DNA of 56,134 bases from positions 1-56,134 of IMG/VR virus record IMGVR_UViG_3300027741_000078; one strand, given 5' to 3'. This stretch comes from a virus. The notes under the pieces are model-generated. The model did not search any database, had not been told where the DNA came from, and worked only from the letters and a program-made list of their open reading frames with translations. Of the stretch, positions 1-56,134 are shown piece after piece; the first letter of the stretch is position 1, and each line of letters starts with the position of its first letter. A program made the position numbers and the translations under genes.

Positions 1-195
1 GTGGCCGGTAAGTCATTCATTATTATTTTGGCGCAAGACGCCACTGGAAGCAGGTCAGTCACTTGGTCAACGGTTTCGTGGCCTTCTGCCACACCGCCTT
101 CGGTTACTCAGACCGCCAGCAGGAAAGACATTTATTCGTTCTTCTCTGACGGAACTAGTTGGTATGGCACCACTATCGGGCAGGCGTATACATAA
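1..195 (+). CDS. Tail-fibre protein, C-terminal fragment (cut by window start)
   Basis: This is the last 64 residues of a tail-fibre protein; the frame is open from base 1 and the true start lies outside the left edge. The translation matches residues 344-407 of the complete fibre encoded at 53348-54571 with one difference (R for K near the end), and the DNA differs at only a few bases. It is therefore the same gene seen a second time because the contig overlaps itself. The stop overlaps the ATG of the following LamG gene as TAATG at 193-197, the same junction as at 54569-54573. It is not an independent gene. Confidence 0.85.
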   Translation: MAGKSFIIILAQDATGSRSVTWSTVSWPSATPPSVTQTASRKDIYSFFSDGTSWYGTTIGQAYT

Positions 196-2258
196 TGTTT
201 GCAGCATCTAAATCAGGTAGATCGGCTGCTGGTGGCGGCGGTACAACGGACCCATATTTTCCGTATGTTCCTTTGCTGTTGGAGACGACCAGCACCAACG
301 GTCAGCAAAACAATACGTTTTTAGATTCCAGCAGCAACACTTTTACCATCACCCGCAACGGAACCCCAACGCAGGGTAGCTCGACTCCGTATTGGCCGAA
401 TGGGCAGTGGAGTAATTATTTTAATGGCAGTAGTAATTTAAGCATAGCAAGTACCGCATCGTTAGCTATGGGTACTAACGATTTCACGATTGAGTTTTGG
501 GTTTATTTGCGCTCTGCAACAAACAACCGAACTCTGGCGTGGCCTGTTGCAGGCAATATATTGATATATTGCGATAACTCTGGTTATTTTGCTTATGCAA
601 GTTACGGCGTTGGGAATGTGTTGGCTAGTTCAATTGTCGCTCCTTTAAATACTTGGACGCACATTGCCATATCAAGAACCGGCACCAACAGCAAAATTTT
701 TGTTAACGGAGCTATAGGCGCTTCAACCAGTTCGGATTCAAATAACTGGGGTCAATCTGTATTTAACATTGGCTCTGACATTGCGGCTAACTTTTTAAAC
801 GGCTATTTATCTAACCTGCGAATTGTAAAAGGTACTGGACTTTATACAACCACATTCACCCCGCCTACGACTCCTCTTACCGCTGTTACCAACACGGTTC
901 TTCTCACCTGCCAGTCAAACCGATTCAAAGACAACAGCGCCTCACCACTTACAATTACGGTAGGTAACGGCACACCCACCGTCCAAGCATTCCAGCCGTT
1001 CTCCCCGGCGGCTGCGTACACCACTGCGCTGTATGGTGGGAGCGGGTATTTTAATGGTAGTGCGGATTATTTGAGTATTACCGATGGCTCTGCCCTGCAA
1101 TTGGGTTCTGGAAATTTTACAATCGAGGGGTGGGTTTATTGTTCGGCAGTTTCAGGAAACAACTCTATATATTCTAGAAATTTGTTCGGGATGATTATTG
1201 GAATTTCTGGAAGTAATTTTACATTTTTTGCATCTTCAAACGGATCAAGTTGGAATCTTGCAAGCGGAATTACTTTCGGGGCAGCAACATCAAACACTTG
1301 GGCTCATTTTGCTGCTGTTCGCAACGGAACAAACATTACCTTATATTTAAACGGCGTTTTGGGTAATACTGTCGCTGTTAGCACAAACGCATTATATGAA
1401 GTAACAGCGCCAACTGTAGGGTATTGGACTAGCGGCGGTGCAAACTGGTACTTAAACGGATACGTTTCCAACCTTCGAGTAGTCAAAGGCACAGCAGTCT
1501 ATACCGGAGCATTCACTCCACCCACGCTCGCACCGTTAACAACCGCAGGATCAACCAGCGCGGCAAGTTACTCAAGCACCACCAACGTAAATACAAGTTT
1601 TGCGGCCTCTAGCACCAGTCTCCTGCTCAACATGGCAAACGCAGGAATCTACGACGCCGCCGCGCAGAACGATGTGACTACGGCGGGGTCTGCGGTAACC
1701 GCTGTGACTCCAGCAAAATGGCCGCCAAGTAGCATGAGCTTTAACGGAAGCAACTCGTATGCTCAGGTTCTTTCAAACCCAGCGTTTACTTTAGGAACAT
1801 CAAACTTTACAATTGAGTTCTGGGTTTACTTTAATAGCGTTGCAGCAGCTCAAACGGTTGTAGGAAGACATATAACAACCGCCGCTGGGGATTGGGCAAT
1901 TTACACTGCGTCAACAGGAAGCCTGAACTATTACCTTAGTTCAAATGGCTCAACTTGGAACCTTGCCAACCAAGTATCAATTGGTAGCATTAGCACCGGG
2001 ACTTGGTATTACGTTGCTCTTGTAAGAAACGGGTCTGTATTTACTCCGTATATAGGAACGACTCCCGGTTCGGCCCCAACAGCGGGGACAACAACAACCA
2101 CATCATCCGCTCTGTTTGCAACCACGCAGGCACTAACTGTTGGCGCAGCCAATAACTCGCTTACATTCCTAAACGGGTATGTGCAGGATTTTCGATTTAC
2201 AGTTGGTGTGGCTCGTTCAATTACCACTGTACCTTCCGCAGCTCTTCCGACGAAATAA
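195..2258 (+). CDS. LamG-domain receptor-binding tail protein, allele A
   Basis: A 687-residue putative adhesin at the virion surface, likely binding host glycans. Three concanavalin A/LamG-like jelly-roll domains follow each other. Each opens with a FNGS motif, a segment of type F-T-I-E-x-W-V-Y and a W-x-H/Y-x-A strand, and the first two close with NGY-(L/V)-SNLR-(I/V)-VKGT followed by a FTPPT linker. The start at 195 was chosen over an upstream ATG at 159 because it forms a TAATG overlap with the fibre gene and gives the N-terminus MFAASKSG shared with the allele at 54571. The ligand-facing parts differ strongly between the alleles while the linkers are nearly identical. The LamG fold assignment is confident; the receptor role is inferred. 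Confidence 0.85.
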   Translation: MFAASKSGRSAAGGGGTTDPYFPYVPLLLETTSTNGQQNNTFLDSSSNTFTITRNGTPTQGSSTPYWPNGQWSNYFNGSSNLSIASTASLAMGTNDFTIEFWVYLRSATNNRTLAWPVAGNILIYCDNSGYFAYASYGVGNVLASSIVAPLNTWTHIAISRTGTNSKIFVNGAIGASTSSDSNNWGQSVFNIGSDIAANFLNGYLSNLRIVKGTGLYTTTFTPPTTPLTAVTNTVLLTCQSNRFKDNSASPLTITVGNGTPTVQAFQPFSPAAAYTTALYGGSGYFNGSADYLSITDGSALQLGSGNFTIEGWVYCSAVSGNNSIYSRNLFGMIIGISGSNFTFFASSNGSSWNLASGITFGAATSNTWAHFAAVRNGTNITLYLNGVLGNTVAVSTNALYEVTAPTVGYWTSGGANWYLNGYVSNLRVVKGTAVYTGAFTPPTLAPLTTAGSTSAASYSSTTNVNTSFAASSTSLLLNMANAGIYDAAAQNDVTTAGSAVTAVTPAKWPPSSMSFNGSNSYAQVLSNPAFTLGTSNFTIEFWVYFNSVAAAQTVVGRHITTAAGDWAIYTASTGSLNYYLSSNGSTWNLANQVSIGSISTGTWYYVALVRNGSVFTPYIGTTPGSAPTAGTTTTTSSALFATTQALTVGAANNSLTFLNGYVQDFRFTVGVARSITTVPSAALPTK

Positions 2259-2260
2259 TC

Positions 2261-2680
2261 ATGCAAATAGCTAACCAAGACCTCATTATCAAGGACCACA
2301 CCGAGTGGTTCCCCAACACATCCTTCGGTGAGCGTGGCCCATCTGTGGAGTGGATCAAGTCCGAGGGCTACTACATCATCTCGGCATGGAAAGACTACGA
2401 CTCCAAGGCCCAAAAGCTAGTACCAGCCGCGCCGCATCTGCATGACGGTATGTGCTGCATCGTGGACGTGGAGCCACTGACCGCTGAAGAACTGCAATCG
2501 CGTGTCGATACTCAGTGGCAAGTGATCCGTACCCAGCGCAACCAGATGCTCAAAGACAGCGACTGGACCCAGCTATCAGACTCGCCGGTTGACAAGGCCG
2601 CATGGGCAACATACCGACAGGCTCTGAGAGACATCACAAAGCAGGCTGATCCCTTTAACATCGTCTGGCCGGCGGTGTAA
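2261..2680 (+). CDS. Phage tail assembly chaperone-like protein
   Basis: 139 residues, starting 2 bases after the LamG stop. The C-terminal half (residues about 90-130) has the pattern RNxxLxxSDWTQLxDxPVDKAAWATYRQALRDI, broken here by x, which is typical of the Phage_tail_APC family. Members of that family sit beside tail-fibre genes and are thought to help fibre folding or attachment. The N-terminal half (IIKDHTEWFPN, FGERGPSVEWI) resembles short proteins found beside fibres in many environmental phages. A role as fibre chaperone for its neighbours is inferred from family and position. Confidence 0.75.
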   Translation: MQIANQDLIIKDHTEWFPNTSFGERGPSVEWIKSEGYYIISAWKDYDSKAQKLVPAAPHLHDGMCCIVDVEPLTAEELQSRVDTQWQVIRTQRNQMLKDSDWTQLSDSPVDKAAWATYRQALRDITKQADPFNIVWPAV

Positions 2681-2682
2681 AC

Positions 2683-4113
2683 ATGGCACAGGCAACCTTC
2701 ACCCCGATCCAGCTCTATTACAGCGCCAACACCGGAGCCACGCCATCAACTTCAAACCTGGCGGCGGGTGAGCTTGCCATTAACACTGCGGACGGGAAGC
2801 TTTTCTATAAGGACAGCTCCGGCAACCTGCAGACGATCGCAACAAAGGCAGCCGCGACAAACCCACTCCCGGTAAACACGGGCGGGACGGGCATCCAGGC
2901 GCTCACACAGGGCGGGATTGCTTACGGTGCGGCTACGACCTACGCCTTCACTGCAATCGGCTCTACGGGCGATCTATTGAGTTCTAACGGTACCGGTGCC
3001 CCGACATGGGTAACCCCGACGAACTTAAATACGGCATCGGCGATCGTCAAGCGGGACTCATCGGGTAACTTTGCCGCTGGGACGATTACCGCATCACTTA
3101 CTGGGACCGCTAGCACGGCGACCAATCTAGCGAACGGCGCATCAGGCTCCATCCCCTATCAAACGGGCGCTGGGGCGACTTCTTTCGTTCCTGCAGGGTC
3201 TAGTGGCACCGTCCTCACAATGTCCTCTGGCGGCGTTCCTACATGGGCCACAGCGGGTACTGCGACCTCGGCATCAAACCTCTCTGGCGGCACTGCTGGG
3301 GCTGTCGTTTATCAGTCTGCACCAAACACGACGGCATTCTTAACTGCAGGTAGCTCTGGCCAAGTTCTGACATTAACGTCGGCGCAGATTCCGGCATGGA
3401 CTACGCCAGGCTCGGTTACTTCGGTGGCCAATCTCTCCGGTGGTGCGGCTAACAAGATCCCATATCAGAGCGGGGCCAGTACAACTACTTTCATTGACGC
3501 CCCGACGGTATCTAGCTACCTCAAATATACCGGCAGCGCGTTTGCCTGGGCCAATCCTGTTACGAGCGTCTCCGCCAGCACAGGGATGAGCTTTACGACA
3601 ATCACCGGCACGGGTAGCGTGGCGATAGACACCACAGTCGTCCCGAGGTTTGCGAATGCAGGCACCTTTACGGCCACCCAGACCTTTAGTGGCTCAAGCA
3701 GCGTCGCATCACTCGCGCTGAACAACGCCCTTGAGACCTGCACCGTTACTGGATCCGCTGCATCTGGCGCCCTTAACATTGACGTCTCCACGCAGTCGGT
3801 GATCTTCTATAACACGGCGACTACTGCTACATGGACGCTTAACTTCCGTGCAAGTAGCGGGACCCCCCTAAGCTCCTTCATGAGTCAGGGGCAGTCGGTT
3901 ACGGTTGCTGTCCTCGTACAGACGGGCGCGGTTACCAACGCCTACAACACTGGCGTGACGATTGATGGCGTTGCTCCTACTGCACTCAAATGGCAGGGCG
4001 GTACGGCTCCTACGACGGGCAACTCAAACAGCATCGACGTCTACACCTACACCATCATCCGCACCGGTCCGTCCTCGTATACGGTGCTGGCTTCACAGAC
4101 GAAGTTTGCCTAA
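2683..4113 (+). CDS. Tail-fibre protein with beaded repeats
   Basis: 476 residues. The N-terminus (LYYSANTGATPSTSNLAAGE, then LAINTADGKLFYKDSSGN) is the attachment head seen in many phage fibres, related to major tropism determinant N-termini. It is followed by Gly/Ser/Thr/Ala-rich repeats containing NTGGTGI and several copies of an IPYQ/VYQS...T-F motif (IPYQTGAGATSF, VYQSAPNTTAF, IPYQSGASTTTF) spaced about 50 residues apart, then a C-terminal beta-rich domain. This layout suggests a trimeric shaft with a distal tip. It starts 2 bases after the preceding gene and has no cysteine-rich or enzymatic motif. Confidence 0.75.
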   Translation: MAQATFTPIQLYYSANTGATPSTSNLAAGELAINTADGKLFYKDSSGNLQTIATKAAATNPLPVNTGGTGIQALTQGGIAYGAATTYAFTAIGSTGDLLSSNGTGAPTWVTPTNLNTASAIVKRDSSGNFAAGTITASLTGTASTATNLANGASGSIPYQTGAGATSFVPAGSSGTVLTMSSGGVPTWATAGTATSASNLSGGTAGAVVYQSAPNTTAFLTAGSSGQVLTLTSAQIPAWTTPGSVTSVANLSGGAANKIPYQSGASTTTFIDAPTVSSYLKYTGSAFAWANPVTSVSASTGMSFTTITGTGSVAIDTTVVPRFANAGTFTATQTFSGSSSVASLALNNALETCTVTGSAASGALNIDVSTQSVIFYNTATTATWTLNFRASSGTPLSSFMSQGQSVTVAVLVQTGAVTNAYNTGVTIDGVAPTALKWQGGTAPTTGNSNSIDVYTYTIIRTGPSSYTVLASQTKFA

Positions 4114-4115
4114 TC

Positions 4116-5351
4116 ATGCCGGTACTTGCCACGATCGGGGCCGCCTCTGCTCGAGGATTCGGTGATTTTTATACAAGTACCAGTATATCTGGCAACGGCT
4201 GGATGGCGCGGATTGGTGCCTATACAAAGCCGATGACGAGCGATTCAAATAACAATATTTACGTTGGAAGCCCTGCTGGCTTGATCATGAAGGTTGGACC
4301 AGACGGGACTCTCGCCTGGCAAAAGAACGTCAATCAATCCGGAACAAACGTATCTGTTGAGCGCAATCAGGCAACAGGATCGGGCTTGGTTGGATTAGTA
4401 GGGTCTTCGGGAAGTGGGGCCATCAACAATAAGCCTTCGATTGAAGTGTTAGATAGCAACGGCAATGTTTATTATTCTGTATATTACAACGCGGCTAACT
4501 TTATTAACAGCATAACCGCGTCTGACGTTGGCAGCATCTACTTCTCAGGCACATTTGCGTCCGGATTTGCCGCCTACTTCAAGCTTTACGGAACAACAAT
4601 AGTCGCGAAGAAGTCGTATAGCAATACAAGCGGACAGCCTCGATTTGTTGGCGGTGGAAGTAACGACACCGCTTACATGGGCGACACTTTTAACGGGGTT
4701 GTTCCTAGCGTAGCCAAGGTGGATTCAAACCTTGCGTTGTTATGGAGGTCGGGAAGCTCTTCGCTTACAAGGGTCACGCAGGTAGTTGAGTCAAACGGTT
4801 TTGTTTATGCGGTTGGCACCACCTCTGCCGTTGTTAAATTAAACGCTACCACCGGAGCCTTTGTATGGGCCAAAACGCTATCCTCATCGTTTTTTACCTG
4901 CCTTGCGGTTGACAGCTCTGACAACATTTACGCCGGCGGGTATGACTTTACTAACAAACTTGGAATACTATTAAAGATTGACAATAACGGCAATCTAATC
5001 TGGCAAAGAAATTTTCTCTTGAGCCCCATAAATGCGGCTTATTACACGACGGTGTCTGCTATAACCGTAAACAATACAAATAATTCTATCTGTGTGCAGG
5101 TAACTCCTTCAGGGGCTGGCACCGCAACGTCAATGTTATTTTCTGTGCCGAACAACGGAACGCCAACCGGAACATACACTGTTGGCGGCTCTACTCTTGT
5201 CTACGCAATCAATTCAGGGACTCTTTCTTCGGCAACATATACTTTTAGCTCGTTGTCAACTTCTTTGGGCTCACAAACTTACGCAGAAGTTAGCTTGCCT
5301 GTATCTGCCTCTACCGCCTCAACCACTTACGACCTTATCTCGGTCCCCTAA
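4116..5351 (+). CDS. Beta-propeller-like tail protein (PQQ/SBBP-type repeats)
   Basis: 411 residues. Repeats of the form (N)IYVGSP..GLIMKVGPDGTLAWQKN, split here, recur as VYAVGTTSAVVKLNATTGAF with VWAKTL, and as NIYAGGYDF with ILLKIDNNGNLIWQRN. This is the blade pattern of PQQ-like or SBBP beta-propellers. The start at 4116 (MPVLATIGAASARGFG) was chosen because it lies 2 bases after the preceding stop; the frame is open upstream only as a shadow of that gene. Its place at the end of the fibre block suggests a virion surface or host-binding role, which is inference. The gene looks more AT-rich than its neighbours, as if exchanged recently. Confidence 0.7.
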   Translation: MPVLATIGAASARGFGDFYTSTSISGNGWMARIGAYTKPMTSDSNNNIYVGSPAGLIMKVGPDGTLAWQKNVNQSGTNVSVERNQATGSGLVGLVGSSGSGAINNKPSIEVLDSNGNVYYSVYYNAANFINSITASDVGSIYFSGTFASGFAAYFKLYGTTIVAKKSYSNTSGQPRFVGGGSNDTAYMGDTFNGVVPSVAKVDSNLALLWRSGSSSLTRVTQVVESNGFVYAVGTTSAVVKLNATTGAFVWAKTLSSSFFTCLAVDSSDNIYAGGYDFTNKLGILLKIDNNGNLIWQRNFLLSPINAAYYTTVSAITVNNTNNSICVQVTPSGAGTATSMLFSVPNNGTPTGTYTVGGSTLVYAINSGTLSSATYTFSSLSTSLGSQTYAEVSLPVSASTASTTYDLISVP

Positions 5352-5363
5352 TGGAGTCACATC

Positions 5364-5537
5364 ATGAGCAAGAAATGGATTCAGGAGGCTATTAAGAAGC
5401 CTGGCGCACTGCGAGAGGAACTCGGCGTCAAAGAGGGTAAGAAGATCCCGATGAAGAAGCTAGATAAAGCCGCTCACGCCTCTGGTAAACTTGGGCAGCG
5501 CGCACGACTAGCGAAAACCCTTCGAGGCTTTGACTGA
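5364..5537 (+). CDS. Small basic protein of unknown function (KKPGALR motif)
   Basis: 57 residues, lysine-rich: begins MSKKWIQEAIKKPGALREEL and continues with a conserved-looking core of the type GVKEGKKIP, ending RLAKTLRGFD. Small proteins with this KPGALR start recur in tailed phages next to structural genes, but I know no function. The start ATG is 12 bases after the preceding stop. The stop TGA (5535-5537) lies just before the ATG at 5539. It could bind DNA or a capsid protein given its charge; this is not supported further. Confidence 0.65.
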   Translation: MSKKWIQEAIKKPGALREELGVKEGKKIPMKKLDKAAHASGKLGQRARLAKTLRGFD

Positions 5538-5538
5538 C

Positions 5539-5763
5539 ATGAATGAAATCCAGATGGGGTTCAACATTCTCGTTGGATTGGTCGCCTTCTTTGGTGGCTG
5601 GATCTTGAACAATATCTCCAAGACGCTTGACCGGTTAGATCAAGACGTTCGGAATATGCCCAAGACCTATGTCATTAAAGAGGACTACCGCCGAGATATT
5701 GACGAACTGAAGTCCATCTGCCATCAAATTTTTGATCGTCTTGAGAGCAAGGCGGACAAGTAA
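5539..5763 (+). CDS. Small single-TM protein upstream of endolysin, holin- or spanin-like candidate
   Basis: 74 residues with one hydrophobic segment at about 8-24 (FNILVGLVAFFGGWIL), then a charged helical tail with heptad-like spacing and a KEDYRRDIDELKSI motif. The topology (short N-terminus, one TM, soluble coiled coil) fits an i-spanin, a regulatory holin partner or an XhlA-type membrane protein. The position directly before the lysozyme supports a lysis role. The ATG at 5539 is preferred; an in-frame TTG three codons earlier overlaps the upstream gene. Function is inferred from topology and context only. Confidence 0.6.
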   Translation: MNEIQMGFNILVGLVAFFGGWILNNISKTLDRLDQDVRNMPKTYVIKEDYRRDIDELKSICHQIFDRLESKADK

Positions 5764-5778
5764 AGAGGAGGCTAGATC

Positions 5779-6291
5779 ATGGCCGACTTTGACGCTGCAT
5801 TTGAGAAGATGATCGTTGACGAGGGGGGCTACGTCCTCCACACTGTTCCCGGTGACACGGGCGGGATGACCTATGCTGGAATTGCTAGAAATAAAAACCC
5901 CAACTGGCCGGGGTGGAATCTTATTGACCACGAAGAAAAGGGCCCTCTCCTTACTGAGATGGTGCGTAAGTTTTATAAGGCTGAGTTTTGGGACCGTATC
6001 CGAGGGGATGAGCTTACGAACCAGCCTATTGCGGAATCGATCTTCAACTTCGGCGTCAACACCGGAATCAACGTCGCGGTAAAGCTGGCGCAGTTAATTG
6101 TCGGCGTGACCCCTGATGGCGCTGTTGGACCTAAGACGGTTGAAAAGTTTAATTCTGTTGAGGCGGACTCGTTCAAGAAGGCCTATGCGTTAGCCAAGAT
6201 CGCCCGCTACGCCGACATCTGCAATAAGAACAAAACCCAGTCTAAATTTTTGCTTGGCTGGATCAACAGAACGCTGAGGGGCCTAAAGTAA
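5779..6291 (+). CDS. Endolysin, GH108 family N-acetylmuramidase
   Basis: 170 residues. It hydrolyses the peptidoglycan glycan chain at the end of infection. The N-terminus has the GH108 signature with catalytic Glu15 in the DEGGY motif, followed by V-P-G-D-T-G-G-M-T-Y-A-G-I. Residues about 90-170 match the family's peptidoglycan-binding part (FNFGVNTG, GVTPDGAVGPKTV). There is no signal peptide, so release needs a holin; a three-TM holin gene follows at 6809 after an inserted HNH gene. A clear ribosome binding site (AGAGGAGG) precedes the ATG. The stop overlaps the next ATG (TAATG, 6289-6293). Confidence 0.92.
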   Translation: MADFDAAFEKMIVDEGGYVLHTVPGDTGGMTYAGIARNKNPNWPGWNLIDHEEKGPLLTEMVRKFYKAEFWDRIRGDELTNQPIAESIFNFGVNTGINVAVKLAQLIVGVTPDGAVGPKTVEKFNSVEADSFKKAYALAKIARYADICNKNKTQSKFLLGWINRTLRGLK

Positions 6292-6809
6292 TGGACTTGA
6301 CCCAAGAGTACATTAAAGAATGTTTGGATTACAATCCAGAAACTGGAACATTTTTTTGGAGGATTCGTCCAATCAGTCATTTCAAAGACTTGCGCCGCCA
6401 ACGAATTTTCAACAGGGTTTACGCTGGAAAGCCTTGTGGTCATTTGAACAAACAAGGATATTTGGTTATTCGGGTTGCAGGATTTCTTTGCAAAGCCCAC
6501 AGGTTGGCGTGGTTATATGTTCATGGCGCCATGCCAAAAGAATTGCTTGACCACATCAATCGAAACCGATCTGATAACAGAATTTGCAATTTACGAGAGG
6601 CTTCACCCACGTTAAACGCCCAAAATGCTTCAATTCGTGTCGATAATACAAGCGGCGTTACGGGCGTGTCTTGGCATAAAGTTACAAACAAATGGACTGT
6701 TCAAATTAGCAAACGGGGAAAACCGACACATATTGGTGTTTTTGCAACTATTGAAGAAGCAAAAATAGCAAGACTGCAGGCTGAACTTGCGCGAATGGAG
6801 ATCGCCTGA
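6291..6809 (+). CDS. HNH homing endonuclease with AP2 DNA-binding domain
   Basis: 172 residues. Residues about 60-100 form an HNH_3-type nuclease (KAHRLAWLYVHGAMP, then LLDHINRNRSDNRICNL, with the DHIN and N-x-x-N-L residues). Residues about 118-160 form an AP2-like DNA-binding domain (SGVTGVSWHKVTNKWTVQI). This domain pair is typical of mobile freestanding homing endonucleases in phages. The gene sits between the endolysin and the holin, overlapping both by one base, and is flanked by direct repeats ATGGACTT at 6291-6298 and 6809-6816. It looks more AT-rich than the surrounding genes. It is likely a selfish element not needed for lysis. Confidence 0.88.
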   Translation: MDLTQEYIKECLDYNPETGTFFWRIRPISHFKDLRRQRIFNRVYAGKPCGHLNKQGYLVIRVAGFLCKAHRLAWLYVHGAMPKELLDHINRNRSDNRICNLREASPTLNAQNASIRVDNTSGVTGVSWHKVTNKWTVQISKRGKPTHIGVFATIEEAKIARLQAELARMEIA

Positions 6810-7246
6810 TGGACTTAATCGGGATTGGGGCAATTATTGATGGGGTTGGGAAGGTTGCGGATTCGCTCTACACAACTGACAAAGAAAGGCTTGAGATTGG
6901 TCTAAAGGGCCGAGAGCTTGACCTAGAAGAGAAGCGGATTGAGCAGGCGACGGACCTCGCTCAGGTTGAAGTTAACAAGATTGAGGCGAACAACCCCAAC
7001 GTATTCGTAAGCGGCTGGCGTCCTGCTGTTGGCTGGGTTGGCGTGCTGGGGTTGGCTTATCAGTTCATCGGCTACCCGCTACTGCAGTGGTGCTGGGTCT
7101 TTGGGCAGGGAATAGACTGGATACCGAAGGGATTGGCCGCGCCACCGAATCTAGAGGTTGAGCAGCTCATGACGCTACTGGCCGGGTTGCTTGGGTTTGG
7201 TGGCATGAGGTCGTTTGAGAAGACTAAGGGCGTAGCCGCAAAGTAA
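6809..7246 (+). CDS. Holin, three-TM (GTA_holin_3TM-like)
   Basis: 145 residues. An N-terminal amphipathic and charged coiled-coil part (residues 1-60) is followed by the family core NPNVFVSGWRPAVGWVGVLG and hydrophobic stretches at about 70-85, 88-103 and 118-135, ending GFGGMRSFEK. This pattern (W-R-P-A-x-G-W then hydrophobic segments) marks the holin family of gene transfer agents and many phages. It forms membrane lesions that release the endolysin. Its start overlaps the HNH stop (TGATG). Without the HNH gene it would directly follow the endolysin. Confidence 0.82.
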   Translation: MDLIGIGAIIDGVGKVADSLYTTDKERLEIGLKGRELDLEEKRIEQATDLAQVEVNKIEANNPNVFVSGWRPAVGWVGVLGLAYQFIGYPLLQWCWVFGQGIDWIPKGLAAPPNLEVEQLMTLLAGLLGFGGMRSFEKTKGVAAK

Positions 7247-7255
7247 GGAAAGATC

Positions 7256-7885
7256 ATGGCAGCGGTAATGACCTACTCGAGCCTGGTTGATGACATCTCT
7301 ACCTATCTAGAGCGCACCGACACGGCCACGATTGAGAAGATCCCGACCTTCATCATGCTGGCGGAGCAGGTGATCGCGGCAGAGTTGCAGTTCTTGGGCA
7401 ACTTGACGGTGGCGACCAGCACGATGACACCCAACGAGCCGACGATCGTAAAGCCCGCTCGCTGGCGCAAGACCGTCTCCATGAACCTGACCAGCAACGG
7501 CGTTCGGGAGCCGATCCTGCTGCGAAAGTACGAGTATCTACGCAACTACTGGCCTGACCCGCTGCAGACGGATACCCCAGTGTTTTACTCGGATTATGAC
7601 TATACGCACTGGTTTGTGGTCCCCACGCCAGACCTCGCCTATAACTACGAGGTTCTGTATTACGAGAGACCGCAGCCGCTTGACATCAATAACCAAACGA
7701 ACTGGTTCACGCAGTACGCTCCGCAGGCGATGTTGTACGGCAGCCTCCTGCAAGCCATGCCATTCCTTAAGAACGACGAGCGCACCCCGCTTTGGCAGGC
7801 ACAGTACGACAAGATTATTGCCACACTCAAGACCGAGGACGTGGCGCGAATTGGTGACCGTCAGACAGTAGTGAGGGATTCATAA
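7256..7885 (+). CDS. Head-tail adaptor-like structural protein
   Basis: 209 residues. The N-terminal helix region (YSSLVDDISTYLERTD, then IPTFIMLAEQVIAAEL) and the middle part with REPILLRKYEYLRNYWPDP and VFYSDYDYTHWFVVPTPD resemble phage adaptor proteins of the gp4/gp11 type that join portal and tail. The C-terminal helices (YGSLLQAMPFLKNDER, W-x-x-x-Y-D-K-I-I) are also typical. It begins a run of tail genes and its stop overlaps the next ATG. A second, related adaptor is encoded at 49950-51002. Assignment rests on recognised family patterns; the exact position in the virion is inferred. Confidence 0.65.
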   Translation: MAAVMTYSSLVDDISTYLERTDTATIEKIPTFIMLAEQVIAAELQFLGNLTVATSTMTPNEPTIVKPARWRKTVSMNLTSNGVREPILLRKYEYLRNYWPDPLQTDTPVFYSDYDYTHWFVVPTPDLAYNYEVLYYERPQPLDINNQTNWFTQYAPQAMLYGSLLQAMPFLKNDERTPLWQAQYDKIIATLKTEDVARIGDRQTVVRDS

Positions 7886-9111
7886 TGAGCTTTATTAGCC
7901 CCTTCACCGGCGACGTAATTCAGCCGACCGACGTCTCCTATCGCAGCGTCTCTCTAACGGCCAACACAACGCTTGCGTGGCCTGTTAATGGTAACGCTAC
8001 AGGCAACGTCGTCGCTCGCATCATGGACGTTACGGCGTCTTCTGCGGGCCTTAATCTGACGCTTCCACCGGCTACCCAGGCATCGGTTGGTTCAGACAGC
8101 CTAATCCGTAACGTCGGCAGCAACTCCTTTAACGTCCTAGACAACGCTGGTGGTGCGGTTGCCACGATCGCCGCTGGTCAGGCTCGTTACATCTACATCA
8201 CGACGAACGCTACTGATGCCGGGACGTGGGGCTCGATTGCGTTTGGTGCGGGTGCCTCTAACGCTGACGCGGCTACGCTTGCAGGGTACGGATTAAGGGC
8301 GATTACTACGACGCTCAATACCGCGCACCAGGTCAACACGTTCTCTAATGCGTATACGGCGGTTGCTGCGGACAGGGCGGATACCTTTGTCTGGACGGGC
8401 GGCTCGGATACCCTGACGCTTACCTCTGCCGTTACGCTTGGCAACGACTGGTTTATCTTGGTGCGTAACGGTGGCAGCGGAAATCTTGCCGTCGTACCAA
8501 GCTCGGGTCAGTTGATTGACGGCTCCGCTTCTATTTCTTTGGCTCCCAGTGATTCGTGCATGATTTGCTGCTCTGGGGCCGCTTTTTATACCGTTGGGCT
8601 GGGGAGAAGCACCCAGTTTAACTTTACTCAGTTAACGAAGGCCGTATCTGCGGGGACGTATACCCTGACGGCTACTGAGGCTGCCAACGTCATCCAGAAG
8701 TACACCGGGACGGTCGTGAGTCCGGTTACGGTTGTGCTGCCGCAGACGATTCAGGTTTATTACATTACTAACCAGGCGAGCAGTTCAATCACCTTCACGA
8801 CGGGTGCTGCGGGTGCTGCGACTGTCTCGGTGCCGGGTAGCCAGCAGGTGATCTTGCTCTGTGACTCGGTGAACCTGTTTAACGCCTCCACGATCGCGGT
8901 TGGTGGCTCGTCGGTGTCTCTGGTGAGCGGATCGGTTGGCTCTCCCTCTCTGTCTTTCTTGTCTGAGGCCTCGACCGGGATGTATTACGTCGGGACCGGG
9001 GAGGTTGGCCTGGCGATTCTCGGCGTCAAGCGTTTTGGCCTCACCGCTACCGGACTGACGATTAGTGGAACCGGCACATTCACGGGCGGGGTATCTGGCG
9101 GGGTATTCTGA
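7885..9111 (+). CDS. Virion structural protein, fibre-like beta-rich
   Basis: 408 residues rich in Thr, Ala, Gly and Ser with repeated beta-strand patterns (NTTLAWPVNG, GNLAVVPSSGQLIDGSASI, SITFTTGAAGAATVSVPGSQ). The C-terminal part (SLSFLSEASTGMYYVGTGEV, then FGLTATGLTISGTGTFTGG) resembles fibre segments that often precede a chaperone or tip domain. It lies between the adaptor and a large tail protein, with stop-start overlaps on both sides, so it belongs to the virion operon. It is probably a tail spike or fibre; no enzymatic motif is visible. Confidence 0.6.
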   Translation: MSFISPFTGDVIQPTDVSYRSVSLTANTTLAWPVNGNATGNVVARIMDVTASSAGLNLTLPPATQASVGSDSLIRNVGSNSFNVLDNAGGAVATIAAGQARYIYITTNATDAGTWGSIAFGAGASNADAATLAGYGLRAITTTLNTAHQVNTFSNAYTAVAADRADTFVWTGGSDTLTLTSAVTLGNDWFILVRNGGSGNLAVVPSSGQLIDGSASISLAPSDSCMICCSGAAFYTVGLGRSTQFNFTQLTKAVSAGTYTLTATEAANVIQKYTGTVVSPVTVVLPQTIQVYYITNQASSSITFTTGAAGAATVSVPGSQQVILLCDSVNLFNASTIAVGGSSVSLVSGSVGSPSLSFLSEASTGMYYVGTGEVGLAILGVKRFGLTATGLTISGTGTFTGGVSGGVF

Positions 9112-9112
9112 G

Positions 9113-11326
9113 ATGACTAAGAAGGTTTTTTCTCTAGATACTCAGGCAGGTGTACAACGCGACGGTACGCTGTTTGACAAGAACTTCTATAACGACGGGC
9201 GTTGGGTAAGGTTTCAGCGCGGCAGGCCTCGTAAGATCGGCGGCTACCGGATGCTATCTGACCAGCTCACGGGTCCATCTCGAGGGATGTGGACTAACGC
9301 TGCGAATGGTGTCAACCAGATTTTCTCGGGCTACAGCGGCGGCCTGCAGGAGCTCGTGATTGACAACAACGGCAACGGTCAGGGTATCCAGAACTTCACG
9401 CTATCCAACTTCACTGCTAGCAACAATAACCTCTGGCAGTTTGACGGGTTTTATGACGTCGGCGGTAATGGCGTTGGCTCAATCGTTGCTCATCCAGGTC
9501 AGAATCTTGCCGCGATTGATAGTTCCGTCAATACGCCGGTGCTTATTGGAGACATCAACGGCTCTACGATGTCTAAGGTTGGCGTATTCACCAACTCGCT
9601 TACGGGGAATAACACTGTAATCGCCACAATTCCTACGGCGAATCCGTTGATTGGTGTTGGGCAGACGGTAACTGGCACGAATATCCCTCCGAATACGACT
9701 GTTGTTGGCGTCAATACCACGAATATCACCTTCAACAACGTCATTCCATCGGGGACCGTCACCGCCACCTTTGACAATAACGTGGATGTATCTGGTGGCG
9801 TCGTCTCCCTGCACCCTTACCTGTTTGTCTTTGGCAACAACGGATTCCTAAAGAACTGCTCTGCCGGCAACCCTGCGAACTGGGTGGGGCTGGACTCAAA
9901 CGAGGTTAACGTCGCCACCGGGAAGATTGTGGCTGGGTTAGCGGTTCGAGGCGGTAGCAACTCTCCTTCTGGTCTGTTCTGGAGTCTTGACAGCCTTATT
10001 CGGGTCTCATACATCGGCGGGACGGGTACCCCTGCTCAATATTGGCGCTATGAGACGATCTCGGGGCAGACTTCGATTATGTCTAGCCAGTCCGTGATTG
10101 AGTACGACGGGATCTATTTCTGGTGCGGCGTTGACCGGTTCATGCTCTACGGCGGGACGGTGAAGGAGATCCCTAACGACTTTAACCAGAACTATTTCTT
10201 CGACAACCTTAACTACTCACAGCGGCAGAAGGTTTGGGCCTGCAAGGTGCCGAGGTACGGAGAGATTTGGTGGTTCTACCCTCGCGGAACGTCAACCGAG
10301 TGCAACGACGCGATTATCTATAACGTCCGATCCGGGGTATGGTATGACGCTGGGCAGGCTTTAGGGGCAGGCAGGAGCGCCGGCTACTTCTCAATGGTCT
10401 TCCCCTACCCAATCATGGCGCAGTCGACCACGATCCCTAGCACGCAGGTATTTACAAACACCTTCACGACGGTGAGCGGTAGCGTCTGGTTAAATGCAGA
10501 CTTCGCAAGCACTCTGGCAGACCCGCTGCAGGTTATTACGGGCAACAACATTGCTGCCAACACGACGGTGGTTACGGTTGTTGCGAATAGCCTAAAAACG
10601 ATCGGCGCATTAACGAGCGGCTCAGGGTACACACCAGGTACATACAATGCAACTGCATTAACAGGGGTCGGCGGGATAGGCGCGACGGCAGACATAGTGG
10701 TGGATGGAACGGGGGCCGTCACCTCTGTAACGATCGTCAGCAGGGGCTCTGGATACGCTATTGGTGCTGTGTTGTCTGCGAACATACCTGGCGGGGCTGG
10801 ATTCTCTGTGCCGGTTAGTGCTGTTTATGTTCAGAGCATCCAGATGTCAAACGCTGCAACTGGATCCGGCACCCAGACTCTGACGTTTAGCTCGCCATTA
10901 AATCGGATTCGCGTCTATCAGCATGAGTATGGCGTTAATGACGTGACCGGCCAGAACGCGGCGGCGATTGAGTCTTACTTTGAGACAAACGACCTTGGAT
11001 GGGTATCAGGCGGACCTGCAGCGCCGGCTCCACCTCCGGGTCAGGGCGGAGTAGCCGGAGACAACAAATGGCTGCGTCTAGAGCGTGTGGAGCCCGATTT
11101 TGTGCAGACCGGGAACATGAGCCTAGTCATTACGGGTAGGCCTTACGCGCAGTCTGATGATGCTACGTCAGAGCCGTATGTTTTTGGGCCTACGACTGGC
11201 AAGATTGACATGAAGGAGCAGAGGCGGGAGTTGAGGTTGCGTTTCATTAGTAACGTGGTGGACGGCAACTATCAGCTCGGTAAAGTGTTGTTAAGTGGAG
11301 ACTTTGGCGACGTTCGAGGGTACTGA
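9113..11326 (+). CDS. Large tail protein, P22 gp10-like candidate
   Basis: 737 residues. The N-terminus KKVFSLDTQAGVQRDGTLFD, then NDGRWVRFQRGRPRKIGGYR, is characteristic of a tail hub family found in many podoviruses from metagenomes. The middle contains WDG/FDG-type propeller-like motifs (WQFDGFYDVGG, YLFVFGNNGFLKNCSAGNP, YYFDNLNYSQRQKVWACKVP). The C-terminal end has RRELRLRFISNVVDGNYQLG. The start at 9113 was chosen because it directly follows the upstream stop; an in-frame ATG at 9065 lies inside that gene. It probably forms part of the short tail tube or hub. A Gly/Ser/Thr-rich stretch (about 510-590) looks like an inserted module. Confidence 0.65.
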   Translation: MTKKVFSLDTQAGVQRDGTLFDKNFYNDGRWVRFQRGRPRKIGGYRMLSDQLTGPSRGMWTNAANGVNQIFSGYSGGLQELVIDNNGNGQGIQNFTLSNFTASNNNLWQFDGFYDVGGNGVGSIVAHPGQNLAAIDSSVNTPVLIGDINGSTMSKVGVFTNSLTGNNTVIATIPTANPLIGVGQTVTGTNIPPNTTVVGVNTTNITFNNVIPSGTVTATFDNNVDVSGGVVSLHPYLFVFGNNGFLKNCSAGNPANWVGLDSNEVNVATGKIVAGLAVRGGSNSPSGLFWSLDSLIRVSYIGGTGTPAQYWRYETISGQTSIMSSQSVIEYDGIYFWCGVDRFMLYGGTVKEIPNDFNQNYFFDNLNYSQRQKVWACKVPRYGEIWWFYPRGTSTECNDAIIYNVRSGVWYDAGQALGAGRSAGYFSMVFPYPIMAQSTTIPSTQVFTNTFTTVSGSVWLNADFASTLADPLQVITGNNIAANTTVVTVVANSLKTIGALTSGSGYTPGTYNATALTGVGGIGATADIVVDGTGAVTSVTIVSRGSGYAIGAVLSANIPGGAGFSVPVSAVYVQSIQMSNAATGSGTQTLTFSSPLNRIRVYQHEYGVNDVTGQNAAAIESYFETNDLGWVSGGPAAPAPPPGQGGVAGDNKWLRLERVEPDFVQTGNMSLVITGRPYAQSDDATSEPYVFGPTTGKIDMKEQRRELRLRFISNVVDGNYQLGKVLLSGDFGDVRGY

Positions 11327-11565
11327 TGGCCGTTTTATATGACCCGCGCTATCATACTTTCGTGTCTTGGGCCGACCTGATGGTGGAGCAATTCGCCAGT
11401 AATCAGCTTGAGATACCGAACGAGAAGACCGATTGGAAGGCGTGGGGTCAAGGCCTCAAGTCTATCGGGGTCTTCTCTAACGAAGCCGTTCCCGATCCTG
11501 ATCAGTATGGAAACTGGTCGGACTGGGCCTCTGCACTTATCAACGCGATGAATGGAAATGTCTGA
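11326..11565 (+). CDS. Small conserved virion-operon protein, unknown function
   Basis: 79 residues, starting MAVLYDPRYHTFVSWADLMV with several tryptophans (W-A-D, D-W-K-A-W-G, N-W-S-D-W-A). Its start overlaps the stop of the large tail protein by one base and its end overlaps the glycosyltransferase start. The aromatic, acidic composition and fixed position suggest a small tail accessory protein. I recognise no named family. Confidence 0.65.
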   Translation: MAVLYDPRYHTFVSWADLMVEQFASNQLEIPNEKTDWKAWGQGLKSIGVFSNEAVPDPDQYGNWSDWASALINAMNGNV

Positions 11566-12502
11566 CACAATTTTTGTTGGTATCTCATCCTACCGTGACC
11601 CGCTCCTAGCCCACACCATCAAAAGCGCCCTAGACAACGCCAAGTACCCTGAGCAGATTAGGTTCGGCGTTGTTGAGCAGGAGATCCCAGAGCGGCGGAT
11701 TGTTCCTGAATCATTTTGTGGCGCCAACATCACCCATATAGCGATTGACCCCAAGGTATCTCGAGGTGCCTGCTGGGCGAGGTCGTTGCAGATGTCCTTG
11801 TTTGACGATGAGGACTGGGTCTTCCAGATTGACTCTCACACCGTCTTTGATTACGGCTGGGACGAGTATTTTGTGGAGATGAGCAAGATACTGATGATGA
11901 CCAACCCGAAGGTCGTTATCTCGGGCTATCCAAGGGGCTTCATATTTAAGAACGGCAGGTCTGAGAAGGTCCGCGATGACGGGAAGGTGATCGTACACAC
12001 CTGCACAGAGGACACGAGCTTTGAGCATGGGCCGGTTCTCAACATTCCGCCAAAGGGTATTGACTCCGAGGTCCCGGTGAAGGGCTTTTATATTGGCGCC
12101 CAGACCATGTTTGCTCCGGGTCGTTTTATCTATGAGGTCCCTTATGACCCCTATCTTTACTTTAATGGCGAGGAGCACTCCTTAGCGGTGCGGGCGTTTA
12201 CGTTTGGGTGGGACATTTACCACTGCCCAGGTATGCCGGTATATCACCTTTACGAGACTAGTGACACGGACAGCTACCGCAAAAAGCACTGGGAAGACAA
12301 AGAGAACGAAGATCGTAAGGTAAAATGGGGGAATATGGACGTCAGATCTAAGACGCGCCTCGCTGAGATGCTTTTATACGGCAAGGACGTTGGCAGGATC
12401 GGCCTTGGTAATGTCAGGACTCTGCAGGAGTTTGCAGAGTTCTCTGGTATTGACTACCCCAATAAGTTCATCCACGAAAAGGCTCGAAAGGGAATTTGGT
12501 GA
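11558..12502 (+). CDS. GT60-like glycosyltransferase (GlcNAc transferase family)
   Basis: 314 residues from ATG 11558 (an in-frame ATG at 11552 would add two). The N-terminus FVGISSYRDPLLAHTIKSAL, the block RGACWARSLQMSLFDDEDW and the metal-binding DSH motif at 92-94 match the GT-A-fold family that includes GlcNAc transferases acting on Skp1 hydroxyproline (GT60). A late motif FNGEEHSLAVRAFTFGWDIY is the usual acceptor-side signature with an E-E-H motif. The gene lies in the virion operon 3 bases before the giant serine-rich protein, so that protein is the obvious candidate acceptor. Family assignment is fairly confident; donor sugar and acceptor are inferred. Confidence 0.78.
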   Translation: MSDTIFVGISSYRDPLLAHTIKSALDNAKYPEQIRFGVVEQEIPERRIVPESFCGANITHIAIDPKVSRGACWARSLQMSLFDDEDWVFQIDSHTVFDYGWDEYFVEMSKILMMTNPKVVISGYPRGFIFKNGRSEKVRDDGKVIVHTCTEDTSFEHGPVLNIPPKGIDSEVPVKGFYIGAQTMFAPGRFIYEVPYDPYLYFNGEEHSLAVRAFTFGWDIYHCPGMPVYHLYETSDTDSYRKKHWEDKENEDRKVKWGNMDVRSKTRLAEMLLYGKDVGRIGLGNVRTLQEFAEFSGIDYPNKFIHEKARKGIW

Positions 12503-12505
12503 TAT

Positions 12506-15500
12506 ATGGCTAATGACCTCACTACGCTAAAAGGAGAACTTTATTTAATAAACAAAGCGTCTAGTAATGGTTACGGCAATCGTGCTATGGGGCCGGAGTC
12601 CCATATCAATAATATAGCTAATATTCTATATAACGATTATGGTGTAAAGTCTCTAAGGGACATTCAGCCTTATTGGGTTCCTGCAACGCCAAGAATTGAC
12701 GGCAGGTACGAAAAGCGCCCCACCGGAACGGGGTACTGGAAGCTTACCCCTGCATGGCCCGGAAGCAAAATAAATACAAAAGAATGGGTTGACACATATA
12801 CATCCGTGTACATCCCCCCGGTTCCGGCCGTCCCTGCACATTGGTCGGACACGCAAGCGGTAAACAAGGCAAACGGCAAGGTAATCCCAATAGGGCAAAT
12901 TGGCTCTAGCGGAGAGGGAAAGGGCTATACAAACTACAAGCTGATGCCGATCAAGCAGGCGGACGGATCAACTGTCTTCGCGCCAGGACAAGAATGGCAT
13001 GACTCTAGTGACTTTAACAAGATCGCGCCGTTTCTATTTGTTGGTTTGGCGCTTACCGGGATTGGCGGGGCTCTCGGTGCAGTGGTTGGTTTAGAGGGGG
13101 CCGCAGCTAGTGCATTTGGAACGGCTGCAATTTCAACAGCAATCTCCGCCGCTGCAGGAAAAATAGGGGACGTCGGTGATGTTCTTGAGTCATTCGCGAA
13201 GGGTTTTGCAGGCAACTATCTAGGCGACCTTGTTGGCAAAGAAATAAGTTCCGTTATTGATTCAACAATCGGGAAAGGGCAGGTATCAGACGTTATTAAA
13301 AACGTCGTCACCGGAGGGGCAAAGAGCGCCGTTCAAGCCGTCGTTGATGGGAAAAATTTAGATCAAATCAAAAACGCCTTTGAAAAAGGAGGTGTTGCGG
13401 CGGCAATTCCTTCAATACTAGGCAAGGTCCCTGGTTACAATGACCTGTCTGCTGGATCGCAAAGCATTATTTCTAGCGCATTAACAGGCAAGTTAAATGG
13501 CAAAACTCCTACCGCCGGGCTAATTCAGTCTGCAATTACCGCGACTGGGGTTGTTGCAGACACCGCCAAGTCGTTAAATCTTGATCCTGCACAAGAAAAG
13601 CTGCTGGTATCGGGGCTAACGAATACTGCTATGGCGCTGGCGACAAATAAGCCGATTGATGAAGCGCTTGCAAAAACCTTAATACAGTCGGGCCAGACAG
13701 CATTTAATGATTTGGGGAAAAGCTACGCTGGAAAGCTAACCGCAGGGTTAACTGATAGCGTTAAAGCGCAAGTAAAGACGCCGCAGGATTTGGTCACGTT
13801 GGCGCAGCAGTCTTCAGACGGGGTAGACCAACTCCTCGAGACAATTAACGCGGCAGACAAACGGCAGAACGCTATTGAGACTCGGCTTGCCGCGATTAAA
13901 TCTGAAATCAATCCGCAGCTTGAATCTTATCAAAAGGCTGACGCCGAAAGAAACAAACAGTTAACAAATTATTACGACATGATCGGCAGCGGATACTCTG
14001 TCGGCGCAATCAATGATCAAATTGACAAGTTAAATTCAGCAACAGAAAAGTTAAATATTGAATCCACCGCTTTGCAAAATAAGTGGTCAAAGTATCAAGA
14101 CGAGACGAAGAGCCTAAATGATGAGTTAAGCCAGCTCAAGGTCTCGATTCCCAAAAATATAGAGTCCTTCAACCAATTCAAACAAAACCTGCAGGCGGCC
14201 GGCACGACGCTAGACGCATTTAATAACGACTTAAAGAGCAAAACCGAGTCTTTAATTGTTAGCAAAGTCGCGCCAGAATTCGACGCAAACGCCTACGCCA
14301 AGCTGCACAACATTAGCCCGTCTGAGGCCTATAGCAACTGGATAGGCACGGGGATGACGGCCCCTATCAATGACGCCGAGGTTAAGGCGATGGCCGCCGC
14401 CGCACCTCAGAGTGTTATTGAGGGGCTTGCCGATGCGGGAGACGTCAAGGAGGGTTTGGTTGACTCCCACCTGGCGTATGCCATTGCAGCAAGCGCCAAA
14501 GACCAACAGGACAAGGCTCAGGAGGCTATCCAGGCCAATATGCAGGGATACGCCAAGGCCGCTTACGAGGCAGCGCAGACCGGCAGCAAGACCTTTAAGT
14601 TTACGGGCGAGGATGGCGTCCAGTACACGCTAAACACGCCGAAAGAGCTTTTGCCGCGTACCTATCAAGATGCGCTGCAGACGGCTATCAACAACGGTGA
14701 TAAGACCTTCAAGTATACCGGCGAGGATGGCAAAGAGTACACGGTCCCGATTGCAAACAACCTGCTGCCCAGAACCTACCAAGACGCGATGCAGGCGGCG
14801 AAGCAGCGCGGGGACAATACCTTTCAGTACCTCGGCGAAGACGGAAAACAATACACGGTTGCGGTTCCGCAGGACGTGCAGAAGACGTCGATCGTAACCA
14901 AGGCTGCTCCTGCAATTCCAACCGTGTTTGGTTCGTGGAATAAGCCCACCCTAGATCAGTACGAGATACCTCCTGGCGTCAAGCTCGCCACCCCGCAGCA
15001 GGTTTACAACGATCGTACCGCGACCCTGATGAAGCTTGAGAACGGAAGCTACGTCTGGATCCAGGTTCAGAGCGATCGCCTTCGAGATCAGAAATACGGC
15101 ATAACGGATCCGGATTGGGTTAAGGCAAACGATCCCACGGCGTACATAGCAACAATTAAGAACATCCCAACGGATCAGTTACCGGCGTCCCTGCAGAAGA
15201 CTCAGCCTGGCTACGTTAAAGCCGCAGAGGACTTAATTGGTAAGGCTAAAAACATCGCGCCTAGCGCCGTCATGGATACGGTCTCCATGTTCCTTAATGG
15301 TGCGGCGGATGCGGCAAACATTTTTGGTGCGGTTTCTTCGGTTATTTCCGGCACCAAAACAGAGAACACTGCACTGGGTCAGCTTGCCAAAAATTTGACT
15401 GGCCTAAGCGATAAGGCCATGAGCGATGACCTCAAGTCTGCCATTGCCGATAATGTGCAGAGGTGGAACGACTCTCGAGGGCTTGGTGGCAGCGTTAGCG

Positions 15501-18500
15501 CAATCGCCCAGAGCATTTGGGAGAACCCGATCGCAACACTTGGGTTCCAGGTTGGATCCGAGGTCGTTAGCGAGCTGCTCACAGGCGGCACGGCGGGAGT
15601 GGGCGCGAAGTTGGCTGGCAAAGCCGCAAGGGGCGCCTACGTTGCTGATGAGTTGGCGGCGAAGGTTGCATCAAGAACCGGGATCGTACTGTCCGAGGCG
15701 CCGGAGATTATTGCCGGTACCGCAGGGGCTTTTGATTCAACTTACAACGATGTATACGCCACCGCAATAAAGAATGGCAAAACAGAGGCGCAGGCGGCCC
15801 AGATGGCTGCGGATGCTGCGTATAAGGTTGCCGGCGCAAGCTTGGTAACGGGGCTGATTGTCAATGGCAAGAACCCTAACGAACTATCCAATCTTATGTT
15901 TGGCGCCAAACCGTCTGCCGCCAAGCAAAACTTTCTAGATGCAACAACGGGGATTTCAAAGGCTTACGCTAATCAGGTTAAGAAGACCGGATTAGAGGAG
16001 GCCAAAGATGAATTTGTTGAGCAGTTAATACCAAATGCGGTTCGAGATATTTACAAGGGCGCCAATTTTGGGCTGTCAGCGATTGATCCTGGAAAGAGTT
16101 TAACTGAGGCCGCTTATGCGGGGATTATCGGAGGGCTTACTGGATCAACAATCGCCGCTGGTGTTGTGCCCGCTCGGAGCATTGATGATGTAAACAGAAA
16201 CATTACGGCACTAACCTCTCCTCAAATGCTGACGGCAATTGAAAAGGTTCAGCAAATAAAAGACAATCCCAGGTCTTATACCTTGGCTGAATTGTCAAAG
16301 CAAGAAGGCGAAATTATTTCTGCCGCTCACAAAGTTGGAATTTATGACCCAGAAGAAGTAGCCCGCATCGTAATCAGCGCATACCCTAGCGTAAACACAA
16401 AGCAATTAGATACCCTGATAGAGGCAGACGCAAAAGCTTCAATCAGGCAATCTGTAATTGACGAAAACCCGGCTGTTAATAATAGCGAACTAGACAGCAT
16501 TACGTCTGAAAATTACAACAGCGTCTCTGCTTATGTTTACGAAAAAAGGTCCGTTTCTGCGGCGGCTTCCTCAATGGACCCGTCGTCGGCTGCCGCCTAT
16601 ATTAAATCGTTTAGGTCTGCAGAGGCTTCAAATTCCAATTCCCTTGCTTCTTACGGAAAGCAATTAGAGGCGTCGTCTCCAGGGGCGTCAAAATCTCTTT
16701 CTTTATCCGCAAACCAAGCTAAAGTATTTTCAATAAGCCAGACCCAGTCATTATCTAAATCAACATCCGTTTCTTTATCGCAATCAAAATACCTCTCTTC
16801 TTCGTACTCAGTCTCTTATTCCAGGTCAGAGTCAATTGTCTTCTCAATACACGACTCTATTGCATCATCAAGCGCATGGAACTCCTCTCATGCCGCTTAT
16901 AACTGGTCAGTGTCTCAATCCACTTCGTCTTCGTTAAGCGCTTCAAGATCAATAAAGGCGTCGCAATCATCTTCGTTAAGCACTTATAAATCAGAGCAAT
17001 TATCGGCGTCGTCATCACTAAGCCTTTACAAAAAAGGATTGGCATCGCAGACGGTATCAAGCTCGCAATCAAGTTCTATAGCGAGCAGCGCCACTTCTCA
17101 GCCAATCAGCTCGTCTTTAAGCGAATTGCGATCTTCAGCTATATCTCAGTCAATATCAAAATCTGAATCTAAAGCTTCTTATCTTTCTAGCTACTCCGCG
17201 TCAACGTCATCTTCTACGTCGTCAAGAGCGGCGGAAATATCTGCCTCTAGGTCTAAATCCATAGAAGAATCTGCCGCTAAAAGCTCATATTTTTTGTCAT
17301 CTTCTTTGTCTGACTCTACTTCTCGAAGCGCTTCAAGATCCAATTTAATTTCGCAGTCAACATCTAAATCAACAATACAGTCGGTATCTAACAGCGCTTA
17401 CCTGTCTTCGTCTTACTTTGCTGCGTCTTCTACGTCAGTATCCAAATCTGAGGCGGCGGCTCAATCAATTTCAATTTCCAAGTCTGAGGCCGCTTCAAAG
17501 GCAAGCGCTTATTATTCTTCTTCTGCAACTTCTGCGTCTGCTGTTAGTGCTTCAAGATCAACTTTTATATCTGAGTCCAAGTCAAAGTCACAATCCGAAT
17601 ACCTTGCAAGAAGCTCCGCTTACTCATCCTCGTTGCTTTCATCCAGTGTTTCTAGATCTGAATATGCATCGCAAGCGCTAGAGAAATCTAAATCAAACTC
17701 GGCTTCTCAAGCTGCATATTTGTCTTCTTCTTATGCTGCGGCGTCATCTTCTTCTTTGTCTAGGTCAAACTCAAACTTAAATTCGTCGTCAATTTCTAAG
17801 TCTGAATCTACTTCAAGGGCGGCTTCTTATTATTCATCTTCTTCCGCGTCTGCCTCTGCCGTTAGCTCCTCAAAGTTAGCTTTTATATCTGAGTCAAAAG
17901 CAAAGTCAGAGTCGGAGTATCTTTCAAGAAGCGCCTCTTATTCTTCCTCATTGGTATCTTTTAACGCCTCTAAGTCAGCATATACATCGCAGTCTTTAGA
18001 GAAGTCAATATCGGACTCTGCTTTCCAAAAATCATATTTACTGTCCTCTTACGGCGCCGCATCTTCTTCTTCTACATCCAGATCAATCGCCGCGTCAACC
18101 TCTGCATCGCAGTCAAAAGTCGAGGCCACCTCCAAGGCTGTATCTTATTACGCTTCTTCATCGGCATCCGCTTCTTCTGATCTGGCATCAAAATCAAAGT
18201 CAATTTCTGAATCAAAGGCATCCAGTTCGGCCCAAGAGGCCATAAAGCTATCCGAAAGAATCGTATCTTATAGTATCTCGCAATCTTTATACTCGTCTTA
18301 TAGACTCTCCGTTTCAAATTCAAAAGCCGGGATAGTTACGCCAGTGAGTCCATCTCAGACCACACCGGCAAGCTCGTCTCCGAATACATCAGGCACAGCT
18401 AACGCCTCAAGCTTATCCGCAAGCGCCAAAATATCGATTAGCAAAAGTATATTAAACTCTACAAACGAAAGCATATTTATTAGCAACAGCCTTTTAGCCT

Positions 18501-19537
18501 TAACAAATGCGAGCATTCTTGCGGCTAGAAACGAAAAAGTATCGACGAGCAAAAGCATTCTGGCGTCGACAAGCAAAAGTATTCTAAACTCTATAAATCA
18601 AAGCGTATTTGTTAGCAATAGCATTCTGGCCTCAACGAGCGCTAGCATATCAACAAGCAAAAGTATCTCAGTCTCAACAAGCGCCAGCATCTCTTTGAGT
18701 ATAAAAACATCTATAAACACCAACATTCAATCAAGCAAACCGCCCGGCTCTTCCGTGGTAACGACGTCTGCAAGCGGAACGACGTCGGCTCCCGTAACGA
18801 CTTCTCCTGCTATCACCTCGTCTGCGGTGGAGTCCTCGACCGAGACAGCATCTTCGCCACCCGTAACATCCTCGCCACCCGTAACCTCTTCGCCACCTAT
18901 AACATCGTCGCCCGCCATAACCTCGCCAAAGGTCACGACACCTCCATCAAGCAGTCGCCCGGCAAGTAGCGGATTTCAATTTAGCACACCCTCAATTGCG
19001 CCTGTCACGGACTCCACGTTCTCGGATTATGTTAGGCCTATAATTGGCGGCGCACCGGTATACAAGGGAATCCTTGATCAGTTTTTCAAGAAAGTTGAAT
19101 CGGACAAACAACCGGAGACTTCTGTGCCCAAACAAGCGTATTACGAGTACGGAGAGTCAACTCCGATTTCTGACATTATTGGCAGCAATGAAGAGGTCGC
19201 TCCAGAAGAAGAGCCTGCTTTTGCGGCGGGCGGATTAACGTCTCCGCTAAAAACCTTCTATAAGTCGGGTAAAATACGCCAGGACTTCCGCAAGGGTGAT
19301 GCCGTCTCAGGGCCTGGTGATGGGCAGTCTGACGACATTCCCGCGATGCTAGCGGATGGCGAGTTTGTTATTCCCGCTGACGTCGTGGCCGCCTTGGGTA
19401 ACGGCTCAACTAAGGCTGGGAGCGATCAGTTGTACAAGATGATGCACGAAATTCGTAACCGTGCCAGGTCTGCCCACCCGAAGAGCCTTCCACCTAAAGC
19501 TCTGTCGCCACTTGATTACCTGAAGCGGAGAAAATAA
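12506..19537 (+). CDS. Giant serine-rich internal or surface virion protein
   Basis: 2343 residues. Residues about 1-150 form an N-terminal domain rich in Trp, Pro and Tyr. About 165-230 are glycine/alanine-rich and membrane-prone. About 460-600 are coiled-coil-like. About 687-792 hold three tandem copies of a 33-residue unit (TFKYTGEDGKEYTV type). About 1000-1240 are again Ala/Gly-rich. About 1350-2085 form a very long tract dominated by Ser with Ala, Lys, Glu and Tyr, using all six Ser codons. About 2088-2160 are Ser/Thr/Pro-rich (TSSPPVTSSPP). The C-terminus carries GPGDGQSDDIPAMLADGEFV, a motif common at the end of phage structural proteins. It is likely an ejected or tail-associated protein. 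The tract resembles glycosylated serine-rich adhesins. Confidence 0.75.
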   Translation: MANDLTTLKGELYLINKASSNGYGNRAMGPESHINNIANILYNDYGVKSLRDIQPYWVPATPRIDGRYEKRPTGTGYWKLTPAWPGSKINTKEWVDTYTSVYIPPVPAVPAHWSDTQAVNKANGKVIPIGQIGSSGEGKGYTNYKLMPIKQADGSTVFAPGQEWHDSSDFNKIAPFLFVGLALTGIGGALGAVVGLEGAAASAFGTAAISTAISAAAGKIGDVGDVLESFAKGFAGNYLGDLVGKEISSVIDSTIGKGQVSDVIKNVVTGGAKSAVQAVVDGKNLDQIKNAFEKGGVAAAIPSILGKVPGYNDLSAGSQSIISSALTGKLNGKTPTAGLIQSAITATGVVADTAKSLNLDPAQEKLLVSGLTNTAMALATNKPIDEALAKTLIQSGQTAFNDLGKSYAGKLTAGLTDSVKAQVKTPQDLVTLAQQSSDGVDQLLETINAADKRQNAIETRLAAIKSEINPQLESYQKADAERNKQLTNYYDMIGSGYSVGAINDQIDKLNSATEKLNIESTALQNKWSKYQDETKSLNDELSQLKVSIPKNIESFNQFKQNLQAAGTTLDAFNNDLKSKTESLIVSKVAPEFDANAYAKLHNISPSEAYSNWIGTGMTAPINDAEVKAMAAAAPQSVIEGLADAGDVKEGLVDSHLAYAIAASAKDQQDKAQEAIQANMQGYAKAAYEAAQTGSKTFKFTGEDGVQYTLNTPKELLPRTYQDALQTAINNGDKTFKYTGEDGKEYTVPIANNLLPRTYQDAMQAAKQRGDNTFQYLGEDGKQYTVAVPQDVQKTSIVTKAAPAIPTVFGSWNKPTLDQYEIPPGVKLATPQQVYNDRTATLMKLENGSYVWIQVQSDRLRDQKYGITDPDWVKANDPTAYIATIKNIPTDQLPASLQKTQPGYVKAAEDLIGKAKNIAPSAVMDTVSMFLNGAADAANIFGAVSSVISGTKTENTALGQLAKNLTGLSDKAMSDDLKSAIADNVQRWNDSRGLGGSVSAIAQSIWENPIATLGFQVGSEVVSELLTGGTAGVGAKLAGKAARGAYVADELAAKVASRTGIVLSEAPEIIAGTAGAFDSTYNDVYATAIKNGKTEAQAAQMAADAAYKVAGASLVTGLIVNGKNPNELSNLMFGAKPSAAKQNFLDATTGISKAYANQVKKTGLEEAKDEFVEQLIPNAVRDIYKGANFGLSAIDPGKSLTEAAYAGIIGGLTGSTIAAGVVPARSIDDVNRNITALTSPQMLTAIEKVQQIKDNPRSYTLAELSKQEGEIISAAHKVGIYDPEEVARIVISAYPSVNTKQLDTLIEADAKASIRQSVIDENPAVNNSELDSITSENYNSVSAYVYEKRSVSAAASSMDPSSAAAYIKSFRSAEASNSNSLASYGKQLEASSPGASKSLSLSANQAKVFSISQTQSLSKSTSVSLSQSKYLSSSYSVSYSRSESIVFSIHDSIASSSAWNSSHAAYNWSVSQSTSSSLSASRSIKASQSSSLSTYKSEQLSASSSLSLYKKGLASQTVSSSQSSSIASSATSQPISSSLSELRSSAISQSISKSESKASYLSSYSASTSSSTSSRAAEISASRSKSIEESAAKSSYFLSSSLSDSTSRSASRSNLISQSTSKSTIQSVSNSAYLSSSYFAASSTSVSKSEAAAQSISISKSEAASKASAYYSSSATSASAVSASRSTFISESKSKSQSEYLARSSAYSSSLLSSSVSRSEYASQALEKSKSNSASQAAYLSSSYAAASSSSLSRSNSNLNSSSISKSESTSRAASYYSSSSASASAVSSSKLAFISESKAKSESEYLSRSASYSSSLVSFNASKSAYTSQSLEKSISDSAFQKSYLLSSYGAASSSSTSRSIAASTSASQSKVEATSKAVSYYASSSASASSDLASKSKSISESKASSSAQEAIKLSERIVSYSISQSLYSSYRLSVSNSKAGIVTPVSPSQTTPASSSPNTSGTANASSLSASAKISISKSILNSTNESIFISNSLLALTNASILAARNEKVSTSKSILASTSKSILNSINQSVFVSNSILASTSASISTSKSISVSTSASISLSIKTSINTNIQSSKPPGSSVVTTSASGTTSAPVTTSPAITSSAVESSTETASSPPVTSSPPVTSSPPITSSPAITSPKVTTPPSSSRPASSGFQFSTPSIAPVTDSTFSDYVRPIIGGAPVYKGILDQFFKKVESDKQPETSVPKQAYYEYGESTPISDIIGSNEEVAPEEEPAFAAGGLTSPLKTFYKSGKIRQDFRKGDAVSGPGDGQSDDIPAMLADGEFVIPADVVAALGNGSTKAGSDQLYKMMHEIRNRARSAHPKSLPPKALSPLDYLKRRK
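14566..14870 (+). repeat. Three tandem repeats of about 99 bases in the giant virion protein
   Basis: Three successive units encode T-F-K-F-T-G-E-D-G-V-Q-Y-T-L, T-F-K-Y-T-G-E-D-G-K-E-Y-T-V and T-F-Q-Y-L-G-E-D-G-K-Q-Y-T-V, each followed by a short linker and, in the first two, LLPRTYQDA. The protein repeat is much better conserved than the DNA, which suggests it is an old, maintained structural motif. Confidence 0.8.
16550..18760 (+). repeat. Serine-rich coding tract
   Basis: About 740 codons in which Ser is the dominant residue, often as SxS or S-S with K, E, A, Y or Q between. Recurring phrases such as S-K-S-E-A/S, S-Y-(S/Y)-S-S and S-A-S-A-V-S-(A/S)-S-(R/K) reappear roughly every 90-110 residues. 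Ser codons are mixed (TCA, TCT, TCC, TCG, AGC, AGT), so this is not a simple DNA microsatellite. The reading frame stays open throughout. Confidence 0.85.
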
Positions 19538-20553
19538 TGGGATTTCTGCAGGGCAACGCGCTCCCAAATGTCACGGAGACCCAAACCACCACCGACAAGC
19601 TGCCGGATTGGTATACCAATGTAGCGTCTGGGTTGTCGTCTGTTGGTCAGGATTACCTCAAGAAGACTCCTGATCAATTAACGGCCGCTTACGACCCGAT
19701 GCAGACGCAGGGTTACGGTCAGGTAGCAGGGGCTGCAGGGGCCTATAAACCGGGCCTGGCAAGCGCAACTCAGACGGCTAATGCTGCCGCAGCCGGGATT
19801 ACCCCTGAGCGCCTACAGCAGCTTATGAACCCCTACACGCAGAACGTCGTGCAGGAGCTGGCGCGTCAGAGCGGATTGAATCTACAAAGAAACATCCTCC
19901 CGCAGATCACCGGTCAGTTTGTTGGCTCAGGTGCATTAGGCTCCTCGCGTTATGCAGGCGCGCTTGGGCAGGCGATGACGGATACCGCGGCAAACTTGTC
20001 TGGTGAGCAGGGCAAGCTTTTGTCAAGCGGCTACAGCGACGCCATGAAGAATCTGCTTCAGGAGCAGCAGAATCAGGTTGCCGCAGGTAAGTTGCAAGGC
20101 GATCTGGCGGCGCAAGAGCAGGCGTTGGGATTGACTGGTGCTAAAGCCCTGACCACCGCCGGGGCAGAGCGTCAGAAGTATGAGCAGCAGAAGCTTGAGG
20201 CGCCCCTCACCGCGGCATCTAACGTCGCAGGGCTCTTGAGAGGGTATACGTTGCCAAACGATAAGACTCAGACAACTGTCAAACCTGGACAGCAGGGCCA
20301 GTTTGGCATGAGCGACTTTGAGAAGCTTGGATCAATTGTTTCAGTTCTTGGCGGCACTGACAAAACCAAGTTTCTTGAGGGCCTCAAAAACGCTGGCAAC
20401 AATGTTAAAGGGTACATTACTAGCTTTATTGGCAGCAATCCTCAATATAACTGGACAAATCTTTCGGGCTGGGGAAGTTATGGCACCGGGTCTGACAATC
20501 CAGAGGCGGAATTAGACACGGTTGTTGATCAGTATGCACCCAAAGAACCTTAA
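19537..20553 (+). CDS. Internal virion/ejection protein candidate
   Basis: 338 residues. The ATG overlaps the giant gene's stop (TAATG). The N-terminal part is PDWYTNVASGL followed by a motif of type LTAAYDPMQTQGYGQVA. Helical Ala/Gln-rich stretches follow (residues 60-235, e.g. LMNPYTQNVVQELARQ, FVGSGALGSSRYAGALGQAM). Such Ala/Gly/Gln-rich helical proteins next to a transglycosylase gene are typical ejection proteins of podoviruses (P22 gp7/gp20-like in role, not clearly in sequence). Role inferred from position and composition. Confidence 0.6.
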   Translation: MGFLQGNALPNVTETQTTTDKLPDWYTNVASGLSSVGQDYLKKTPDQLTAAYDPMQTQGYGQVAGAAGAYKPGLASATQTANAAAAGITPERLQQLMNPYTQNVVQELARQSGLNLQRNILPQITGQFVGSGALGSSRYAGALGQAMTDTAANLSGEQGKLLSSGYSDAMKNLLQEQQNQVAAGKLQGDLAAQEQALGLTGAKALTTAGAERQKYEQQKLEAPLTAASNVAGLLRGYTLPNDKTQTTVKPGQQGQFGMSDFEKLGSIVSVLGGTDKTKFLEGLKNAGNNVKGYITSFIGSNPQYNWTNLSGWGSYGTGSDNPEAELDTVVDQYAPKEP

Positions 20554-20561
20554 GGATCTCT

Positions 20562-22448
20562 ATGGCGACCAAGACTCCTATCATTACCGATGAAGAGCAG
20601 CAGCAGCGGCTAGACGAGGCCTATCAGCGGCTTGTTGACTCTCTTGACCAGCGCAAGAATAGAGTCTTCGACCCGACATGGATGGCCGCCGCTCAGGCTT
20701 TTGCTACGCCTTCAAAGACGGGTAGCGCATTTGAGGCTATTGGTCGGGTCGCTGGAGCAGTCGGTAAAGCTCAAGAGGCGGAGCAGGCGCAGGAGCAGGG
20801 TGTTGCTCAGAAGATGTTTGAGATTGAGCGCCAGCGGATTGAGATGGCGCAGAAGAGGAATCTATACGACGAGGCGGTTAAGGTTGGAAGAGGTGAATCT
20901 GCCCCCGGTGGATTACCGCAAGCCGCACCTCAGCCAGCACCACCCAGTCCGTTAGCGGCTGCGGCTCAGGCGCCTGTAGAGTCTGGCCCGGTTACTCCGC
21001 CGGTGGTAAAAGCCAGCCCCCTTTCAATGGAGCCCGTTTCTGCGAATACTCCTCCCCTACCTCCTTTAGCGCAAGCAGTCGCACCACAACCTCCTGCAGC
21101 GCCACCTCCCGCAGCACCACCTCCTGCAGCACCTCCTCCTGCACAACCTCCTGCTGCGCCGCCGCCCGCTTCCCCTCTTGCCGCTGCCAACGCTGCCGCT
21201 GCAAAATACAACCTTTCTCCAGAGGCGAGAAAACTGTTCTTGATGTCATTCAGGGACAGTGGTGATTACACAACGGCGATGTCAAAAGCCCAAGAATATG
21301 ACAAAAAAGCTCATGAGATGGCGATTGCAGAGCGGAATGCTCTCGTCAACGAAGCCAACTCTGCTCAAAATGCAGTAAGGGTGACGACAGGCGGCAATTT
21401 AATGCAAGTCAGCCCAACTGGAACGGTAACCCCTCTGTATCTTGGCAGCGGTAACAAAACGATTATTAACGGCAAAGAATACTTGGCAAATCCAAGGGAG
21501 ATAAACGATTTAGAGATGGCTCGGCATCGCGGGAATTGGGATGAGGTTAAAAATCTTGAGGCTAAAATTTCAGGGCAAGCGGAGGCTCCTCCATCAACCC
21601 CGCCAGCTACCCCAACCGGGCCGCTTTCTGCTGCAAGCAAGCCACCTAAGCCCCCCACAAAGAGGGAGTCGGTAGAGGAGGCGGCGGCAAGAATCGCAGA
21701 CGAAGAAAGCAAACGGAAAATAAATGAATCGGTGAAGACTGAGCAACTAAAAGAAGAGCAAAAGTTACAAAGAAGTATTGTTGAGTCTAAAGAGGACGCC
21801 TCATCTCAAAAACGCAACGCGGAGAGGTTGATTAAAATCTTTTCCGATAAGGGTATTCAAGAGATTCTGGGCCCGACAGCCAAGCCTGGTGTTAAGGCCG
21901 CCTTCCTTGAGATTGCTAGCAACCCGCTTGATGTTGCCGGTAACAAGGTTGCCATTACCAATCTACAGAAGGCGCTTGTTCAGTCCAAGGCTACTCAAGA
22001 GCAGATTGACAAGCTAAACGTCGCCAACTCAACGCTTCGGTTAGTCGAGCTTTCTACCGCCAAAAGCTTCCTCAAGGGTCAGGGCGCTGTGTCTAACTCT
22101 GAGCGCGAGCTGGTTGCGGAAATTAACGGCTCTGTCTACAAGGATCCGGCCAACGCCCTGCTATACAAAGCTCAACTTGCGTTTGCTCAGGCCGACATGA
22201 AGGATCGCTACATCAAAACCTTCCAGACCTGGAAAGACAAGCACCCTGATGGCACGGTTGAGCAATTTAACCGGACCGATGCCTATATTCAGATTGAAAG
22301 CAGTTACGGTAAGCAGCTTGAGAAAATCGGCGAGACGATTAAGCTAGGCAAGCCCGCGACAAAGACGGAGCCTGAGAAGAAGCCGGAGACGCCAATGTCA
22401 ACTTTCAGAGAGAAAGCCGCCTCTAAGATTCATTCAATACTTCAGTAA
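20562..22448 (+). CDS. Internal virion protein candidate with proline-rich hinge
   Basis: 628 residues. The N-terminal helical domain (QQQRLDEAYQRLVDSLDQRK, FDPTWMAAAQAFATPSKTGS) is followed by a long Pro/Ala-rich linker (about 112-208), a middle domain and a C-terminal coiled-coil part (ERLIKIFSDKGIQEILGP, ATQEQIDKLNVANSTLRLVE) that ends near KAASKIHSILQ. The pattern of a helical head, Pro-rich hinge and helical tail suits an internal protein that refolds during ejection. The gene starts 8 bases after the preceding stop. No enzyme motif is seen. Confidence 0.6.
   Translation: MATKTPIITDEEQQQRLDEAYQRLVDSLDQRKNRVFDPTWMAAAQAFATPSKTGSAFEAIGRVAGAVGKAQEAEQAQEQGVAQKMFEIERQRIEMAQKRNLYDEAVKVGRGESAPGGLPQAAPQPAPPSPLAAAAQAPVESGPVTPPVVKASPLSMEPVSANTPPLPPLAQAVAPQPPAAPPPAAPPPAAPPPAQPPAAPPPASPLAAANAAAAKYNLSPEARKLFLMSFRDSGDYTTAMSKAQEYDKKAHEMAIAERNALVNEANSAQNAVRVTTGGNLMQVSPTGTVTPLYLGSGNKTIINGKEYLANPREINDLEMARHRGNWDEVKNLEAKISGQAEAPPSTPPATPTGPLSAASKPPKPPTKRESVEEAAARIADEESKRKINESVKTEQLKEEQKLQRSIVESKEDASSQKRNAERLIKIFSDKGIQEILGPTAKPGVKAAFLEIASNPLDVAGNKVAITNLQKALVQSKATQEQIDKLNVANSTLRLVELSTAKSFLKGQGAVSNSERELVAEINGSVYKDPANALLYKAQLAFAQADMKDRYIKTFQTWKDKHPDGTVEQFNRTDAYIQIESSYGKQLEKIGETIKLGKPATKTEPEKKPETPMSTFREKAASKIHSILQ
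21087..21172 (+). repeat. Proline/alanine-coding short tandem repeat
   Basis: Imperfect units of about 12-15 bases built on CCTCCTGCAGC encode P-P-A-A-P repeats. Copy number is likely to vary between isolates and could be miscounted in assembly. Confidence 0.75.
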
Positions 22449-22458
22449 TGAGGTCGTC

Positions 22459-23949
22459 ATGCCTTTTTCAGCACAAAACCTCAACGAAAATCAGCAAAAG
22501 ATTGCTGCTTTAATTTCCGCCAAGGCTGATGAGTTGGGCGTTGATCGCGATTTTGCTTTAGCGTTGGCGCACGCCGAGAGCAGCCTGAATCAGTTTGATG
22601 AAAAGAACAAGGTGCTTCTTGGCCCTCCTCCTAAAAACAAAAAAGGGGAGAGGGCTATTGGAGTCATGCAGGTTAAACCGTCAACCGCCAAAGATTATGG
22701 TTTTAGCTCTGCAGACCTGCTTGACCCTGAAAAAAATATCACAGCAGGCGTCACCTATCTAAAGAACTTAATTGACCAGAGTGAAGGGGACAAGGCTGTT
22801 GCTGCAGCAAAGTACAACTGGGGCCCAGGCCGAGATTTTTTTAAGACCGGCGAAGGCGAGTTGCCAGAGGAAACGGTCAAGTATTTAAGGTCAATTAAGG
22901 GATTTGGTGGGTTTGGGGACGCAACTAACCCAGAGCGAGCCACACCGGAACAAACCCCGCCGCCAGAGGAGCCGGTAGAAGTCCCCCCTGCTGCAGAGAT
23001 CCCAGTCGCGGAGCCAACTGCAGAAACCCCAAAAAGTCCAGAAGAGATCCAGAAAGAGGAGACGGAGGGGCGTAGGGATGACGCCTTAACCGCAGCAGCA
23101 CTTGGCGGAACCGCGGGTCTTGGCGCTGGTTATGTACGCAAGCAGGCCACTGCAGTTGAGGATCGCATCCTGAGAGAGGAAAAGGCGAGGGCGGCCGCAG
23201 CAAGGCAGATAGCCGCGATGGAAGCCAAGGGTGCCCCTCCCAAGGCGCCTGGCAACCTTCCCGCTCCAACTCCACCTGCGCCAGAGAAGCCTGCGCCGCT
23301 TAAGGGTGCCCAGTTGTGGGTTAAGAAACTTGGAAATAATATCCCCGACGTGATTGCAGCTCAAGCCGAGACAATGGATAAGGTTAGTCCTCGAGGCGGC
23401 CAGACACTGATCAATCAGGATGCTGCTGCGATGGAGAAGATCCGGCAGATGGGTGAGGGCAGGCAGCGTCTGATCGGCGAGGGCATGGGGCAGATGATGG
23501 TTCCGCCGGAGGTTGCTGAGGAGAGGGCTAGGGCCGCCGCTGCCGCCGAGGCTAATACTCAGAGGTTGGCCGCGATTGAGCGTGATACGAATGCAGCTCG
23601 TGAGGCCAGGCTAGCCGCGCAAGAGGCAAATAGTCCTCTTAATCGTGCCCGAGCCGCTATAACTCAAGTCGCCGAGAGCCCGGTTGGAAGGTTTGGTACT
23701 CGAGCTGGGCAGGCAATGTTTAGGTATGCCCCTGTCGTGGGCTATGGTATGGCGGGCGCATCAATGGGCAAGAGCGCCGAGGAGATGAGGCAGGCCTTGG
23801 AGCGCAAGGAGTACATTGACGCCCTGCTAGCCGCCGCTCAGATGGCTACCACGGGCGCATCAATGGTACCGCCACTTGCCCCGTTCGCTGTTCCTGCAGA
23901 CATCGGGCTCGGCGCCTACCGCATGGGCAAAGAATATTTTAGGGATTAA
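22459..23949 (+). CDS. Virion lytic transglycosylase (SLT domain ejection protein)
   Basis: 496 residues. Residues about 10-125 form a soluble lytic transglycosylase domain: catalytic Glu40 in AHAESSLNQ, then AIGVMQVKPSTAKDYG, the segment ITAGVTYLKNLI and the AAKYNWGPG motif. Such domains open the peptidoglycan locally during DNA entry. A Pro/Glu-rich linker (about 155-195), Ala/Glu helices and a hydrophobic glycine-rich C-terminal part (about 425-480) follow, suiting a membrane-spanning ejection channel component. It is the last gene of the late operon; a phage promoter module starts 3 bases after its stop. Confidence 0.85.
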   Translation: MPFSAQNLNENQQKIAALISAKADELGVDRDFALALAHAESSLNQFDEKNKVLLGPPPKNKKGERAIGVMQVKPSTAKDYGFSSADLLDPEKNITAGVTYLKNLIDQSEGDKAVAAAKYNWGPGRDFFKTGEGELPEETVKYLRSIKGFGGFGDATNPERATPEQTPPPEEPVEVPPAAEIPVAEPTAETPKSPEEIQKEETEGRRDDALTAAALGGTAGLGAGYVRKQATAVEDRILREEKARAAAARQIAAMEAKGAPPKAPGNLPAPTPPAPEKPAPLKGAQLWVKKLGNNIPDVIAAQAETMDKVSPRGGQTLINQDAAAMEKIRQMGEGRQRLIGEGMGQMMVPPEVAEERARAAAAAEANTQRLAAIERDTNAAREARLAAQEANSPLNRARAAITQVAESPVGRFGTRAGQAMFRYAPVVGYGMAGASMGKSAEEMRQALERKEYIDALLAAAQMATTGASMVPPLAPFAVPADIGLGAYRMGKEYFRD

Positions 23950-23951
23950 GT

Positions 23952-23989
23952 AAAAAAGTTCACACAAGCGGAGCGAATCTGTGTAGAGT
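23952..23989 (+). promoter_or_regulatory. Phage promoter module 1
   Basis: Core AAAAAAGTTCACACAAG (23952-23968) is identical to cores at 31169 and 34041. Within it TTCACA (23959-23964) could act as -35; TAGAGT (23984-23989), inside GTGTAGAGT, lies 19 bases further. The next gene starts at 24016 with leader ACCGGAGGACACC. Confidence 0.7.
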
Positions 23990-24015
23990 GTGCCTCATCA
24001 ACACCGGAGGACACC

Positions 24016-24318
24016 ATGAACACAGCAAAACGACTCAGCAACGCATACGACTTCGATCACGGCAAGATCGCCAAGGCCATCGCAGACCACCGCGCCGAGG
24101 AGTACCTCGAGCTCAACATCGGCAAGAAGGCAGGCCACAAATACTGGGTCTTCCCAGACTTCTCCGTGCTCGTTGAGGACCCAAACGGCTTTATGTACCC
24201 AGACAGCTACGACTGGGTTTACGACGAGCTGGTCACCGCACGCTTTGAATGTGGCGACCTCAACATCGACGAGTGGGCAGAGGAGATGGGCAAGGGCGTC
24301 GACCGTATTTTCTACTGA
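24016..24318 (+). CDS. Small acidic protein of unknown function under phage promoter 1
   Basis: 100 residues, MNTAKRLSNAYDFDHGKIAK at the start, with aromatic-rich middle (KYWVFPDFSVLVEDPNGFMY) and an acidic C-terminus (IDEWAEEMGKG). I recognise no family. It stands alone between the late operon and the convergent early minus-strand operon; its stop overlaps the end of the nuclease gene at 24312. It has a strong ribosome binding site and a start context (ACCATGAACAC) shared with the gene at 31233, suggesting high expression and shared regulation. It may act in early host takeover; that is inference. Confidence 0.75.
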   Translation: MNTAKRLSNAYDFDHGKIAKAIADHRAEEYLELNIGKKAGHKYWVFPDFSVLVEDPNGFMYPDSYDWVYDELVTARFECGDLNIDEWAEEMGKGVDRIFY

Positions 24319-25067
24319 TGGTCGTTCTTCAATTGCCAGAAGGAGAGGAGGTGGCAGAACATACGCCACCCCTTCTCCATGTCATCCTCGGTCCACTCTT
24401 GGATGCAGGCTAGACCCGGCCTAGAACGGGATACAAACACGTTAGCGCAGACCGCCTTAGGCATACCCAGCCCAACACGATAGGCGGCCAACTGCATCAT
24501 GTTCTCGTCGTAGTTAACGATCTCAGATTGAGATTCAAAGTCCTTAGTCTTGACGTCCAGCACGATGCCCTCTGTGTGCAGGTCAACGCGGCCACCAAAT
24601 CCCATCTCATGCGCGAAGGACCGCTCAGGGATCCAGGTGCGCTCGCCGTATGCCATCTTGATGACGTCAGTGGCCCCGGTAACGTGCTCGGCGTAAGCGT
24701 CCGGGTAATTGGTCTGCTCGTAGAAGTGCTCGATCGCGTTATGGATACGGGTCCCCTCCGCCGAGGCAGAGCGCGACGACTCCTGGCTGTCCTTAATGAT
24801 GCGGGAGATGTAGCTGTCGTCGTCCTCGCCCTCGTTGCGGGTCACCGTAAGCGCCGAGAGCAGTACCTGACGCTGCATCCAGATGTTAAGTCCGGGCTTT
24901 GCGGTGACGCCGGTGACGGTAGTAACAGAGGGTACGAGGTCCTTCTTCCTGGCGTCCCTCATCGTGGTCGGGCGATCCTTACCGTTTAGACCTGTTTGGG
25001 TATAAGCAGGGTCACCATCGCGGGTATACCAGTGCCCGCCGCTCTGCTCAAACTTAGAAATAATCAT
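24312..25067 (-). CDS. PD-(D/E)XK nuclease, RecB/Cas4-like exonuclease
   Basis: 251 residues. The fold core is visible: GFGGRVDLHTEGIVLDVKTK with Asp162, Asp171 and Lys173 as the D-x(n)-(D/E)-x-K catalytic residues, followed by a QLAAYR motif (about 192-197) typical of RecB-family nucleases. An earlier GTRIHNAIEHFYE segment is the usual His-bearing motif. It likely acts in DNA recombination, replication or host DNA degradation. The start MIISKFEQ at 25067 was chosen because upstream in-frame residues overlap the preceding gene and the sequence AGGACA precedes the ATG. It is the last gene of the minus-strand operon. Confidence 0.82.
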   Translation of the reverse strand: MIISKFEQSGGHWYTRDGDPAYTQTGLNGKDRPTTMRDARKKDLVPSVTTVTGVTAKPGLNIWMQRQVLLSALTVTRNEGEDDDSYISRIIKDSQESSRSASAEGTRIHNAIEHFYEQTNYPDAYAEHVTGATDVIKMAYGERTWIPERSFAHEMGFGGRVDLHTEGIVLDVKTKDFESQSEIVNYDENMMQLAAYRVGLGMPKAVCANVFVSRSRPGLACIQEWTEDDMEKGWRMFCHLLSFWQLKNDHQ

Positions 25068-25335
25068 TGAGTGTCCTGTAATATTTACCAAACCCTTCGT
25101 CACGCAGCGCGGCCAGCTCCTTAGGCGATCGGAAACCTTCGACCGCACCCTCTGAGGTCACCTTGAACCTCACCTCGGGGAATTCACAACGCCGCTCGGC
25201 CAGCATCTTCTCCTTGAACTCGGCCTTGCAGTCGTTGCAGAAACCGTGACCCGCCGCTGGGTGAGAGACTCGGGCCATCTCTAGCCACTCTGCGTACTGC
25301 TCACGGCTCTCAAAACACAGCGGGAATTTACGCAT
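25054..25335 (-). CDS. Small protein with a CxxC zinc-binding pair, unknown
   Basis: 93 residues. A central H-P-A-A-G-H-G-F-C-N-D-C-K motif suggests a zinc-binding knuckle; the rest is charged (EWLEMARVSH, FKEKMLAERRCEFPEV). It overlaps the nuclease gene start by 14 bases and the upstream coiled-coil gene by 8, so it is translated within the operon. A regulatory or DNA-binding role is possible but unproven. I recognise no named family. Confidence 0.65.
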   Translation of the reverse strand: MRKFPLCFESREQYAEWLEMARVSHPAAGHGFCNDCKAEFKEKMLAERRCEFPEVRFKVTSEGAVEGFRSPKELAALRDEGFGKYYRTLNDYF

Positions 25336-25510
25336 TCTGTTCTTTCTTCAATCGCGCAATCTCCTGCTCGCGGTCACTTAGCTTTTGAATCAGGCTGTAG
25401 TTAATCTCCATCCAGAGGTCGCCCTTGCGGGTACGCTCATCGTGGTCCCGCTTCATCATCTCAAACAGTCGCTCGGCAATCTCAATCTGCCGCGCCATAA
25501 ACGAGTTCAT
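25328..25510 (-). CDS. Small coiled-coil protein, unknown
   Basis: 60 residues, almost wholly charged helix (ARQIEIAERLFEMMKRDHDE, LSDREQEIARLKKEQ) with heptad-like spacing. It overlaps its neighbours by a few bases on both sides (stop over the 25335 start, start over the end of the phosphoesterase gene). Such mini-proteins are common in phage early operons. No function is known to me. Confidence 0.6.
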   Translation of the reverse strand: MNSFMARQIEIAERLFEMMKRDHDERTRKGDLWMEINYSLIQKLSDREQEIARLKKEQNA

Positions 25511-26439
25511 AGATCCCCCACGTTAATCAATTGGCCCCGAAACTCAACGTGATCGTCGTCCCACCGGTGAACAATCTCCGGCCACAGTAGCTCAGAATCC
25601 GCAAACGTCAAAACGGCAAAACCCGATCGCCAGTTGGTCGGGTTCATCTCCAGATAATCAATAAACTGAGGCCCGTCCACCTCAGCAAGCGTACCGGTGT
25701 CCACGCCGTACCTGTTGCCCCGCAGATCCGCATACGGCGTGACCTTGAGCGAGTGCAGGTGCCCGGTGACGATCGAGACTCCAGCGGCTACCGTGTTGGC
25801 GTGAGTGGCGTGGATGCCACCCTTATACCGATGCTTCACGATCACGTCATTCGTCGGCCAGCAACTCCAGCAGGGGTGCCAGGCGGGAAAGTGATCCTTC
25901 AACGAGAACCCGGCGATGTTCTCAAACTCGTGAGCCGCCTGAGCAAGACGATTCTCAAACCGGGCGTCGTGGTTACCCAACGGCCAGACCAACTGCACAT
26001 TGTGGCGGGCCTCTTTCGCTGCCGTCTCAATCTCCTCTAACGAGGCCTGGCAAGCGTTTAGCTCTTCCTTAAGCGACGGCCTATGCGTCCACCCGATACG
26101 CGGATAGCGGCTGATTGAGGCCCCGTCAAAGGCGTCCCCGTTGTTGATGACGGCGTAGGGCTTAAGCTCCTTGATCGCCCACAGCAAACCTTTGAATGCG
26201 GTGGAGCGGATGCCAGGCCAGAAGTGTGCGTCGGAAAAGACGATGACGGTTCCGGTGGTGATCCCTAGCCGGTGCTCCGCCTTGACGATGTGTGGCGCCC
26301 GTAATGGAGGAGGGATCTTTGCCGTGTTTATACGACGACGTAATGATCTTTCATTGACGCCCAGTACCCGAGACGCTGCGGCTACTGAGCCAGCACTCCG
26401 GATTGCAGCCTCAATCTGTTGGTCGGAGTGCTTCTGCAT
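25507..26439 (-). CDS. Metallophosphoesterase with N-terminal helix-turn-helix
   Basis: 310 residues. Residues about 1-40 form a Fis/recombinase-like helix-turn-helix (SVAAASRVLGVNERSLRRRI). The phosphoesterase core shows D70-x-H72 (SDAH), G-D102 (NNGDAFDG), G-N156-H157-D158 and a GHLH motif (226-229), all metal-binding residues of calcineurin-like phosphatases. The pairing suggests a DNA-directed phosphodiesterase or nuclease of the SbcD/Mre11 superfamily rather than a soluble phosphatase. It lies in the early operon with a RecB-like nuclease, so a DNA end-processing role is likely but inferred. Confidence 0.82.
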   Translation of the reverse strand: MQKHSDQQIEAAIRSAGSVAAASRVLGVNERSLRRRINTAKIPPPLRAPHIVKAEHRLGITTGTVIVFSDAHFWPGIRSTAFKGLLWAIKELKPYAVINNGDAFDGASISRYPRIGWTHRPSLKEELNACQASLEEIETAAKEARHNVQLVWPLGNHDARFENRLAQAAHEFENIAGFSLKDHFPAWHPCWSCWPTNDVIVKHRYKGGIHATHANTVAAGVSIVTGHLHSLKVTPYADLRGNRYGVDTGTLAEVDGPQFIDYLEMNPTNWRSGFAVLTFADSELLWPEIVHRWDDDHVEFRGQLINVGDL

Positions 26440-26441
26440 CG

Positions 26442-26729
26442 CTACTCCGCCATTTCAAACTCGCCGCAGTACGATGTGTTTTCTGTACGCGGGAACAATG
26501 ACGTTGGCAGTATCGATCCATCTTCTTCGGAGACGACGTTCATGATCGTTGGCGGGTAACGGCGGCACTCCCCGCTTGCCTCTTCATCCTGATACCAGTA
26601 GGCGCAGGTTGCACAGGCCACGTCATCCTCTTCGCCGTCCGCATAACCCTGCTCGGGCTGCTCTTCGGGCTGGATCTCCTCTCCGGCTGCGATGATGCGG
26701 AAGGACCACTCTTCTTTCAGTGCTGACAT
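26442..26729 (-). CDS. Small cysteine-motif protein, putative metal binding
   Basis: 95 residues. The pattern C-A-T-C-A-Y-W-Y ... G-E-C-R-R-Y-P-P-T ... S-Y-C-G-E-F has four cysteines arranged like a small zinc or iron-sulfur site found in uncharacterised bacterial and phage proteins ending WCGEF. The N-terminal half is acidic. It lies 2 bases downstream (in the minus direction upstream) of the phosphoesterase gene in the same operon. Function unknown. Confidence 0.65.
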   Translation of the reverse strand: MSALKEEWSFRIIAAGEEIQPEEQPEQGYADGEEDDVACATCAYWYQDEEASGECRRYPPTIMNVVSEEDGSILPTSLFPRTENTSYCGEFEMAE

Positions 26730-26738
26730 AGAAAACTC

Positions 26739-27509
26739 CTAAACGGTTATTGATTCAAGTTCGTCGGTCACGCCAGGAATATCGTTAACCGAGGCGACGA
26801 TACCCATCGAGTAAATGTTAACAAAATGATCCTCTTGATTCTCAAAAAAATTGGTCTTCTTGAAGATCGGTTCATTAAACGACCAGACCTTGTAGTCCGA
26901 CATAAACTGCCGAATATAAAAGTTAATCGTCTTCTGAACGTGAGGGTTGTACTCCAAATAAATGACCGGCTTGTGACGCTTAATTGTTTCATAAGCACCG
27001 AGCATCGTCTGCGGCTCAAACCCCTCTGCGTCAACCTTGATGTAATCGCACCTCTCAAGGTTTAGGTCGTCGATCTTTACGACCGGGACACGCTTACCCT
27101 CAAGACCGCCAACCGTCACCGCGCCGAAGTTGTATTCGCTTCCGATCTCAATCTCGGGGACCATAATCGTCGAAACCTGATCACCCACCGCGGCGTGGAC
27201 AGCATTGACGTTAAAGACCTCGTTACAGACTAGGTTGGCGCACAGCATCTGAAAGATCAAACGCTGCGGCTCAAACGCATACAGAACCCCTTCAGGGCCG
27301 ATGTGGTGAGCAAGCGGCACGGTGTGGCTGCCGATGTTTGCCCCGACCTCCACAATGACTCCGCCCTCCGGGACGACAGAGCGGGAGAAGTCAACAAGCC
27401 GCTGCTCCCACTCGCCGTACTGCTCAAGACACTTGCCGATGTAGGTATCCTGAGCCGGATAAAAGAACTTACCCTCTCGAGCCTCAATCATTGCAATTTT
27501 GTGGCTCAT
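26739..27509 (-). CDS. FkbM-family SAM-dependent methyltransferase
   Basis: 256 residues. The SAM-binding motif VEVGANIGSHT (about 53-63), the acidic end of strand 2 (LYAFEPQ), and the FkbM-specific VPVVKIDDL and IKVDAEGFEP motifs are all visible. FkbM enzymes usually O-methylate sugars on glycans or polyketides. In a phage this could modify a glycan on the virion or host, possibly together with the GT60-like enzyme at 11558. Its location in the early operon argues for action early in infection. The stop-start overlap with the gene at 27506 is 4 bases. Confidence 0.85.
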   Translation of the reverse strand: MSHKIAMIEAREGKFFYPAQDTYIGKCLEQYGEWEQRLVDFSRSVVPEGGVIVEVGANIGSHTVPLAHHIGPEGVLYAFEPQRLIFQMLCANLVCNEVFNVNAVHAAVGDQVSTIMVPEIEIGSEYNFGAVTVGGLEGKRVPVVKIDDLNLERCDYIKVDAEGFEPQTMLGAYETIKRHKPVIYLEYNPHVQKTINFYIRQFMSDYKVWSFNEPIFKKTNFFENQEDHFVNIYSMGIVASVNDIPGVTDELESITV

Positions 27510-27793
27510 TTTGCCCTCGAGATCAAGAACACCTCAACGCCCCACGCCTCAGAGAGCTTGCGCTCAATTGAGTTCAGCACCTTATGGTCGGCGAATGCAG
27601 AGATCGGAGGACGCCTAATCGTGATGTCGATTGCCCACGGCGTGCTCTGCAGCATCACCTGTTTCGCCATCCCAGTCAGGCCCACGTCCTTGATCACCTT
27701 ATCGAAGAAGAGGTTGTTTGAGGGTTTAGGCTCGTCGTACTTAGCGGACTCAATCTCCATCATCGCCGCCCGCAGCTCGTCAGTAAACTCCAT
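27506..27793 (-). CDS. Small protein of unknown function in early operon
   Basis: 95 residues, begins MEFTDELRAAMMEIESAKYD; the middle contains LFFDKVIKDVGLTGMAKQVM and a beta-rich end WGVEVFLISRAK. No family recognised. A ribosome binding site (GGAGG, part of the upstream mini-gene) precedes the ATG. Overlaps with both neighbours show it is translated as part of the minus-strand early operon between the mini-membrane protein and the FkbM methyltransferase. Confidence 0.65.
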   Translation of the reverse strand: MEFTDELRAAMMEIESAKYDEPKPSNNLFFDKVIKDVGLTGMAKQVMLQSTPWAIDITIRRPPISAFADHKVLNSIERKLSEAWGVEVFLISRAK

Positions 27794-27920
27794 TGCGATC
27801 CTCCATGCGGTTGGATATAACCGCTACCAGTCCACAACACCCCAGCAGCACGACGGCGACGATCGTCTCGCCAGCCAACGCGCAGGCCAGGCCCATTCCG
27901 AATAAAATTGCGCTTGCCAT
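27780..27920 (-). CDS. Mini membrane protein (46 residues)
   Basis: A short frame starting MASAILFGMGLACALAGETI then VAVVLLGCCGLVAVIS, giving one long or two short hydrophobic segments, and a charged end NRMEDRNGVY. It begins 2 bases after the stop of the SSB-like gene and overlaps the next gene's start by 14 bases, filling an otherwise empty gap in a tight operon. Its 3' end supplies the GGAGG ribosome binding site of that gene. Possible roles include superinfection exclusion or membrane signalling; none is shown by sequence. Confidence 0.55.
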   Translation of the reverse strand: MASAILFGMGLACALAGETIVAVVLLGCCGLVAVISNRMEDRNGVY

Positions 27921-27922
27921 GA

Positions 27923-28543
27923 TCAGAACGGGATGTCGTCGTCTTCAACCACCGCCGTCGAGAAGTTCACCGGAACCTTCTTCTGGTTCCACTCGGGGCA
28001 GGCCATGATCTTCTCCTTGAGGCGGTCGTTAAGCTTCTCAAAGACGGTCATGTTCCGATCGTCAAGGCTCCAGTAGTCAACCTCGTTGTACGGCGTTGGG
28101 AGATTCTTCTTAAGCGTGGCGTGGACCGGGCTAACGCTGCTCACCTTGGAGTAGGAGCGCCCCGTTGCGCCGATCTTCTCCTCCACGGTCAACATACACC
28201 ACTGCCCGAGGATGTTCTGCATTTTGAATCCCTTCTCCTCCTCCGGCGTAAAGTCACGGCCGCGCCATGCACGCAGGGTCTTACGCAGCGTGGCGTTCTC
28301 ATTCATGGAGGCGGTGTAGGTCTGGCTGATGCTCATCGGCTCGCCCTTGCCGATCGTGAGAGGGTTGCCGTCTGCGTCATCGCCGTGGACCTCCCACTGG
28401 ATCAGGACGATGTGGCGCTTGCTAACCTCGCCGTCGTAGGTGTTGGTTTGCGTTCCCATGTCGACGAATCGGTAGCATCGCGCGAGGTAGGTTCCGCTCG
28501 GTACTGGCTTGTAAGTGCTCTCGGATTGCTTGCTTAGGATCAT
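27923..28543 (-). CDS. Single-stranded DNA-binding-like protein
   Basis: 206 residues. The N-terminus SESTYKPVPSGTYLARCYRF with a following D-M-G-T-Q and the middle W-E-V-H-G-D-D-A-D-G match a phage family of OB-fold-like, DNA-binding proteins near replication genes. The C-terminal tip VVEDDDIPF is the acidic-hydrophobic tail typical of bacterial SSBs, which recruits partner proteins. It is the first gene of the minus-strand early operon, opposite the replication genes at 28672, in line with an SSB for phage replication. Moderately confident because the OB fold itself cannot be seen by motif. Confidence 0.72.
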   Translation of the reverse strand: MILSKQSESTYKPVPSGTYLARCYRFVDMGTQTNTYDGEVSKRHIVLIQWEVHGDDADGNPLTIGKGEPMSISQTYTASMNENATLRKTLRAWRGRDFTPEEEKGFKMQNILGQWCMLTVEEKIGATGRSYSKVSSVSPVHATLKKNLPTPYNEVDYWSLDDRNMTVFEKLNDRLKEKIMACPEWNQKKVPVNFSTAVVEDDDIPF

Positions 28544-28584
28544 GATTTTCCTTGATTAAATGTGCCGCGGATCGGGCAAGGCGG

Positions 28585-28612
28585 ACTCTACACTGCTAAA
28601 AAAAAATGTCAA
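28585..28612 (-). promoter_or_regulatory. Early minus-strand promoter
   Basis: Read on the minus strand: TTGACA (28612-28607), 16-base spacer including a run of nine T, then TAGAGT (28590-28585). The -35 is a perfect sigma-70 match. The -10 part GTGTAGAGT is identical to that of promoter module 1. The operon's first ATG is at 28543. This region (28544-28671) holds the divergent starts of both early operons. Confidence 0.65.
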
Positions 28613-28671
28613 CACCCCCCTTGACGCCGTGCTAGAAAAACGACAACCTGCCGCACCAAGGAGGAAAACCG

Positions 28672-29304
28672 ATGAACTGGTACAAGTGGCGGATGACCGA
28701 GTATGCGGCGATGACCCGGCATCTATCTGACGGCGAGGACCTAGCGCTGCGTCGCATCATTGACCTTTACTACACCCTCAGGCACCCATTACCGCTAGAC
28801 CCAACCTGGACCGCCAAGAGGATTCAGTTTGAGCGGTACGACGTGGTGAGCGACGTCCTACAAGAGTTCTTAAAACGCACCGACGAGGGCTGGGTCTACC
28901 CTCAAGCCGAAGAGGACATCGCCAACTTCGAGGACAAGGTGCAGAAGGCGAGGACGGCTGCAGAGCAACGCTGGATGCGGACGCATAGCGAACGTAATGC
29001 AGAAGAGAGAAGAGAAGATAAGAACAGAGAAGAAAAAAACAATATGGCCGCTAACGCTGATCGTTTTATGGAATTCTGGAATGCGTGGCCGCCAGGAAAG
29101 CGCAAGTACGACAAAACCGGCGCTCTAAGAACATGGGCTCGTTACAAGCTTGACCCGTACGCCGATACAATCATCGCCCACGTCGAGCGGCAGAAGGCGT
29201 CGCAGTCGTGGCTCGAGGGCTACATCCCGGCACCAACGACCTACCTCAACCAGGCGAGGTGGGAGGCGGACGCCAACGCAATACCAGTGAGGCGTGGAAA
29301 ATGA
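28672..29304 (+). CDS. DUF1376-domain replication protein
   Basis: 210 residues. The N-terminal MNWYKWRMTEYAAMTRHLSD with LRRIIDLYYTLRHPLPLD and a following WVYPQAEEDIANF are the DUF1376 pattern. This domain occurs in phage and prophage replication-initiation proteins that act before the helicase. Residues about 120-200 form a second, helicase-loader or primosomal part (FMEFWNAWPPGKRKYDKTGA, YIPAPTTYLNQARWE). It starts a plus-strand replication operon with ribosome binding site AAGGAGG. A TTGACG at 28621 may be its -35; no clear -10 is visible. Confidence 0.8.
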   Translation: MNWYKWRMTEYAAMTRHLSDGEDLALRRIIDLYYTLRHPLPLDPTWTAKRIQFERYDVVSDVLQEFLKRTDEGWVYPQAEEDIANFEDKVQKARTAAEQRWMRTHSERNAEERREDKNREEKNNMAANADRFMEFWNAWPPGKRKYDKTGALRTWARYKLDPYADTIIAHVERQKASQSWLEGYIPAPTTYLNQARWEADANAIPVRRGK

Positions 29305-29696
29305 TTGATAATGTGCTCTCTCGCCTAGACCGGGTAAGCGGCAGGAACGGCTCCTGGACCGCGAAGTGCCCGGCTCACCAAGACAAATCCCCATCGCTTG
29401 CCATCGCGGAGCGTGACGGGGTTGTTCTCCTCCACTGTTTTGCGGGGTGCTCTGCCTATGAAATATGTTCTGCGATCGGCCTGGAGATGTCTGATCTCTT
29501 TCCGGAGCGCGTGGAGACGGGTAAGCCGAAACCTAAGTTCTTCTCCAAGGACCTACTGAAGATCATTCACTTCGAGGCGTGTGTCGTCATGATGCTGGCC
29601 TCTGATGTTGCGAATGGAAAATCTATCTCCCAGGACGACCTAAACCGCGCCTGGCTTGCCTACGAGAGGATTGATGAAGCTCTCAAATTCGCTTGA
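29301..29696 (+). CDS. CHC2-type zinc finger protein, primase N-terminus-like
   Basis: 131 residues. Cys23-x2-His26 (CPAHQDKSPSL) and Cys46-x3-Cys50 (LHCFAGCSAY) form the CHC2 zinc-binding motif of DnaG-type primases. The polypeptide stops shortly after, with no TOPRIM catalytic domain; residues 80-131 are a helical tail. It may guide priming by a host primase or act with the helicase encoded next. The ATG overlaps the DUF1376 stop (ATGA); the 3' end overlaps the helicase start by 23 bases. The zinc-finger assignment is strong, the function inferred. Confidence 0.8.
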   Translation: MIDNVLSRLDRVSGRNGSWTAKCPAHQDKSPSLAIAERDGVVLLHCFAGCSAYEICSAIGLEMSDLFPERVETGKPKPKFFSKDLLKIIHFEACVVMMLASDVANGKSISQDDLNRAWLAYERIDEALKFA

Positions 29697-30660
29697 CGGT
29701 ATTGAGGCTCGAGCACGGGCCCTTGACGAAAACAGACGTTTAAGGAAGGAGGAGATTGATGTCGACAGATACGAAAAGATAAGCGAAATTAAACTCAAGG
29801 TCCGGGAGGCCAGCGCCTATCTCCTTGACATACTCGACAGCCGCAACCAGCCAGCGCCACCTAAACCGCTGCAGATGCCGTGGCAAAAGACGCACGGTGA
29901 CTTTGAGTATCGGCTGGGTGAGGTAACCGTCTACGCCGGGTCTAACGGTGGCGGCAAGTCCCTGCTAACGGGTCAGGTTGCTCTTAGCCTCGTGCAGCAG
30001 GGCGAGAAGGTCTGCATAGCGTCATTCGAGATGAAGCCGACCCGTACCCTATCCCGGATGCTGCGTCAGTTCAGCGGAGAGAATACGGAGGGGCTAATGT
30101 ACCCTCAGGAGCGCCTTACGAGCACCGTGATGGCGTTTGATTCGTTCTCTGCTAGCAAACTGTGGCTCTACGATCAACAGGGCACCACCGACGCCAGGAC
30201 GGTGATTGCGATGGCCCGCTACTGCGCGATGGAGTTGGGAATTCGCCACGTTTTCATTGATTCGCTCATGAAGTGTGTACATGGCGAGGACGACTACAAC
30301 GCGCAGAAGGGTTTCATTAACGAGCTGACGGCGCTGGCTCGAGACCATAACGTCCACGTCCACCTCGTGCACCACATTCGCAAGCTCGCGAGTGAGGAGA
30401 TGCAGCCTAACAAGTTTGACCTCAAGGGCTCGGGGGCGATCACCGATCAGGTTGATAACGTCTTTCTAATTTGGCGTAACAAGAAGAAGGAGATGGCGGT
30501 AAAGGCGGGCGGCAGCTACACCCCGTATGAGTACGACCTGATGCTGATGTGCGAGAAGCAGCGCAACGGAGACTGCGAGGAGTGGTATCAGTTGTGGTAT
30601 CACCGCGACAGCCAGTCGTTTTGTGACAACGCAGAGATGACCCTCATTAAATATGATTGA
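29674..30660 (+). CDS. DnaB/RepA-like replicative helicase (RecA fold)
   Basis: 328 residues. The N-terminal charged helix region (1-65) is followed by a RecA-type ATPase: Walker A AGSNGGGKS (about 89-96), SFEMK with the catalytic Glu (119), Walker B HVFIDS (Asp196), and HLVHHIRK as the motif-3 region. A GSGAITDQVDNVF segment is the usual DnaB arginine-finger neighbourhood. It unwinds the template fork. It lies between the CHC2 protein and RusA in one overlapping operon. ATG 29674 was chosen for its GAGAGGA site; an earlier ATG at 29656 lies further inside the upstream gene. Confidence 0.85.
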   Translation: MKLSNSLDGIEARARALDENRRLRKEEIDVDRYEKISEIKLKVREASAYLLDILDSRNQPAPPKPLQMPWQKTHGDFEYRLGEVTVYAGSNGGGKSLLTGQVALSLVQQGEKVCIASFEMKPTRTLSRMLRQFSGENTEGLMYPQERLTSTVMAFDSFSASKLWLYDQQGTTDARTVIAMARYCAMELGIRHVFIDSLMKCVHGEDDYNAQKGFINELTALARDHNVHVHLVHHIRKLASEEMQPNKFDLKGSGAITDQVDNVFLIWRNKKKEMAVKAGGSYTPYEYDLMLMCEKQRNGDCEEWYQLWYHRDSQSFCDNAEMTLIKYD

Positions 30661-31030
30661 ACTCACCTTACCCTGGCCGCCCTCGGTCAATAATTATTGG
30701 AAGAAATGGCGCAACCGGATGGTGATCTCCGAAGGCGGGAGGCTCTACCGGGAGGCTGTGGCGCTGCAGGTATCGATGCAGGCCCCTAACACGAGTCTGG
30801 AGTGCCCTCTCGTGGTGGAGATTGAGGCATGGCGCCCTGACCGTCGCAAAAGGGATCTTGACAATCTCTGCAAGGCGACGTTAGATGCTCTTGCGACGGC
30901 CGGAGTGTACCGGGACGACTCGCAGATTCAGGATCTAAGGATTTATTGGGCAGAGCACCTGGGCGGAATGCTCAAGGTCAAAATCAAGGAGCGCAAGCGT
31001 GGTGAAGAACGAGTGGACGAAGGGGTTTGA
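30653..31030 (+). CDS. rusA: RusA-family Holliday junction resolvase
   Basis: 125 residues. It begins ELTLPWPPSVNNYW and contains RDLDNLCKATLDAL with Asp68, Asp70 and Asp78, and YRDDSQI with Asp88-Asp89, all conserved acidic residues of RusA that bind metal at the active site. It resolves recombination intermediates and concatemers before packaging. It overlaps the helicase stop by 8 bases. Length is typical of the family (about 120 residues). Confidence 0.92.
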   Translation: MIELTLPWPPSVNNYWKKWRNRMVISEGGRLYREAVALQVSMQAPNTSLECPLVVEIEAWRPDRRKRDLDNLCKATLDALATAGVYRDDSQIQDLRIYWAEHLGGMLKVKIKERKRGEERVDEGV

Positions 31031-31169
31031 TGCTGGGGTGGCGATCATGCTGCTCGAGATACAGGACTACATGGATCTAAGGCCGGAGCAGGAGTCGGTG
31101 CTGCTGCCGCTGCTAGATCATCTTCGACAGGAGGAGCCTATTAGGGTTTCCCCTAGTGAAGAAAGTTGA
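30999..31169 (+). CDS. Small protein overlapping rusA, unknown
   Basis: 56 residues from GTG 30999, behind AAGGAG (30986-30991): MVKNEWTKGFDAGVAIMLLE, then a leucine-rich middle LLPLLDHLRQEEP. It overlaps the last 32 bases of rusA. Its 3' end contains the inverted repeat TAGGG/CCCTA and the first bases of promoter module 2, so gene and control region share DNA. Ribosome binding site and open frame support it; function unknown. Confidence 0.5.
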   Translation: MVKNEWTKGFDAGVAIMLLEIQDYMDLRPEQESVLLPLLDHLRQEEPIRVSPSEES

Positions 31170-31206
31170 AAAAAGTTCACACAAGACGGAAGTTCTTCGG
31201 TAGGAT
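31140..31206 (+). promoter_or_regulatory. Phage promoter module 2 with upstream inverted repeat
   Basis: Inverted repeat TAGGG-TTTC-CCCTA (31142-31155) is followed by two tandem 10-base units GAAGAAAGTT/GAAAAAAGTT, the core AAAAAAGTTCACACAAG (31169-31185) and, 19 bases after TTCACA, TAGGAT (31201-31206). The whole block closely matches that at 34011-34078. The gene starts at 31233. Confidence 0.72.
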
Positions 31207-31232
31207 TCTCACATCGCAACCGGAGAACCACC

Positions 31233-31523
31233 ATGAACACCACCGAAATCAACGCAGTAGACACCCTCGGCGCACTCTTGGCCCAGATCGCAACCCTCAC
31301 CGCACAGGCTGACGCCATCAAGGACCAGCTCAAGGATAGCGCCACGATGCCTGGCGGCTCGAAGGTGTTTGAGGGTGCGCTGTTTAAGGCAACCCACTCT
31401 GAAGCAAACCGGTCTACCGTTGACTGGAAGGCTCTGGTCAAGTCCTGCGGCATCAGCGAGAGCAAGATCGCTGAGTTCACCAAGACGACCGCGGTGTTCT
31501 CGATCAAGGTCACCAGCCGGTGA
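31233..31523 (+). CDS. Small conserved phage protein with own promoter and terminator
   Basis: 96 residues. The first half is a coiled coil (LLAQIATLTAQADAIKDQLK). The second half contains G-S-K-V-F-E-G-A-L-F-K-A-T-H-S-E-A-N-R then STVDWKALVKSCGI. I have a sense that this family recurs in phage early regions, but I know no function. It has its own promoter module and its own strong terminator (31534-31564), so it is transcribed as a single-gene unit, perhaps to high level. A DNA- or host-protein-binding role is plausible and unproven. Confidence 0.8.
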   Translation: MNTTEINAVDTLGALLAQIATLTAQADAIKDQLKDSATMPGGSKVFEGALFKATHSEANRSTVDWKALVKSCGISESKIAEFTKTTAVFSIKVTSR

Positions 31524-31533
31524 TTTTTCTAGC

Positions 31534-31564
31534 AGGGGCCCTGTTCGCAAGCGGGGCCCTTTTT
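31534..31564 (+). terminator. Rho-independent terminator
   Basis: An 8-pair stem AGGGGCCC (31534-31541) with GGGCCCTT (31554-31561, one G-U pair) is followed by a T run (31560-31564). It lies 10 bases after the stop of the 96-residue gene. Confidence 0.88.
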
Positions 31565-31587
31565 CATTTCTTATTTTGGGTGACGAG

Positions 31588-31794
31588 ATGATTAACGTCG
31601 CAGAGAGCATTGTAGAGGTTGGATTACTTGCCAGGAAGTTACAGGAGGTCTGTGCTTTCTCTGAGCCAGATCGTGAAGTTGTCGACGACCTGGTTTCCCA
31701 ATTATTATTTCATTGTTCAAGGATTTACGTTGAGAGCAATGAAGTTACTAGATTTGAGAAACCATTTTGGCAAACGGGGCAACTCCTCAGCTAG
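31588..31794 (+). CDS. Small protein of unknown function
   Basis: 68 residues, MINVAESIVEVGLLARKLQE at the start, mostly helical and acidic, ending WQTGQLLS. The first ATG after the terminator. It overlaps the next gene by 56 bases. No recognised family; the support is an open frame in a region of tightly packed small genes. Confidence 0.5.
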   Translation: MINVAESIVEVGLLARKLQEVCAFSEPDREVVDDLVSQLLFHCSRIYVESNEVTRFEKPFWQTGQLLS

Positions 31795-32023
31795 GTCGGT
31801 AGGCGAGGAGGAGCTTGTTGAGGCGATGCAGTTTATGTCGTCCAAGAACAAGCGAATCAAGGTCTATAGCAACTATGGCTTTGTCAATCAATCCCACAAA
31901 TTCCCTTGCAGGATCCAGTTTATTGAGGGGCGTCGTATGCCTGACGACTCTTGGGACTGGACGATTGGATGGGAGTCTGGGGCCAGGAAAAACGGAATCG
32001 GTGAAAGGATAATCGTGACATGA
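31739..32023 (+). CDS. Small basic/aromatic protein of unknown function
   Basis: 94 residues from ATG 31739 (MKLLDLRNHFGKRGNSSARS). The later part KIRIKVYS-like (NKRIKVYSNYGFVNQSHKF) and W-D-W-T-I-G-W-E-S-G suggest a small beta-rich fold. It ends with an ATGA overlap into the next gene. The frame runs further upstream, but without a ribosome binding site. Function unknown. Confidence 0.5.
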   Translation: MKLLDLRNHFGKRGNSSARSVGEEELVEAMQFMSSKNKRIKVYSNYGFVNQSHKFPCRIQFIEGRRMPDDSWDWTIGWESGARKNGIGERIIVT

Positions 32024-32313
32024 TGCGTGATATTGAGTGGAAGAAGTGGCGGGATCAGATCATGAAAAACGACGGCAGTTATCACCCCCTTGAGGAGGCT
32101 CTATACAAGGCCTGGTGCGCCGCATGGGACTCCGCCGTGCATTGTTATGAGGACGCCAAGCCAAACCTGCGTCTTGGGCAGCGTGGAATCATCAAGCTTG
32201 CGATGGACGCCGGGCTAGTGGAGCGTAGCGAGATTGGCGGCCACTACGTCTGCGGTGAGGTCGAGGAGGTGGTGGACTTCGCCAGGCTGATTGAGGACGC
32301 CCATGCAATATGA
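32020..32313 (+). CDS. Small protein, possible winged-helix-like, unknown
   Basis: 97 residues. A W-K-K-W-R-D-Q start is followed by helical stretches (LYKAWCAAWDSAVHCYEDA, LGQRGIIKLAMDAGLVERS) and a V-C-G-E-V end. The segment GIIKLAMDAGLVERSEIGGH looks like a small helix-turn-helix, but this is only an impression. It overlaps its neighbours by 4 and 11 bases. No family recognised. Confidence 0.55.
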   Translation: MMRDIEWKKWRDQIMKNDGSYHPLEEALYKAWCAAWDSAVHCYEDAKPNLRLGQRGIIKLAMDAGLVERSEIGGHYVCGEVEEVVDFARLIEDAHAI

Positions 32314-32587
32314 GCAGATTATTACGGACTACCTTGACGACAAGGGCGAGATGTTCGTAACCGAGATGCGGATACCGGATATGTTGCGCTCGACGCTTAA
32401 CTCGCGTCTGTCTGTGATGGCGCAGGCCGGCAAGATCAATCGGCGGCAGGAGTGGCACGAGGGGTTTCGCAAGAAGTGCTGGATGTATAGCCTGCCAAAC
32501 CGTGAGAAGGTTTACAAGGGTGCGAGTCCGTATAAAGGGGAGCCGGAATATGCCTACATTCTCAGAAATTTTTTCAGAGCAGCCTGA
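32303..32587 (+). CDS. Small winged-helix-like protein
   Basis: 94 residues (MQYEQIITDYLDDKGEMFVT). The first 60 residues have the helix-loop-helix-wing look of small phage regulators (IPDMLRSTLNSRLSVMAQAG, KINRRQEWH, KKCWMYSLP). It may repress or bind DNA. ATG 32303 is preferred over an in-frame TTG at 32291. It overlaps the next gene by 38 bases. Confidence 0.5.
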   Translation: MQYEQIITDYLDDKGEMFVTEMRIPDMLRSTLNSRLSVMAQAGKINRRQEWHEGFRKKCWMYSLPNREKVYKGASPYKGEPEYAYILRNFFRAA

Positions 32588-32804
32588 GTGCTACGTCGAT
32601 ACGCCAGAGGTCCTCAAACAGGCGTACAAGGCCGGGTACGCGGATGCGATGGGATGGAAGCGTGACAACTACCTCGAGGACGTCGGCTGGATTGGCCTGA
32701 CGGATGAGGAGATTGACCCCGCCGCAGAGCAGTCAGATAACTATGCGGCATTTCATAGTGGGGTTCGGTTTGCGGAAGCAAAGCTGAGGGAAAAGAACGC
32801 ATGA
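32550..32804 (+). CDS. Small protein with W(I/V)GLTDEE motif, unknown
   Basis: 84 residues from ATG 32550. It contains LKQAYKAGYADAMGW, G-W-I-G-L-T-D-E-E-I and ends FAEAKLREKNA. The motif and end are echoed in the next gene (WVGLTDEEV, LIEAKLKEKNG), so the two are partial paralogues or share a swapped module. Such modular small proteins are common in phage accessory regions (Ead/Ea22-like). Function unknown. Confidence 0.55.
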   Translation: MPTFSEIFSEQPECYVDTPEVLKQAYKAGYADAMGWKRDNYLEDVGWIGLTDEEIDPAAEQSDNYAAFHSGVRFAEAKLREKNA

Positions 32805-33097
32805 ACCGCGAAGACATCATCCGCATGGCGCGGGAGGCGGAAATTCCCGGATCGTGGGACTTAAATTGGTTTGACCCATATCTTGATCGCTTTGCCGCTC
32901 TTGTCGCCGCGCATGAACGGGAGGTGCCCGTCATGACTGAGTTAGTGATTGATTGTCCTCGCTGCGGCCACTGCTGCCCAGAGCGCCAGTGGGTCGGGCT
33001 GACGGATGAGGAAGTGCAGTACATTGCTGATAGCGAGTATGAAGAGACGTTTGTTCGTTTAATTGAAGCCAAACTCAAGGAGAAGAATGGTGGATGA
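32801..33097 (+). CDS. Small Ead-like protein with zinc knuckle
   Basis: 98 residues. It begins MNREDIIRMAREAEIPGSWD, continues YLDRFAALVAAHEREV (a pattern seen in phage Ea-type proteins), and has a D-C-P-R-C-G-H-C-C-P cluster likely to bind zinc. The C-terminal part W-V-G-L-T-D-E-E-V and LIEAKLKEKNG repeat the preceding gene. It overlaps both neighbours. No function is established. Confidence 0.6.
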   Translation: MNREDIIRMAREAEIPGSWDLNWFDPYLDRFAALVAAHEREVPVMTELVIDCPRCGHCCPERQWVGLTDEEVQYIADSEYEETFVRLIEAKLKEKNGG

Positions 33098-33284
33098 TTT
33101 AGTTCATCGCCTACGCAAACGAGCAGAGATTCGCAGGCAGATCAGCACCCGCAAGTCTGTGCAAGAGGGCCAACCAGACCGTATTTCTGACTTGTTGGAT
33201 GAGGCTGCTGATGCTTTGGAGAAGCGCCAGTTGAGTTGTTTGATGGGCAAGGAATCTAACGATGATCAGATACGGAATCCTTGA
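33087..33284 (+). CDS. Small helical protein, unknown
   Basis: 65 residues from ATG 33087 (MVDDLVHRLRKRAEIRRQIS). RISDLLDEAADALEKRQ in the second half is a pattern common in small phage proteins of accessory regions. Overlaps the previous gene by 11 bases and the next by 23. Possibly nucleic-acid binding because it is Arg-rich; unproven. Confidence 0.55.
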   Translation: MVDDLVHRLRKRAEIRRQISTRKSVQEGQPDRISDLLDEAADALEKRQLSCLMGKESNDDQIRNP

Positions 33285-33402
33285 CGACGAGGGCAAGGTT
33301 GTCCGGTGGGTCTGGGTCAAGCCGCCCTACCCGCACATCGTGAGCAGACCTAAACGTAAACCGAAGTTCGACTTCACTAATTTTGAGCCGGCACCATTTT
33401 GA
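33262..33402 (+). CDS. Small conserved phage protein (46 residues)
   Basis: The frame encodes MIRYGILDDEGKVVRWVWVK followed by P-P-Y-P-H-I-V and ends FTNFEPAPF. The pattern Y-G-x-L-D-D-x-G-x-V-V-R-W and P-x-Y-P-H-I-V recurs in small phage proteins I have seen, but with no assigned role. It overlaps the upstream and downstream frames by 23 and 4 bases. Confidence 0.6.
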   Translation: MIRYGILDDEGKVVRWVWVKPPYPHIVSRPKRKPKFDFTNFEPAPF

Positions 33403-33542
33403 TAAACAAAAACTGTCAGCAGTGCAGGGTCCACCCGGCGCTATACAAGGTCCCCACGCTCAAGGGCAACGGGTTCAGGTGGAAATGTGAGGCCTGCTAC
33501 AAGCGCAGGGTACCAAGCGGGATCAGGGAGAAGATTGCGTGA
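33399..33542 (+). CDS. Mini zinc-ribbon protein (47 residues, TTG start)
   Basis: From TTG 33399 overlapping the preceding TGA. Cys-x2-Cys (NCQQCRVHPALYK) and Cys-x2-Cys (WKCEACYKRRVP) form a zinc-ribbon pair. Small zinc ribbons are frequent in phage early regions. The start codon is uncertain because no ATG is present; the overlap and the following GTGA coupling support the frame. Confidence 0.5.
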   Translation: MINKNCQQCRVHPALYKVPTLKGNGFRWKCEACYKRRVPSGIREKIA

Positions 33543-33754
33543 CCGACCTCATTAACAACCCTCCCCACTACACCGCGGGAGGGATCGAGACTATCGACTA
33601 TATGCGGGCCAAGGCGAGCCCAGAGGAGTTTAGGGGATACCTTCGCCTCAACGCCCTTAAATATCTCTCTAGGGCCGGCCTGAAGGGTGATGCTGTGGAG
33701 GACCTGCGTAAGTGTGCCTGGTACGTTAACCGGCTGATCGAGGAGATGAGGTGA
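33539..33754 (+). CDS. DUF3310 family protein
   Basis: 71 residues from GTG 33539. It carries the DUF3310 pattern NNPPHYTAGGIETIDYMRAK, F-R-G-Y-L-R-L-N-A-L-K-Y-L-S-R and EDLRKCAWYVNRLIEEMR. Members are common in phages near replication and nucleotide-metabolism genes (often called SaV-like). The biochemical function is not established. Start and stop overlap neighbouring frames. Confidence 0.85.
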   Translation: MTDLINNPPHYTAGGIETIDYMRAKASPEEFRGYLRLNALKYLSRAGLKGDAVEDLRKCAWYVNRLIEEMR

Positions 33755-33834
33755 GGTTTCCCGATCAGAACATTTCCGCACCTGAAAGTGGCGCCGGCAT
33801 CACAAACTTCCCGATCGGGGCGGAGTCGAGATGA
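33751..33834 (+). CDS. Very small possible protein (27 residues)
   Basis: GTG 33751 to TGA 33834, linking the DUF3310 gene and the zinc-ribbon gene with overlaps on both sides (GTGA, ATGA). It encodes MRFPDQNISAPESGAGITNF and a short end. It contains the repeat TTCCCGATC twice. The stop-start coupling is the only support; it could be a spacer. Confidence 0.3.
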   Translation: MRFPDQNISAPESGAGITNFPIGAESR

Positions 33835-34028
33835 ACTGCCCTAGTTGCAACCTCAAGACGCGCACGATCGACACCAGGCAGTATTACGAGCCGACACTGA
33901 GCTTCAACTGGGCAGCCCGCCGTATCAAGTGCGAGGGGTGCGGCCTGATCAGTAAGACCGTTGAGCTGCCCCACGAGGACTACGAGATGCTCTACCTGGC
34001 GTATGTTGGGACTAAGGGTTTTCCCTAG
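33831..34028 (+). CDS. Small zinc-ribbon protein
   Basis: 65 residues: MNCPSCNLKTRTIDTRQYYE at the start, then RRIKCEGCGLISKTVE. Two Cys-x2-Cys pairs about 30 residues apart form a zinc ribbon like that of NrdR or transcription factors. The rest (HEDYEMLYLAYVG) is helical. It may bind nucleic acid and be a regulator. The stop overlaps the inverted repeat of promoter module 3. Confidence 0.65.
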   Translation: MNCPSCNLKTRTIDTRQYYEPTLSFNWAARRIKCEGCGLISKTVELPHEDYEMLYLAYVGTKGFP

Positions 34029-34078
34029 TAAAAAAAGTTCAAAAAAGTTCACACAAGCGCCGTCCTTTGTGGGAGTAT
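34011..34078 (+). promoter_or_regulatory. Phage promoter module 3 with upstream inverted repeat
   Basis: Inverted repeat AGGG-TTTT-CCCT extended by ACT/AGT (34011-34029), two perfect tandem copies of AAAAAAGTTC (34031-34050), the core AAAAAAGTTCACACAAG (34041-34057), and GAGTAT at 34073-34078, 19 bases after TTCACA. The -10 is weaker than in the other modules. The gene starts at 34125. Confidence 0.68.
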
Positions 34079-34124
34079 CTGTCTACGGTCACTACCGATC
34101 GCAAACAACCAGAGGACAGAGAAA

Positions 34125-34451
34125 ATGAAAGTCACCAACGCAACAAAAGAAGCCTGCGAGGCAATCCGCATGATCCGCCAAGGGGATAAGTGGGTGCTGG
34201 TGCATCCGTACTATCCAGGACAGCTTCAGGGGCCGAGCACGCACAGCCAGCCGGATAGTTACGACGTTATCCGAGAGCAAATGGCTAACTGTCGGGCGTC
34301 CCTCGTTATGCACTTAATGGGTGTCTGGACGCTAGACATCGAGTTTTTGATTGAGGAAACGCGTGGCAACCTGAACGAAAAGATTGCTGCCGCGTTGCGG
34401 TATCACCGCGAGGTTGAGATCCCCCATCTTGCGTGGATGAATCAAGCCTGA
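34125..34451 (+). CDS. Small protein of unknown function under phage promoter 3
   Basis: 108 residues: MKVTNATKEACEAIRMIRQG, W-V-L-V-H-P-Y-Y-P-G in the middle, and a helical C-terminus (EEIR-type; LNEKIAAALRYHREVEIPHL). I recognise no family. The leader AACCAGAGGACAGAGAAA is related to those of the genes at 24016 and 31233. Co-regulation with those two genes is inferred from the shared promoter. Confidence 0.7.
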   Translation: MKVTNATKEACEAIRMIRQGDKWVLVHPYYPGQLQGPSTHSQPDSYDVIREQMANCRASLVMHLMGVWTLDIEFLIEETRGNLNEKIAAALRYHREVEIPHLAWMNQA

Positions 34452-34477
34452 ACCAACAAGGGTCCATCTTGGCTCCA

Positions 34478-34492
34478 TCATGGTTACCATGA
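34478..34492. promoter_or_regulatory. Perfect 15-base inverted repeat, possible operator
   Basis: TCATGGT-T-ACCATGA is a perfect dyad with a one-base centre. It lies between the 108-residue gene and the mini-gene at 34524 and could be a dimeric repressor site. No copy was noticed elsewhere. Confidence 0.45.
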
Positions 34493-34523
34493 AGGTAGTC
34501 GCAATCAACGCAATAACGGAGGA

Positions 34524-34697
34524 ATGGTGAACGCAATCAGAGTACGGACGCAGGTCTACAAGCTTGGAAGGGCAATCTTCTACCCCAGCAACTTCAAGGG
34601 GTACTACAGCTTCCCAGGTAACCGCCTGATCACCGAGTGGGAGCTGTTACGAAGGGGCGCCACGGTAGACTACGAGATGCTGTGGCCTGCAGCGTAA
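34524..34697 (+). CDS. Small aromatic-rich protein (57 residues)
   Basis: Starts MVNAIRVRTQVYKLGRAIFY and continues PSNFKGYYSFPGNRL. GGAG precedes the ATG, and the leader TCGCAATCAACGC is similar to that upstream of promoter genes. It ends 4 bases before the next ATG. The length, ribosome binding site and tight spacing support it; no family recognised. Confidence 0.55.
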   Translation: MVNAIRVRTQVYKLGRAIFYPSNFKGYYSFPGNRLITEWELLRRGATVDYEMLWPAA

Positions 34698-34701
34698 TAA
34701 A

Positions 34702-35532
34702 ATGAGTGACCCGTTTAAGATTTCTGGACCAACCTGCATATCATTTTCCGGCGGGAGAACGTCCGCCTATATGTTATGGAGGACACTGGAAGCTAACAAC
34801 GGGTTGCCTGATGAGGCAAGAGTCTGCTTCCAGAACACCGGTAAAGAACGAGAAGAGACACTTAGATTTGTGAATGAATGTTCTGTGAGGTGGGGAGTAG
34901 AGATAGATTGGTTGGAGTTCAGAGACTCCGAGACCAAGTTTGAGAAGGTCACGTTTGAGACGGCCAGTAGGAACGGTGAGCCATTCGAGGCCGTCATCCG
35001 TAAACGTAAGTACCTGCCGAACCCGTTGGTGAGGTTCTGCACCGTAGAATTGAAGGTGAGAACCTGCCACCGATACTTAAAGTCTCTAGGTTGGGACGAA
35101 TGGGAAAGCTGGATCGGCATCAGGGCAGACGAGCAACGCAGGCTTGCGAAGATCAAGAACCAAGACTACGGGCGGCATGAAACCAAGTACGCTCCCTGCG
35201 GCATTGCAGGCATCACCAAACACGACGTAGCGAAGTTCTGGAAGGAACAACTCTTCGACCTAGAGCTGGACAACATCAACGGGGAGACACCCTGGGGAAA
35301 CTGTGACCTATGTTTTTTGAAGAATACGAATAAGGTCATGAGTCTAATTTCAAGAGAACCAGAGCGAGCATTGTGGTGGGCCAAGATGGAAACCATCACA
35401 GAACCTGACAAACCATCCGGTGGTTTCTTCCGCACAGACCGTCCGTCCTATCAAGCGATGATGGACGCGGCCAAGAGTCAGGTAGATATGTTCGACCAGA
35501 GCGAGGACATCTCGTGTTTCTGCGGCGATTAG
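34702..35532 (+). CDS. PAPS reductase-like (PP-loop) protein
   Basis: 276 residues. The PP-loop SFSGGRTSAYM (about 13-23), FQNTGKERE and the later R-F-C-T-V-E-L-K-V-R segment are the pattern of phosphoadenosine phosphosulfate reductase/ATP pyrophosphatase proteins. The C-terminus has C-D-L-C-F-L-K-N-T and C-F-C-G-D, likely metal or substrate binding. Phage members are often linked with sulfur transfer to DNA or with nucleotide modification, but no dnd-type partner is seen. The gene begins 4 bases after the mini-gene. The actual reaction is unknown. Confidence 0.78.
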   Translation: MSDPFKISGPTCISFSGGRTSAYMLWRTLEANNGLPDEARVCFQNTGKEREETLRFVNECSVRWGVEIDWLEFRDSETKFEKVTFETASRNGEPFEAVIRKRKYLPNPLVRFCTVELKVRTCHRYLKSLGWDEWESWIGIRADEQRRLAKIKNQDYGRHETKYAPCGIAGITKHDVAKFWKEQLFDLELDNINGETPWGNCDLCFLKNTNKVMSLISREPERALWWAKMETITEPDKPSGGFFRTDRPSYQAMMDAAKSQVDMFDQSEDISCFCGD

Positions 35533-35843
35533 CGCTGCTTCTTTTTGTGTCATAATCTGATCTCGCTCCCATGCGGTACGTCGGTGGTGGGAGCTTGCAA
35601 ACCCCGTTACACGAGCGAGCCAGAGCGGGGGCGGTGGGCGAATCCTAGAGCCGGGTGGTTGAAATAAGTCTGGGAAAAGCGTTGCCTAAGGAGCAGTGCA
35701 AAGCGGTCCCGTGTCTCTATATTGATACGGTAAGGACTTGCATTGCCTAAGATAAGAATAGAATAGATTGATAGATAGATATATAGCGTGTTTTTTTTTG
35801 ATCAAAAACAAAGAGCACCCAGCACTTTGCGGAGGCATAAAAT
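35533..35843 (+). other. Structured non-coding region, possible RNA or packaging control
   Basis: A 311-base gap without a supported gene. Potential helices: GCTCCCA (35565-35571) with TGGGAGC (35588-35594); CCCCG (35602-35606) with CGGGG (35636-35640); an alternative, mutually exclusive pairing CTCGCTC (35562-35568) with GAGCGAG (35613-35619); and a large two-part hairpin, GCAGTGCAAAG (35693-35703) with CTTGCATTGC (35737-35746), enclosing CCGTGTC (35709-35715) with GATACGG (35724-35730). A direct repeat TTGCCTAAG occurs at 35682 and 35743. The 3' part is AT-rich, with TTTTTGATCAAAAA near 35795-35810. No tRNA-like fold is seen. Confidence 0.5.
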
Positions 35844-36209
35844 ATGCACAAAATTACGGATGAGAGTAAGGAAAAGGTAAGGAAACTTGCTGCTGCAGGT
35901 ATTAGGTTTGAGGATATTGCCGCGAAGCTTGGTATATCTAGTGACACCCTTACGCGTAGATATAGGCAGGAGTTAGATGACGGTAGGATTGACGCTAACG
36001 CTGCTATTGGAGAGACTTTGTATCAGCAGGCTAAGAATGGTAATACTGCTGCGATGATCTTCTGGCTAAAGACTCAGGGTGGCTGGCGTGAGAAGAACCA
36101 CGTTGAGGTTACTGGTGAGAATGGTGGCCCTGTTAAGGTAGACACCTCAATCTTTAATGCCATCATCACCAACCTTGAAGCGAAGCGTCAGATAGAGACA
36201 AATGAGTGA
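35844..36209 (+). CDS. terS: Terminase small subunit
   Basis: 121 residues. A helix-turn-helix (AAAGIRFEDIAAKLGISSDT, then LTRRYRQEL) is followed by the family pattern DDGRIDANAAIGETLYQQAK and NTAAMIFWLKTQGGWRE. It recognises the packaging site and feeds DNA to the large subunit. The gene overlaps the large-subunit start by 8 bases (ATGAGTGATG). Length is typical. The structured gap upstream may hold its promoter. Confidence 0.88.
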   Translation: MHKITDESKEKVRKLAAAGIRFEDIAAKLGISSDTLTRRYRQELDDGRIDANAAIGETLYQQAKNGNTAAMIFWLKTQGGWREKNHVEVTGENGGPVKVDTSIFNAIITNLEAKRQIETNE

Positions 36210-38523
36210 TGCTGCCCTTATTGCGGCACTTAAGGATCCGGATTTAGCGAAGCAGTTCGCCGCCCTTCCTGAGGTTGATAGGGCTGCGTTTGAGTGGCGT
36301 GCTAAGTGGCTAACGCAGGCACATAAGCATCAGATAATGCCACCTGGGGACTGGTGGAGTATTTGGCTTTTGTGCGCTGGGAGGGGAGCCGGCAAGACGA
36401 GATTAGCCGCGGAGCAGATAGGGTGGCTTACATGGTCCAACCCAGGGACTCGAGCGTTAGTAGCCGCCCCAACCTCCTCTGACGTCCGTGGCACCTGCTT
36501 TGAGGGTGATAGCGGGCTGCTCAATGTAATACCGCCTGCGCTGATTGAGGACTACAACAAGAGCCTGCACGAGCTGCGCCTAAAGAATGGCAGCCTCATC
36601 AAGGGTATCCCAGCAAGCGAGCCGGAGCGCTTCCGAGGCCCTCAGTTCCATTTTGCCTGGGCTGATGAGCTAGCCGCCTGGGACTACCTGCAAGAGGCGT
36701 GGGACCAGATCCAGTTCGGGTTGCGGCTGGGTAAGCGCACGATCATGATCTGCACCACCACGCCGAGGCCCAAGGATCTGATCATTGACCTCATCGGCAG
36801 GGATGGTGAGGATGTGGTGGTAACGACCGCCTCCACCTACACCAACCTATCCAACCTGAGCCAGAACTTCCAGAAGCAGATCCTGCAATATGAGGGCACG
36901 AAGTTAGGAAGGCAGGAGATTTACGCCGAGATTATTGATCCCGAGGAGTCTGGGATTGTTAAGCGGGATATGTTTAAGCTGTGGCCTGTTGATAAGCCAT
37001 TCCCGCGGTTTGAGTACATTATTCAGAGTTATGATTGCGCCTACACAGAGAAGACGCATAACGATCCGACTGCCTGCATTACCTTTGGCGTATTCAAGCC
37101 GCTTGATAGTCCGATGGCGGTAATGGTAATTGATTGCTGGCAAGACCGATTACAATACCCAGACCTGCGCCCTAAGGTAGTTGAGGAGTTCGAGAATGTT
37201 TACGGTGAAGGCAAGGATCGCAAGCGTGTTGATCTCATCCTGGTTGAAGATAAGTCAGCCGGGATTAGCCTCATCCAAGACCTACAAAGGGCCCATCTCC
37301 CCGTGCGTTCGTACAACCCCGGCGGGGCGGATAAGATGCAGCGCCTGAACATCGTATCCAACATCATCGCCCGCGGCAGGGTATGGATACCGGAGAGCAG
37401 CACCAGGCCGGGATTCGTGAGGGACTGGGCAGAGGGTATGGTTAGCCAGCTCTGCTCGTTCCCTGACACGACCCACGATGATTTCGTCGACGCGTGCGTT
37501 GATTCATTGACTCAAGTTTCAATGGCTAACGGGACAAAGGCGATCAAGGATATTCGCGTTGGCGATATGGTCATGACCCCAAAGGGATTGCGGCGTGTTG
37601 AGGCTGTCCACGATAACGGAATCAAAGAGGTTTGGTTTGTTGATGGATTGCTAGCAACCGCAGACCATTTGGTGTGGACCCAGCTTGGATGGACTCGGGT
37701 TGACCGCTTGATTCAAGGTGTTCATAATGTCTCCTTTAACAGGGAGGCTTTATGGGATTCAAATCAAAGGGCGTCGCGGTGGAGTCGGTTGTTTTTAATG
37801 GCAGAAAGTACAACCGCTATCCTGAGAGCAGCAATCCGGCGCATCGAAAGTATTTTGCAAGAGCCGGCCACCGTCTTCATCGGGATGTTTGGATTTTTCA
37901 CAACGGGCCCATTCCAGAGGGTATGCACGTCCACCACATTGACGGCAACACGGCCAACAATGACATCTCCAATCTTGCCTGCGTCACAAGAGCAGAGCAC
38001 TGGGATGAGCATCGGGCCGAGTTGTCTGAACGAAGCAAAAGCCCAAAGCAGCTTGAGCATCTCGCAAGGATCCGGGGCAGCGCGGCGCAGTGGCATAGAT
38101 CCGCTGAAGGTATTGAGTGGCATCGGCAGCACACAAGTAGGTCATTGGCAAAAACCTGGGGTGTCCCTCGGGCATACGTTGAAAAACCTTTCCAGTGCTT
38201 TTGGTGCGGCGTTCAAGGGCTGCGTAAATTGGATACAAAACGCTTTTGCTCTACAACCTGCCAAAACGCCGAGTCACGTTTCCGTCTCGGTAAAACGAGT
38301 TACCAGCACCCATATCACGCGGCACGTCTTTGACCTTACGGTTGAGGGCGAGCATTGCTATTACGCCAACGGGATGCTCGTACACAATTGCTCGCAAGGG
38401 CTTAGGTTCCTGCGTGACTCTGGCTGGATTGATATTGATCCGCCACCTCGAGATACTTACGACGACGACGACTACGCCGACTCCAGCGCAGGCAAGAAGC
38501 GCGTCAACCCCTACGCAATTTAG
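36202..38523 (+). CDS. terL: Terminase large subunit containing an intein
   Basis: 773 residues as translated; 475 after removing the 298-residue intein. Walker A CAGRGAGKT (58-66), the WADELAAW Walker B region (about 154-161), and the RNase H-like nuclease acidic residues in QSYDCAYTE, LVEDKSAG and THDDFVDA (to 431) are visible. The intein starts at Cys432 directly after FVDA and ends with His728-Asn729, followed by Cys730 (CSQGLRFLRDSGW). The joined sequence DDFVDACSQGLRFLRDSGW is a normal terminase nuclease motif. It cuts and pumps DNA into the prohead. Splicing is needed to rebuild the nuclease active site, so it could control packaging. Confidence 0.9.
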   Translation: MSDAALIAALKDPDLAKQFAALPEVDRAAFEWRAKWLTQAHKHQIMPPGDWWSIWLLCAGRGAGKTRLAAEQIGWLTWSNPGTRALVAAPTSSDVRGTCFEGDSGLLNVIPPALIEDYNKSLHELRLKNGSLIKGIPASEPERFRGPQFHFAWADELAAWDYLQEAWDQIQFGLRLGKRTIMICTTTPRPKDLIIDLIGRDGEDVVVTTASTYTNLSNLSQNFQKQILQYEGTKLGRQEIYAEIIDPEESGIVKRDMFKLWPVDKPFPRFEYIIQSYDCAYTEKTHNDPTACITFGVFKPLDSPMAVMVIDCWQDRLQYPDLRPKVVEEFENVYGEGKDRKRVDLILVEDKSAGISLIQDLQRAHLPVRSYNPGGADKMQRLNIVSNIIARGRVWIPESSTRPGFVRDWAEGMVSQLCSFPDTTHDDFVDACVDSLTQVSMANGTKAIKDIRVGDMVMTPKGLRRVEAVHDNGIKEVWFVDGLLATADHLVWTQLGWTRVDRLIQGVHNVSFNREALWDSNQRASRWSRLFLMAESTTAILRAAIRRIESILQEPATVFIGMFGFFTTGPFQRVCTSTTLTATRPTMTSPILPASQEQSTGMSIGPSCLNEAKAQSSLSISQGSGAARRSGIDPLKVLSGIGSTQVGHWQKPGVSLGHTLKNLSSAFGAAFKGCVNWIQNAFALQPAKTPSHVSVSVKRVTSTHITRHVFDLTVEGEHCYYANGMLVHNCSQGLRFLRDSGWIDIDPPPRDTYDDDDYADSSAGKKRVNPYAI
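37495..38388 (+). mobile_element. Intein in terL (Hint domain)
   Basis: 298 residues. Block A CVDSLTQVSMANGTKAIKDI with Cys1 and GDMVMTPKG; block B TADHLVWTQ with its His at intein position 58; block F HVFDLTVEGEHCYYANG; block G LVHN followed by a +1 Cys. All catalytic residues for class 1 protein splicing are present. The roughly 190 residues between block B and block F have no endonuclease motif in this frame; they are low-quality sequence that overlaps the HNH gene in another frame. Confidence 0.9.
37752..38333 (+). CDS. HNH endonuclease nested out of frame inside the terL intein
   Basis: 193 residues in the frame +2 relative to terL. GGGAGG (37742-37747) precedes the ATG at 37752, so it has its own ribosome binding site. 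The HNH_3 motif is clear: H-R-D-V-W-I-F-H-N-G-P-I-P-E-G, HVHHIDGNTANNDISNL (59-75). A C-terminal zinc ribbon has Cys149, Cys152, Cys166 and Cys170 (QCFWCG, FCSTTC). The stop lies in the intein's block F. The gene is thus wholly inside the intein and uses a different frame, while the intein frame stays open across all 194 codons. It is the likely homing enzyme of the element. Confidence 0.88.
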   Translation: MGFKSKGVAVESVVFNGRKYNRYPESSNPAHRKYFARAGHRLHRDVWIFHNGPIPEGMHVHHIDGNTANNDISNLACVTRAEHWDEHRAELSERSKSPKQLEHLARIRGSAAQWHRSAEGIEWHRQHTSRSLAKTWGVPRAYVEKPFQCFWCGVQGLRKLDTKRFCSTTCQNAESRFRLGKTSYQHPYHAARL

Positions 38524-38530
38524 GTGACCT

Positions 38531-39631
38531 ATGGGCGATCGGAGCATGGACAGGTTTGGTTACGCGGAGAGGACGATCGCCAACCTGATGAAGCAGCCTG
38601 AGACAAAGGCGGAGAAGAGGAACCTTACCACCGCGGAGAAGGCGCAGGCTTTCCTTGAGGAGCAGCTACGCCAGATCACCACCCCGGAGCGGGCACGCAG
38701 GCTTTCCATGACGGCCTTTGGCGGCCCCCAGAGTGGTATCCCTGGTGGTATGGGCGCAGTCGACTTCGTGCCGTTCCTGGGCTCCGCTAAGGGGGTTGAG
38801 GAGGGTGCCCGCGACGTCAACCAGGCGGCCTACGATTTGGAGTCTGGCCGGTATGGTGACGCCCTTCGCAACTATGGAGCCGCTGTGCTTGGGGTTCTGC
38901 CTGGTGCTGCTGGGGCGGTCAAGGTTGCTCCCGGTCTTGCCAAGGCAATCAAGGCGGCCCCACAGGATGAGGCTCTGAGGCTTGCCCAGCAACGAGCAGC
39001 ACTACCGCCATCGCAGGGTGGTTTAGGGTTGCCGGCAGAAAACACGCCAATCGAACGCGCTCAAGCAATGGGGTTTGATTACGCTAGAAGAAGTAGAAAT
39101 CCAAGTGAACCATTTAATGATGTCAATTACGCAATGTTTGCGGAACACAATGGGGATCCAGACGAGGCATTGGATAGATTGCGTACATTTGGCAAAGGCC
39201 AATGGTTAGGAAGAGCCGAAGTCCCAGTTAAAGACATTCAAAAAGACATTGTTCGTTTAATTAAAAGAAGAGGGCTTAACGAACCATATCAAACAACGGC
39301 GGCTAACTTGGCAAGAGAAGCCAATCCAACTGACATTGTGAACTCTGGCGGAATGTGGGACGCCCCAGAGATTGCAGAGGCGGTTGTTGAACACGCTAGG
39401 GATAAGGGAGTTGGGGGAGTATTCCTAAATGATGGTGCAATTATATGGGACCCCGAATTGATACGGTCTCGTGAAGCAGCTTTTGATCCTTGGCGTAGAG
39501 ACGCGGCAACTGCAGCAGCGTTCGGCGTAGCAGCCCCTGATTTGTTGGCAAAAGAAAAGACAGAAAAGAAGCCTAAGAAAGATAAAACTAAGAAGAAGCC
39601 CGAAGGCGCTCTATCCCTAATTACTGAGTGA
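38531..39631 (+). CDS. Virion-operon protein with ADP-ribosyltransferase-like C-terminus candidate
   Basis: 366 residues. The N-terminal half (1-165) is helical, with Ala/Gly-rich hydrophobic stretches (AAVLGVLPGAAGAVKVAPG). The C-terminal half begins LPAENTPIERAQAMGFD, a linker common before ADP-ribosyltransferase-like domains in phage virion proteins, and ends GVFLNDGAIIWDPELIRSRE with AAFDPWRRDA, also typical. The usual H-G-T catalytic entry is missing. Around base 39040 the DNA changes by eye from GC-rich to AT-rich codons, which suggests a recent domain exchange. A toxin-like or structural role is unproven. The Lys-rich end KKPKKDKTKKKPEG may bind DNA. Confidence 0.6.
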   Translation: MGDRSMDRFGYAERTIANLMKQPETKAEKRNLTTAEKAQAFLEEQLRQITTPERARRLSMTAFGGPQSGIPGGMGAVDFVPFLGSAKGVEEGARDVNQAAYDLESGRYGDALRNYGAAVLGVLPGAAGAVKVAPGLAKAIKAAPQDEALRLAQQRAALPPSQGGLGLPAENTPIERAQAMGFDYARRSRNPSEPFNDVNYAMFAEHNGDPDEALDRLRTFGKGQWLGRAEVPVKDIQKDIVRLIKRRGLNEPYQTTAANLAREANPTDIVNSGGMWDAPEIAEAVVEHARDKGVGGVFLNDGAIIWDPELIRSREAAFDPWRRDAATAAAFGVAAPDLLAKEKTEKKPKKDKTKKKPEGALSLITE

Positions 39632-39639
39632 GAAGCAAT

Positions 39640-42201
39640 ATGGCAACACCGTTCCCTGTCGATCCGGAGTTCAACCGCTTCATTGAGGGCCAGCAGCAAG
39701 AGGAGCCTGAGCCGCTCGCTGATGACCTGTTCTCTGATGACGACACAGACATTGAGGAGCTTCCTGACGGCGGCGCTATCGTCAAGCAGACGACTGAGGG
39801 CCCGATGGAGAACGAGGACTTCTATTCCAACCTCGCCGACGACTTCGACGTTGAGATGGATGATGACCTCGGCGGGCTAGCGCTAAGGTATGTCGAGCTT
39901 GTTGAGAAGGACAAGCGGGCGCGGCAAAAGCGTGACGAGCAGTATGAGGAGGGGATCCGCCGTACTGGTCTGGGTAACGATGCTCCTGGTGGCGCTAACT
40001 TCAGCGGGGCCAGCAAGGTAGTCCACCCGATCATGGCCGAGGCCTGCATTGACTTTGCCGCTCGAGCCGTTAAGGAGCTATTCCCGCCTGACGGTCCGGT
40101 TCGCACCAACATCATCGGCGAGGTTGATGACGACAAGACTGCGGCCGCCGATCGCAAGCGTGACTTCATGAACTGGCAGCTTACTGACCAGATTGAGGAG
40201 TTCCGCGACGAGCAAGAGCAGATGATGACGCAGCTTCCTCTGGGTGGCTCGCAGTACATGAAGCTCTGGTACGACGAGCGCAAGAAGCGTCCCTGTGCCG
40301 AGTTCCTCCCGATTGACAATGTGCTGCTGCCGTTTGCCGCGGTGAACTTCTATACCGCCCAGCGCGTGACCGAGGTGCAGGACATCACGCAGTATGAGTT
40401 TGAGCGGCGTGTTGCGTCTGGGTTGTACAAGGACATCGGCTGGCTATCCTCCGCGCACGAGCTGGAAGAGACCAAGGCGCAGAAGGCCACCGACAAGATT
40501 GAGGGCCGATCCAAGGGTGAGAATGAAGACGGGATGCGCCGTATATTCCACATATATACCTGGCTCGAGCTAAAGAACGACAAGTACACAAAGGGTGAGT
40601 CGGCGCCCTACATCCTCATGATTGACGAGTACAACACCGAGGTCATCGGTCTGTACCGCAACTGGGAGGAAGGCGACGAGACGATGACCAAGCTTGACTG
40701 GATCGTCGAGTACAAGTTCATTCCCTGGCGTGGTGCGTATGCGATCGGGCTGCCACACCTCATTGGCGGCCTCTCTGCGGCCCTTACAGGCTCTCTAAGG
40801 GCTCTGCTGGACTCTGCCCACATCAACAACGCTGCGACGCTCCTAAAGCTTAAGGGCGCGAAGCTATCGGGTCAGTCTGTGCAGGTTGAGGTGACGCAGG
40901 TTGCCGAGATTGAGGCGGCTCCTGGCATTGACGACATCAAGAAGCTTGCGATGCCGATGCCGTTTAACCCTCCCTCGCCGGTGCTGATGGAGTTGCTGGG
41001 GTGGTTGACGAACGCCGCTAAGGGTGTGGTGACGACGGCCGAGGAGAAGATAGCCGACGTTAACGCCCAGGCTCCGGTTGGCACGACGCAGGCCTTGATT
41101 GAGCAGGGTGCTGCGGTCTTCTCATCTATTCACGCTCGTCTTCATGCTAGCCAGAAACGGCTGTTGAAGGTGCTTGGGCGTATCAATCGCTGGTATCTGG
41201 AGGATATGCAGCGTGATGAGGTCGTGGAGGGGCTTGAGATTAGCCGTGACGACTTCCTAAAGGTCAGTGATGTGGTCCCGGTGAGTGACCCGCACATCTT
41301 CTCTGAGACGCAGCGCATGGCCCAGACGCAGGCCGTGATGGCGATCATGGAGAAGGCGCCTGATTTGTTCAATCGACAGGCTGTTATTGAGCGGTTTTTG
41401 AAGCAGATCAAGGTTCCTAGCATCAATGAGTTGATGATTAAGAACCCTGAGCCGACGCTAACGGACGCCGCCAATGAGAATGTGGCGATGGCAAGCAATC
41501 AGATGGCTAAGGCGTTTCCTGAGCAGGACCATTTGGGGCATATTCAGGTGCATTTGGACTTTGCAAAGAACCCTGTTTACGGTTCAAACCCCTTAATTGC
41601 GCCTATTTACCTGCCAAAGGTCATAGATCATTTGCGCGAGCACATTGTCTTGTGGTATTTACATCGCATGAGCGGCTATGTTGAGAAAACAACTGGAGAA
41701 AGTCCGGAAATTTACGAAAACATGGACAATCCTAGGCCGATGGACAAGATTTTTGGGGCTGTTTCTCAGCACGTCATGCTTGATACGCAAGAAACGCTCG
41801 CTGGGATCATGCCTGAGATACAAAAACTCATGCAGATGGCCGAGCAATACAAGCAGAAACCGGAAATGCCGCCTGATGCACAGGTGTTGATGCAAACGAG
41901 CATGGCGGAGACGCAGCGCAGAGCACAAAGAGACCAGCAAGAGATGCAGTTGAAGGCCCAAGAGATGCAGGCCGAGGCGTCAATGAAGACCCAGAAGATG
42001 CAGGCCGACTATGACCTGACTCAGCAGGAGTTGAAGTTGCGCTACGGCTCTAAGCAGCTTGATAACGACCTCAAGGAGCAGATTGAGGGGGCTAAATTGG
42101 AGCGGGATGCCGCGGCATTGAAGATTGACCAGGACAAGATTGCGATCGAGATGGCTAAGGGTGGTTTGGTTCAACAAGGAGACGGCTATGGCAACGAGTG
42201 A
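39640..42201 (+). CDS. Portal protein, P22-like
   Basis: 853 residues. The acidic N-terminus is followed by the portal pattern G-A-N-F-S-G-A-S-K-V-V-H-P-I-M-A-E-A and C-I-D-F-A-A-R-A-V-K-E-L-F-P-P-D-G-P-V-R-T. Motifs such as YNTEVIGLYRNWEEGD, W-R-G-A-Y-A-I-G-L-P-H-L and a C-terminal coiled coil (about 745-850) with MQLKAQEMQAEASMKTQKMQ suit a long portal with a barrel helix as in P22. It is the DNA entry and exit ring at one capsid vertex. ATG 39640 was chosen over 39628 because the latter overlaps the previous gene. Confidence 0.88.
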   Translation: MATPFPVDPEFNRFIEGQQQEEPEPLADDLFSDDDTDIEELPDGGAIVKQTTEGPMENEDFYSNLADDFDVEMDDDLGGLALRYVELVEKDKRARQKRDEQYEEGIRRTGLGNDAPGGANFSGASKVVHPIMAEACIDFAARAVKELFPPDGPVRTNIIGEVDDDKTAAADRKRDFMNWQLTDQIEEFRDEQEQMMTQLPLGGSQYMKLWYDERKKRPCAEFLPIDNVLLPFAAVNFYTAQRVTEVQDITQYEFERRVASGLYKDIGWLSSAHELEETKAQKATDKIEGRSKGENEDGMRRIFHIYTWLELKNDKYTKGESAPYILMIDEYNTEVIGLYRNWEEGDETMTKLDWIVEYKFIPWRGAYAIGLPHLIGGLSAALTGSLRALLDSAHINNAATLLKLKGAKLSGQSVQVEVTQVAEIEAAPGIDDIKKLAMPMPFNPPSPVLMELLGWLTNAAKGVVTTAEEKIADVNAQAPVGTTQALIEQGAAVFSSIHARLHASQKRLLKVLGRINRWYLEDMQRDEVVEGLEISRDDFLKVSDVVPVSDPHIFSETQRMAQTQAVMAIMEKAPDLFNRQAVIERFLKQIKVPSINELMIKNPEPTLTDAANENVAMASNQMAKAFPEQDHLGHIQVHLDFAKNPVYGSNPLIAPIYLPKVIDHLREHIVLWYLHRMSGYVEKTTGESPEIYENMDNPRPMDKIFGAVSQHVMLDTQETLAGIMPEIQKLMQMAEQYKQKPEMPPDAQVLMQTSMAETQRRAQRDQQEMQLKAQEMQAEASMKTQKMQADYDLTQQELKLRYGSKQLDNDLKEQIEGAKLERDAAALKIDQDKIAIEMAKGGLVQQGDGYGNE

Positions 42202-42337
42202 TCAGGAGCAGCGTGGGGTTAACGTGCCCCAGCACAAGCGGATGGCGATGGGCGAGAAGCTTGACGGCAAGAGTATGAAGGGCGGCGAGAAGGAGCCGGC
42301 AAAGGGTGGGCTGCAACAGGCAAAGGAAAAGAAATGA
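42188..42337 (+). CDS. Small basic hydrophilic protein, unknown
   Basis: 49 residues: MATSDQEQRGVNVPQHKRMA, then lysine/glycine repeats ending GGLQQAKEKK. It overlaps the portal stop by 14 bases and is linked by ATGA to the next gene. Likely disordered. Possibly a capsid-internal or assembly factor; no family recognised. Confidence 0.55.
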   Translation: MATSDQEQRGVNVPQHKRMAMGEKLDGKSMKGGEKEPAKGGLQQAKEKK

Positions 42338-42513
42338 AGTTCGTTTCTGATCTGATTGATTTGATTGATGAGCAGCAAACATTCGTGTCCGAGTCTATGT
42401 TGGCGGGCGCGAATTCTTGGGAGGCGTATCAGCGTCTAGTTGGGCAAAACATTGGCCTGCAGATGGCGCTCGATTTTATTAACAACTTGCTTGAGGATGG
42501 AGATGCAAACTAA
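42334..42513 (+). CDS. Small helical protein, unknown
   Basis: 59 residues: MKFVSDLIDLIDEQQTFVSE, then SWEAYQRLVGQNIGL and LDFINNLLEDGDAN. It is coupled by ATGA to the preceding gene and overlaps the GroES-like gene by 11 bases. The form, short helices with acidic ends, suits an assembly accessory factor. Small proteins of this kind occur beside portals in related environmental phages. No function known. Confidence 0.6.
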   Translation: MKFVSDLIDLIDEQQTFVSESMLAGANSWEAYQRLVGQNIGLQMALDFINNLLEDGDAN

Positions 42514-42913
42514 CGATCTGGAATGGGCTTTCCCATCGGTAGAACCGGGGGCGCGACCTGCTGGCGGACGGATTCTGGTCCAACTGCGGCGGACGAAGCG
42601 TAAGACGGCGGGTGCGGGAATCATTCTCGTAGAGGAGACGAAGGAGACGGAGAAGTGGAACAACATGGTGGCTAAGGTCATCGCGTTGGGTCCCCTAGCC
42701 TTCTGCCACCGCGACACGCAGAAACCTTGGCCGGAAGGCGCATGGTGCAACGTGGGCGATTTTGTCCGAGTGCCTAAGTGGGGCGGGGATAGATGGGAGA
42801 TTCCTGTGCCTGGCGAGGACGGCGAAGACCCGGCCCTTTTTGCCATTTTCAACGATCACGAGGTTATTGCGATCGTTACCGGCAACCCTCTTGATATGAA
42901 GGCGTTTGTATGA
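42503..42913 (+). CDS. GroES-like co-chaperonin
   Basis: 136 residues. The pattern G-G-R-I-L-V-Q-L-R-R-T with G-A-G-I-I-L-V-E-E-T-K-E (mobile-loop region), followed by M-V-A-K-V-I-A-L-G-P and VGDFVRVPKW, is the GroES beta-barrel. The usual GroES end ALFAIFNDHEVIAIVTG is present. The T4 analogue helps host GroEL fold the capsid protein; here the gene sits among the portal, scaffold and major capsid genes, which fits that job. ATG 42503 was chosen over 42497 because GAGG lies about 6 bases before it. No GroEL is encoded. Confidence 0.82.
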   Translation: MQTNDLEWAFPSVEPGARPAGGRILVQLRRTKRKTAGAGIILVEETKETEKWNNMVAKVIALGPLAFCHRDTQKPWPEGAWCNVGDFVRVPKWGGDRWEIPVPGEDGEDPALFAIFNDHEVIAIVTGNPLDMKAFV

Positions 42914-43764
42914 CGGACGAAATTCAAGACATTGTTGACGTGGTGGAGGAAACCGACGGCTCCGTTGTCGCTGAGATTCCCCACGAGAGTGAGCCTCAAG
43001 AAGAGCCGTCCTCGGAACTAGCGGAGCAGAACCGCAACCGCCGCAAGGAGAAGAAGGAGCGGTATAAGCGTATCAACGAGGAGAAGGATACGCAGCTTGA
43101 GCTTTTGCAGCGCCAGAACCGTGAGCTGCTCGAGCGCCTAACCGCTGTAGAGCGCCGTGGTGTCCAGTCCGAGGTCTCTTCGATGGAGAAGAAGATCCAG
43201 GACGAGGAGGAGCGCTACAAGTGGGCCCAGGATCAGATGAAGAAGGCGATGGGGGAGCTTGACGGGGAGACCTTCGTTAGCGCCCAGCAGGTTCAGGCCG
43301 ACGCCGAGAAGAAGCTTGAGTATTGGCGCTGGAAGAAGCAAAACACCATTGAGCAGGCTGAGGCACCTCCGAAGGCAGATCCAAAGGTTATCAATTATGC
43401 GAACCAATGGATGTCAAAGAATAAGTGGTATGACCCTAACGGCACTGATCCGGATAGTGAGATTGCCCGCGTAATTGACGCCCAATTGGTAAAGGAAAAC
43501 TATGACCCTGCCTCTGCCGAGTATTGGGAAGAATTGGATGCTCGCGTGAAGGAGCGCATTCCGCGTCGCCAGAGCAGGCCTAGGAGCGTCGTAACGGGCT
43601 CAGAGAGGGAGACCGCATCCGAGAAGGACGGTAACTCTTTCTACATTAGCCCTGAGCGCGTTAGGGCTATGAAGGAGGCTGGATTTTGGGACGACCCCAA
43701 GATGCGGTCAAAGATGATCAAGCGATTTGCAGAGTGGAATCGAAACAATCGGGAAAATGACTAA
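42910..43764 (+). CDS. Scaffolding protein
   Basis: 284 residues, very acidic at the N-terminus (IVDVVEETDGSVVAEIPHES) and a long coiled coil from about 30 to 155 (KKERYKRINEEKDTQLELLQ, MEKKIQDEEERYKWAQDQMK). The C-terminal part has ISPERVRAMKEAGFWDD and a positively charged end RSKMIKRFAEWNRNN, as in scaffold proteins that bind the capsid lattice. The position between the GroES-like gene and the capsid genes is standard for a scaffold. It is likely absent from the mature capsid. Confidence 0.75.
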   Translation: MTDEIQDIVDVVEETDGSVVAEIPHESEPQEEPSSELAEQNRNRRKEKKERYKRINEEKDTQLELLQRQNRELLERLTAVERRGVQSEVSSMEKKIQDEEERYKWAQDQMKKAMGELDGETFVSAQQVQADAEKKLEYWRWKKQNTIEQAEAPPKADPKVINYANQWMSKNKWYDPNGTDPDSEIARVIDAQLVKENYDPASAEYWEELDARVKERIPRRQSRPRSVVTGSERETASEKDGNSFYISPERVRAMKEAGFWDDPKMRSKMIKRFAEWNRNNREND

Positions 43765-43766
43765 AA

Positions 43767-44309
43767 ATGGATGCTAGAATTAAGAAACCGTTATCTCTTG
43801 GCGGACGCGAAACTCGTGCTAGCGAGGACGCATCAAGGGCTCCTGTAGAGGAGAAGTTCGTCTCAACGCAAGAACGTCGGAAGATGTGGAGCGATGAGTG
43901 GACACAAAGTGCGCTGCCAAAAGTGCCTGAGCTTCCGGGATGGCATCTTTGCTGGCTATCGACAACTAACTCTTACGACAGTATTGATAAGCGGATTCGT
44001 CTTGGGTACGTTCCTGTTAGGGCAGATGAGTTACCTGGGTTTGAGAATTACCGCGTAAAGGCTGGCGAGCAAATCGGACACGTTGCTTGCAACGAAATGG
44101 TTTTATACAAAATCCCTATGGACTTGTATCAAGACATTATGTTGCAAATGCACCATGAGATGCCAAACGACGAGGCGGATAAGATTCGCGTCCAAGTTGA
44201 AAATCTTCAGGGTGCCCGTGACAGTTCCGGCAAGAGTCTGGGTCGGGTAGAGGGCGAAGGGTTTGGCGAATTCGACCGAAATGTAAGAACCCCCGTATTT
44301 GCGGGATAA
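43767..44309 (+). CDS. Conserved head-region protein, unknown
   Basis: 180 residues. It contains W-H-L-C-W-L-S-T-T-N-S-Y-D-S-I-D-K-R, IRLGYVPVRADELPGFENYR, and an H-V-A-C-N-E-M-V-L-Y-K-I-P core that is conserved in a family of phage head-region proteins. It lies between scaffold and decoration-type genes. It may be a minor head protein or assembly factor; I do not know a defined function. Confidence 0.65.
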   Translation: MDARIKKPLSLGGRETRASEDASRAPVEEKFVSTQERRKMWSDEWTQSALPKVPELPGWHLCWLSTTNSYDSIDKRIRLGYVPVRADELPGFENYRVKAGEQIGHVACNEMVLYKIPMDLYQDIMLQMHHEMPNDEADKIRVQVENLQGARDSSGKSLGRVEGEGFGEFDRNVRTPVFAG

Positions 44310-44326
44310 CTTTTAGGAGTAATGCT

Positions 44327-44953
44327 ATGTCAGCAAATAGTGCTCCGTTCGGCCTGCGTCCGGCGTTCCACCCTTCCGGTCTGGATCGTGCCCAAGCGCT
44401 TGCTGGCGGTATTGCATCGGCTTACAACACCGATATTCTCAAGGGCGCTCCGGTTAAGCAGAACACGAGCGGTAACATCGTTCTGGCTGCTGCATCGGAT
44501 GCAATTCTCGGCGCATTCTCTGGCGTGGAGTGGACTGATACAACGGGCCGCCGTCGTGTCTCCAACTACTGGCCGGCGAACACTGCCTACCAAACCGGAT
44601 CCTGCGTCACTTATTTCTATAGCGATCCCAACATCGTTTACGAAATCCAGACCGATGCAACGATCACTCAGGCCTCTATCGGCGACGAGTACGACTTCTC
44701 GGCTAGCACGGGCTTTACGGTCTCTAGCGGTTCCACGACCACTGGACTGTCGACGGCTGGCTTGGGCGTCTCTACCGCTGCTGGCGCTGCCGGAACTGGC
44801 GTGATGCGTGTTGTTGATTTGGCTCCCTACACCGACAACGCATGGGGTGATGCGTATGTGGTTGTGCGGGTTCAGATCGCCAAGCACCAGTACGCTTCGA
44901 TTAACGTGTCGTCGAATTCGACGTCCACCGCTGCCTACCCGGCTGCACTGTAA
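44327..44953 (+). CDS. Head decoration/stabilisation protein candidate
   Basis: 208 residues. It starts SANSAPFGLRPAFHPSGLDR and has Ile-rich beta strands (GNIVLAAASDAILGAFSGVE) and a T/S/A-rich loop (STTTGLSTAGLGVSTAAGAA), as in phage decoration proteins encoded just before or after the capsid gene. It is followed directly by the major capsid gene. A role in stabilising the capsid is inferred from position and composition. RBS AGGAG precedes the start. Confidence 0.6.
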   Translation: MSANSAPFGLRPAFHPSGLDRAQALAGGIASAYNTDILKGAPVKQNTSGNIVLAAASDAILGAFSGVEWTDTTGRRRVSNYWPANTAYQTGSCVTYFYSDPNIVYEIQTDATITQASIGDEYDFSASTGFTVSSGSTTTGLSTAGLGVSTAAGAAGTGVMRVVDLAPYTDNAWGDAYVVVRVQIAKHQYASINVSSNSTSTAAYPAAL

Positions 44954-44968
44954 TAGGAGGACTGAATC

Positions 44969-45883
44969 ATGGCAGCTCCAATGCGTAGTACCGACTTTCG
45001 GAGCATCGTTGAGCCAATTCTCAATGAGTGCTTCGATGGAGTCTATGACCAACGTACCGATGAATGGTCGCGGGTTTTCCGTGAGCAGACCGGTATCCCC
45101 CGCAACTACCACGAGGAACCGGTCCTTTACGGTTTCGGCGCGGCTCCACAACTGCCTGACGGGACCCCGGTCTCGTATCAGCAGGGTGGTGTGCTCTTCC
45201 TCAAGCGCTATGTGTACAACGTCTATGGCTTGGCGTTTGCACTGACCAAGGTGCTTGTTGAGGACGGCGACCATATCCGTATCGGCCAGGTTTACTCGCG
45301 TCACCTTGCTCAGTCTTTGATTGAGACGAAGGAGACTCTGGCTGCAAACGTGCTTAACCGTGCGTTTAACTCCAGCTATCCTGGCGGTGACGGTGTTGCG
45401 CTTAACTCCACCTCGCACCCGCTCGTTAGCGGCACCTTCAGCAACCTGTTGACGACCGCGGCAAACCTGTCGCAGACCTCGCTTGAGCAGATGTTGATCC
45501 AGATCCGTCAGGCTGTGGACAACAACGGCAAGAAGATTCGTCTGGTCCCACGCCAGTTGGTTGTGGCTCCTGGCAACGTCTTCCAGGCCGAGGTTCTGTT
45601 GAAGTCTGTTCTGCGTTCGGGCAGCGCCAACAACGACATCAACCCAGTCAAGTCGATTGGGCTGTTGGACGAAGGCGCGGCTGTTCTCTCGCGTTTGACC
45701 TCCGCCACTGCATGGTGGGTTCAGACCGACGCTCCAGAGGGCATGAAGCTTCTGATGCGCCGCAAGCTTGAGAAGACGATGGAAGGTGACTTTGAAACCG
45801 ACTCGATGCGCTACAAGGCAACTGAGCGTTACGACCTCGGATTCACGGACCCAAGGGCGATGTACGGAACTCCAGGTGTTTGA
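44969..45883 (+). CDS. Major capsid protein
   Basis: 304 residues. It has the pattern of an HK97-fold capsid protein: an N-arm (MAAPMRSTDFRSIVEPILNE), a conserved F-D-G-V-Y-D and the long spine helix (VYSRHLAQSLIETKETLAAN), with a loop TSHPLVSGTF typical of Mu-like and environmental phage capsids and a C-terminal LMRRKLEKTMEGDFETDSM. Length is typical (about 300-330 residues). It follows the scaffold and decoration genes and has RBS AGGAGG. Its large antisense open frame is a codon-bias shadow. Confidence 0.85.
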   Translation: MAAPMRSTDFRSIVEPILNECFDGVYDQRTDEWSRVFREQTGIPRNYHEEPVLYGFGAAPQLPDGTPVSYQQGGVLFLKRYVYNVYGLAFALTKVLVEDGDHIRIGQVYSRHLAQSLIETKETLAANVLNRAFNSSYPGGDGVALNSTSHPLVSGTFSNLLTTAANLSQTSLEQMLIQIRQAVDNNGKKIRLVPRQLVVAPGNVFQAEVLLKSVLRSGSANNDINPVKSIGLLDEGAAVLSRLTSATAWWVQTDAPEGMKLLMRRKLEKTMEGDFETDSMRYKATERYDLGFTDPRAMYGTPGV

Positions 45884-45890
45884 CGCGGGC

Positions 45891-45919
45891 TTGTAAACCC
45901 CAACGGGGATCTGTATACT
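45891..45919 (+). promoter_or_regulatory. Sigma-70-like promoter for the endonuclease VII gene
   Basis: TTGTAA (45891-45896), 17-base spacer, TATACT (45914-45919). A 4-pair hairpin CCCC-AAC-GGGG (45898-45908) lies within the spacer. The next gene is the EndoVII-like gene, so it may be transcribed independently of the capsid operon. Confidence 0.62.
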
Positions 45920-45948
45920 CCAAGGCTTAACCACCAAGGAGTATGCAG

Positions 45949-46611
45949 ATGCCCGTAAAATGTCATGTAATTGGTTGCGGAAAGGAAATAGCTGCAAAAG
46001 GCTTGTGCCAAAAGCACTACATGAGGGTTCAGAGGACTGGCAAAGTTGAAGATAGCCGGCCCGAGGATTGGGGCAAACGAGAACGGCATCCGCTTTACAA
46101 AGTATGGACTGGCATTTGCAGATACCATCGTTTGGACATGGATCCGCAGTGGCGAGAGGATTTTTGGAAATTTGTCGGAGATGTGCCGGAAAAGATTGCC
46201 GGGGCTAAGGCGTTTAGGCCAGACAAGCTAAAACCTTGGGCTAAAGATAATTTTTATTGGAAAGAAGCCAGGGTTTCAAGTGAAGACTACAAAGAGTATA
46301 TGCGTGAATGGCACAAACATTCTCGCGCAGCAAACCCAGAATATTATGCAAATCAAGCCCTGAAAAAAAAGTACGGGGTTGATCTGCAGTGGTATCAGGA
46401 GACTTTAAGCAGACAAAACGGTGTTTGCGCCATATGCAAAAAGCCAGAGACAACAACCATAAGAGGAAAGTTGATTTCCATGCCGGTTGATCACGATCAC
46501 AACACGGGGAAGGCTAGGGGTTTGCTTTGCACACAATGCAATAGGGGGCTCGGGCTCTTTCGTGATAGCGAGACGATATTACAGGCTGCAATCGAATATC
46601 TTAGAGTATAA
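45949..46611 (+). CDS. Endonuclease VII-like homing endonuclease
   Basis: 220 residues. An N-terminal zinc motif C-H-V-I-G-C-G-K-E-I with C-Q-K-H-Y precedes a basic region. The C-terminal domain (about 143-220) matches the recombination endonuclease VII fold: LSRQNGVCAICKKPE with Cys pair, MPVDHDHNTGKARGLLC with the D-H-D-H motif, and CTQCNRGLGLFRDS with the second Cys pair. Freestanding EndoVII-like genes inserted between essential genes act as homing elements. The gene has its own promoter and terminator. ATG 45949 was chosen because AAGGAG is 7 bases before it; ATG 45943 is too close. Confidence 0.85.
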   Translation: MPVKCHVIGCGKEIAAKGLCQKHYMRVQRTGKVEDSRPEDWGKRERHPLYKVWTGICRYHRLDMDPQWREDFWKFVGDVPEKIAGAKAFRPDKLKPWAKDNFYWKEARVSSEDYKEYMREWHKHSRAANPEYYANQALKKKYGVDLQWYQETLSRQNGVCAICKKPETTTIRGKLISMPVDHDHNTGKARGLLCTQCNRGLGLFRDSETILQAAIEYLRV

Positions 46612-46618
46612 TTTTGTG

Positions 46619-46642
46619 GAGGGAGGGGTCCCTCGTTTTTTT
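46619..46642 (+). terminator. Rho-independent terminator
   Basis: Perfect stem GAGGGA (46619-46624) with TCCCTC (46629-46634), loop GGGG, followed by G and seven T. It ends the EndoVII transcript and probably also limits read-through from the capsid genes. Confidence 0.9.
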
Positions 46643-46676
46643 AACTGAACAAACTTTTCAAGAAGGAGTTCATGCG

Positions 46677-47651
46677 ATGCCCCAGTTCAGCGAAGATTTG
46701 TTTCTCGGTCCGGCCCAAACCTTTATGGGCACCGGTAACCGTCCATATACCACCACCGCGATTGGCGGCACGGGTGGCTCCTCTTCTTCCACCTTGACCA
46801 TCACATCGATCGGTTTTGGTGCTCCTATTGTGCTTGGGATGTATGTTGACGGCACGAGCGTGACCGACGGCACCTACATCACAGCGTTTGGCACGGGTAC
46901 CGGCGGCGCTGGCACCTATACCCTTAACCAGGCGATCAACATTGCCAACACGACGGCATTAACGCTGCACGGTAATATTCCGTTTGATGATCCTAGCCAA
47001 ATGGATCTGGGCGTTGGTCCTCTTGGCCGTATCTATGTCTGGGATGTCATTCCACAGGCTGCGGTAACCAACAACATCGCCGCGTCTCAAACGGCTGCTG
47101 GCGCTGGTGCCGTGACGTTGACTGCGGGGACCTCGGCGAAGTCGGTGGTTCGCAACGATGGCACGACGGTCATTCAACTGGATCTGCCTCGTGCGGTGAA
47201 GGTGAACTGCTCGACGACGGCTCGTGCGTTTACGGTTAGCGGTTATGACTACTACGGCCAGCCGATGACGGAGACGATTACGGTTTCTGTTGCCGGTACC
47301 GCGGTGACTGGCAAGAAGGCCTTCTATCAAGTCTCTGGCGCAACGATCGCTGGCTCCGCTACCTCAGTCGTGATCGGCACTAGCGACGTGCTTGGTATCC
47401 CGGTGCGCGTGGTTAACGTGGCTTATGTGGCGAGCGTTAAGAGCAACAGCACTCTGGCTCAGGATGCTGGTACGTTCGTCGCGGCGGATACGGCTACGGC
47501 CACCGCAACCACTGGCGACGTTCGCGGCACCTACACCCCTGCAACAGCATCGGACGGCATTGTTCGTACCGTGATGGGCATCCTGCTGCCGGCTATTGCG
47601 GTCGGCCCAAATGCAACCCGTGTCGGCGCTCTGGGCGTCACCCAGGCATAA
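46677..47651 (+). CDS. Capsid-associated structural protein
   Basis: 324 residues from ATG 46677 (MPQFSEDLFLGPAQTFMGTG), 8 bases after AAGGAG. It is Gly/Ala/Thr-rich with beta-strand repeats (G-T-G-G-A-G-T-Y-T-L, AVKVNCSTTARAFTVSGYDY) and an MTETITVSVAGTAVTGKKAF segment that recurs in minor structural proteins of environmental podoviruses. Likely on the capsid surface or vertex. It starts the late operon after the terminator. No enzyme motif. Confidence 0.65.
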   Translation: MPQFSEDLFLGPAQTFMGTGNRPYTTTAIGGTGGSSSSTLTITSIGFGAPIVLGMYVDGTSVTDGTYITAFGTGTGGAGTYTLNQAINIANTTALTLHGNIPFDDPSQMDLGVGPLGRIYVWDVIPQAAVTNNIAASQTAAGAGAVTLTAGTSAKSVVRNDGTTVIQLDLPRAVKVNCSTTARAFTVSGYDYYGQPMTETITVSVAGTAVTGKKAFYQVSGATIAGSATSVVIGTSDVLGIPVRVVNVAYVASVKSNSTLAQDAGTFVAADTATATATTGDVRGTYTPATASDGIVRTVMGILLPAIAVGPNATRVGALGVTQA

Positions 47652-47664
47652 GGAGTAAAGAATC

Positions 47665-48651
47665 ATGGGTCAGTTTAAGCCAATGATCAAGATGGAGACC
47701 ACCGAGCCAACCGTAGAGTTGAAGCTCAAGAAGGGTGGCGCGGTCAAGAAGATGGCCCGCGGTGGTGCTCCGATGGGTGCAATGGTCGGCGCTCCTAAGG
47801 GTGGTGTGATGACTGGCGCGGCTCCAGCAATGCCTGCTCTTGCAGCTCGTCGTCGTGCGATGAAGGCTATGGGCGCTGCTCCGGCGGCTCCTGTTGGGCC
47901 TGCTGCTGCAATGATGGGCATGAAAAAGGGCGGCGAGGCTGATATCGCGCAGGACAAGGCCATGCTCAAGAAGGCCTTTATGCAGCACGATATGCAAGAG
48001 CACAAGGGCGGCAAGGGTACCAAACTCAAGCTGAAGTCTGGCGGTATGGCAGACAAGATGGAGAAGTTTGAGACCAAGACCACGGTTGAGGGCAACGAGG
48101 GCGAGTTCAAGAAGACGAAGATGCACGAGGCCAAACCGGATCGTGTGAAGGGCCCCACCGGCATGATCAAGGAGAAGAATGCTGGCGGTTACAAGACTGG
48201 CGGCGTTGTGAAGGGCGCGGGTGGTTTTAAGACTGGCGGTGTTGTTGAGGGTCAGGGCGGTTTCCGCAAAGGCGGTGCCATAAAAAAGTTTGCTGAGGGC
48301 GGCCGCGTACAGCACGACGGCGGTCCGGAGCAGATGGAGCAGGGTAAGAAGAAGCCTGCCGGTCCCGTTTCCATCAACAGCCTCGCTGGCACCTATAAGA
48401 AGGGTGGCGCGGTGATGATGGCCGCGGGTGGTGACCCTAACGCTGACTTTTATCGTCGCAAAACAGAAGAAAACGAGGCTGATGCGAAGGCTATGCGGGA
48501 TGCGCTGATGTTCATTCCTCGCAAGATTCACAAGGCTGGGAAGGTTGTTGTAGATGCGATGAATCCTAATCGTGGCGCGGTCACCGATACTGAGCGTGAA
48601 GTAAGCCGGACGGTTGTGCCTGCCAAGAAGAAGGGCGGCGTAGTCTGTTAA
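47665..48651 (+). CDS. Lys/Gly-rich repetitive virion protein
   Basis: 328 residues with many copies of K-K-G-G-x and G-G-(Y/F)-K-T-G-G-V-V (YKTGGVV, FKTGGVV, FRKGGAI) and a Met/Ala-rich first part (ARRRAMKAMGAAPAAPVGPA). It is strongly basic and low-complexity. It could be a capsid-internal DNA-binding protein or a disordered tail protein. KKGG-rich proteins of this type occur beside capsid genes in environmental phages, without known function to me. The big minus-strand frame here is a shadow. Confidence 0.6.
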   Translation: MGQFKPMIKMETTEPTVELKLKKGGAVKKMARGGAPMGAMVGAPKGGVMTGAAPAMPALAARRRAMKAMGAAPAAPVGPAAAMMGMKKGGEADIAQDKAMLKKAFMQHDMQEHKGGKGTKLKLKSGGMADKMEKFETKTTVEGNEGEFKKTKMHEAKPDRVKGPTGMIKEKNAGGYKTGGVVKGAGGFKTGGVVEGQGGFRKGGAIKKFAEGGRVQHDGGPEQMEQGKKKPAGPVSINSLAGTYKKGGAVMMAAGGDPNADFYRRKTEENEADAKAMRDALMFIPRKIHKAGKVVVDAMNPNRGAVTDTEREVSRTVVPAKKKGGVVC

Positions 48652-48654
48652 GGG

Positions 48655-48672
48655 TAGGGGCTTCGGTCCCTA
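48655..48672 (+). terminator. Hairpin with UUCG tetraloop
   Basis: TAGGGGC (48655-48661) pairs with GTCCCTA (48666-48672), one G-U, around the loop TTCG; C(UUCG)G is an extra-stable tetraloop. It follows the Lys/Gly-rich gene by 3 bases. No strong T run follows, so it may be a weak terminator or an mRNA stabiliser. Confidence 0.55.
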
Positions 48673-48690
48673 TCTTCATTGGAGATTGGT

Positions 48691-49443
48691 ATGGGCGTTT
48701 ATTCTTCTGCTACCCGGCAGGGCGCGTATGAGCCGTTTGAGCTGCAGGTTGCTCGTGGACAGGTTGACGGGCACACGCCGTTAAACATTTTTGGATTTAG
48801 TTCCGCTGTTGGATCATCCGCGCTCGGGCCGTTATGGGAGGGGTTGACTCTTTCTGGGGGCGCCTATGCTTATCCTTCAAGCGCCGCCCAGTTGGTTTTG
48901 GTTAGTGATTCTGCGTCTGATACATCTGCATTAAGCGTGCAGATTCAGGGTTTGGACGCAAATTACGCCCCGGTGGTGGAAACCATTGCAATGAATGGCA
49001 CCACAAACGTAACGACCACCAACTCGTTCTTACGCATCAATTTGATGACAACAACAAACGGGTTGAATGTTGGGAATATTACCGCAAAGATCAGCACAAC
49101 AACTTACGCAAAGATTTCTGCTGGCATTGGGCAAACCCAGATGTCGTTGTATACGGTTCCGGCTGGATACACTTTCTATTTGTCATATCTGCAAGCTGAC
49201 GCAAGCATTGGGTTTACGTCTAGCAACTACATGAAGTTTGCCGAATACAACAAAGACAACGCAACAGGGGAAATTAACCTGTTGAGCCAGTCTACGTTTG
49301 TGCAAACATTGAACATTCCATTTACTTGTCCTATTGCTCACAGTCAAAAAACTGACATTCAGTTTCAAATTGTTGCTAATACTGGCAGCCCCTTTTTGGC
49401 AAATATTTATGCCGGCGGCGTCTTGATCAAGAACGCGGACTAA
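48691..49443 (+). CDS. Structural protein, unknown
   Basis: 250 residues from ATG 48691 behind GGAGAT. Begins MGVYSSATRQGAYEPFELQV; the middle is beta-rich (ALSVQIQGLDANYAPVVETI, TNVTTTNSFLRINLMTTTNG) and the C-terminal half includes YTFYLSYLQADASIGF and VQTLNIPFTCPIAHSQ. The pattern L-D-A-N-Y-x-P-V-x-E-T-I resembles phage decoration or tail proteins. It is in the late operon. Function is not further assignable. Confidence 0.6.
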   Translation: MGVYSSATRQGAYEPFELQVARGQVDGHTPLNIFGFSSAVGSSALGPLWEGLTLSGGAYAYPSSAAQLVLVSDSASDTSALSVQIQGLDANYAPVVETIAMNGTTNVTTTNSFLRINLMTTTNGLNVGNITAKISTTTYAKISAGIGQTQMSLYTVPAGYTFYLSYLQADASIGFTSSNYMKFAEYNKDNATGEINLLSQSTFVQTLNIPFTCPIAHSQKTDIQFQIVANTGSPFLANIYAGGVLIKNAD

Positions 49444-49445
49444 TC

Positions 49446-49946
49446 ATGCCTACCAGGTCTCCTGCCCAAGAGCGGCTAATGCAGGCGGTCGCGCACAACC
49501 CTAAGTTCGCAAAGAAGGTTGGCATCCCGACGAAGGTTGGCAAGGAGTTTACGGCTAAAGAGGGCGGGCTCTACGCGAATATTCACGCAAAGCAGGAGCG
49601 TATTGCCCACGGTAGCGGCGAAAAGATGCGTAAACCTGGCTCTCCAGGTGCACCAACAGCGCAGGCGTTCAAGGAATCTGCGAAGACTGCGAAGATGAAG
49701 GAAGGTGGACCTAGCCTGGCTATAGGGCGCGGGGAAAAGCTCCCAGCAAGCCAAGGAGCGGGTTTAACGGCCAAGGGTAGGGCTAAGTACAACCGCGAGA
49801 CGGGAAGCGATCTGAAGCCTCCCCAGCCGGGCGGAGGGGCAAGGCGTGATTCGTTTTGCGCTCGCATGGGTCCGGTCGCTGAGAAGAGTGAGAAGGGTAG
49901 TCGTGCTAGGGCCTCGATGAAGCGTTGGGCGTGTTCGGGATGGTAG
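49446..49946 (+). CDS. DUF6321-like basic protein
   Basis: 166 residues. N-terminus RSPAQERLMQAVAHNPKFAK, middle GSGEKMRKPGSPGAPTAQAF, C-terminal end GLTAKGRAKYNRETGSDLKP, then RRDSFCARMGPV and SMKRWACSGW. This matches a family I know as DUF6321, basic proteins encoded near structural genes in many environmental phages. The function is unknown; DNA or nucleoprotein binding is possible given the charge. Confidence 0.72.
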   Translation: MPTRSPAQERLMQAVAHNPKFAKKVGIPTKVGKEFTAKEGGLYANIHAKQERIAHGSGEKMRKPGSPGAPTAQAFKESAKTAKMKEGGPSLAIGRGEKLPASQGAGLTAKGRAKYNRETGSDLKPPQPGGGARRDSFCARMGPVAEKSEKGSRARASMKRWACSGW

Positions 49947-49949
49947 ATT

Positions 49950-51002
49950 ATGGCGTACAGCGGAACGGTCGGTCAGACGGTTATCAATGTCCAGAAGGTT
50001 ATTGATCATGCCGCTCGTCGTGCAGGAAAACTTGCGGAAGAGTTAACCGTTGAGCAGGTAAATTCTGCCCGTGAGTCTCTGTATTTCGTCTTATCGCACC
50101 TGATCAACACCGGAGTTGACTACTGGGCGATTGAAAAGAAGGTGTTTGGCCTTCTTCCAGACAAGCAGGTCTATGATATGCCTGCGGGGTTTAACGATAC
50201 CCTAAACGTCCTGTATCGGCGCATGAACCGCCCCTCTGGAGCCTACTCTTCAAGCTCTGGGATCGCAATAAACGCCTTTGACGGCAACATCGACACTGTT
50301 TGCACGCAGACTTCTCCGAATGGAAACATATCAATTTATTACAATTCCCCGGTCTACATCGGCTCAATCGGAGTATTGCCGGGAGTTTCTGGAAACATCA
50401 CGGTTGTATTTGAGTATTCCACCGACGGAATTACATGGAATGCGCTCTACTCCCCGGGCCAGACGACGTGGGCTGACAAAGAATGGCTCTGGTACGACAT
50501 TGAGACGGGTCAAAACGTCCAGTATTACCGGATGCGAGCCATTAACGGAAGCACGATAGCCGTTAGGGAGTTGTATTTTGGCAACAACTCAACAGAAATC
50601 ACGATGGCTAGCCTTAATCGTGATGACTACACGAACCTTCCAAACAAAAACTTTACTGCAAACCAGCCGTTTCAGTATTGGCTAAACCGCACGATCCCGT
50701 ATTCGCAGATTAACCTGTGGCCGGTACCGAGTGATGCGTTTGTGCAGATGGTTGTCTGGTACTCGCGTCAGGTTATGGACGTGGGTGCGCTCACGGACGA
50801 GCTAGAGATACCCCAGCGCTGGTATATGGCGATCGTGAATATGCTGGCGCATCAGATGGCGATGGAGTTGCCGGGCGTTGAGCCTGCTCGCATTCAGTAT
50901 CTTGAGGCTCAGGCGCAGTCTACGTTTAACCTTGCAGAGCAGGAGGAGCGTGGTCGAGGTCCAATTTACTTTGCTCCGAATATTGCGCCCTATAACAGGT
51001 GA
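49950..51002 (+). CDS. Tail adaptor (gp4-like) with inserted discoidin-like domain
   Basis: 350 residues. The flanks, residues 1-95 (SARESLYFVLSHLINTGVDY) and about 212-350 (DDYTNLPNKNF, RTIPYSQINLWPVPSD, W-Y-x-A-I-V-N-M-L-A-H-Q-M-A), resemble gp4-type head-tail adaptors. Between them, residues about 96-211 have a galactose-binding F5/8C-like pattern (NAFDGNIDTVCTQ, IYYNSPVYIGSIGV, VVFEYSTDGITWN, YYRMRAINGSTIAVRELYF). The insert would project from the tail neck and could bind sugars. The domain assignment is by motif only and is the less certain part. Confidence 0.65.
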   Translation: MAYSGTVGQTVINVQKVIDHAARRAGKLAEELTVEQVNSARESLYFVLSHLINTGVDYWAIEKKVFGLLPDKQVYDMPAGFNDTLNVLYRRMNRPSGAYSSSSGIAINAFDGNIDTVCTQTSPNGNISIYYNSPVYIGSIGVLPGVSGNITVVFEYSTDGITWNALYSPGQTTWADKEWLWYDIETGQNVQYYRMRAINGSTIAVRELYFGNNSTEITMASLNRDDYTNLPNKNFTANQPFQYWLNRTIPYSQINLWPVPSDAFVQMVVWYSRQVMDVGALTDELEIPQRWYMAIVNMLAHQMAMELPGVEPARIQYLEAQAQSTFNLAEQEERGRGPIYFAPNIAPYNR

Positions 51003-51005
51003 TCT

Positions 51006-51341
51006 ATGCCTGTTTTCCTTGATACGACGGGGCTCTCAGATTTAGCAATCGCAATCTGTGATCGGTGCCGCATGAAGAGGCCGCACGCGGTAATGCGATC
51101 TGATCCAAACTTTCCAGGTCTGCAGGTCTGCGATCAGGGTTGCGCGGATAACTTTGATCCGTATCGACTCGCTGCACGCAAGACAGAAAAGATTACAATA
51201 CGCTTTCCGCGCCCTGACGAGAGTGTTGCAGTTGAGGATAACAACCTCACGACTGGCGGAGACAATAATTATGTATTGTCGCCAGAGCAGAATACTCAGA
51301 CGCCAGAGAATAACGGCAACCTGGATAGTATTGAGATATAG
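51006..51341 (+). CDS. Small structural zinc-ribbon-like protein
   Basis: 111 residues. A C-D-R-C-R-M-K-R-P-H-A-V and L-Q-V-C-D-Q-G-C-A-D-N-F core holds four cysteines that could bind zinc. The rest is acidic and Asn-rich (ENNGNLDSIEI). The pattern FPGLQVCDQGCADNFDPYR recurs next to adaptors in environmental phages. It is probably a neck or tail accessory protein. Confidence 0.65.
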   Translation: MPVFLDTTGLSDLAIAICDRCRMKRPHAVMRSDPNFPGLQVCDQGCADNFDPYRLAARKTEKITIRFPRPDESVAVEDNNLTTGGDNNYVLSPEQNTQTPENNGNLDSIEI

Positions 51342-53348
51342 ATGGCAAATGTAACTATTACCCAGCTTCCAGCGGCCCAACCCCTAACCGGCACGGAGCT
51401 GGTGCCTGTCGTCCAGAACGGGCAGACGGTTCGCACGACTACCGGTGCGATTGGCGGTGGCGGTGGCGGCAGTGGGTCTGTTACATCTGTCAACGTCTCT
51501 GGTGGCACTACGGGTTTGACGACGACTGGCGGGCCGATTACTACCTCTGGGACTATCACACTAGGTGGGACACTTAATGTTAGCAACGGCGGGACTGGCG
51601 GCACGACTGCTCAACAGGCTCGGGCAAATGTTCTCCCGAGTTATACGGGAAATGCATCGTATGTACTTCGTGTCAATGCCGGCGCTACAGATGTTGAGTG
51701 GTCCGCTTCCGGTGGTGGGGGTAGTGGAAGCGTTGTTCAGGTCAATACGGGCACTGGATTAACCGGCGGCCCGATCACAACTTCCGGGACGATTGCGATT
51801 GCCACGACCGATGTAACGGCTGGTAGTTATTCAAATCCCAGTTTTACGGTTAACGCGCAGGGGCAGATCACCGCGGCGTCCTCTGGCTCGATTCCTGTTA
51901 CAAGCGTATCCGGCACCGCGAACGAGATTACTTCGTCTGGTGGCGCGACTCCTACGCTGTCCTTGCCTAGTGCGCTTACCTTTACCAACAAAACGGTCAC
52001 GGGTGGATCATTTACTGGCGGGACGATTAACAACACGGTGATTGGCGGGACGACTGCGGTTGCTGGCACGTTTAGCACGATTAATGCCGCGAGCGGGAAC
52101 ATTACTACCACCCCGACTAGCGTTAACAATATTGTTAATAAGGCGTATGCGGACGCGGTTGCATCGGGATTGAGCTTTCATGCAAATTGTGACCTAGCGA
52201 CTGCCGCGGCCCTTCCTACTTGTACCTATAGCAACGGAAGCTCTGGCGTTGGGGCGACGTTAACCGCTACCGCTAACGGGCTTCTAACCGTTGACTCTGT
52301 GAATGTGGTGGCCGGCAATCGCGTGCTGGTGAAGAACCAGGTAAATCAGGCGCAGAACGGCATCTATACGGTCACTCAGATTGGCGACGGATCAACCCCG
52401 TTCATTCTGACTCGTGCGACGGACTACAACACCCCTGGCGCGACCTACTTAAACGTGGACGCCGGCGACTTTACGCTGATCCTGACCGGTGCAACGAACG
52501 CAAGCACCTCGTGGGTACAGACGACGCTGCAGCCGATTACGATTGGCACGACGAATCTTGTCTTTGTGCAGTTTGGCGCGGGGACGGTCGTCTACTCAAA
52601 TGGAACGGGTCTAAGCCTCTCCCCGACCAACCAATTCAGCATCACAAATACCGGCGTATCTTCTGGAACTTACGGCTCTGGCTCTCTGGTTCCTCAGATC
52701 GCCGTAAACGCTCAGGGTCAGATTACTGGTGCGATCAATACCAGCATTGCGATTAGCGGCAGCCAGGTTACTTCGGGTACTGTGGCGATCGCTCAGGGCG
52801 GCACCGGTCAGACATCGCAGGAGTCTGGATTTAATGCGCTGTCTCCGATTACTACGCTCGGCGATATTATTGTCGGGACGGGAACAAACGCCGCGGGAAG
52901 GCTTGGTATTGGCTCCAACGGTCAGGTGTTGACGGTTCAGAGTGGAACTGCGACATGGGCCGCTCCAACGGGTGGCGGTGGTACTCCGGGTGGAAGTCCA
53001 AATACAATCCAATATAACAATGGTGGTGTATTTGGCGGCCAATCCAACTACACGACTGACGGGGCGAATGTACAATTAGGTTCTCAAGGGATATTTAAGT
53101 TTGCCGACCTTGACTCGAGTAATTTTGTTGGATTTAGGGCCCCTGCGACTGTTCCTACTAATGTGACGTGGACGCTCCCCTCGACGGACGGGACTGCGTA
53201 TCAGGTGTTGGCTACGAATGGCTCTGGTTCTCTGGTCTGGGTCACACAAAGCGGCGGTGGTGGCGGTGGTGGATCTCCCAATTTGGACGGCGGGATACCT
53301 AGCTCAACCTACGGCGCGATTACACCAATTAACGGGGGGACACCGTAA
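51342..53348 (+). CDS. Tail-fibre protein
   Basis: 668 residues. The N-terminus ANVTITQLPAAQPLTGTELV is a fibre attachment motif; it is followed by Gly/Ser/Thr repeats (NGGTGGTTAQQARANVLP, AQGGTGQTSQESGFNAL) and a trimeric beta-helix-like shaft. The NKAYADAVASGLSFHANCDL and ATAAALPTCTYSNGS segments are a known fibre module in many phages. It ends at the start of the next fibre gene with a one-base overlap. Likely part of the receptor-binding complex. Confidence 0.75.
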   Translation: MANVTITQLPAAQPLTGTELVPVVQNGQTVRTTTGAIGGGGGGSGSVTSVNVSGGTTGLTTTGGPITTSGTITLGGTLNVSNGGTGGTTAQQARANVLPSYTGNASYVLRVNAGATDVEWSASGGGGSGSVVQVNTGTGLTGGPITTSGTIAIATTDVTAGSYSNPSFTVNAQGQITAASSGSIPVTSVSGTANEITSSGGATPTLSLPSALTFTNKTVTGGSFTGGTINNTVIGGTTAVAGTFSTINAASGNITTTPTSVNNIVNKAYADAVASGLSFHANCDLATAAALPTCTYSNGSSGVGATLTATANGLLTVDSVNVVAGNRVLVKNQVNQAQNGIYTVTQIGDGSTPFILTRATDYNTPGATYLNVDAGDFTLILTGATNASTSWVQTTLQPITIGTTNLVFVQFGAGTVVYSNGTGLSLSPTNQFSITNTGVSSGTYGSGSLVPQIAVNAQGQITGAINTSIAISGSQVTSGTVAIAQGGTGQTSQESGFNALSPITTLGDIIVGTGTNAAGRLGIGSNGQVLTVQSGTATWAAPTGGGGTPGGSPNTIQYNNGGVFGGQSNYTTDGANVQLGSQGIFKFADLDSSNFVGFRAPATVPTNVTWTLPSTDGTAYQVLATNGSGSLVWVTQSGGGGGGGSPNLDGGIPSSTYGAITPINGGTP

Positions 53349-54571
53349 TGCCTGTTCAGATACAACTTAGAAACGGTACTGCGGCTCAGTGGACCGCGGC
53401 CAACCCCGTTCTTGCTGGTGGCGAGCTTGGCGCGGAGACGGACACTAGCAAGTTCAAGATCGGCAACGGCTCCACTGCCTGGAACAGCCTTGCGTACTCT
53501 TTGGGTGTCGTCTCAAAGGGCGCCTATGCCGGCGGGACTCAATACTATGTAAACGATATTGTTACCTCTGGCGGCAATAGCTACATCTGTATTCTGAATT
53601 CTATTGGCAACGCGCCACCAAACGCGACGTACTGGAGCCTGCTTGCTCAGGCCGGAACGAACGGCACAAACGGCACGAACGGTACCAACGGCACGAACGG
53701 CACATCGTTTACATGGCAGGGGACGTGGTCTTCCGGCACGACCTATACCGCTAACCAGACCGTTTCTTACGGTGGCAGTAGCTATATTGCTATCGCAACC
53801 AGCACAGGCGCCAACCCCTCGAGCTCTCCGGGATCATGGTCTTTGATGGCTCAGGCTGGAACCGGTACCGTAAACGGCCCAGGAAGCTCTGTAAGCGGGA
53901 ATCTGGTCTCGTGGAATGGTACGGGCGGGACGACGATCGCGGACTCTGGTAAGGCTGCCCCTTCTGGCGTCATTGTTGGCACGACCGATACCCAGACGCT
54001 GACGAACAAGACTCTGACGCTGCCGGTTATTGCGTCTATATCTAATACCGGGACAATCACAATCCCGACTGGTACGGATACTTTGGTCGGGCGGGCAACG
54101 ACAGATACCTTAACTAACAAGACTCTGACGCTGCCTGTAATTGCATCTATCTCTAATAGCGGAACAATAACGCTTCCGACGGGTACAGACACTTTGGTGG
54201 GACGGGCAACTACAGATACCCTTACCAACAAGACGCTGACCAACCCGACGGTAACGAACTACATTGAGACGGCGTATACAGCCAACACAGGCACTGCGAT
54301 TACTATTACTTTGACCAACGGTACGGTTCAGATTTTGACGTTGACGGGTAACGCAACGATCACAATGCCCACTGCTGTGGCCGGTAAGTCATTCATTATT
54401 ATTTTGGCGCAAGACGCCACTGGAAGCAGGTCAGTCACTTGGTCAACGGTTTCGTGGCCTTCTGCCACACCGCCTTCGGTTACTCAGACCGCCAGCAAGA
54501 AAGACATCTATTCGTTTTTTTCTGACGGAACTAGTTGGTATGGCACCACTATCGGGCAGGCGTATACATAA
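53348..54571 (+). CDS. Tail-fibre protein with Mtd-like head and repeats
   Basis: 407 residues. The N-terminus PVQIQLRNGTAAQWTAANPV with a following G-E-L-G-A-E-T-D-T-S-K-F-K-I-G-N-G is the major tropism determinant-type head. A CBM5/12-like motif (YVNDIVTSGGNSYICIL, then A-T-Y-W-S-L-L-A-Q-A-G) occurs twice. A short collagen-like G-T-N stretch and a 111-base repeat block follow. The C-terminal domain is the one repeated at 1-195. It joins the LamG gene by TAATG. Probably a trimeric fibre carrying or folding beside the LamG adhesin. Confidence 0.8.
   Translation: MPVQIQLRNGTAAQWTAANPVLAGGELGAETDTSKFKIGNGSTAWNSLAYSLGVVSKGAYAGGTQYYVNDIVTSGGNSYICILNSIGNAPPNATYWSLLAQAGTNGTNGTNGTNGTNGTSFTWQGTWSSGTTYTANQTVSYGGSSYIAIATSTGANPSSSPGSWSLMAQAGTGTVNGPGSSVSGNLVSWNGTGGTTIADSGKAAPSGVIVGTTDTQTLTNKTLTLPVIASISNTGTITIPTGTDTLVGRATTDTLTNKTLTLPVIASISNSGTITLPTGTDTLVGRATTDTLTNKTLTNPTVTNYIETAYTANTGTAITITLTNGTVQILTLTGNATITMPTAVAGKSFIIILAQDATGSRSVTWSTVSWPSATPPSVTQTASKKDIYSFFSDGTSWYGTTIGQAYT
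53654..53698 (+). repeat. Five 9-base GGCACGAAC-like tandem repeats
   Basis: Five G-T-N codon triplets (units differ by one or two bases) in the fibre gene form a collagen-like linker. Such repeats vary easily in copy number. Confidence 0.85.
53981..54243 (+). repeat. 111-base tandem repeats in fibre gene
   Basis: Two full and one partial copies of a 37-codon unit (TDTLTNKTLTLPVIASIS followed by GTITIPTGTDTLVGRAT). AAGACTCTGACGCTGCC begins at 54008 and 54119, and the third, diverging copy at 54230. DNA identity is high, so copy number could vary. Confidence 0.85.
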
Positions 54572-56134
54572 TGTTTGCAGCATCTAAATCTGGTAAAGCT
54601 GCGGCTGCGGCTGTCACAACGGATCAATATTTCCCGTACGTCCCCTTGCTGTTGGAGACGACCAGCACGAACGGGCAGCAGAACAACACGTTCTTAGATT
54701 CCAGCAGCAACACATTCACCATCACCCGCAACGGAACCCCAACGCAGGGCAGCTCGACTCCGTATTGGCCGAATGGGCAGTGGAGTAATTATTTTAATGG
54801 TAGTACGGATCGTTTTTCTTTAGGAACTAACGCAGCACTCAATCCCGGAACAGGAAATTTTACTTTTGAATGTTGGATCTATTCCACGGGCACAACCACA
54901 AATTCTTCTTTGTTTGAAGGTGCTACCGGCGGACTTTCTGTCACATTTAATGGTTCAAATCAACTTTCTGTTGCGCAATCAGGAGTAGGGTACTTAATTA
55001 CAGATCCTGCGGCGTTCGCCCTAGCAAATCAGTGGGTTCACATTGCCGTAGTGCGGTCTGGAACGAATTTGTCTTTGTATAAAAACGGTACAAGGGTTGC
55101 CACTTCTGCGGCTAATTCAACTTCTTTTGTCACTGTAACCCAAAACTATATTGCGTTTAACGGGGGTTCCGTTTATTTCCCCGGTTACATTTCAAATCTG
55201 CGTTTGGCTATTGGGGCAGTAGTTTACGATCCAACACTAACCACCCTCACCGTTCCAACCGCGCCTTTGACTTCAACCACTGGCGGAACAACCCCCCCAA
55301 CAGGCACTCAGACAAAACTTCTTATTTGCCAATCCAACCGATTTATTGACAACGCATCTTCCCCAAATACAATTACATTGGCTGGCACCCCACAAGTCCA
55401 AGCATTCCAGCCGTTTTCCCCGTCGGCATCGTACACCACTGCGCTGTATGGCGGGGGCGGGTACTTTAATGGTAGTACGGATTATCTAACAACTCCAAGC
55501 AACTCCGCGTTTTACATATCATCCGGGCAATTTACTATTGAGGCTTGGATTTATAAAACGGCAACGGGCAACTTTACAATTATTGCTCAGTCGCAGAATA
55601 ACGGTACGCCGTATGCCGGATGGACTTTAAGAATTAGTTCTACCGGCAATCTTGTTTTTGAAGGAACAAACGGCGCTCTTGTAACTGGCGCAACGGCCTT
55701 GCCAAACAACACATGGATTCACGTTGCTGCCGTTCGAGTTACAAGCGCAATTGTTCTTTATGTTAATGGCAAGTCCGACAACACCGGAACACCTGCAATC
55801 ACAGATTATGCAGGAACCCTAACGGTAGGAAATTACACCTTTCCTGTGGCCGGAAGATACTTTAGCGGCTACATAAGTAATTTACGGTTTGTAAAGGGCG
55901 CAGCAGTCTACACCGGCAACTTCACCCCACCCACGCTTGCACCGTTAACCACTTTGGGTACAACTAGCGCGGCAAGTTATACAGACACCACTAACGTCAA
56001 CACAACCTTTACATCGGGCACCAGCCTCCTGCTCAACATGACCAACGCAGGAATCTACGACGCCGCCGCGCAGAACGATATTATTACGGTTGGTGAAGTT
56101 CAGACCAGCACAACCCCGACGCCTAAATTTGGCG
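54377..56134 (+). repeat. Contig end overlapping window start (terminal redundancy of assembly)
   Basis: 54377-54571 corresponds to 1-195 with a few substitutions. Homology then continues in blocks (about 240-430, 960-1060 and 1470-1680 of the left end) separated by divergent blocks. It shows a circular or permuted genome of about 54.4 kb assembled from more than one strain. Confidence 0.8.
54571..56134 (+). CDS. LamG receptor-binding tail protein, allele B (cut by window end)
   Basis: At least 521 residues, open to the right edge, no stop seen. The N-terminus MFAASKSGKAAAAAVTTDQY and the linkers match the protein at 195-2258, but the three domain interiors differ (first repeat YFNGSTDRFSLGTNAALNPG against the YFNGSSNLSIASTASLAMGT of the other; both keep F-T-x-E-x-W and the N-L-R-x-x-x-G-x-x-V/L-Y end). 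It is therefore a second allele of the same gene, reached because the contig passes its own start. The C-terminal part would continue at about base 1730 of the window. Confidence 0.82.
   Translation, partial: MFAASKSGKAAAAAVTTDQYFPYVPLLLETTSTNGQQNNTFLDSSSNTFTITRNGTPTQGSSTPYWPNGQWSNYFNGSTDRFSLGTNAALNPGTGNFTFECWIYSTGTTTNSSLFEGATGGLSVTFNGSNQLSVAQSGVGYLITDPAAFALANQWVHIAVVRSGTNLSLYKNGTRVATSAANSTSFVTVTQNYIAFNGGSVYFPGYISNLRLAIGAVVYDPTLTTLTVPTAPLTSTTGGTTPPTGTQTKLLICQSNRFIDNASSPNTITLAGTPQVQAFQPFSPSASYTTALYGGGGYFNGSTDYLTTPSNSAFYISSGQFTIEAWIYKTATGNFTIIAQSQNNGTPYAGWTLRISSTGNLVFEGTNGALVTGATALPNNTWIHVAAVRVTSAIVLYVNGKSDNTGTPAITDYAGTLTVGNYTFPVAGRYFSGYISNLRFVKGAAVYTGNFTPPTLAPLTTLGTTSAASYTDTTNVNTTFTSGTSLLLNMTNAGIYDAAAQNDIITVGEVQTSTTPTPKFG

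Follow-up and report, generated by a model that had tools for sequence, protein, structure and literature searches.

Two versions of one LamG locus at the ends of a phage contig and lobe-by-lobe mosaicism among its relatives

In the distal tail fibre and adhesin of T-even phages (gp37/gp38), recombination at conserved motifs swaps the variable segments that determine specificity, which are loops between glycine-rich motifs. The LamG locus presented here is similar in that conserved motifs appear to serve as recombination sites for variable segments of specificity, but folds and phages are unrelated, and whole LamG lobes are concerned instead of loops. Metaviromic islands of marine phages are likewise comparable, since host-recognition genes (tail fibre, lectin-like, C1q) vary there among near-identical coexisting phages (Mizuno et al. 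2014, PMC3909814). These islands were defined by under-recruitment of reads, whereas the variation described here is known from contigs and resolved to single LamG lobes. For cryoconite phages, near-identical cores with an interchangeable pool of variants, including tail fibre and C1q, and an independent shuffling of modules have been described (Bellas et al. 2020, PMC7468147). The shuffling described there concerns genes or large domains, whereas the lobes studied here assort nearly independently within one gene and some of them change position. Domain mosaicism of phage receptor-binding proteins has been reported (Smug et al. 2023, PMC10684548), with a main text in which LamG, laminin, concanavalin and lectin do not occur; the repeated lobe array with position-specific linkers differs in layout from the cases of that study. 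The closest homologue among named phage records is the ConA-like protein of phage DSL-LC04 (OR003939.1, WJZ48124.1), with 38.7% identity over 97% of allele A, but its LamG part lies inside one larger gene (4098 nt) and the set of lobes is not the same.

Mosaicism of LamG lobes is a strong example of the already known mosaicism of receptor-binding proteins. Added here are the resolution at the level of lobes, a repeated LamG array near linkage equilibrium, moves between positions, and forms with three or five lobes. No study of comparable LamG arrays turned up in a literature search of partial coverage.

The window, that is the whole stretch of DNA analysed, comprises 56,134 nt of the IMG/VR record IMGVR_UViG_3300027741_000078. 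Taken as a whole, it is very probably the near-whole genome of a tailed, presumably freshwater phage that opens at one LamG locus, with two haplotypes of this locus at its ends and lobes exchanged as cassettes.

One LamG locus in two versions

The end of the fibre gene is present twice in the window (1-195 and 54377-54571, 98% identical, the first 121 bases exactly), and the match extends at 96% over 1-231 and 54377-54607. Further end-to-end matches follow in conserved order: 225-432 with 54598-54805 (89%), 969-1070 with 55384-55485 (87%), 1449-1601 with 55858-56010 (73%), and 1612-1683 with 56018-56089 (92%). The coordinates of the features are collected in Table 1. Exactly shared bases followed by divergence are what a fork in the assembly graph would leave. 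The sample would then have held two haplotypes with a common fibre end and different LamG genes, and the assembly would have begun in haplotype A and, after one turn of the genome, have ended in haplotype B. That both alleles were present in one sample is probable rather than observed, as it is read from a single consensus contig. According to long-read work, assemblies of viral short reads break up in microdiverse phages and lack such islands (PMC6487183). The exact pattern of the fibre-stop/LamG-start junction had no match among the viral contigs searched, and a third allele from this population was therefore not recovered.

Table 1. Coordinates of the LamG locus and its neighbours in the window
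Feature	Position	Strand	Remarks
3' end of Mtd_N fibre gene, second (haplotype A) copy at left contig end	1..195	+	first 121 nt = 54377-54497
LamG gene, allele A	195..2258	+	687 aa, three LamG lobes
N-terminal linker of A (TFLDSSSNTFTITRNGTPTQGSSTPYWPNGQWSNYF)	315..422	+	nearly same DNA as B: 96% nt, 100% aa
Lobe A1	408..860	+	nearest relative L006 lobe 1 (0.91 aa), neighbours unrelated; shared block ~260-1065
Linker 1 of A (..CQSNRFKDNS..PTVQAFQPFSP..YTTALYGG)	861..1037	+	
Lobe A2	1038..1517	+	nearest relative L007 lobe 4/5 (0.96 aa), neighbours unrelated; shared block ~985-1525
Linker 2 of A (..TSAASYSSTTNVNTSF..NAGIYDAAAQND..)	1518..1727	+	L010 begins inside
Lobe A3	1728..2234	+	relatives L005 position 3/3 (0.90), L006 2/3 (0.73), L007 1/5 (0.72); block shared with L005 ~1500 to gene end
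Tail (fibre) assembly chaperone PF16778	2261..2680	+	adjoins LamG gene in relatives
Upstream tail-fibre gene	51342..53348	+	
Fibre gene with Mtd_N (PF18454) and CBM_5_12 domains	53348..54571	+	
LamG gene, allele B	54571..56134	+	521 aa, cut by contig end, two lobes seen
Lobe B1	54781..55242	+	nearest relative L086 lobe 2/4 (0.95 aa), next lobe unrelated; shared block ~54750-55465
Lobe B2	55456..55926	+	best match among 567 lobes 0.44, none close

Among 90 loci of relatives with both flanks, one LamG gene was found between fibre C-terminus and chaperone in 89 (about 69 distinct contigs), none in one, and two in no case. The relative L087 has flanks 91-98% identical on both sides of a LamG region of 3.6 kb which is unrelated, has no nucleotide match and contains one LamG gene; near-identical flanks enclose a different module in this close relative. 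Collinearity with the window was seen in MW202545.1, a complete circular genome whose homologues of 51342-53348 and 2683-4113 lie side by side, so that it joins both ends. Because of the single LamG gene per locus and this collinearity, the window most likely represents an almost complete genome in circularly permuted form that opens at the LamG gene.

A true tandem duplication, with both LamG genes in a row and the copy of the fibre end between them, has only a small probability. More distant relatives (L015 and L042) do have contigs with two LamG genes, and in several alleles a single gene contains two similar lobes; however, the counts at this place and the single gene of L087 make a tandem copy in this genome unlikely, and the duplication would need to start midway through the fibre gene, at the very point where the contig starts. 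Slightly less probable still is a chimera, in which reads of two phage species were joined and one end is foreign. The window is a single consensus contig which IMG/VR classes as linear, as a chimera might be, but the fibre end agrees on both sides, the gene order at both ends is that of the relatives, and the left end is backed from position 1540 by L010, which is 100% identical to 1540-5841 (4302 nt) and, starting inside linker 2, confirms the end with A3. The two contig ends are accordingly best read as alternative versions of one LamG locus, as had been proposed in an earlier note on this DNA together with the near-identity of the fibre flanks.

Both LamG open frames start with MFAASKSG, and the linkers PTVQAFQPFSP..YTTALYGG, the motif FTPPT and NAGIYDAAAQND are common to A and B. 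The Laminin_G_3 profile (PF13385, Pfam cut-off 27.6 bits) is exceeded by both alleles, with 147.7 bits in three stretches of A and 125.1 bits in two stretches of B. In the interiors of the lobes, protein identity between A and B is 33% for lobe 1 and 42% for lobe 2. At identical residues, identity of third codon positions is 0.95 in the fibre end, drops to 0.67 in the first 40 LamG residues, that is just past the LamG start codon, and is 0.89 in the N-terminal linker, 0.42-0.50 in the lobes, and 0.54 and 0.64 in the two inner linkers. Together with the preceding lobe exits, the inner linkers are 69% and 77% identical in nucleotides. From these third positions, set against those of the fibre end, it follows that the inner linkers are kept as protein but were not recently shared as DNA. 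Thus, the conserved linker and FTPPT motifs and the strongly different interiors described in the earlier note were recovered, while its “near-identical linkers” apply to the N-terminal linker only. Its exchange of LamG cassettes holds among the relatives; a recent swap of lobes between A and B does not agree with the age of the inner linkers. Apart from the recently shared N-terminal linker, A and B are mosaic genes that differ as a whole, and the exchange of lobes, although real, cannot be deduced from this pair.

The LamG gene is located in a tail-fibre module, with the Mtd_N and CBM_5_12 fibre upstream and the chaperone downstream, which is the place of a phage tail receptor-binding protein. 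An AlphaFold model of the protein (mean pLDDT 71, pTM 0.44) gave Foldseek matches to laminin LG, neurexin LNS and pentraxins; a sequence search for solved structures returned none. Based on its place and the lectin-like fold, the gene probably encodes a tail adhesin, consisting of an N-terminal anchor followed by three LamG lobes (three or five in relatives) on conserved linkers. Such an adhesin may bind sugars or glycans, and a change of lobes may alter the host range.

Assortment of lobes among relatives

The search with a lobe profile provided 567 usable lobes from 181 distinct alleles. Pairwise identity of the lobe interiors is bimodal, with modes at 0.25-0.30 and 0.75-0.90. Lobes A1, A2, A3 and B1 each have a relative at 0.90-0.96 (in L006, L007, L005 and L086, respectively) and unrelated neighbours wherever these can be compared, which is the pattern of a domain-shuffled receptor-binding protein, a close domain among otherwise unrelated ones. 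With the largest cluster left out, 378 shared pairs were obtained, in which 395 of 441 neighbours (~90%) are unrelated and 44 are shared; in 92 of these pairs the lobe's position differs whichever end the count starts from. In addition, 33 nt of linker 2 of A were found exactly in two other contigs carrying different alleles.

Linkage was assessed with the 61 three-lobe alleles (1830 pairs). One pair has both lobes 1 and 2 in common (0.7 expected), 10 pairs have lobes 2 and 3 (5.6 expected) and 32 pairs lobes 1 and 3 (17.3 expected), and rank correlations range from 0.03 to 0.10. Lobes 1-3 are therefore close to linkage equilibrium, and since lobes 1 and 3 as well as 2 and 3 are co-shared about 1.8 times as often as by chance, linkage is weak but not nil.

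It is very improbable that lobes between conserved linkers merely diverged by point mutation under diversifying selection, in the absence of any exchange. The preservation of linkers at the protein level and the many synonymous changes in the inner linkers of A and B are as expected of old linkers under purifying selection, but the identity of lobes would not be bimodal, nearly identical lobes (synonymous sites included) would not stand between unrelated neighbours, adjacent lobes would not be nearly unlinked, and lobes would not change position. As a full account, point mutation is refuted by the mosaic pairs.

Two further observations concern the lobe set. The largest cluster (50 lobes) occupies the last slot in most cases, 40 of them at position 3/3; it resembles a default terminal lobe and is missing from allele A. 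Two similar lobes (0.58-0.82) within one gene occur in L027, L105, L106, L122, L141, L142, L151, L152, L170 and L286, either by duplication or by transfer between slots.

Exchange unit and possible routes of exchange

In same-position shares, the synonymous signal fades inside the left linker (48-72 codons from the interior) and runs through the whole right linker up to the next lobe. In different-position shares, it stops at the left lobe edge (8 pairs on this side) and about 30 codons past the lobe interior on the right. Together with the mapped blocks in Table 1, this indicates that what is exchanged is usually one lobe and the linker that follows it, with a limit near the GYFNGS lobe entrance. 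These limits are approximate, being taken from the four blocks in the window and an averaged profile, as change-point mapping over all pairs is noisy for less alike lobes. With increasing identity of the chaperone gene from 60-80% to 85-95%, lobe sharing rises from ~4-7% to 16%; due to this weak rise, the pool of lobes is seen to span the family. Three expectations of the earlier note have to be adjusted accordingly. Exchange is not confined to the population, the pool being wider. Breakpoints in linkers apply to the left limit of same-position shares, which falls within the left linker, while the unit as such begins near the lobe entrance and includes the downstream linker. Finally, homology of linkers alone leaves unexplained the lobes that moved between non-equivalent positions.

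We propose that co-infecting phages trade lobes in cassette form, in most cases one lobe plus the linker after it, through ordinary homologous and partly short-homology recombination at conserved lobe entrances and linkers, that now and then a lobe lands at another position, and that the variety would be kept by selection for new specificities for surface glycans. The recombination machinery can only be presumed: RusA, endonuclease VII and DnaB-like genes are present in the window, and no annealing recombinase of the Red/Erf kind was identified among the part of its genes that was searched. As potential lobe donors, cellular genomes yielded distant LamG proteins only, the best with 36% identity over most of the query.

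A dedicated diversification system, either a diversity-generating retroelement or shufflon-type inversion, would be suggested by the Mtd_N domain (PF18454) of the fibre and by a fast-varying gene in a tail-fibre module. The 56-kb window, which may lack a short part of the genome, has no match to RVT_1, as would mark such a retroelement. As for a shufflon, no match to Resolvase (serine recombinase) was found in the window and no inverted repeats in the LamG gene at the settings used. Nor did the lobe profile match anywhere in the window outside the two end genes, where a silent store of lobes would have to lie. Moreover, the lobes differ by insertions and deletions at 33-42% identity, unlike the outcome of adenine-directed substitution. 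Such a system has hardly any probability left, and since neither reverse transcriptase nor invertase nor silent lobe store was found in the window, recombination between phages combined with selection is the likeliest route.

A broader reading, to which we give slightly less than an even chance, is that a large family of aquatic phages draws on a shared deck of LamG lobes, from which each slot of a single adhesin gene is filled almost independently. Lobes would also switch slots, and the gene would switch between three and five lobes; the lobe with its downstream linker and short entrances similar in DNA would be an evolved exchange cassette, and specificity would be combinatorial. With lobes near linkage equilibrium over 61 three-lobe alleles, the LamG gene represents an unusually clean natural combinatorial library, with which one can ask whether each lobe sets specificity by itself, how frequently phages recombine in the wild, and how much DNA similarity exchange needs. 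It also provides a warning that “linear” phage contigs may be whole genomes opened at a polymorphic adhesin.

Other features of the window

In the family, contig ends were considered as a general sign of mixed alleles and rejected, as the LamG side is not enriched (18 within 2 kb versus 22 on the other side). A second variable module lies near the LamG gene, where a PQQ_2 beta-propeller-like gene (3990-5351) has 41% protein identity to its L087 counterpart between neighbours at 95-98%. The HNH+AP2 endonuclease gene at 6291-6809 is missing from L087, in which the flanks (97-98%) abut, and looks like a clean insertion of a homing endonuclease. Repeats comprise a tandem 111-nt repeat (83%) of TDTLTNKTLTLPVI-type units in the fibre gene (54002-54223), two 298-nt direct repeats (71%) at 17471-18086 within a gene of 2343 aa (12506-19537), and a 43-nt direct repeat (91%) at 31143-31185 and 34015-34057, AGGGTTTCCCCTAGTGAAGAAAGTTGAAAAAAGTTCACACAAG, possibly a promoter or regulatory site. 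Auxiliary genes at 11552-12502, 26739-27509 and 34702-35532 encode a GlcNAc glycosyltransferase (PF11397), an FkbM methyltransferase and a PAPS reductase-like protein, respectively.
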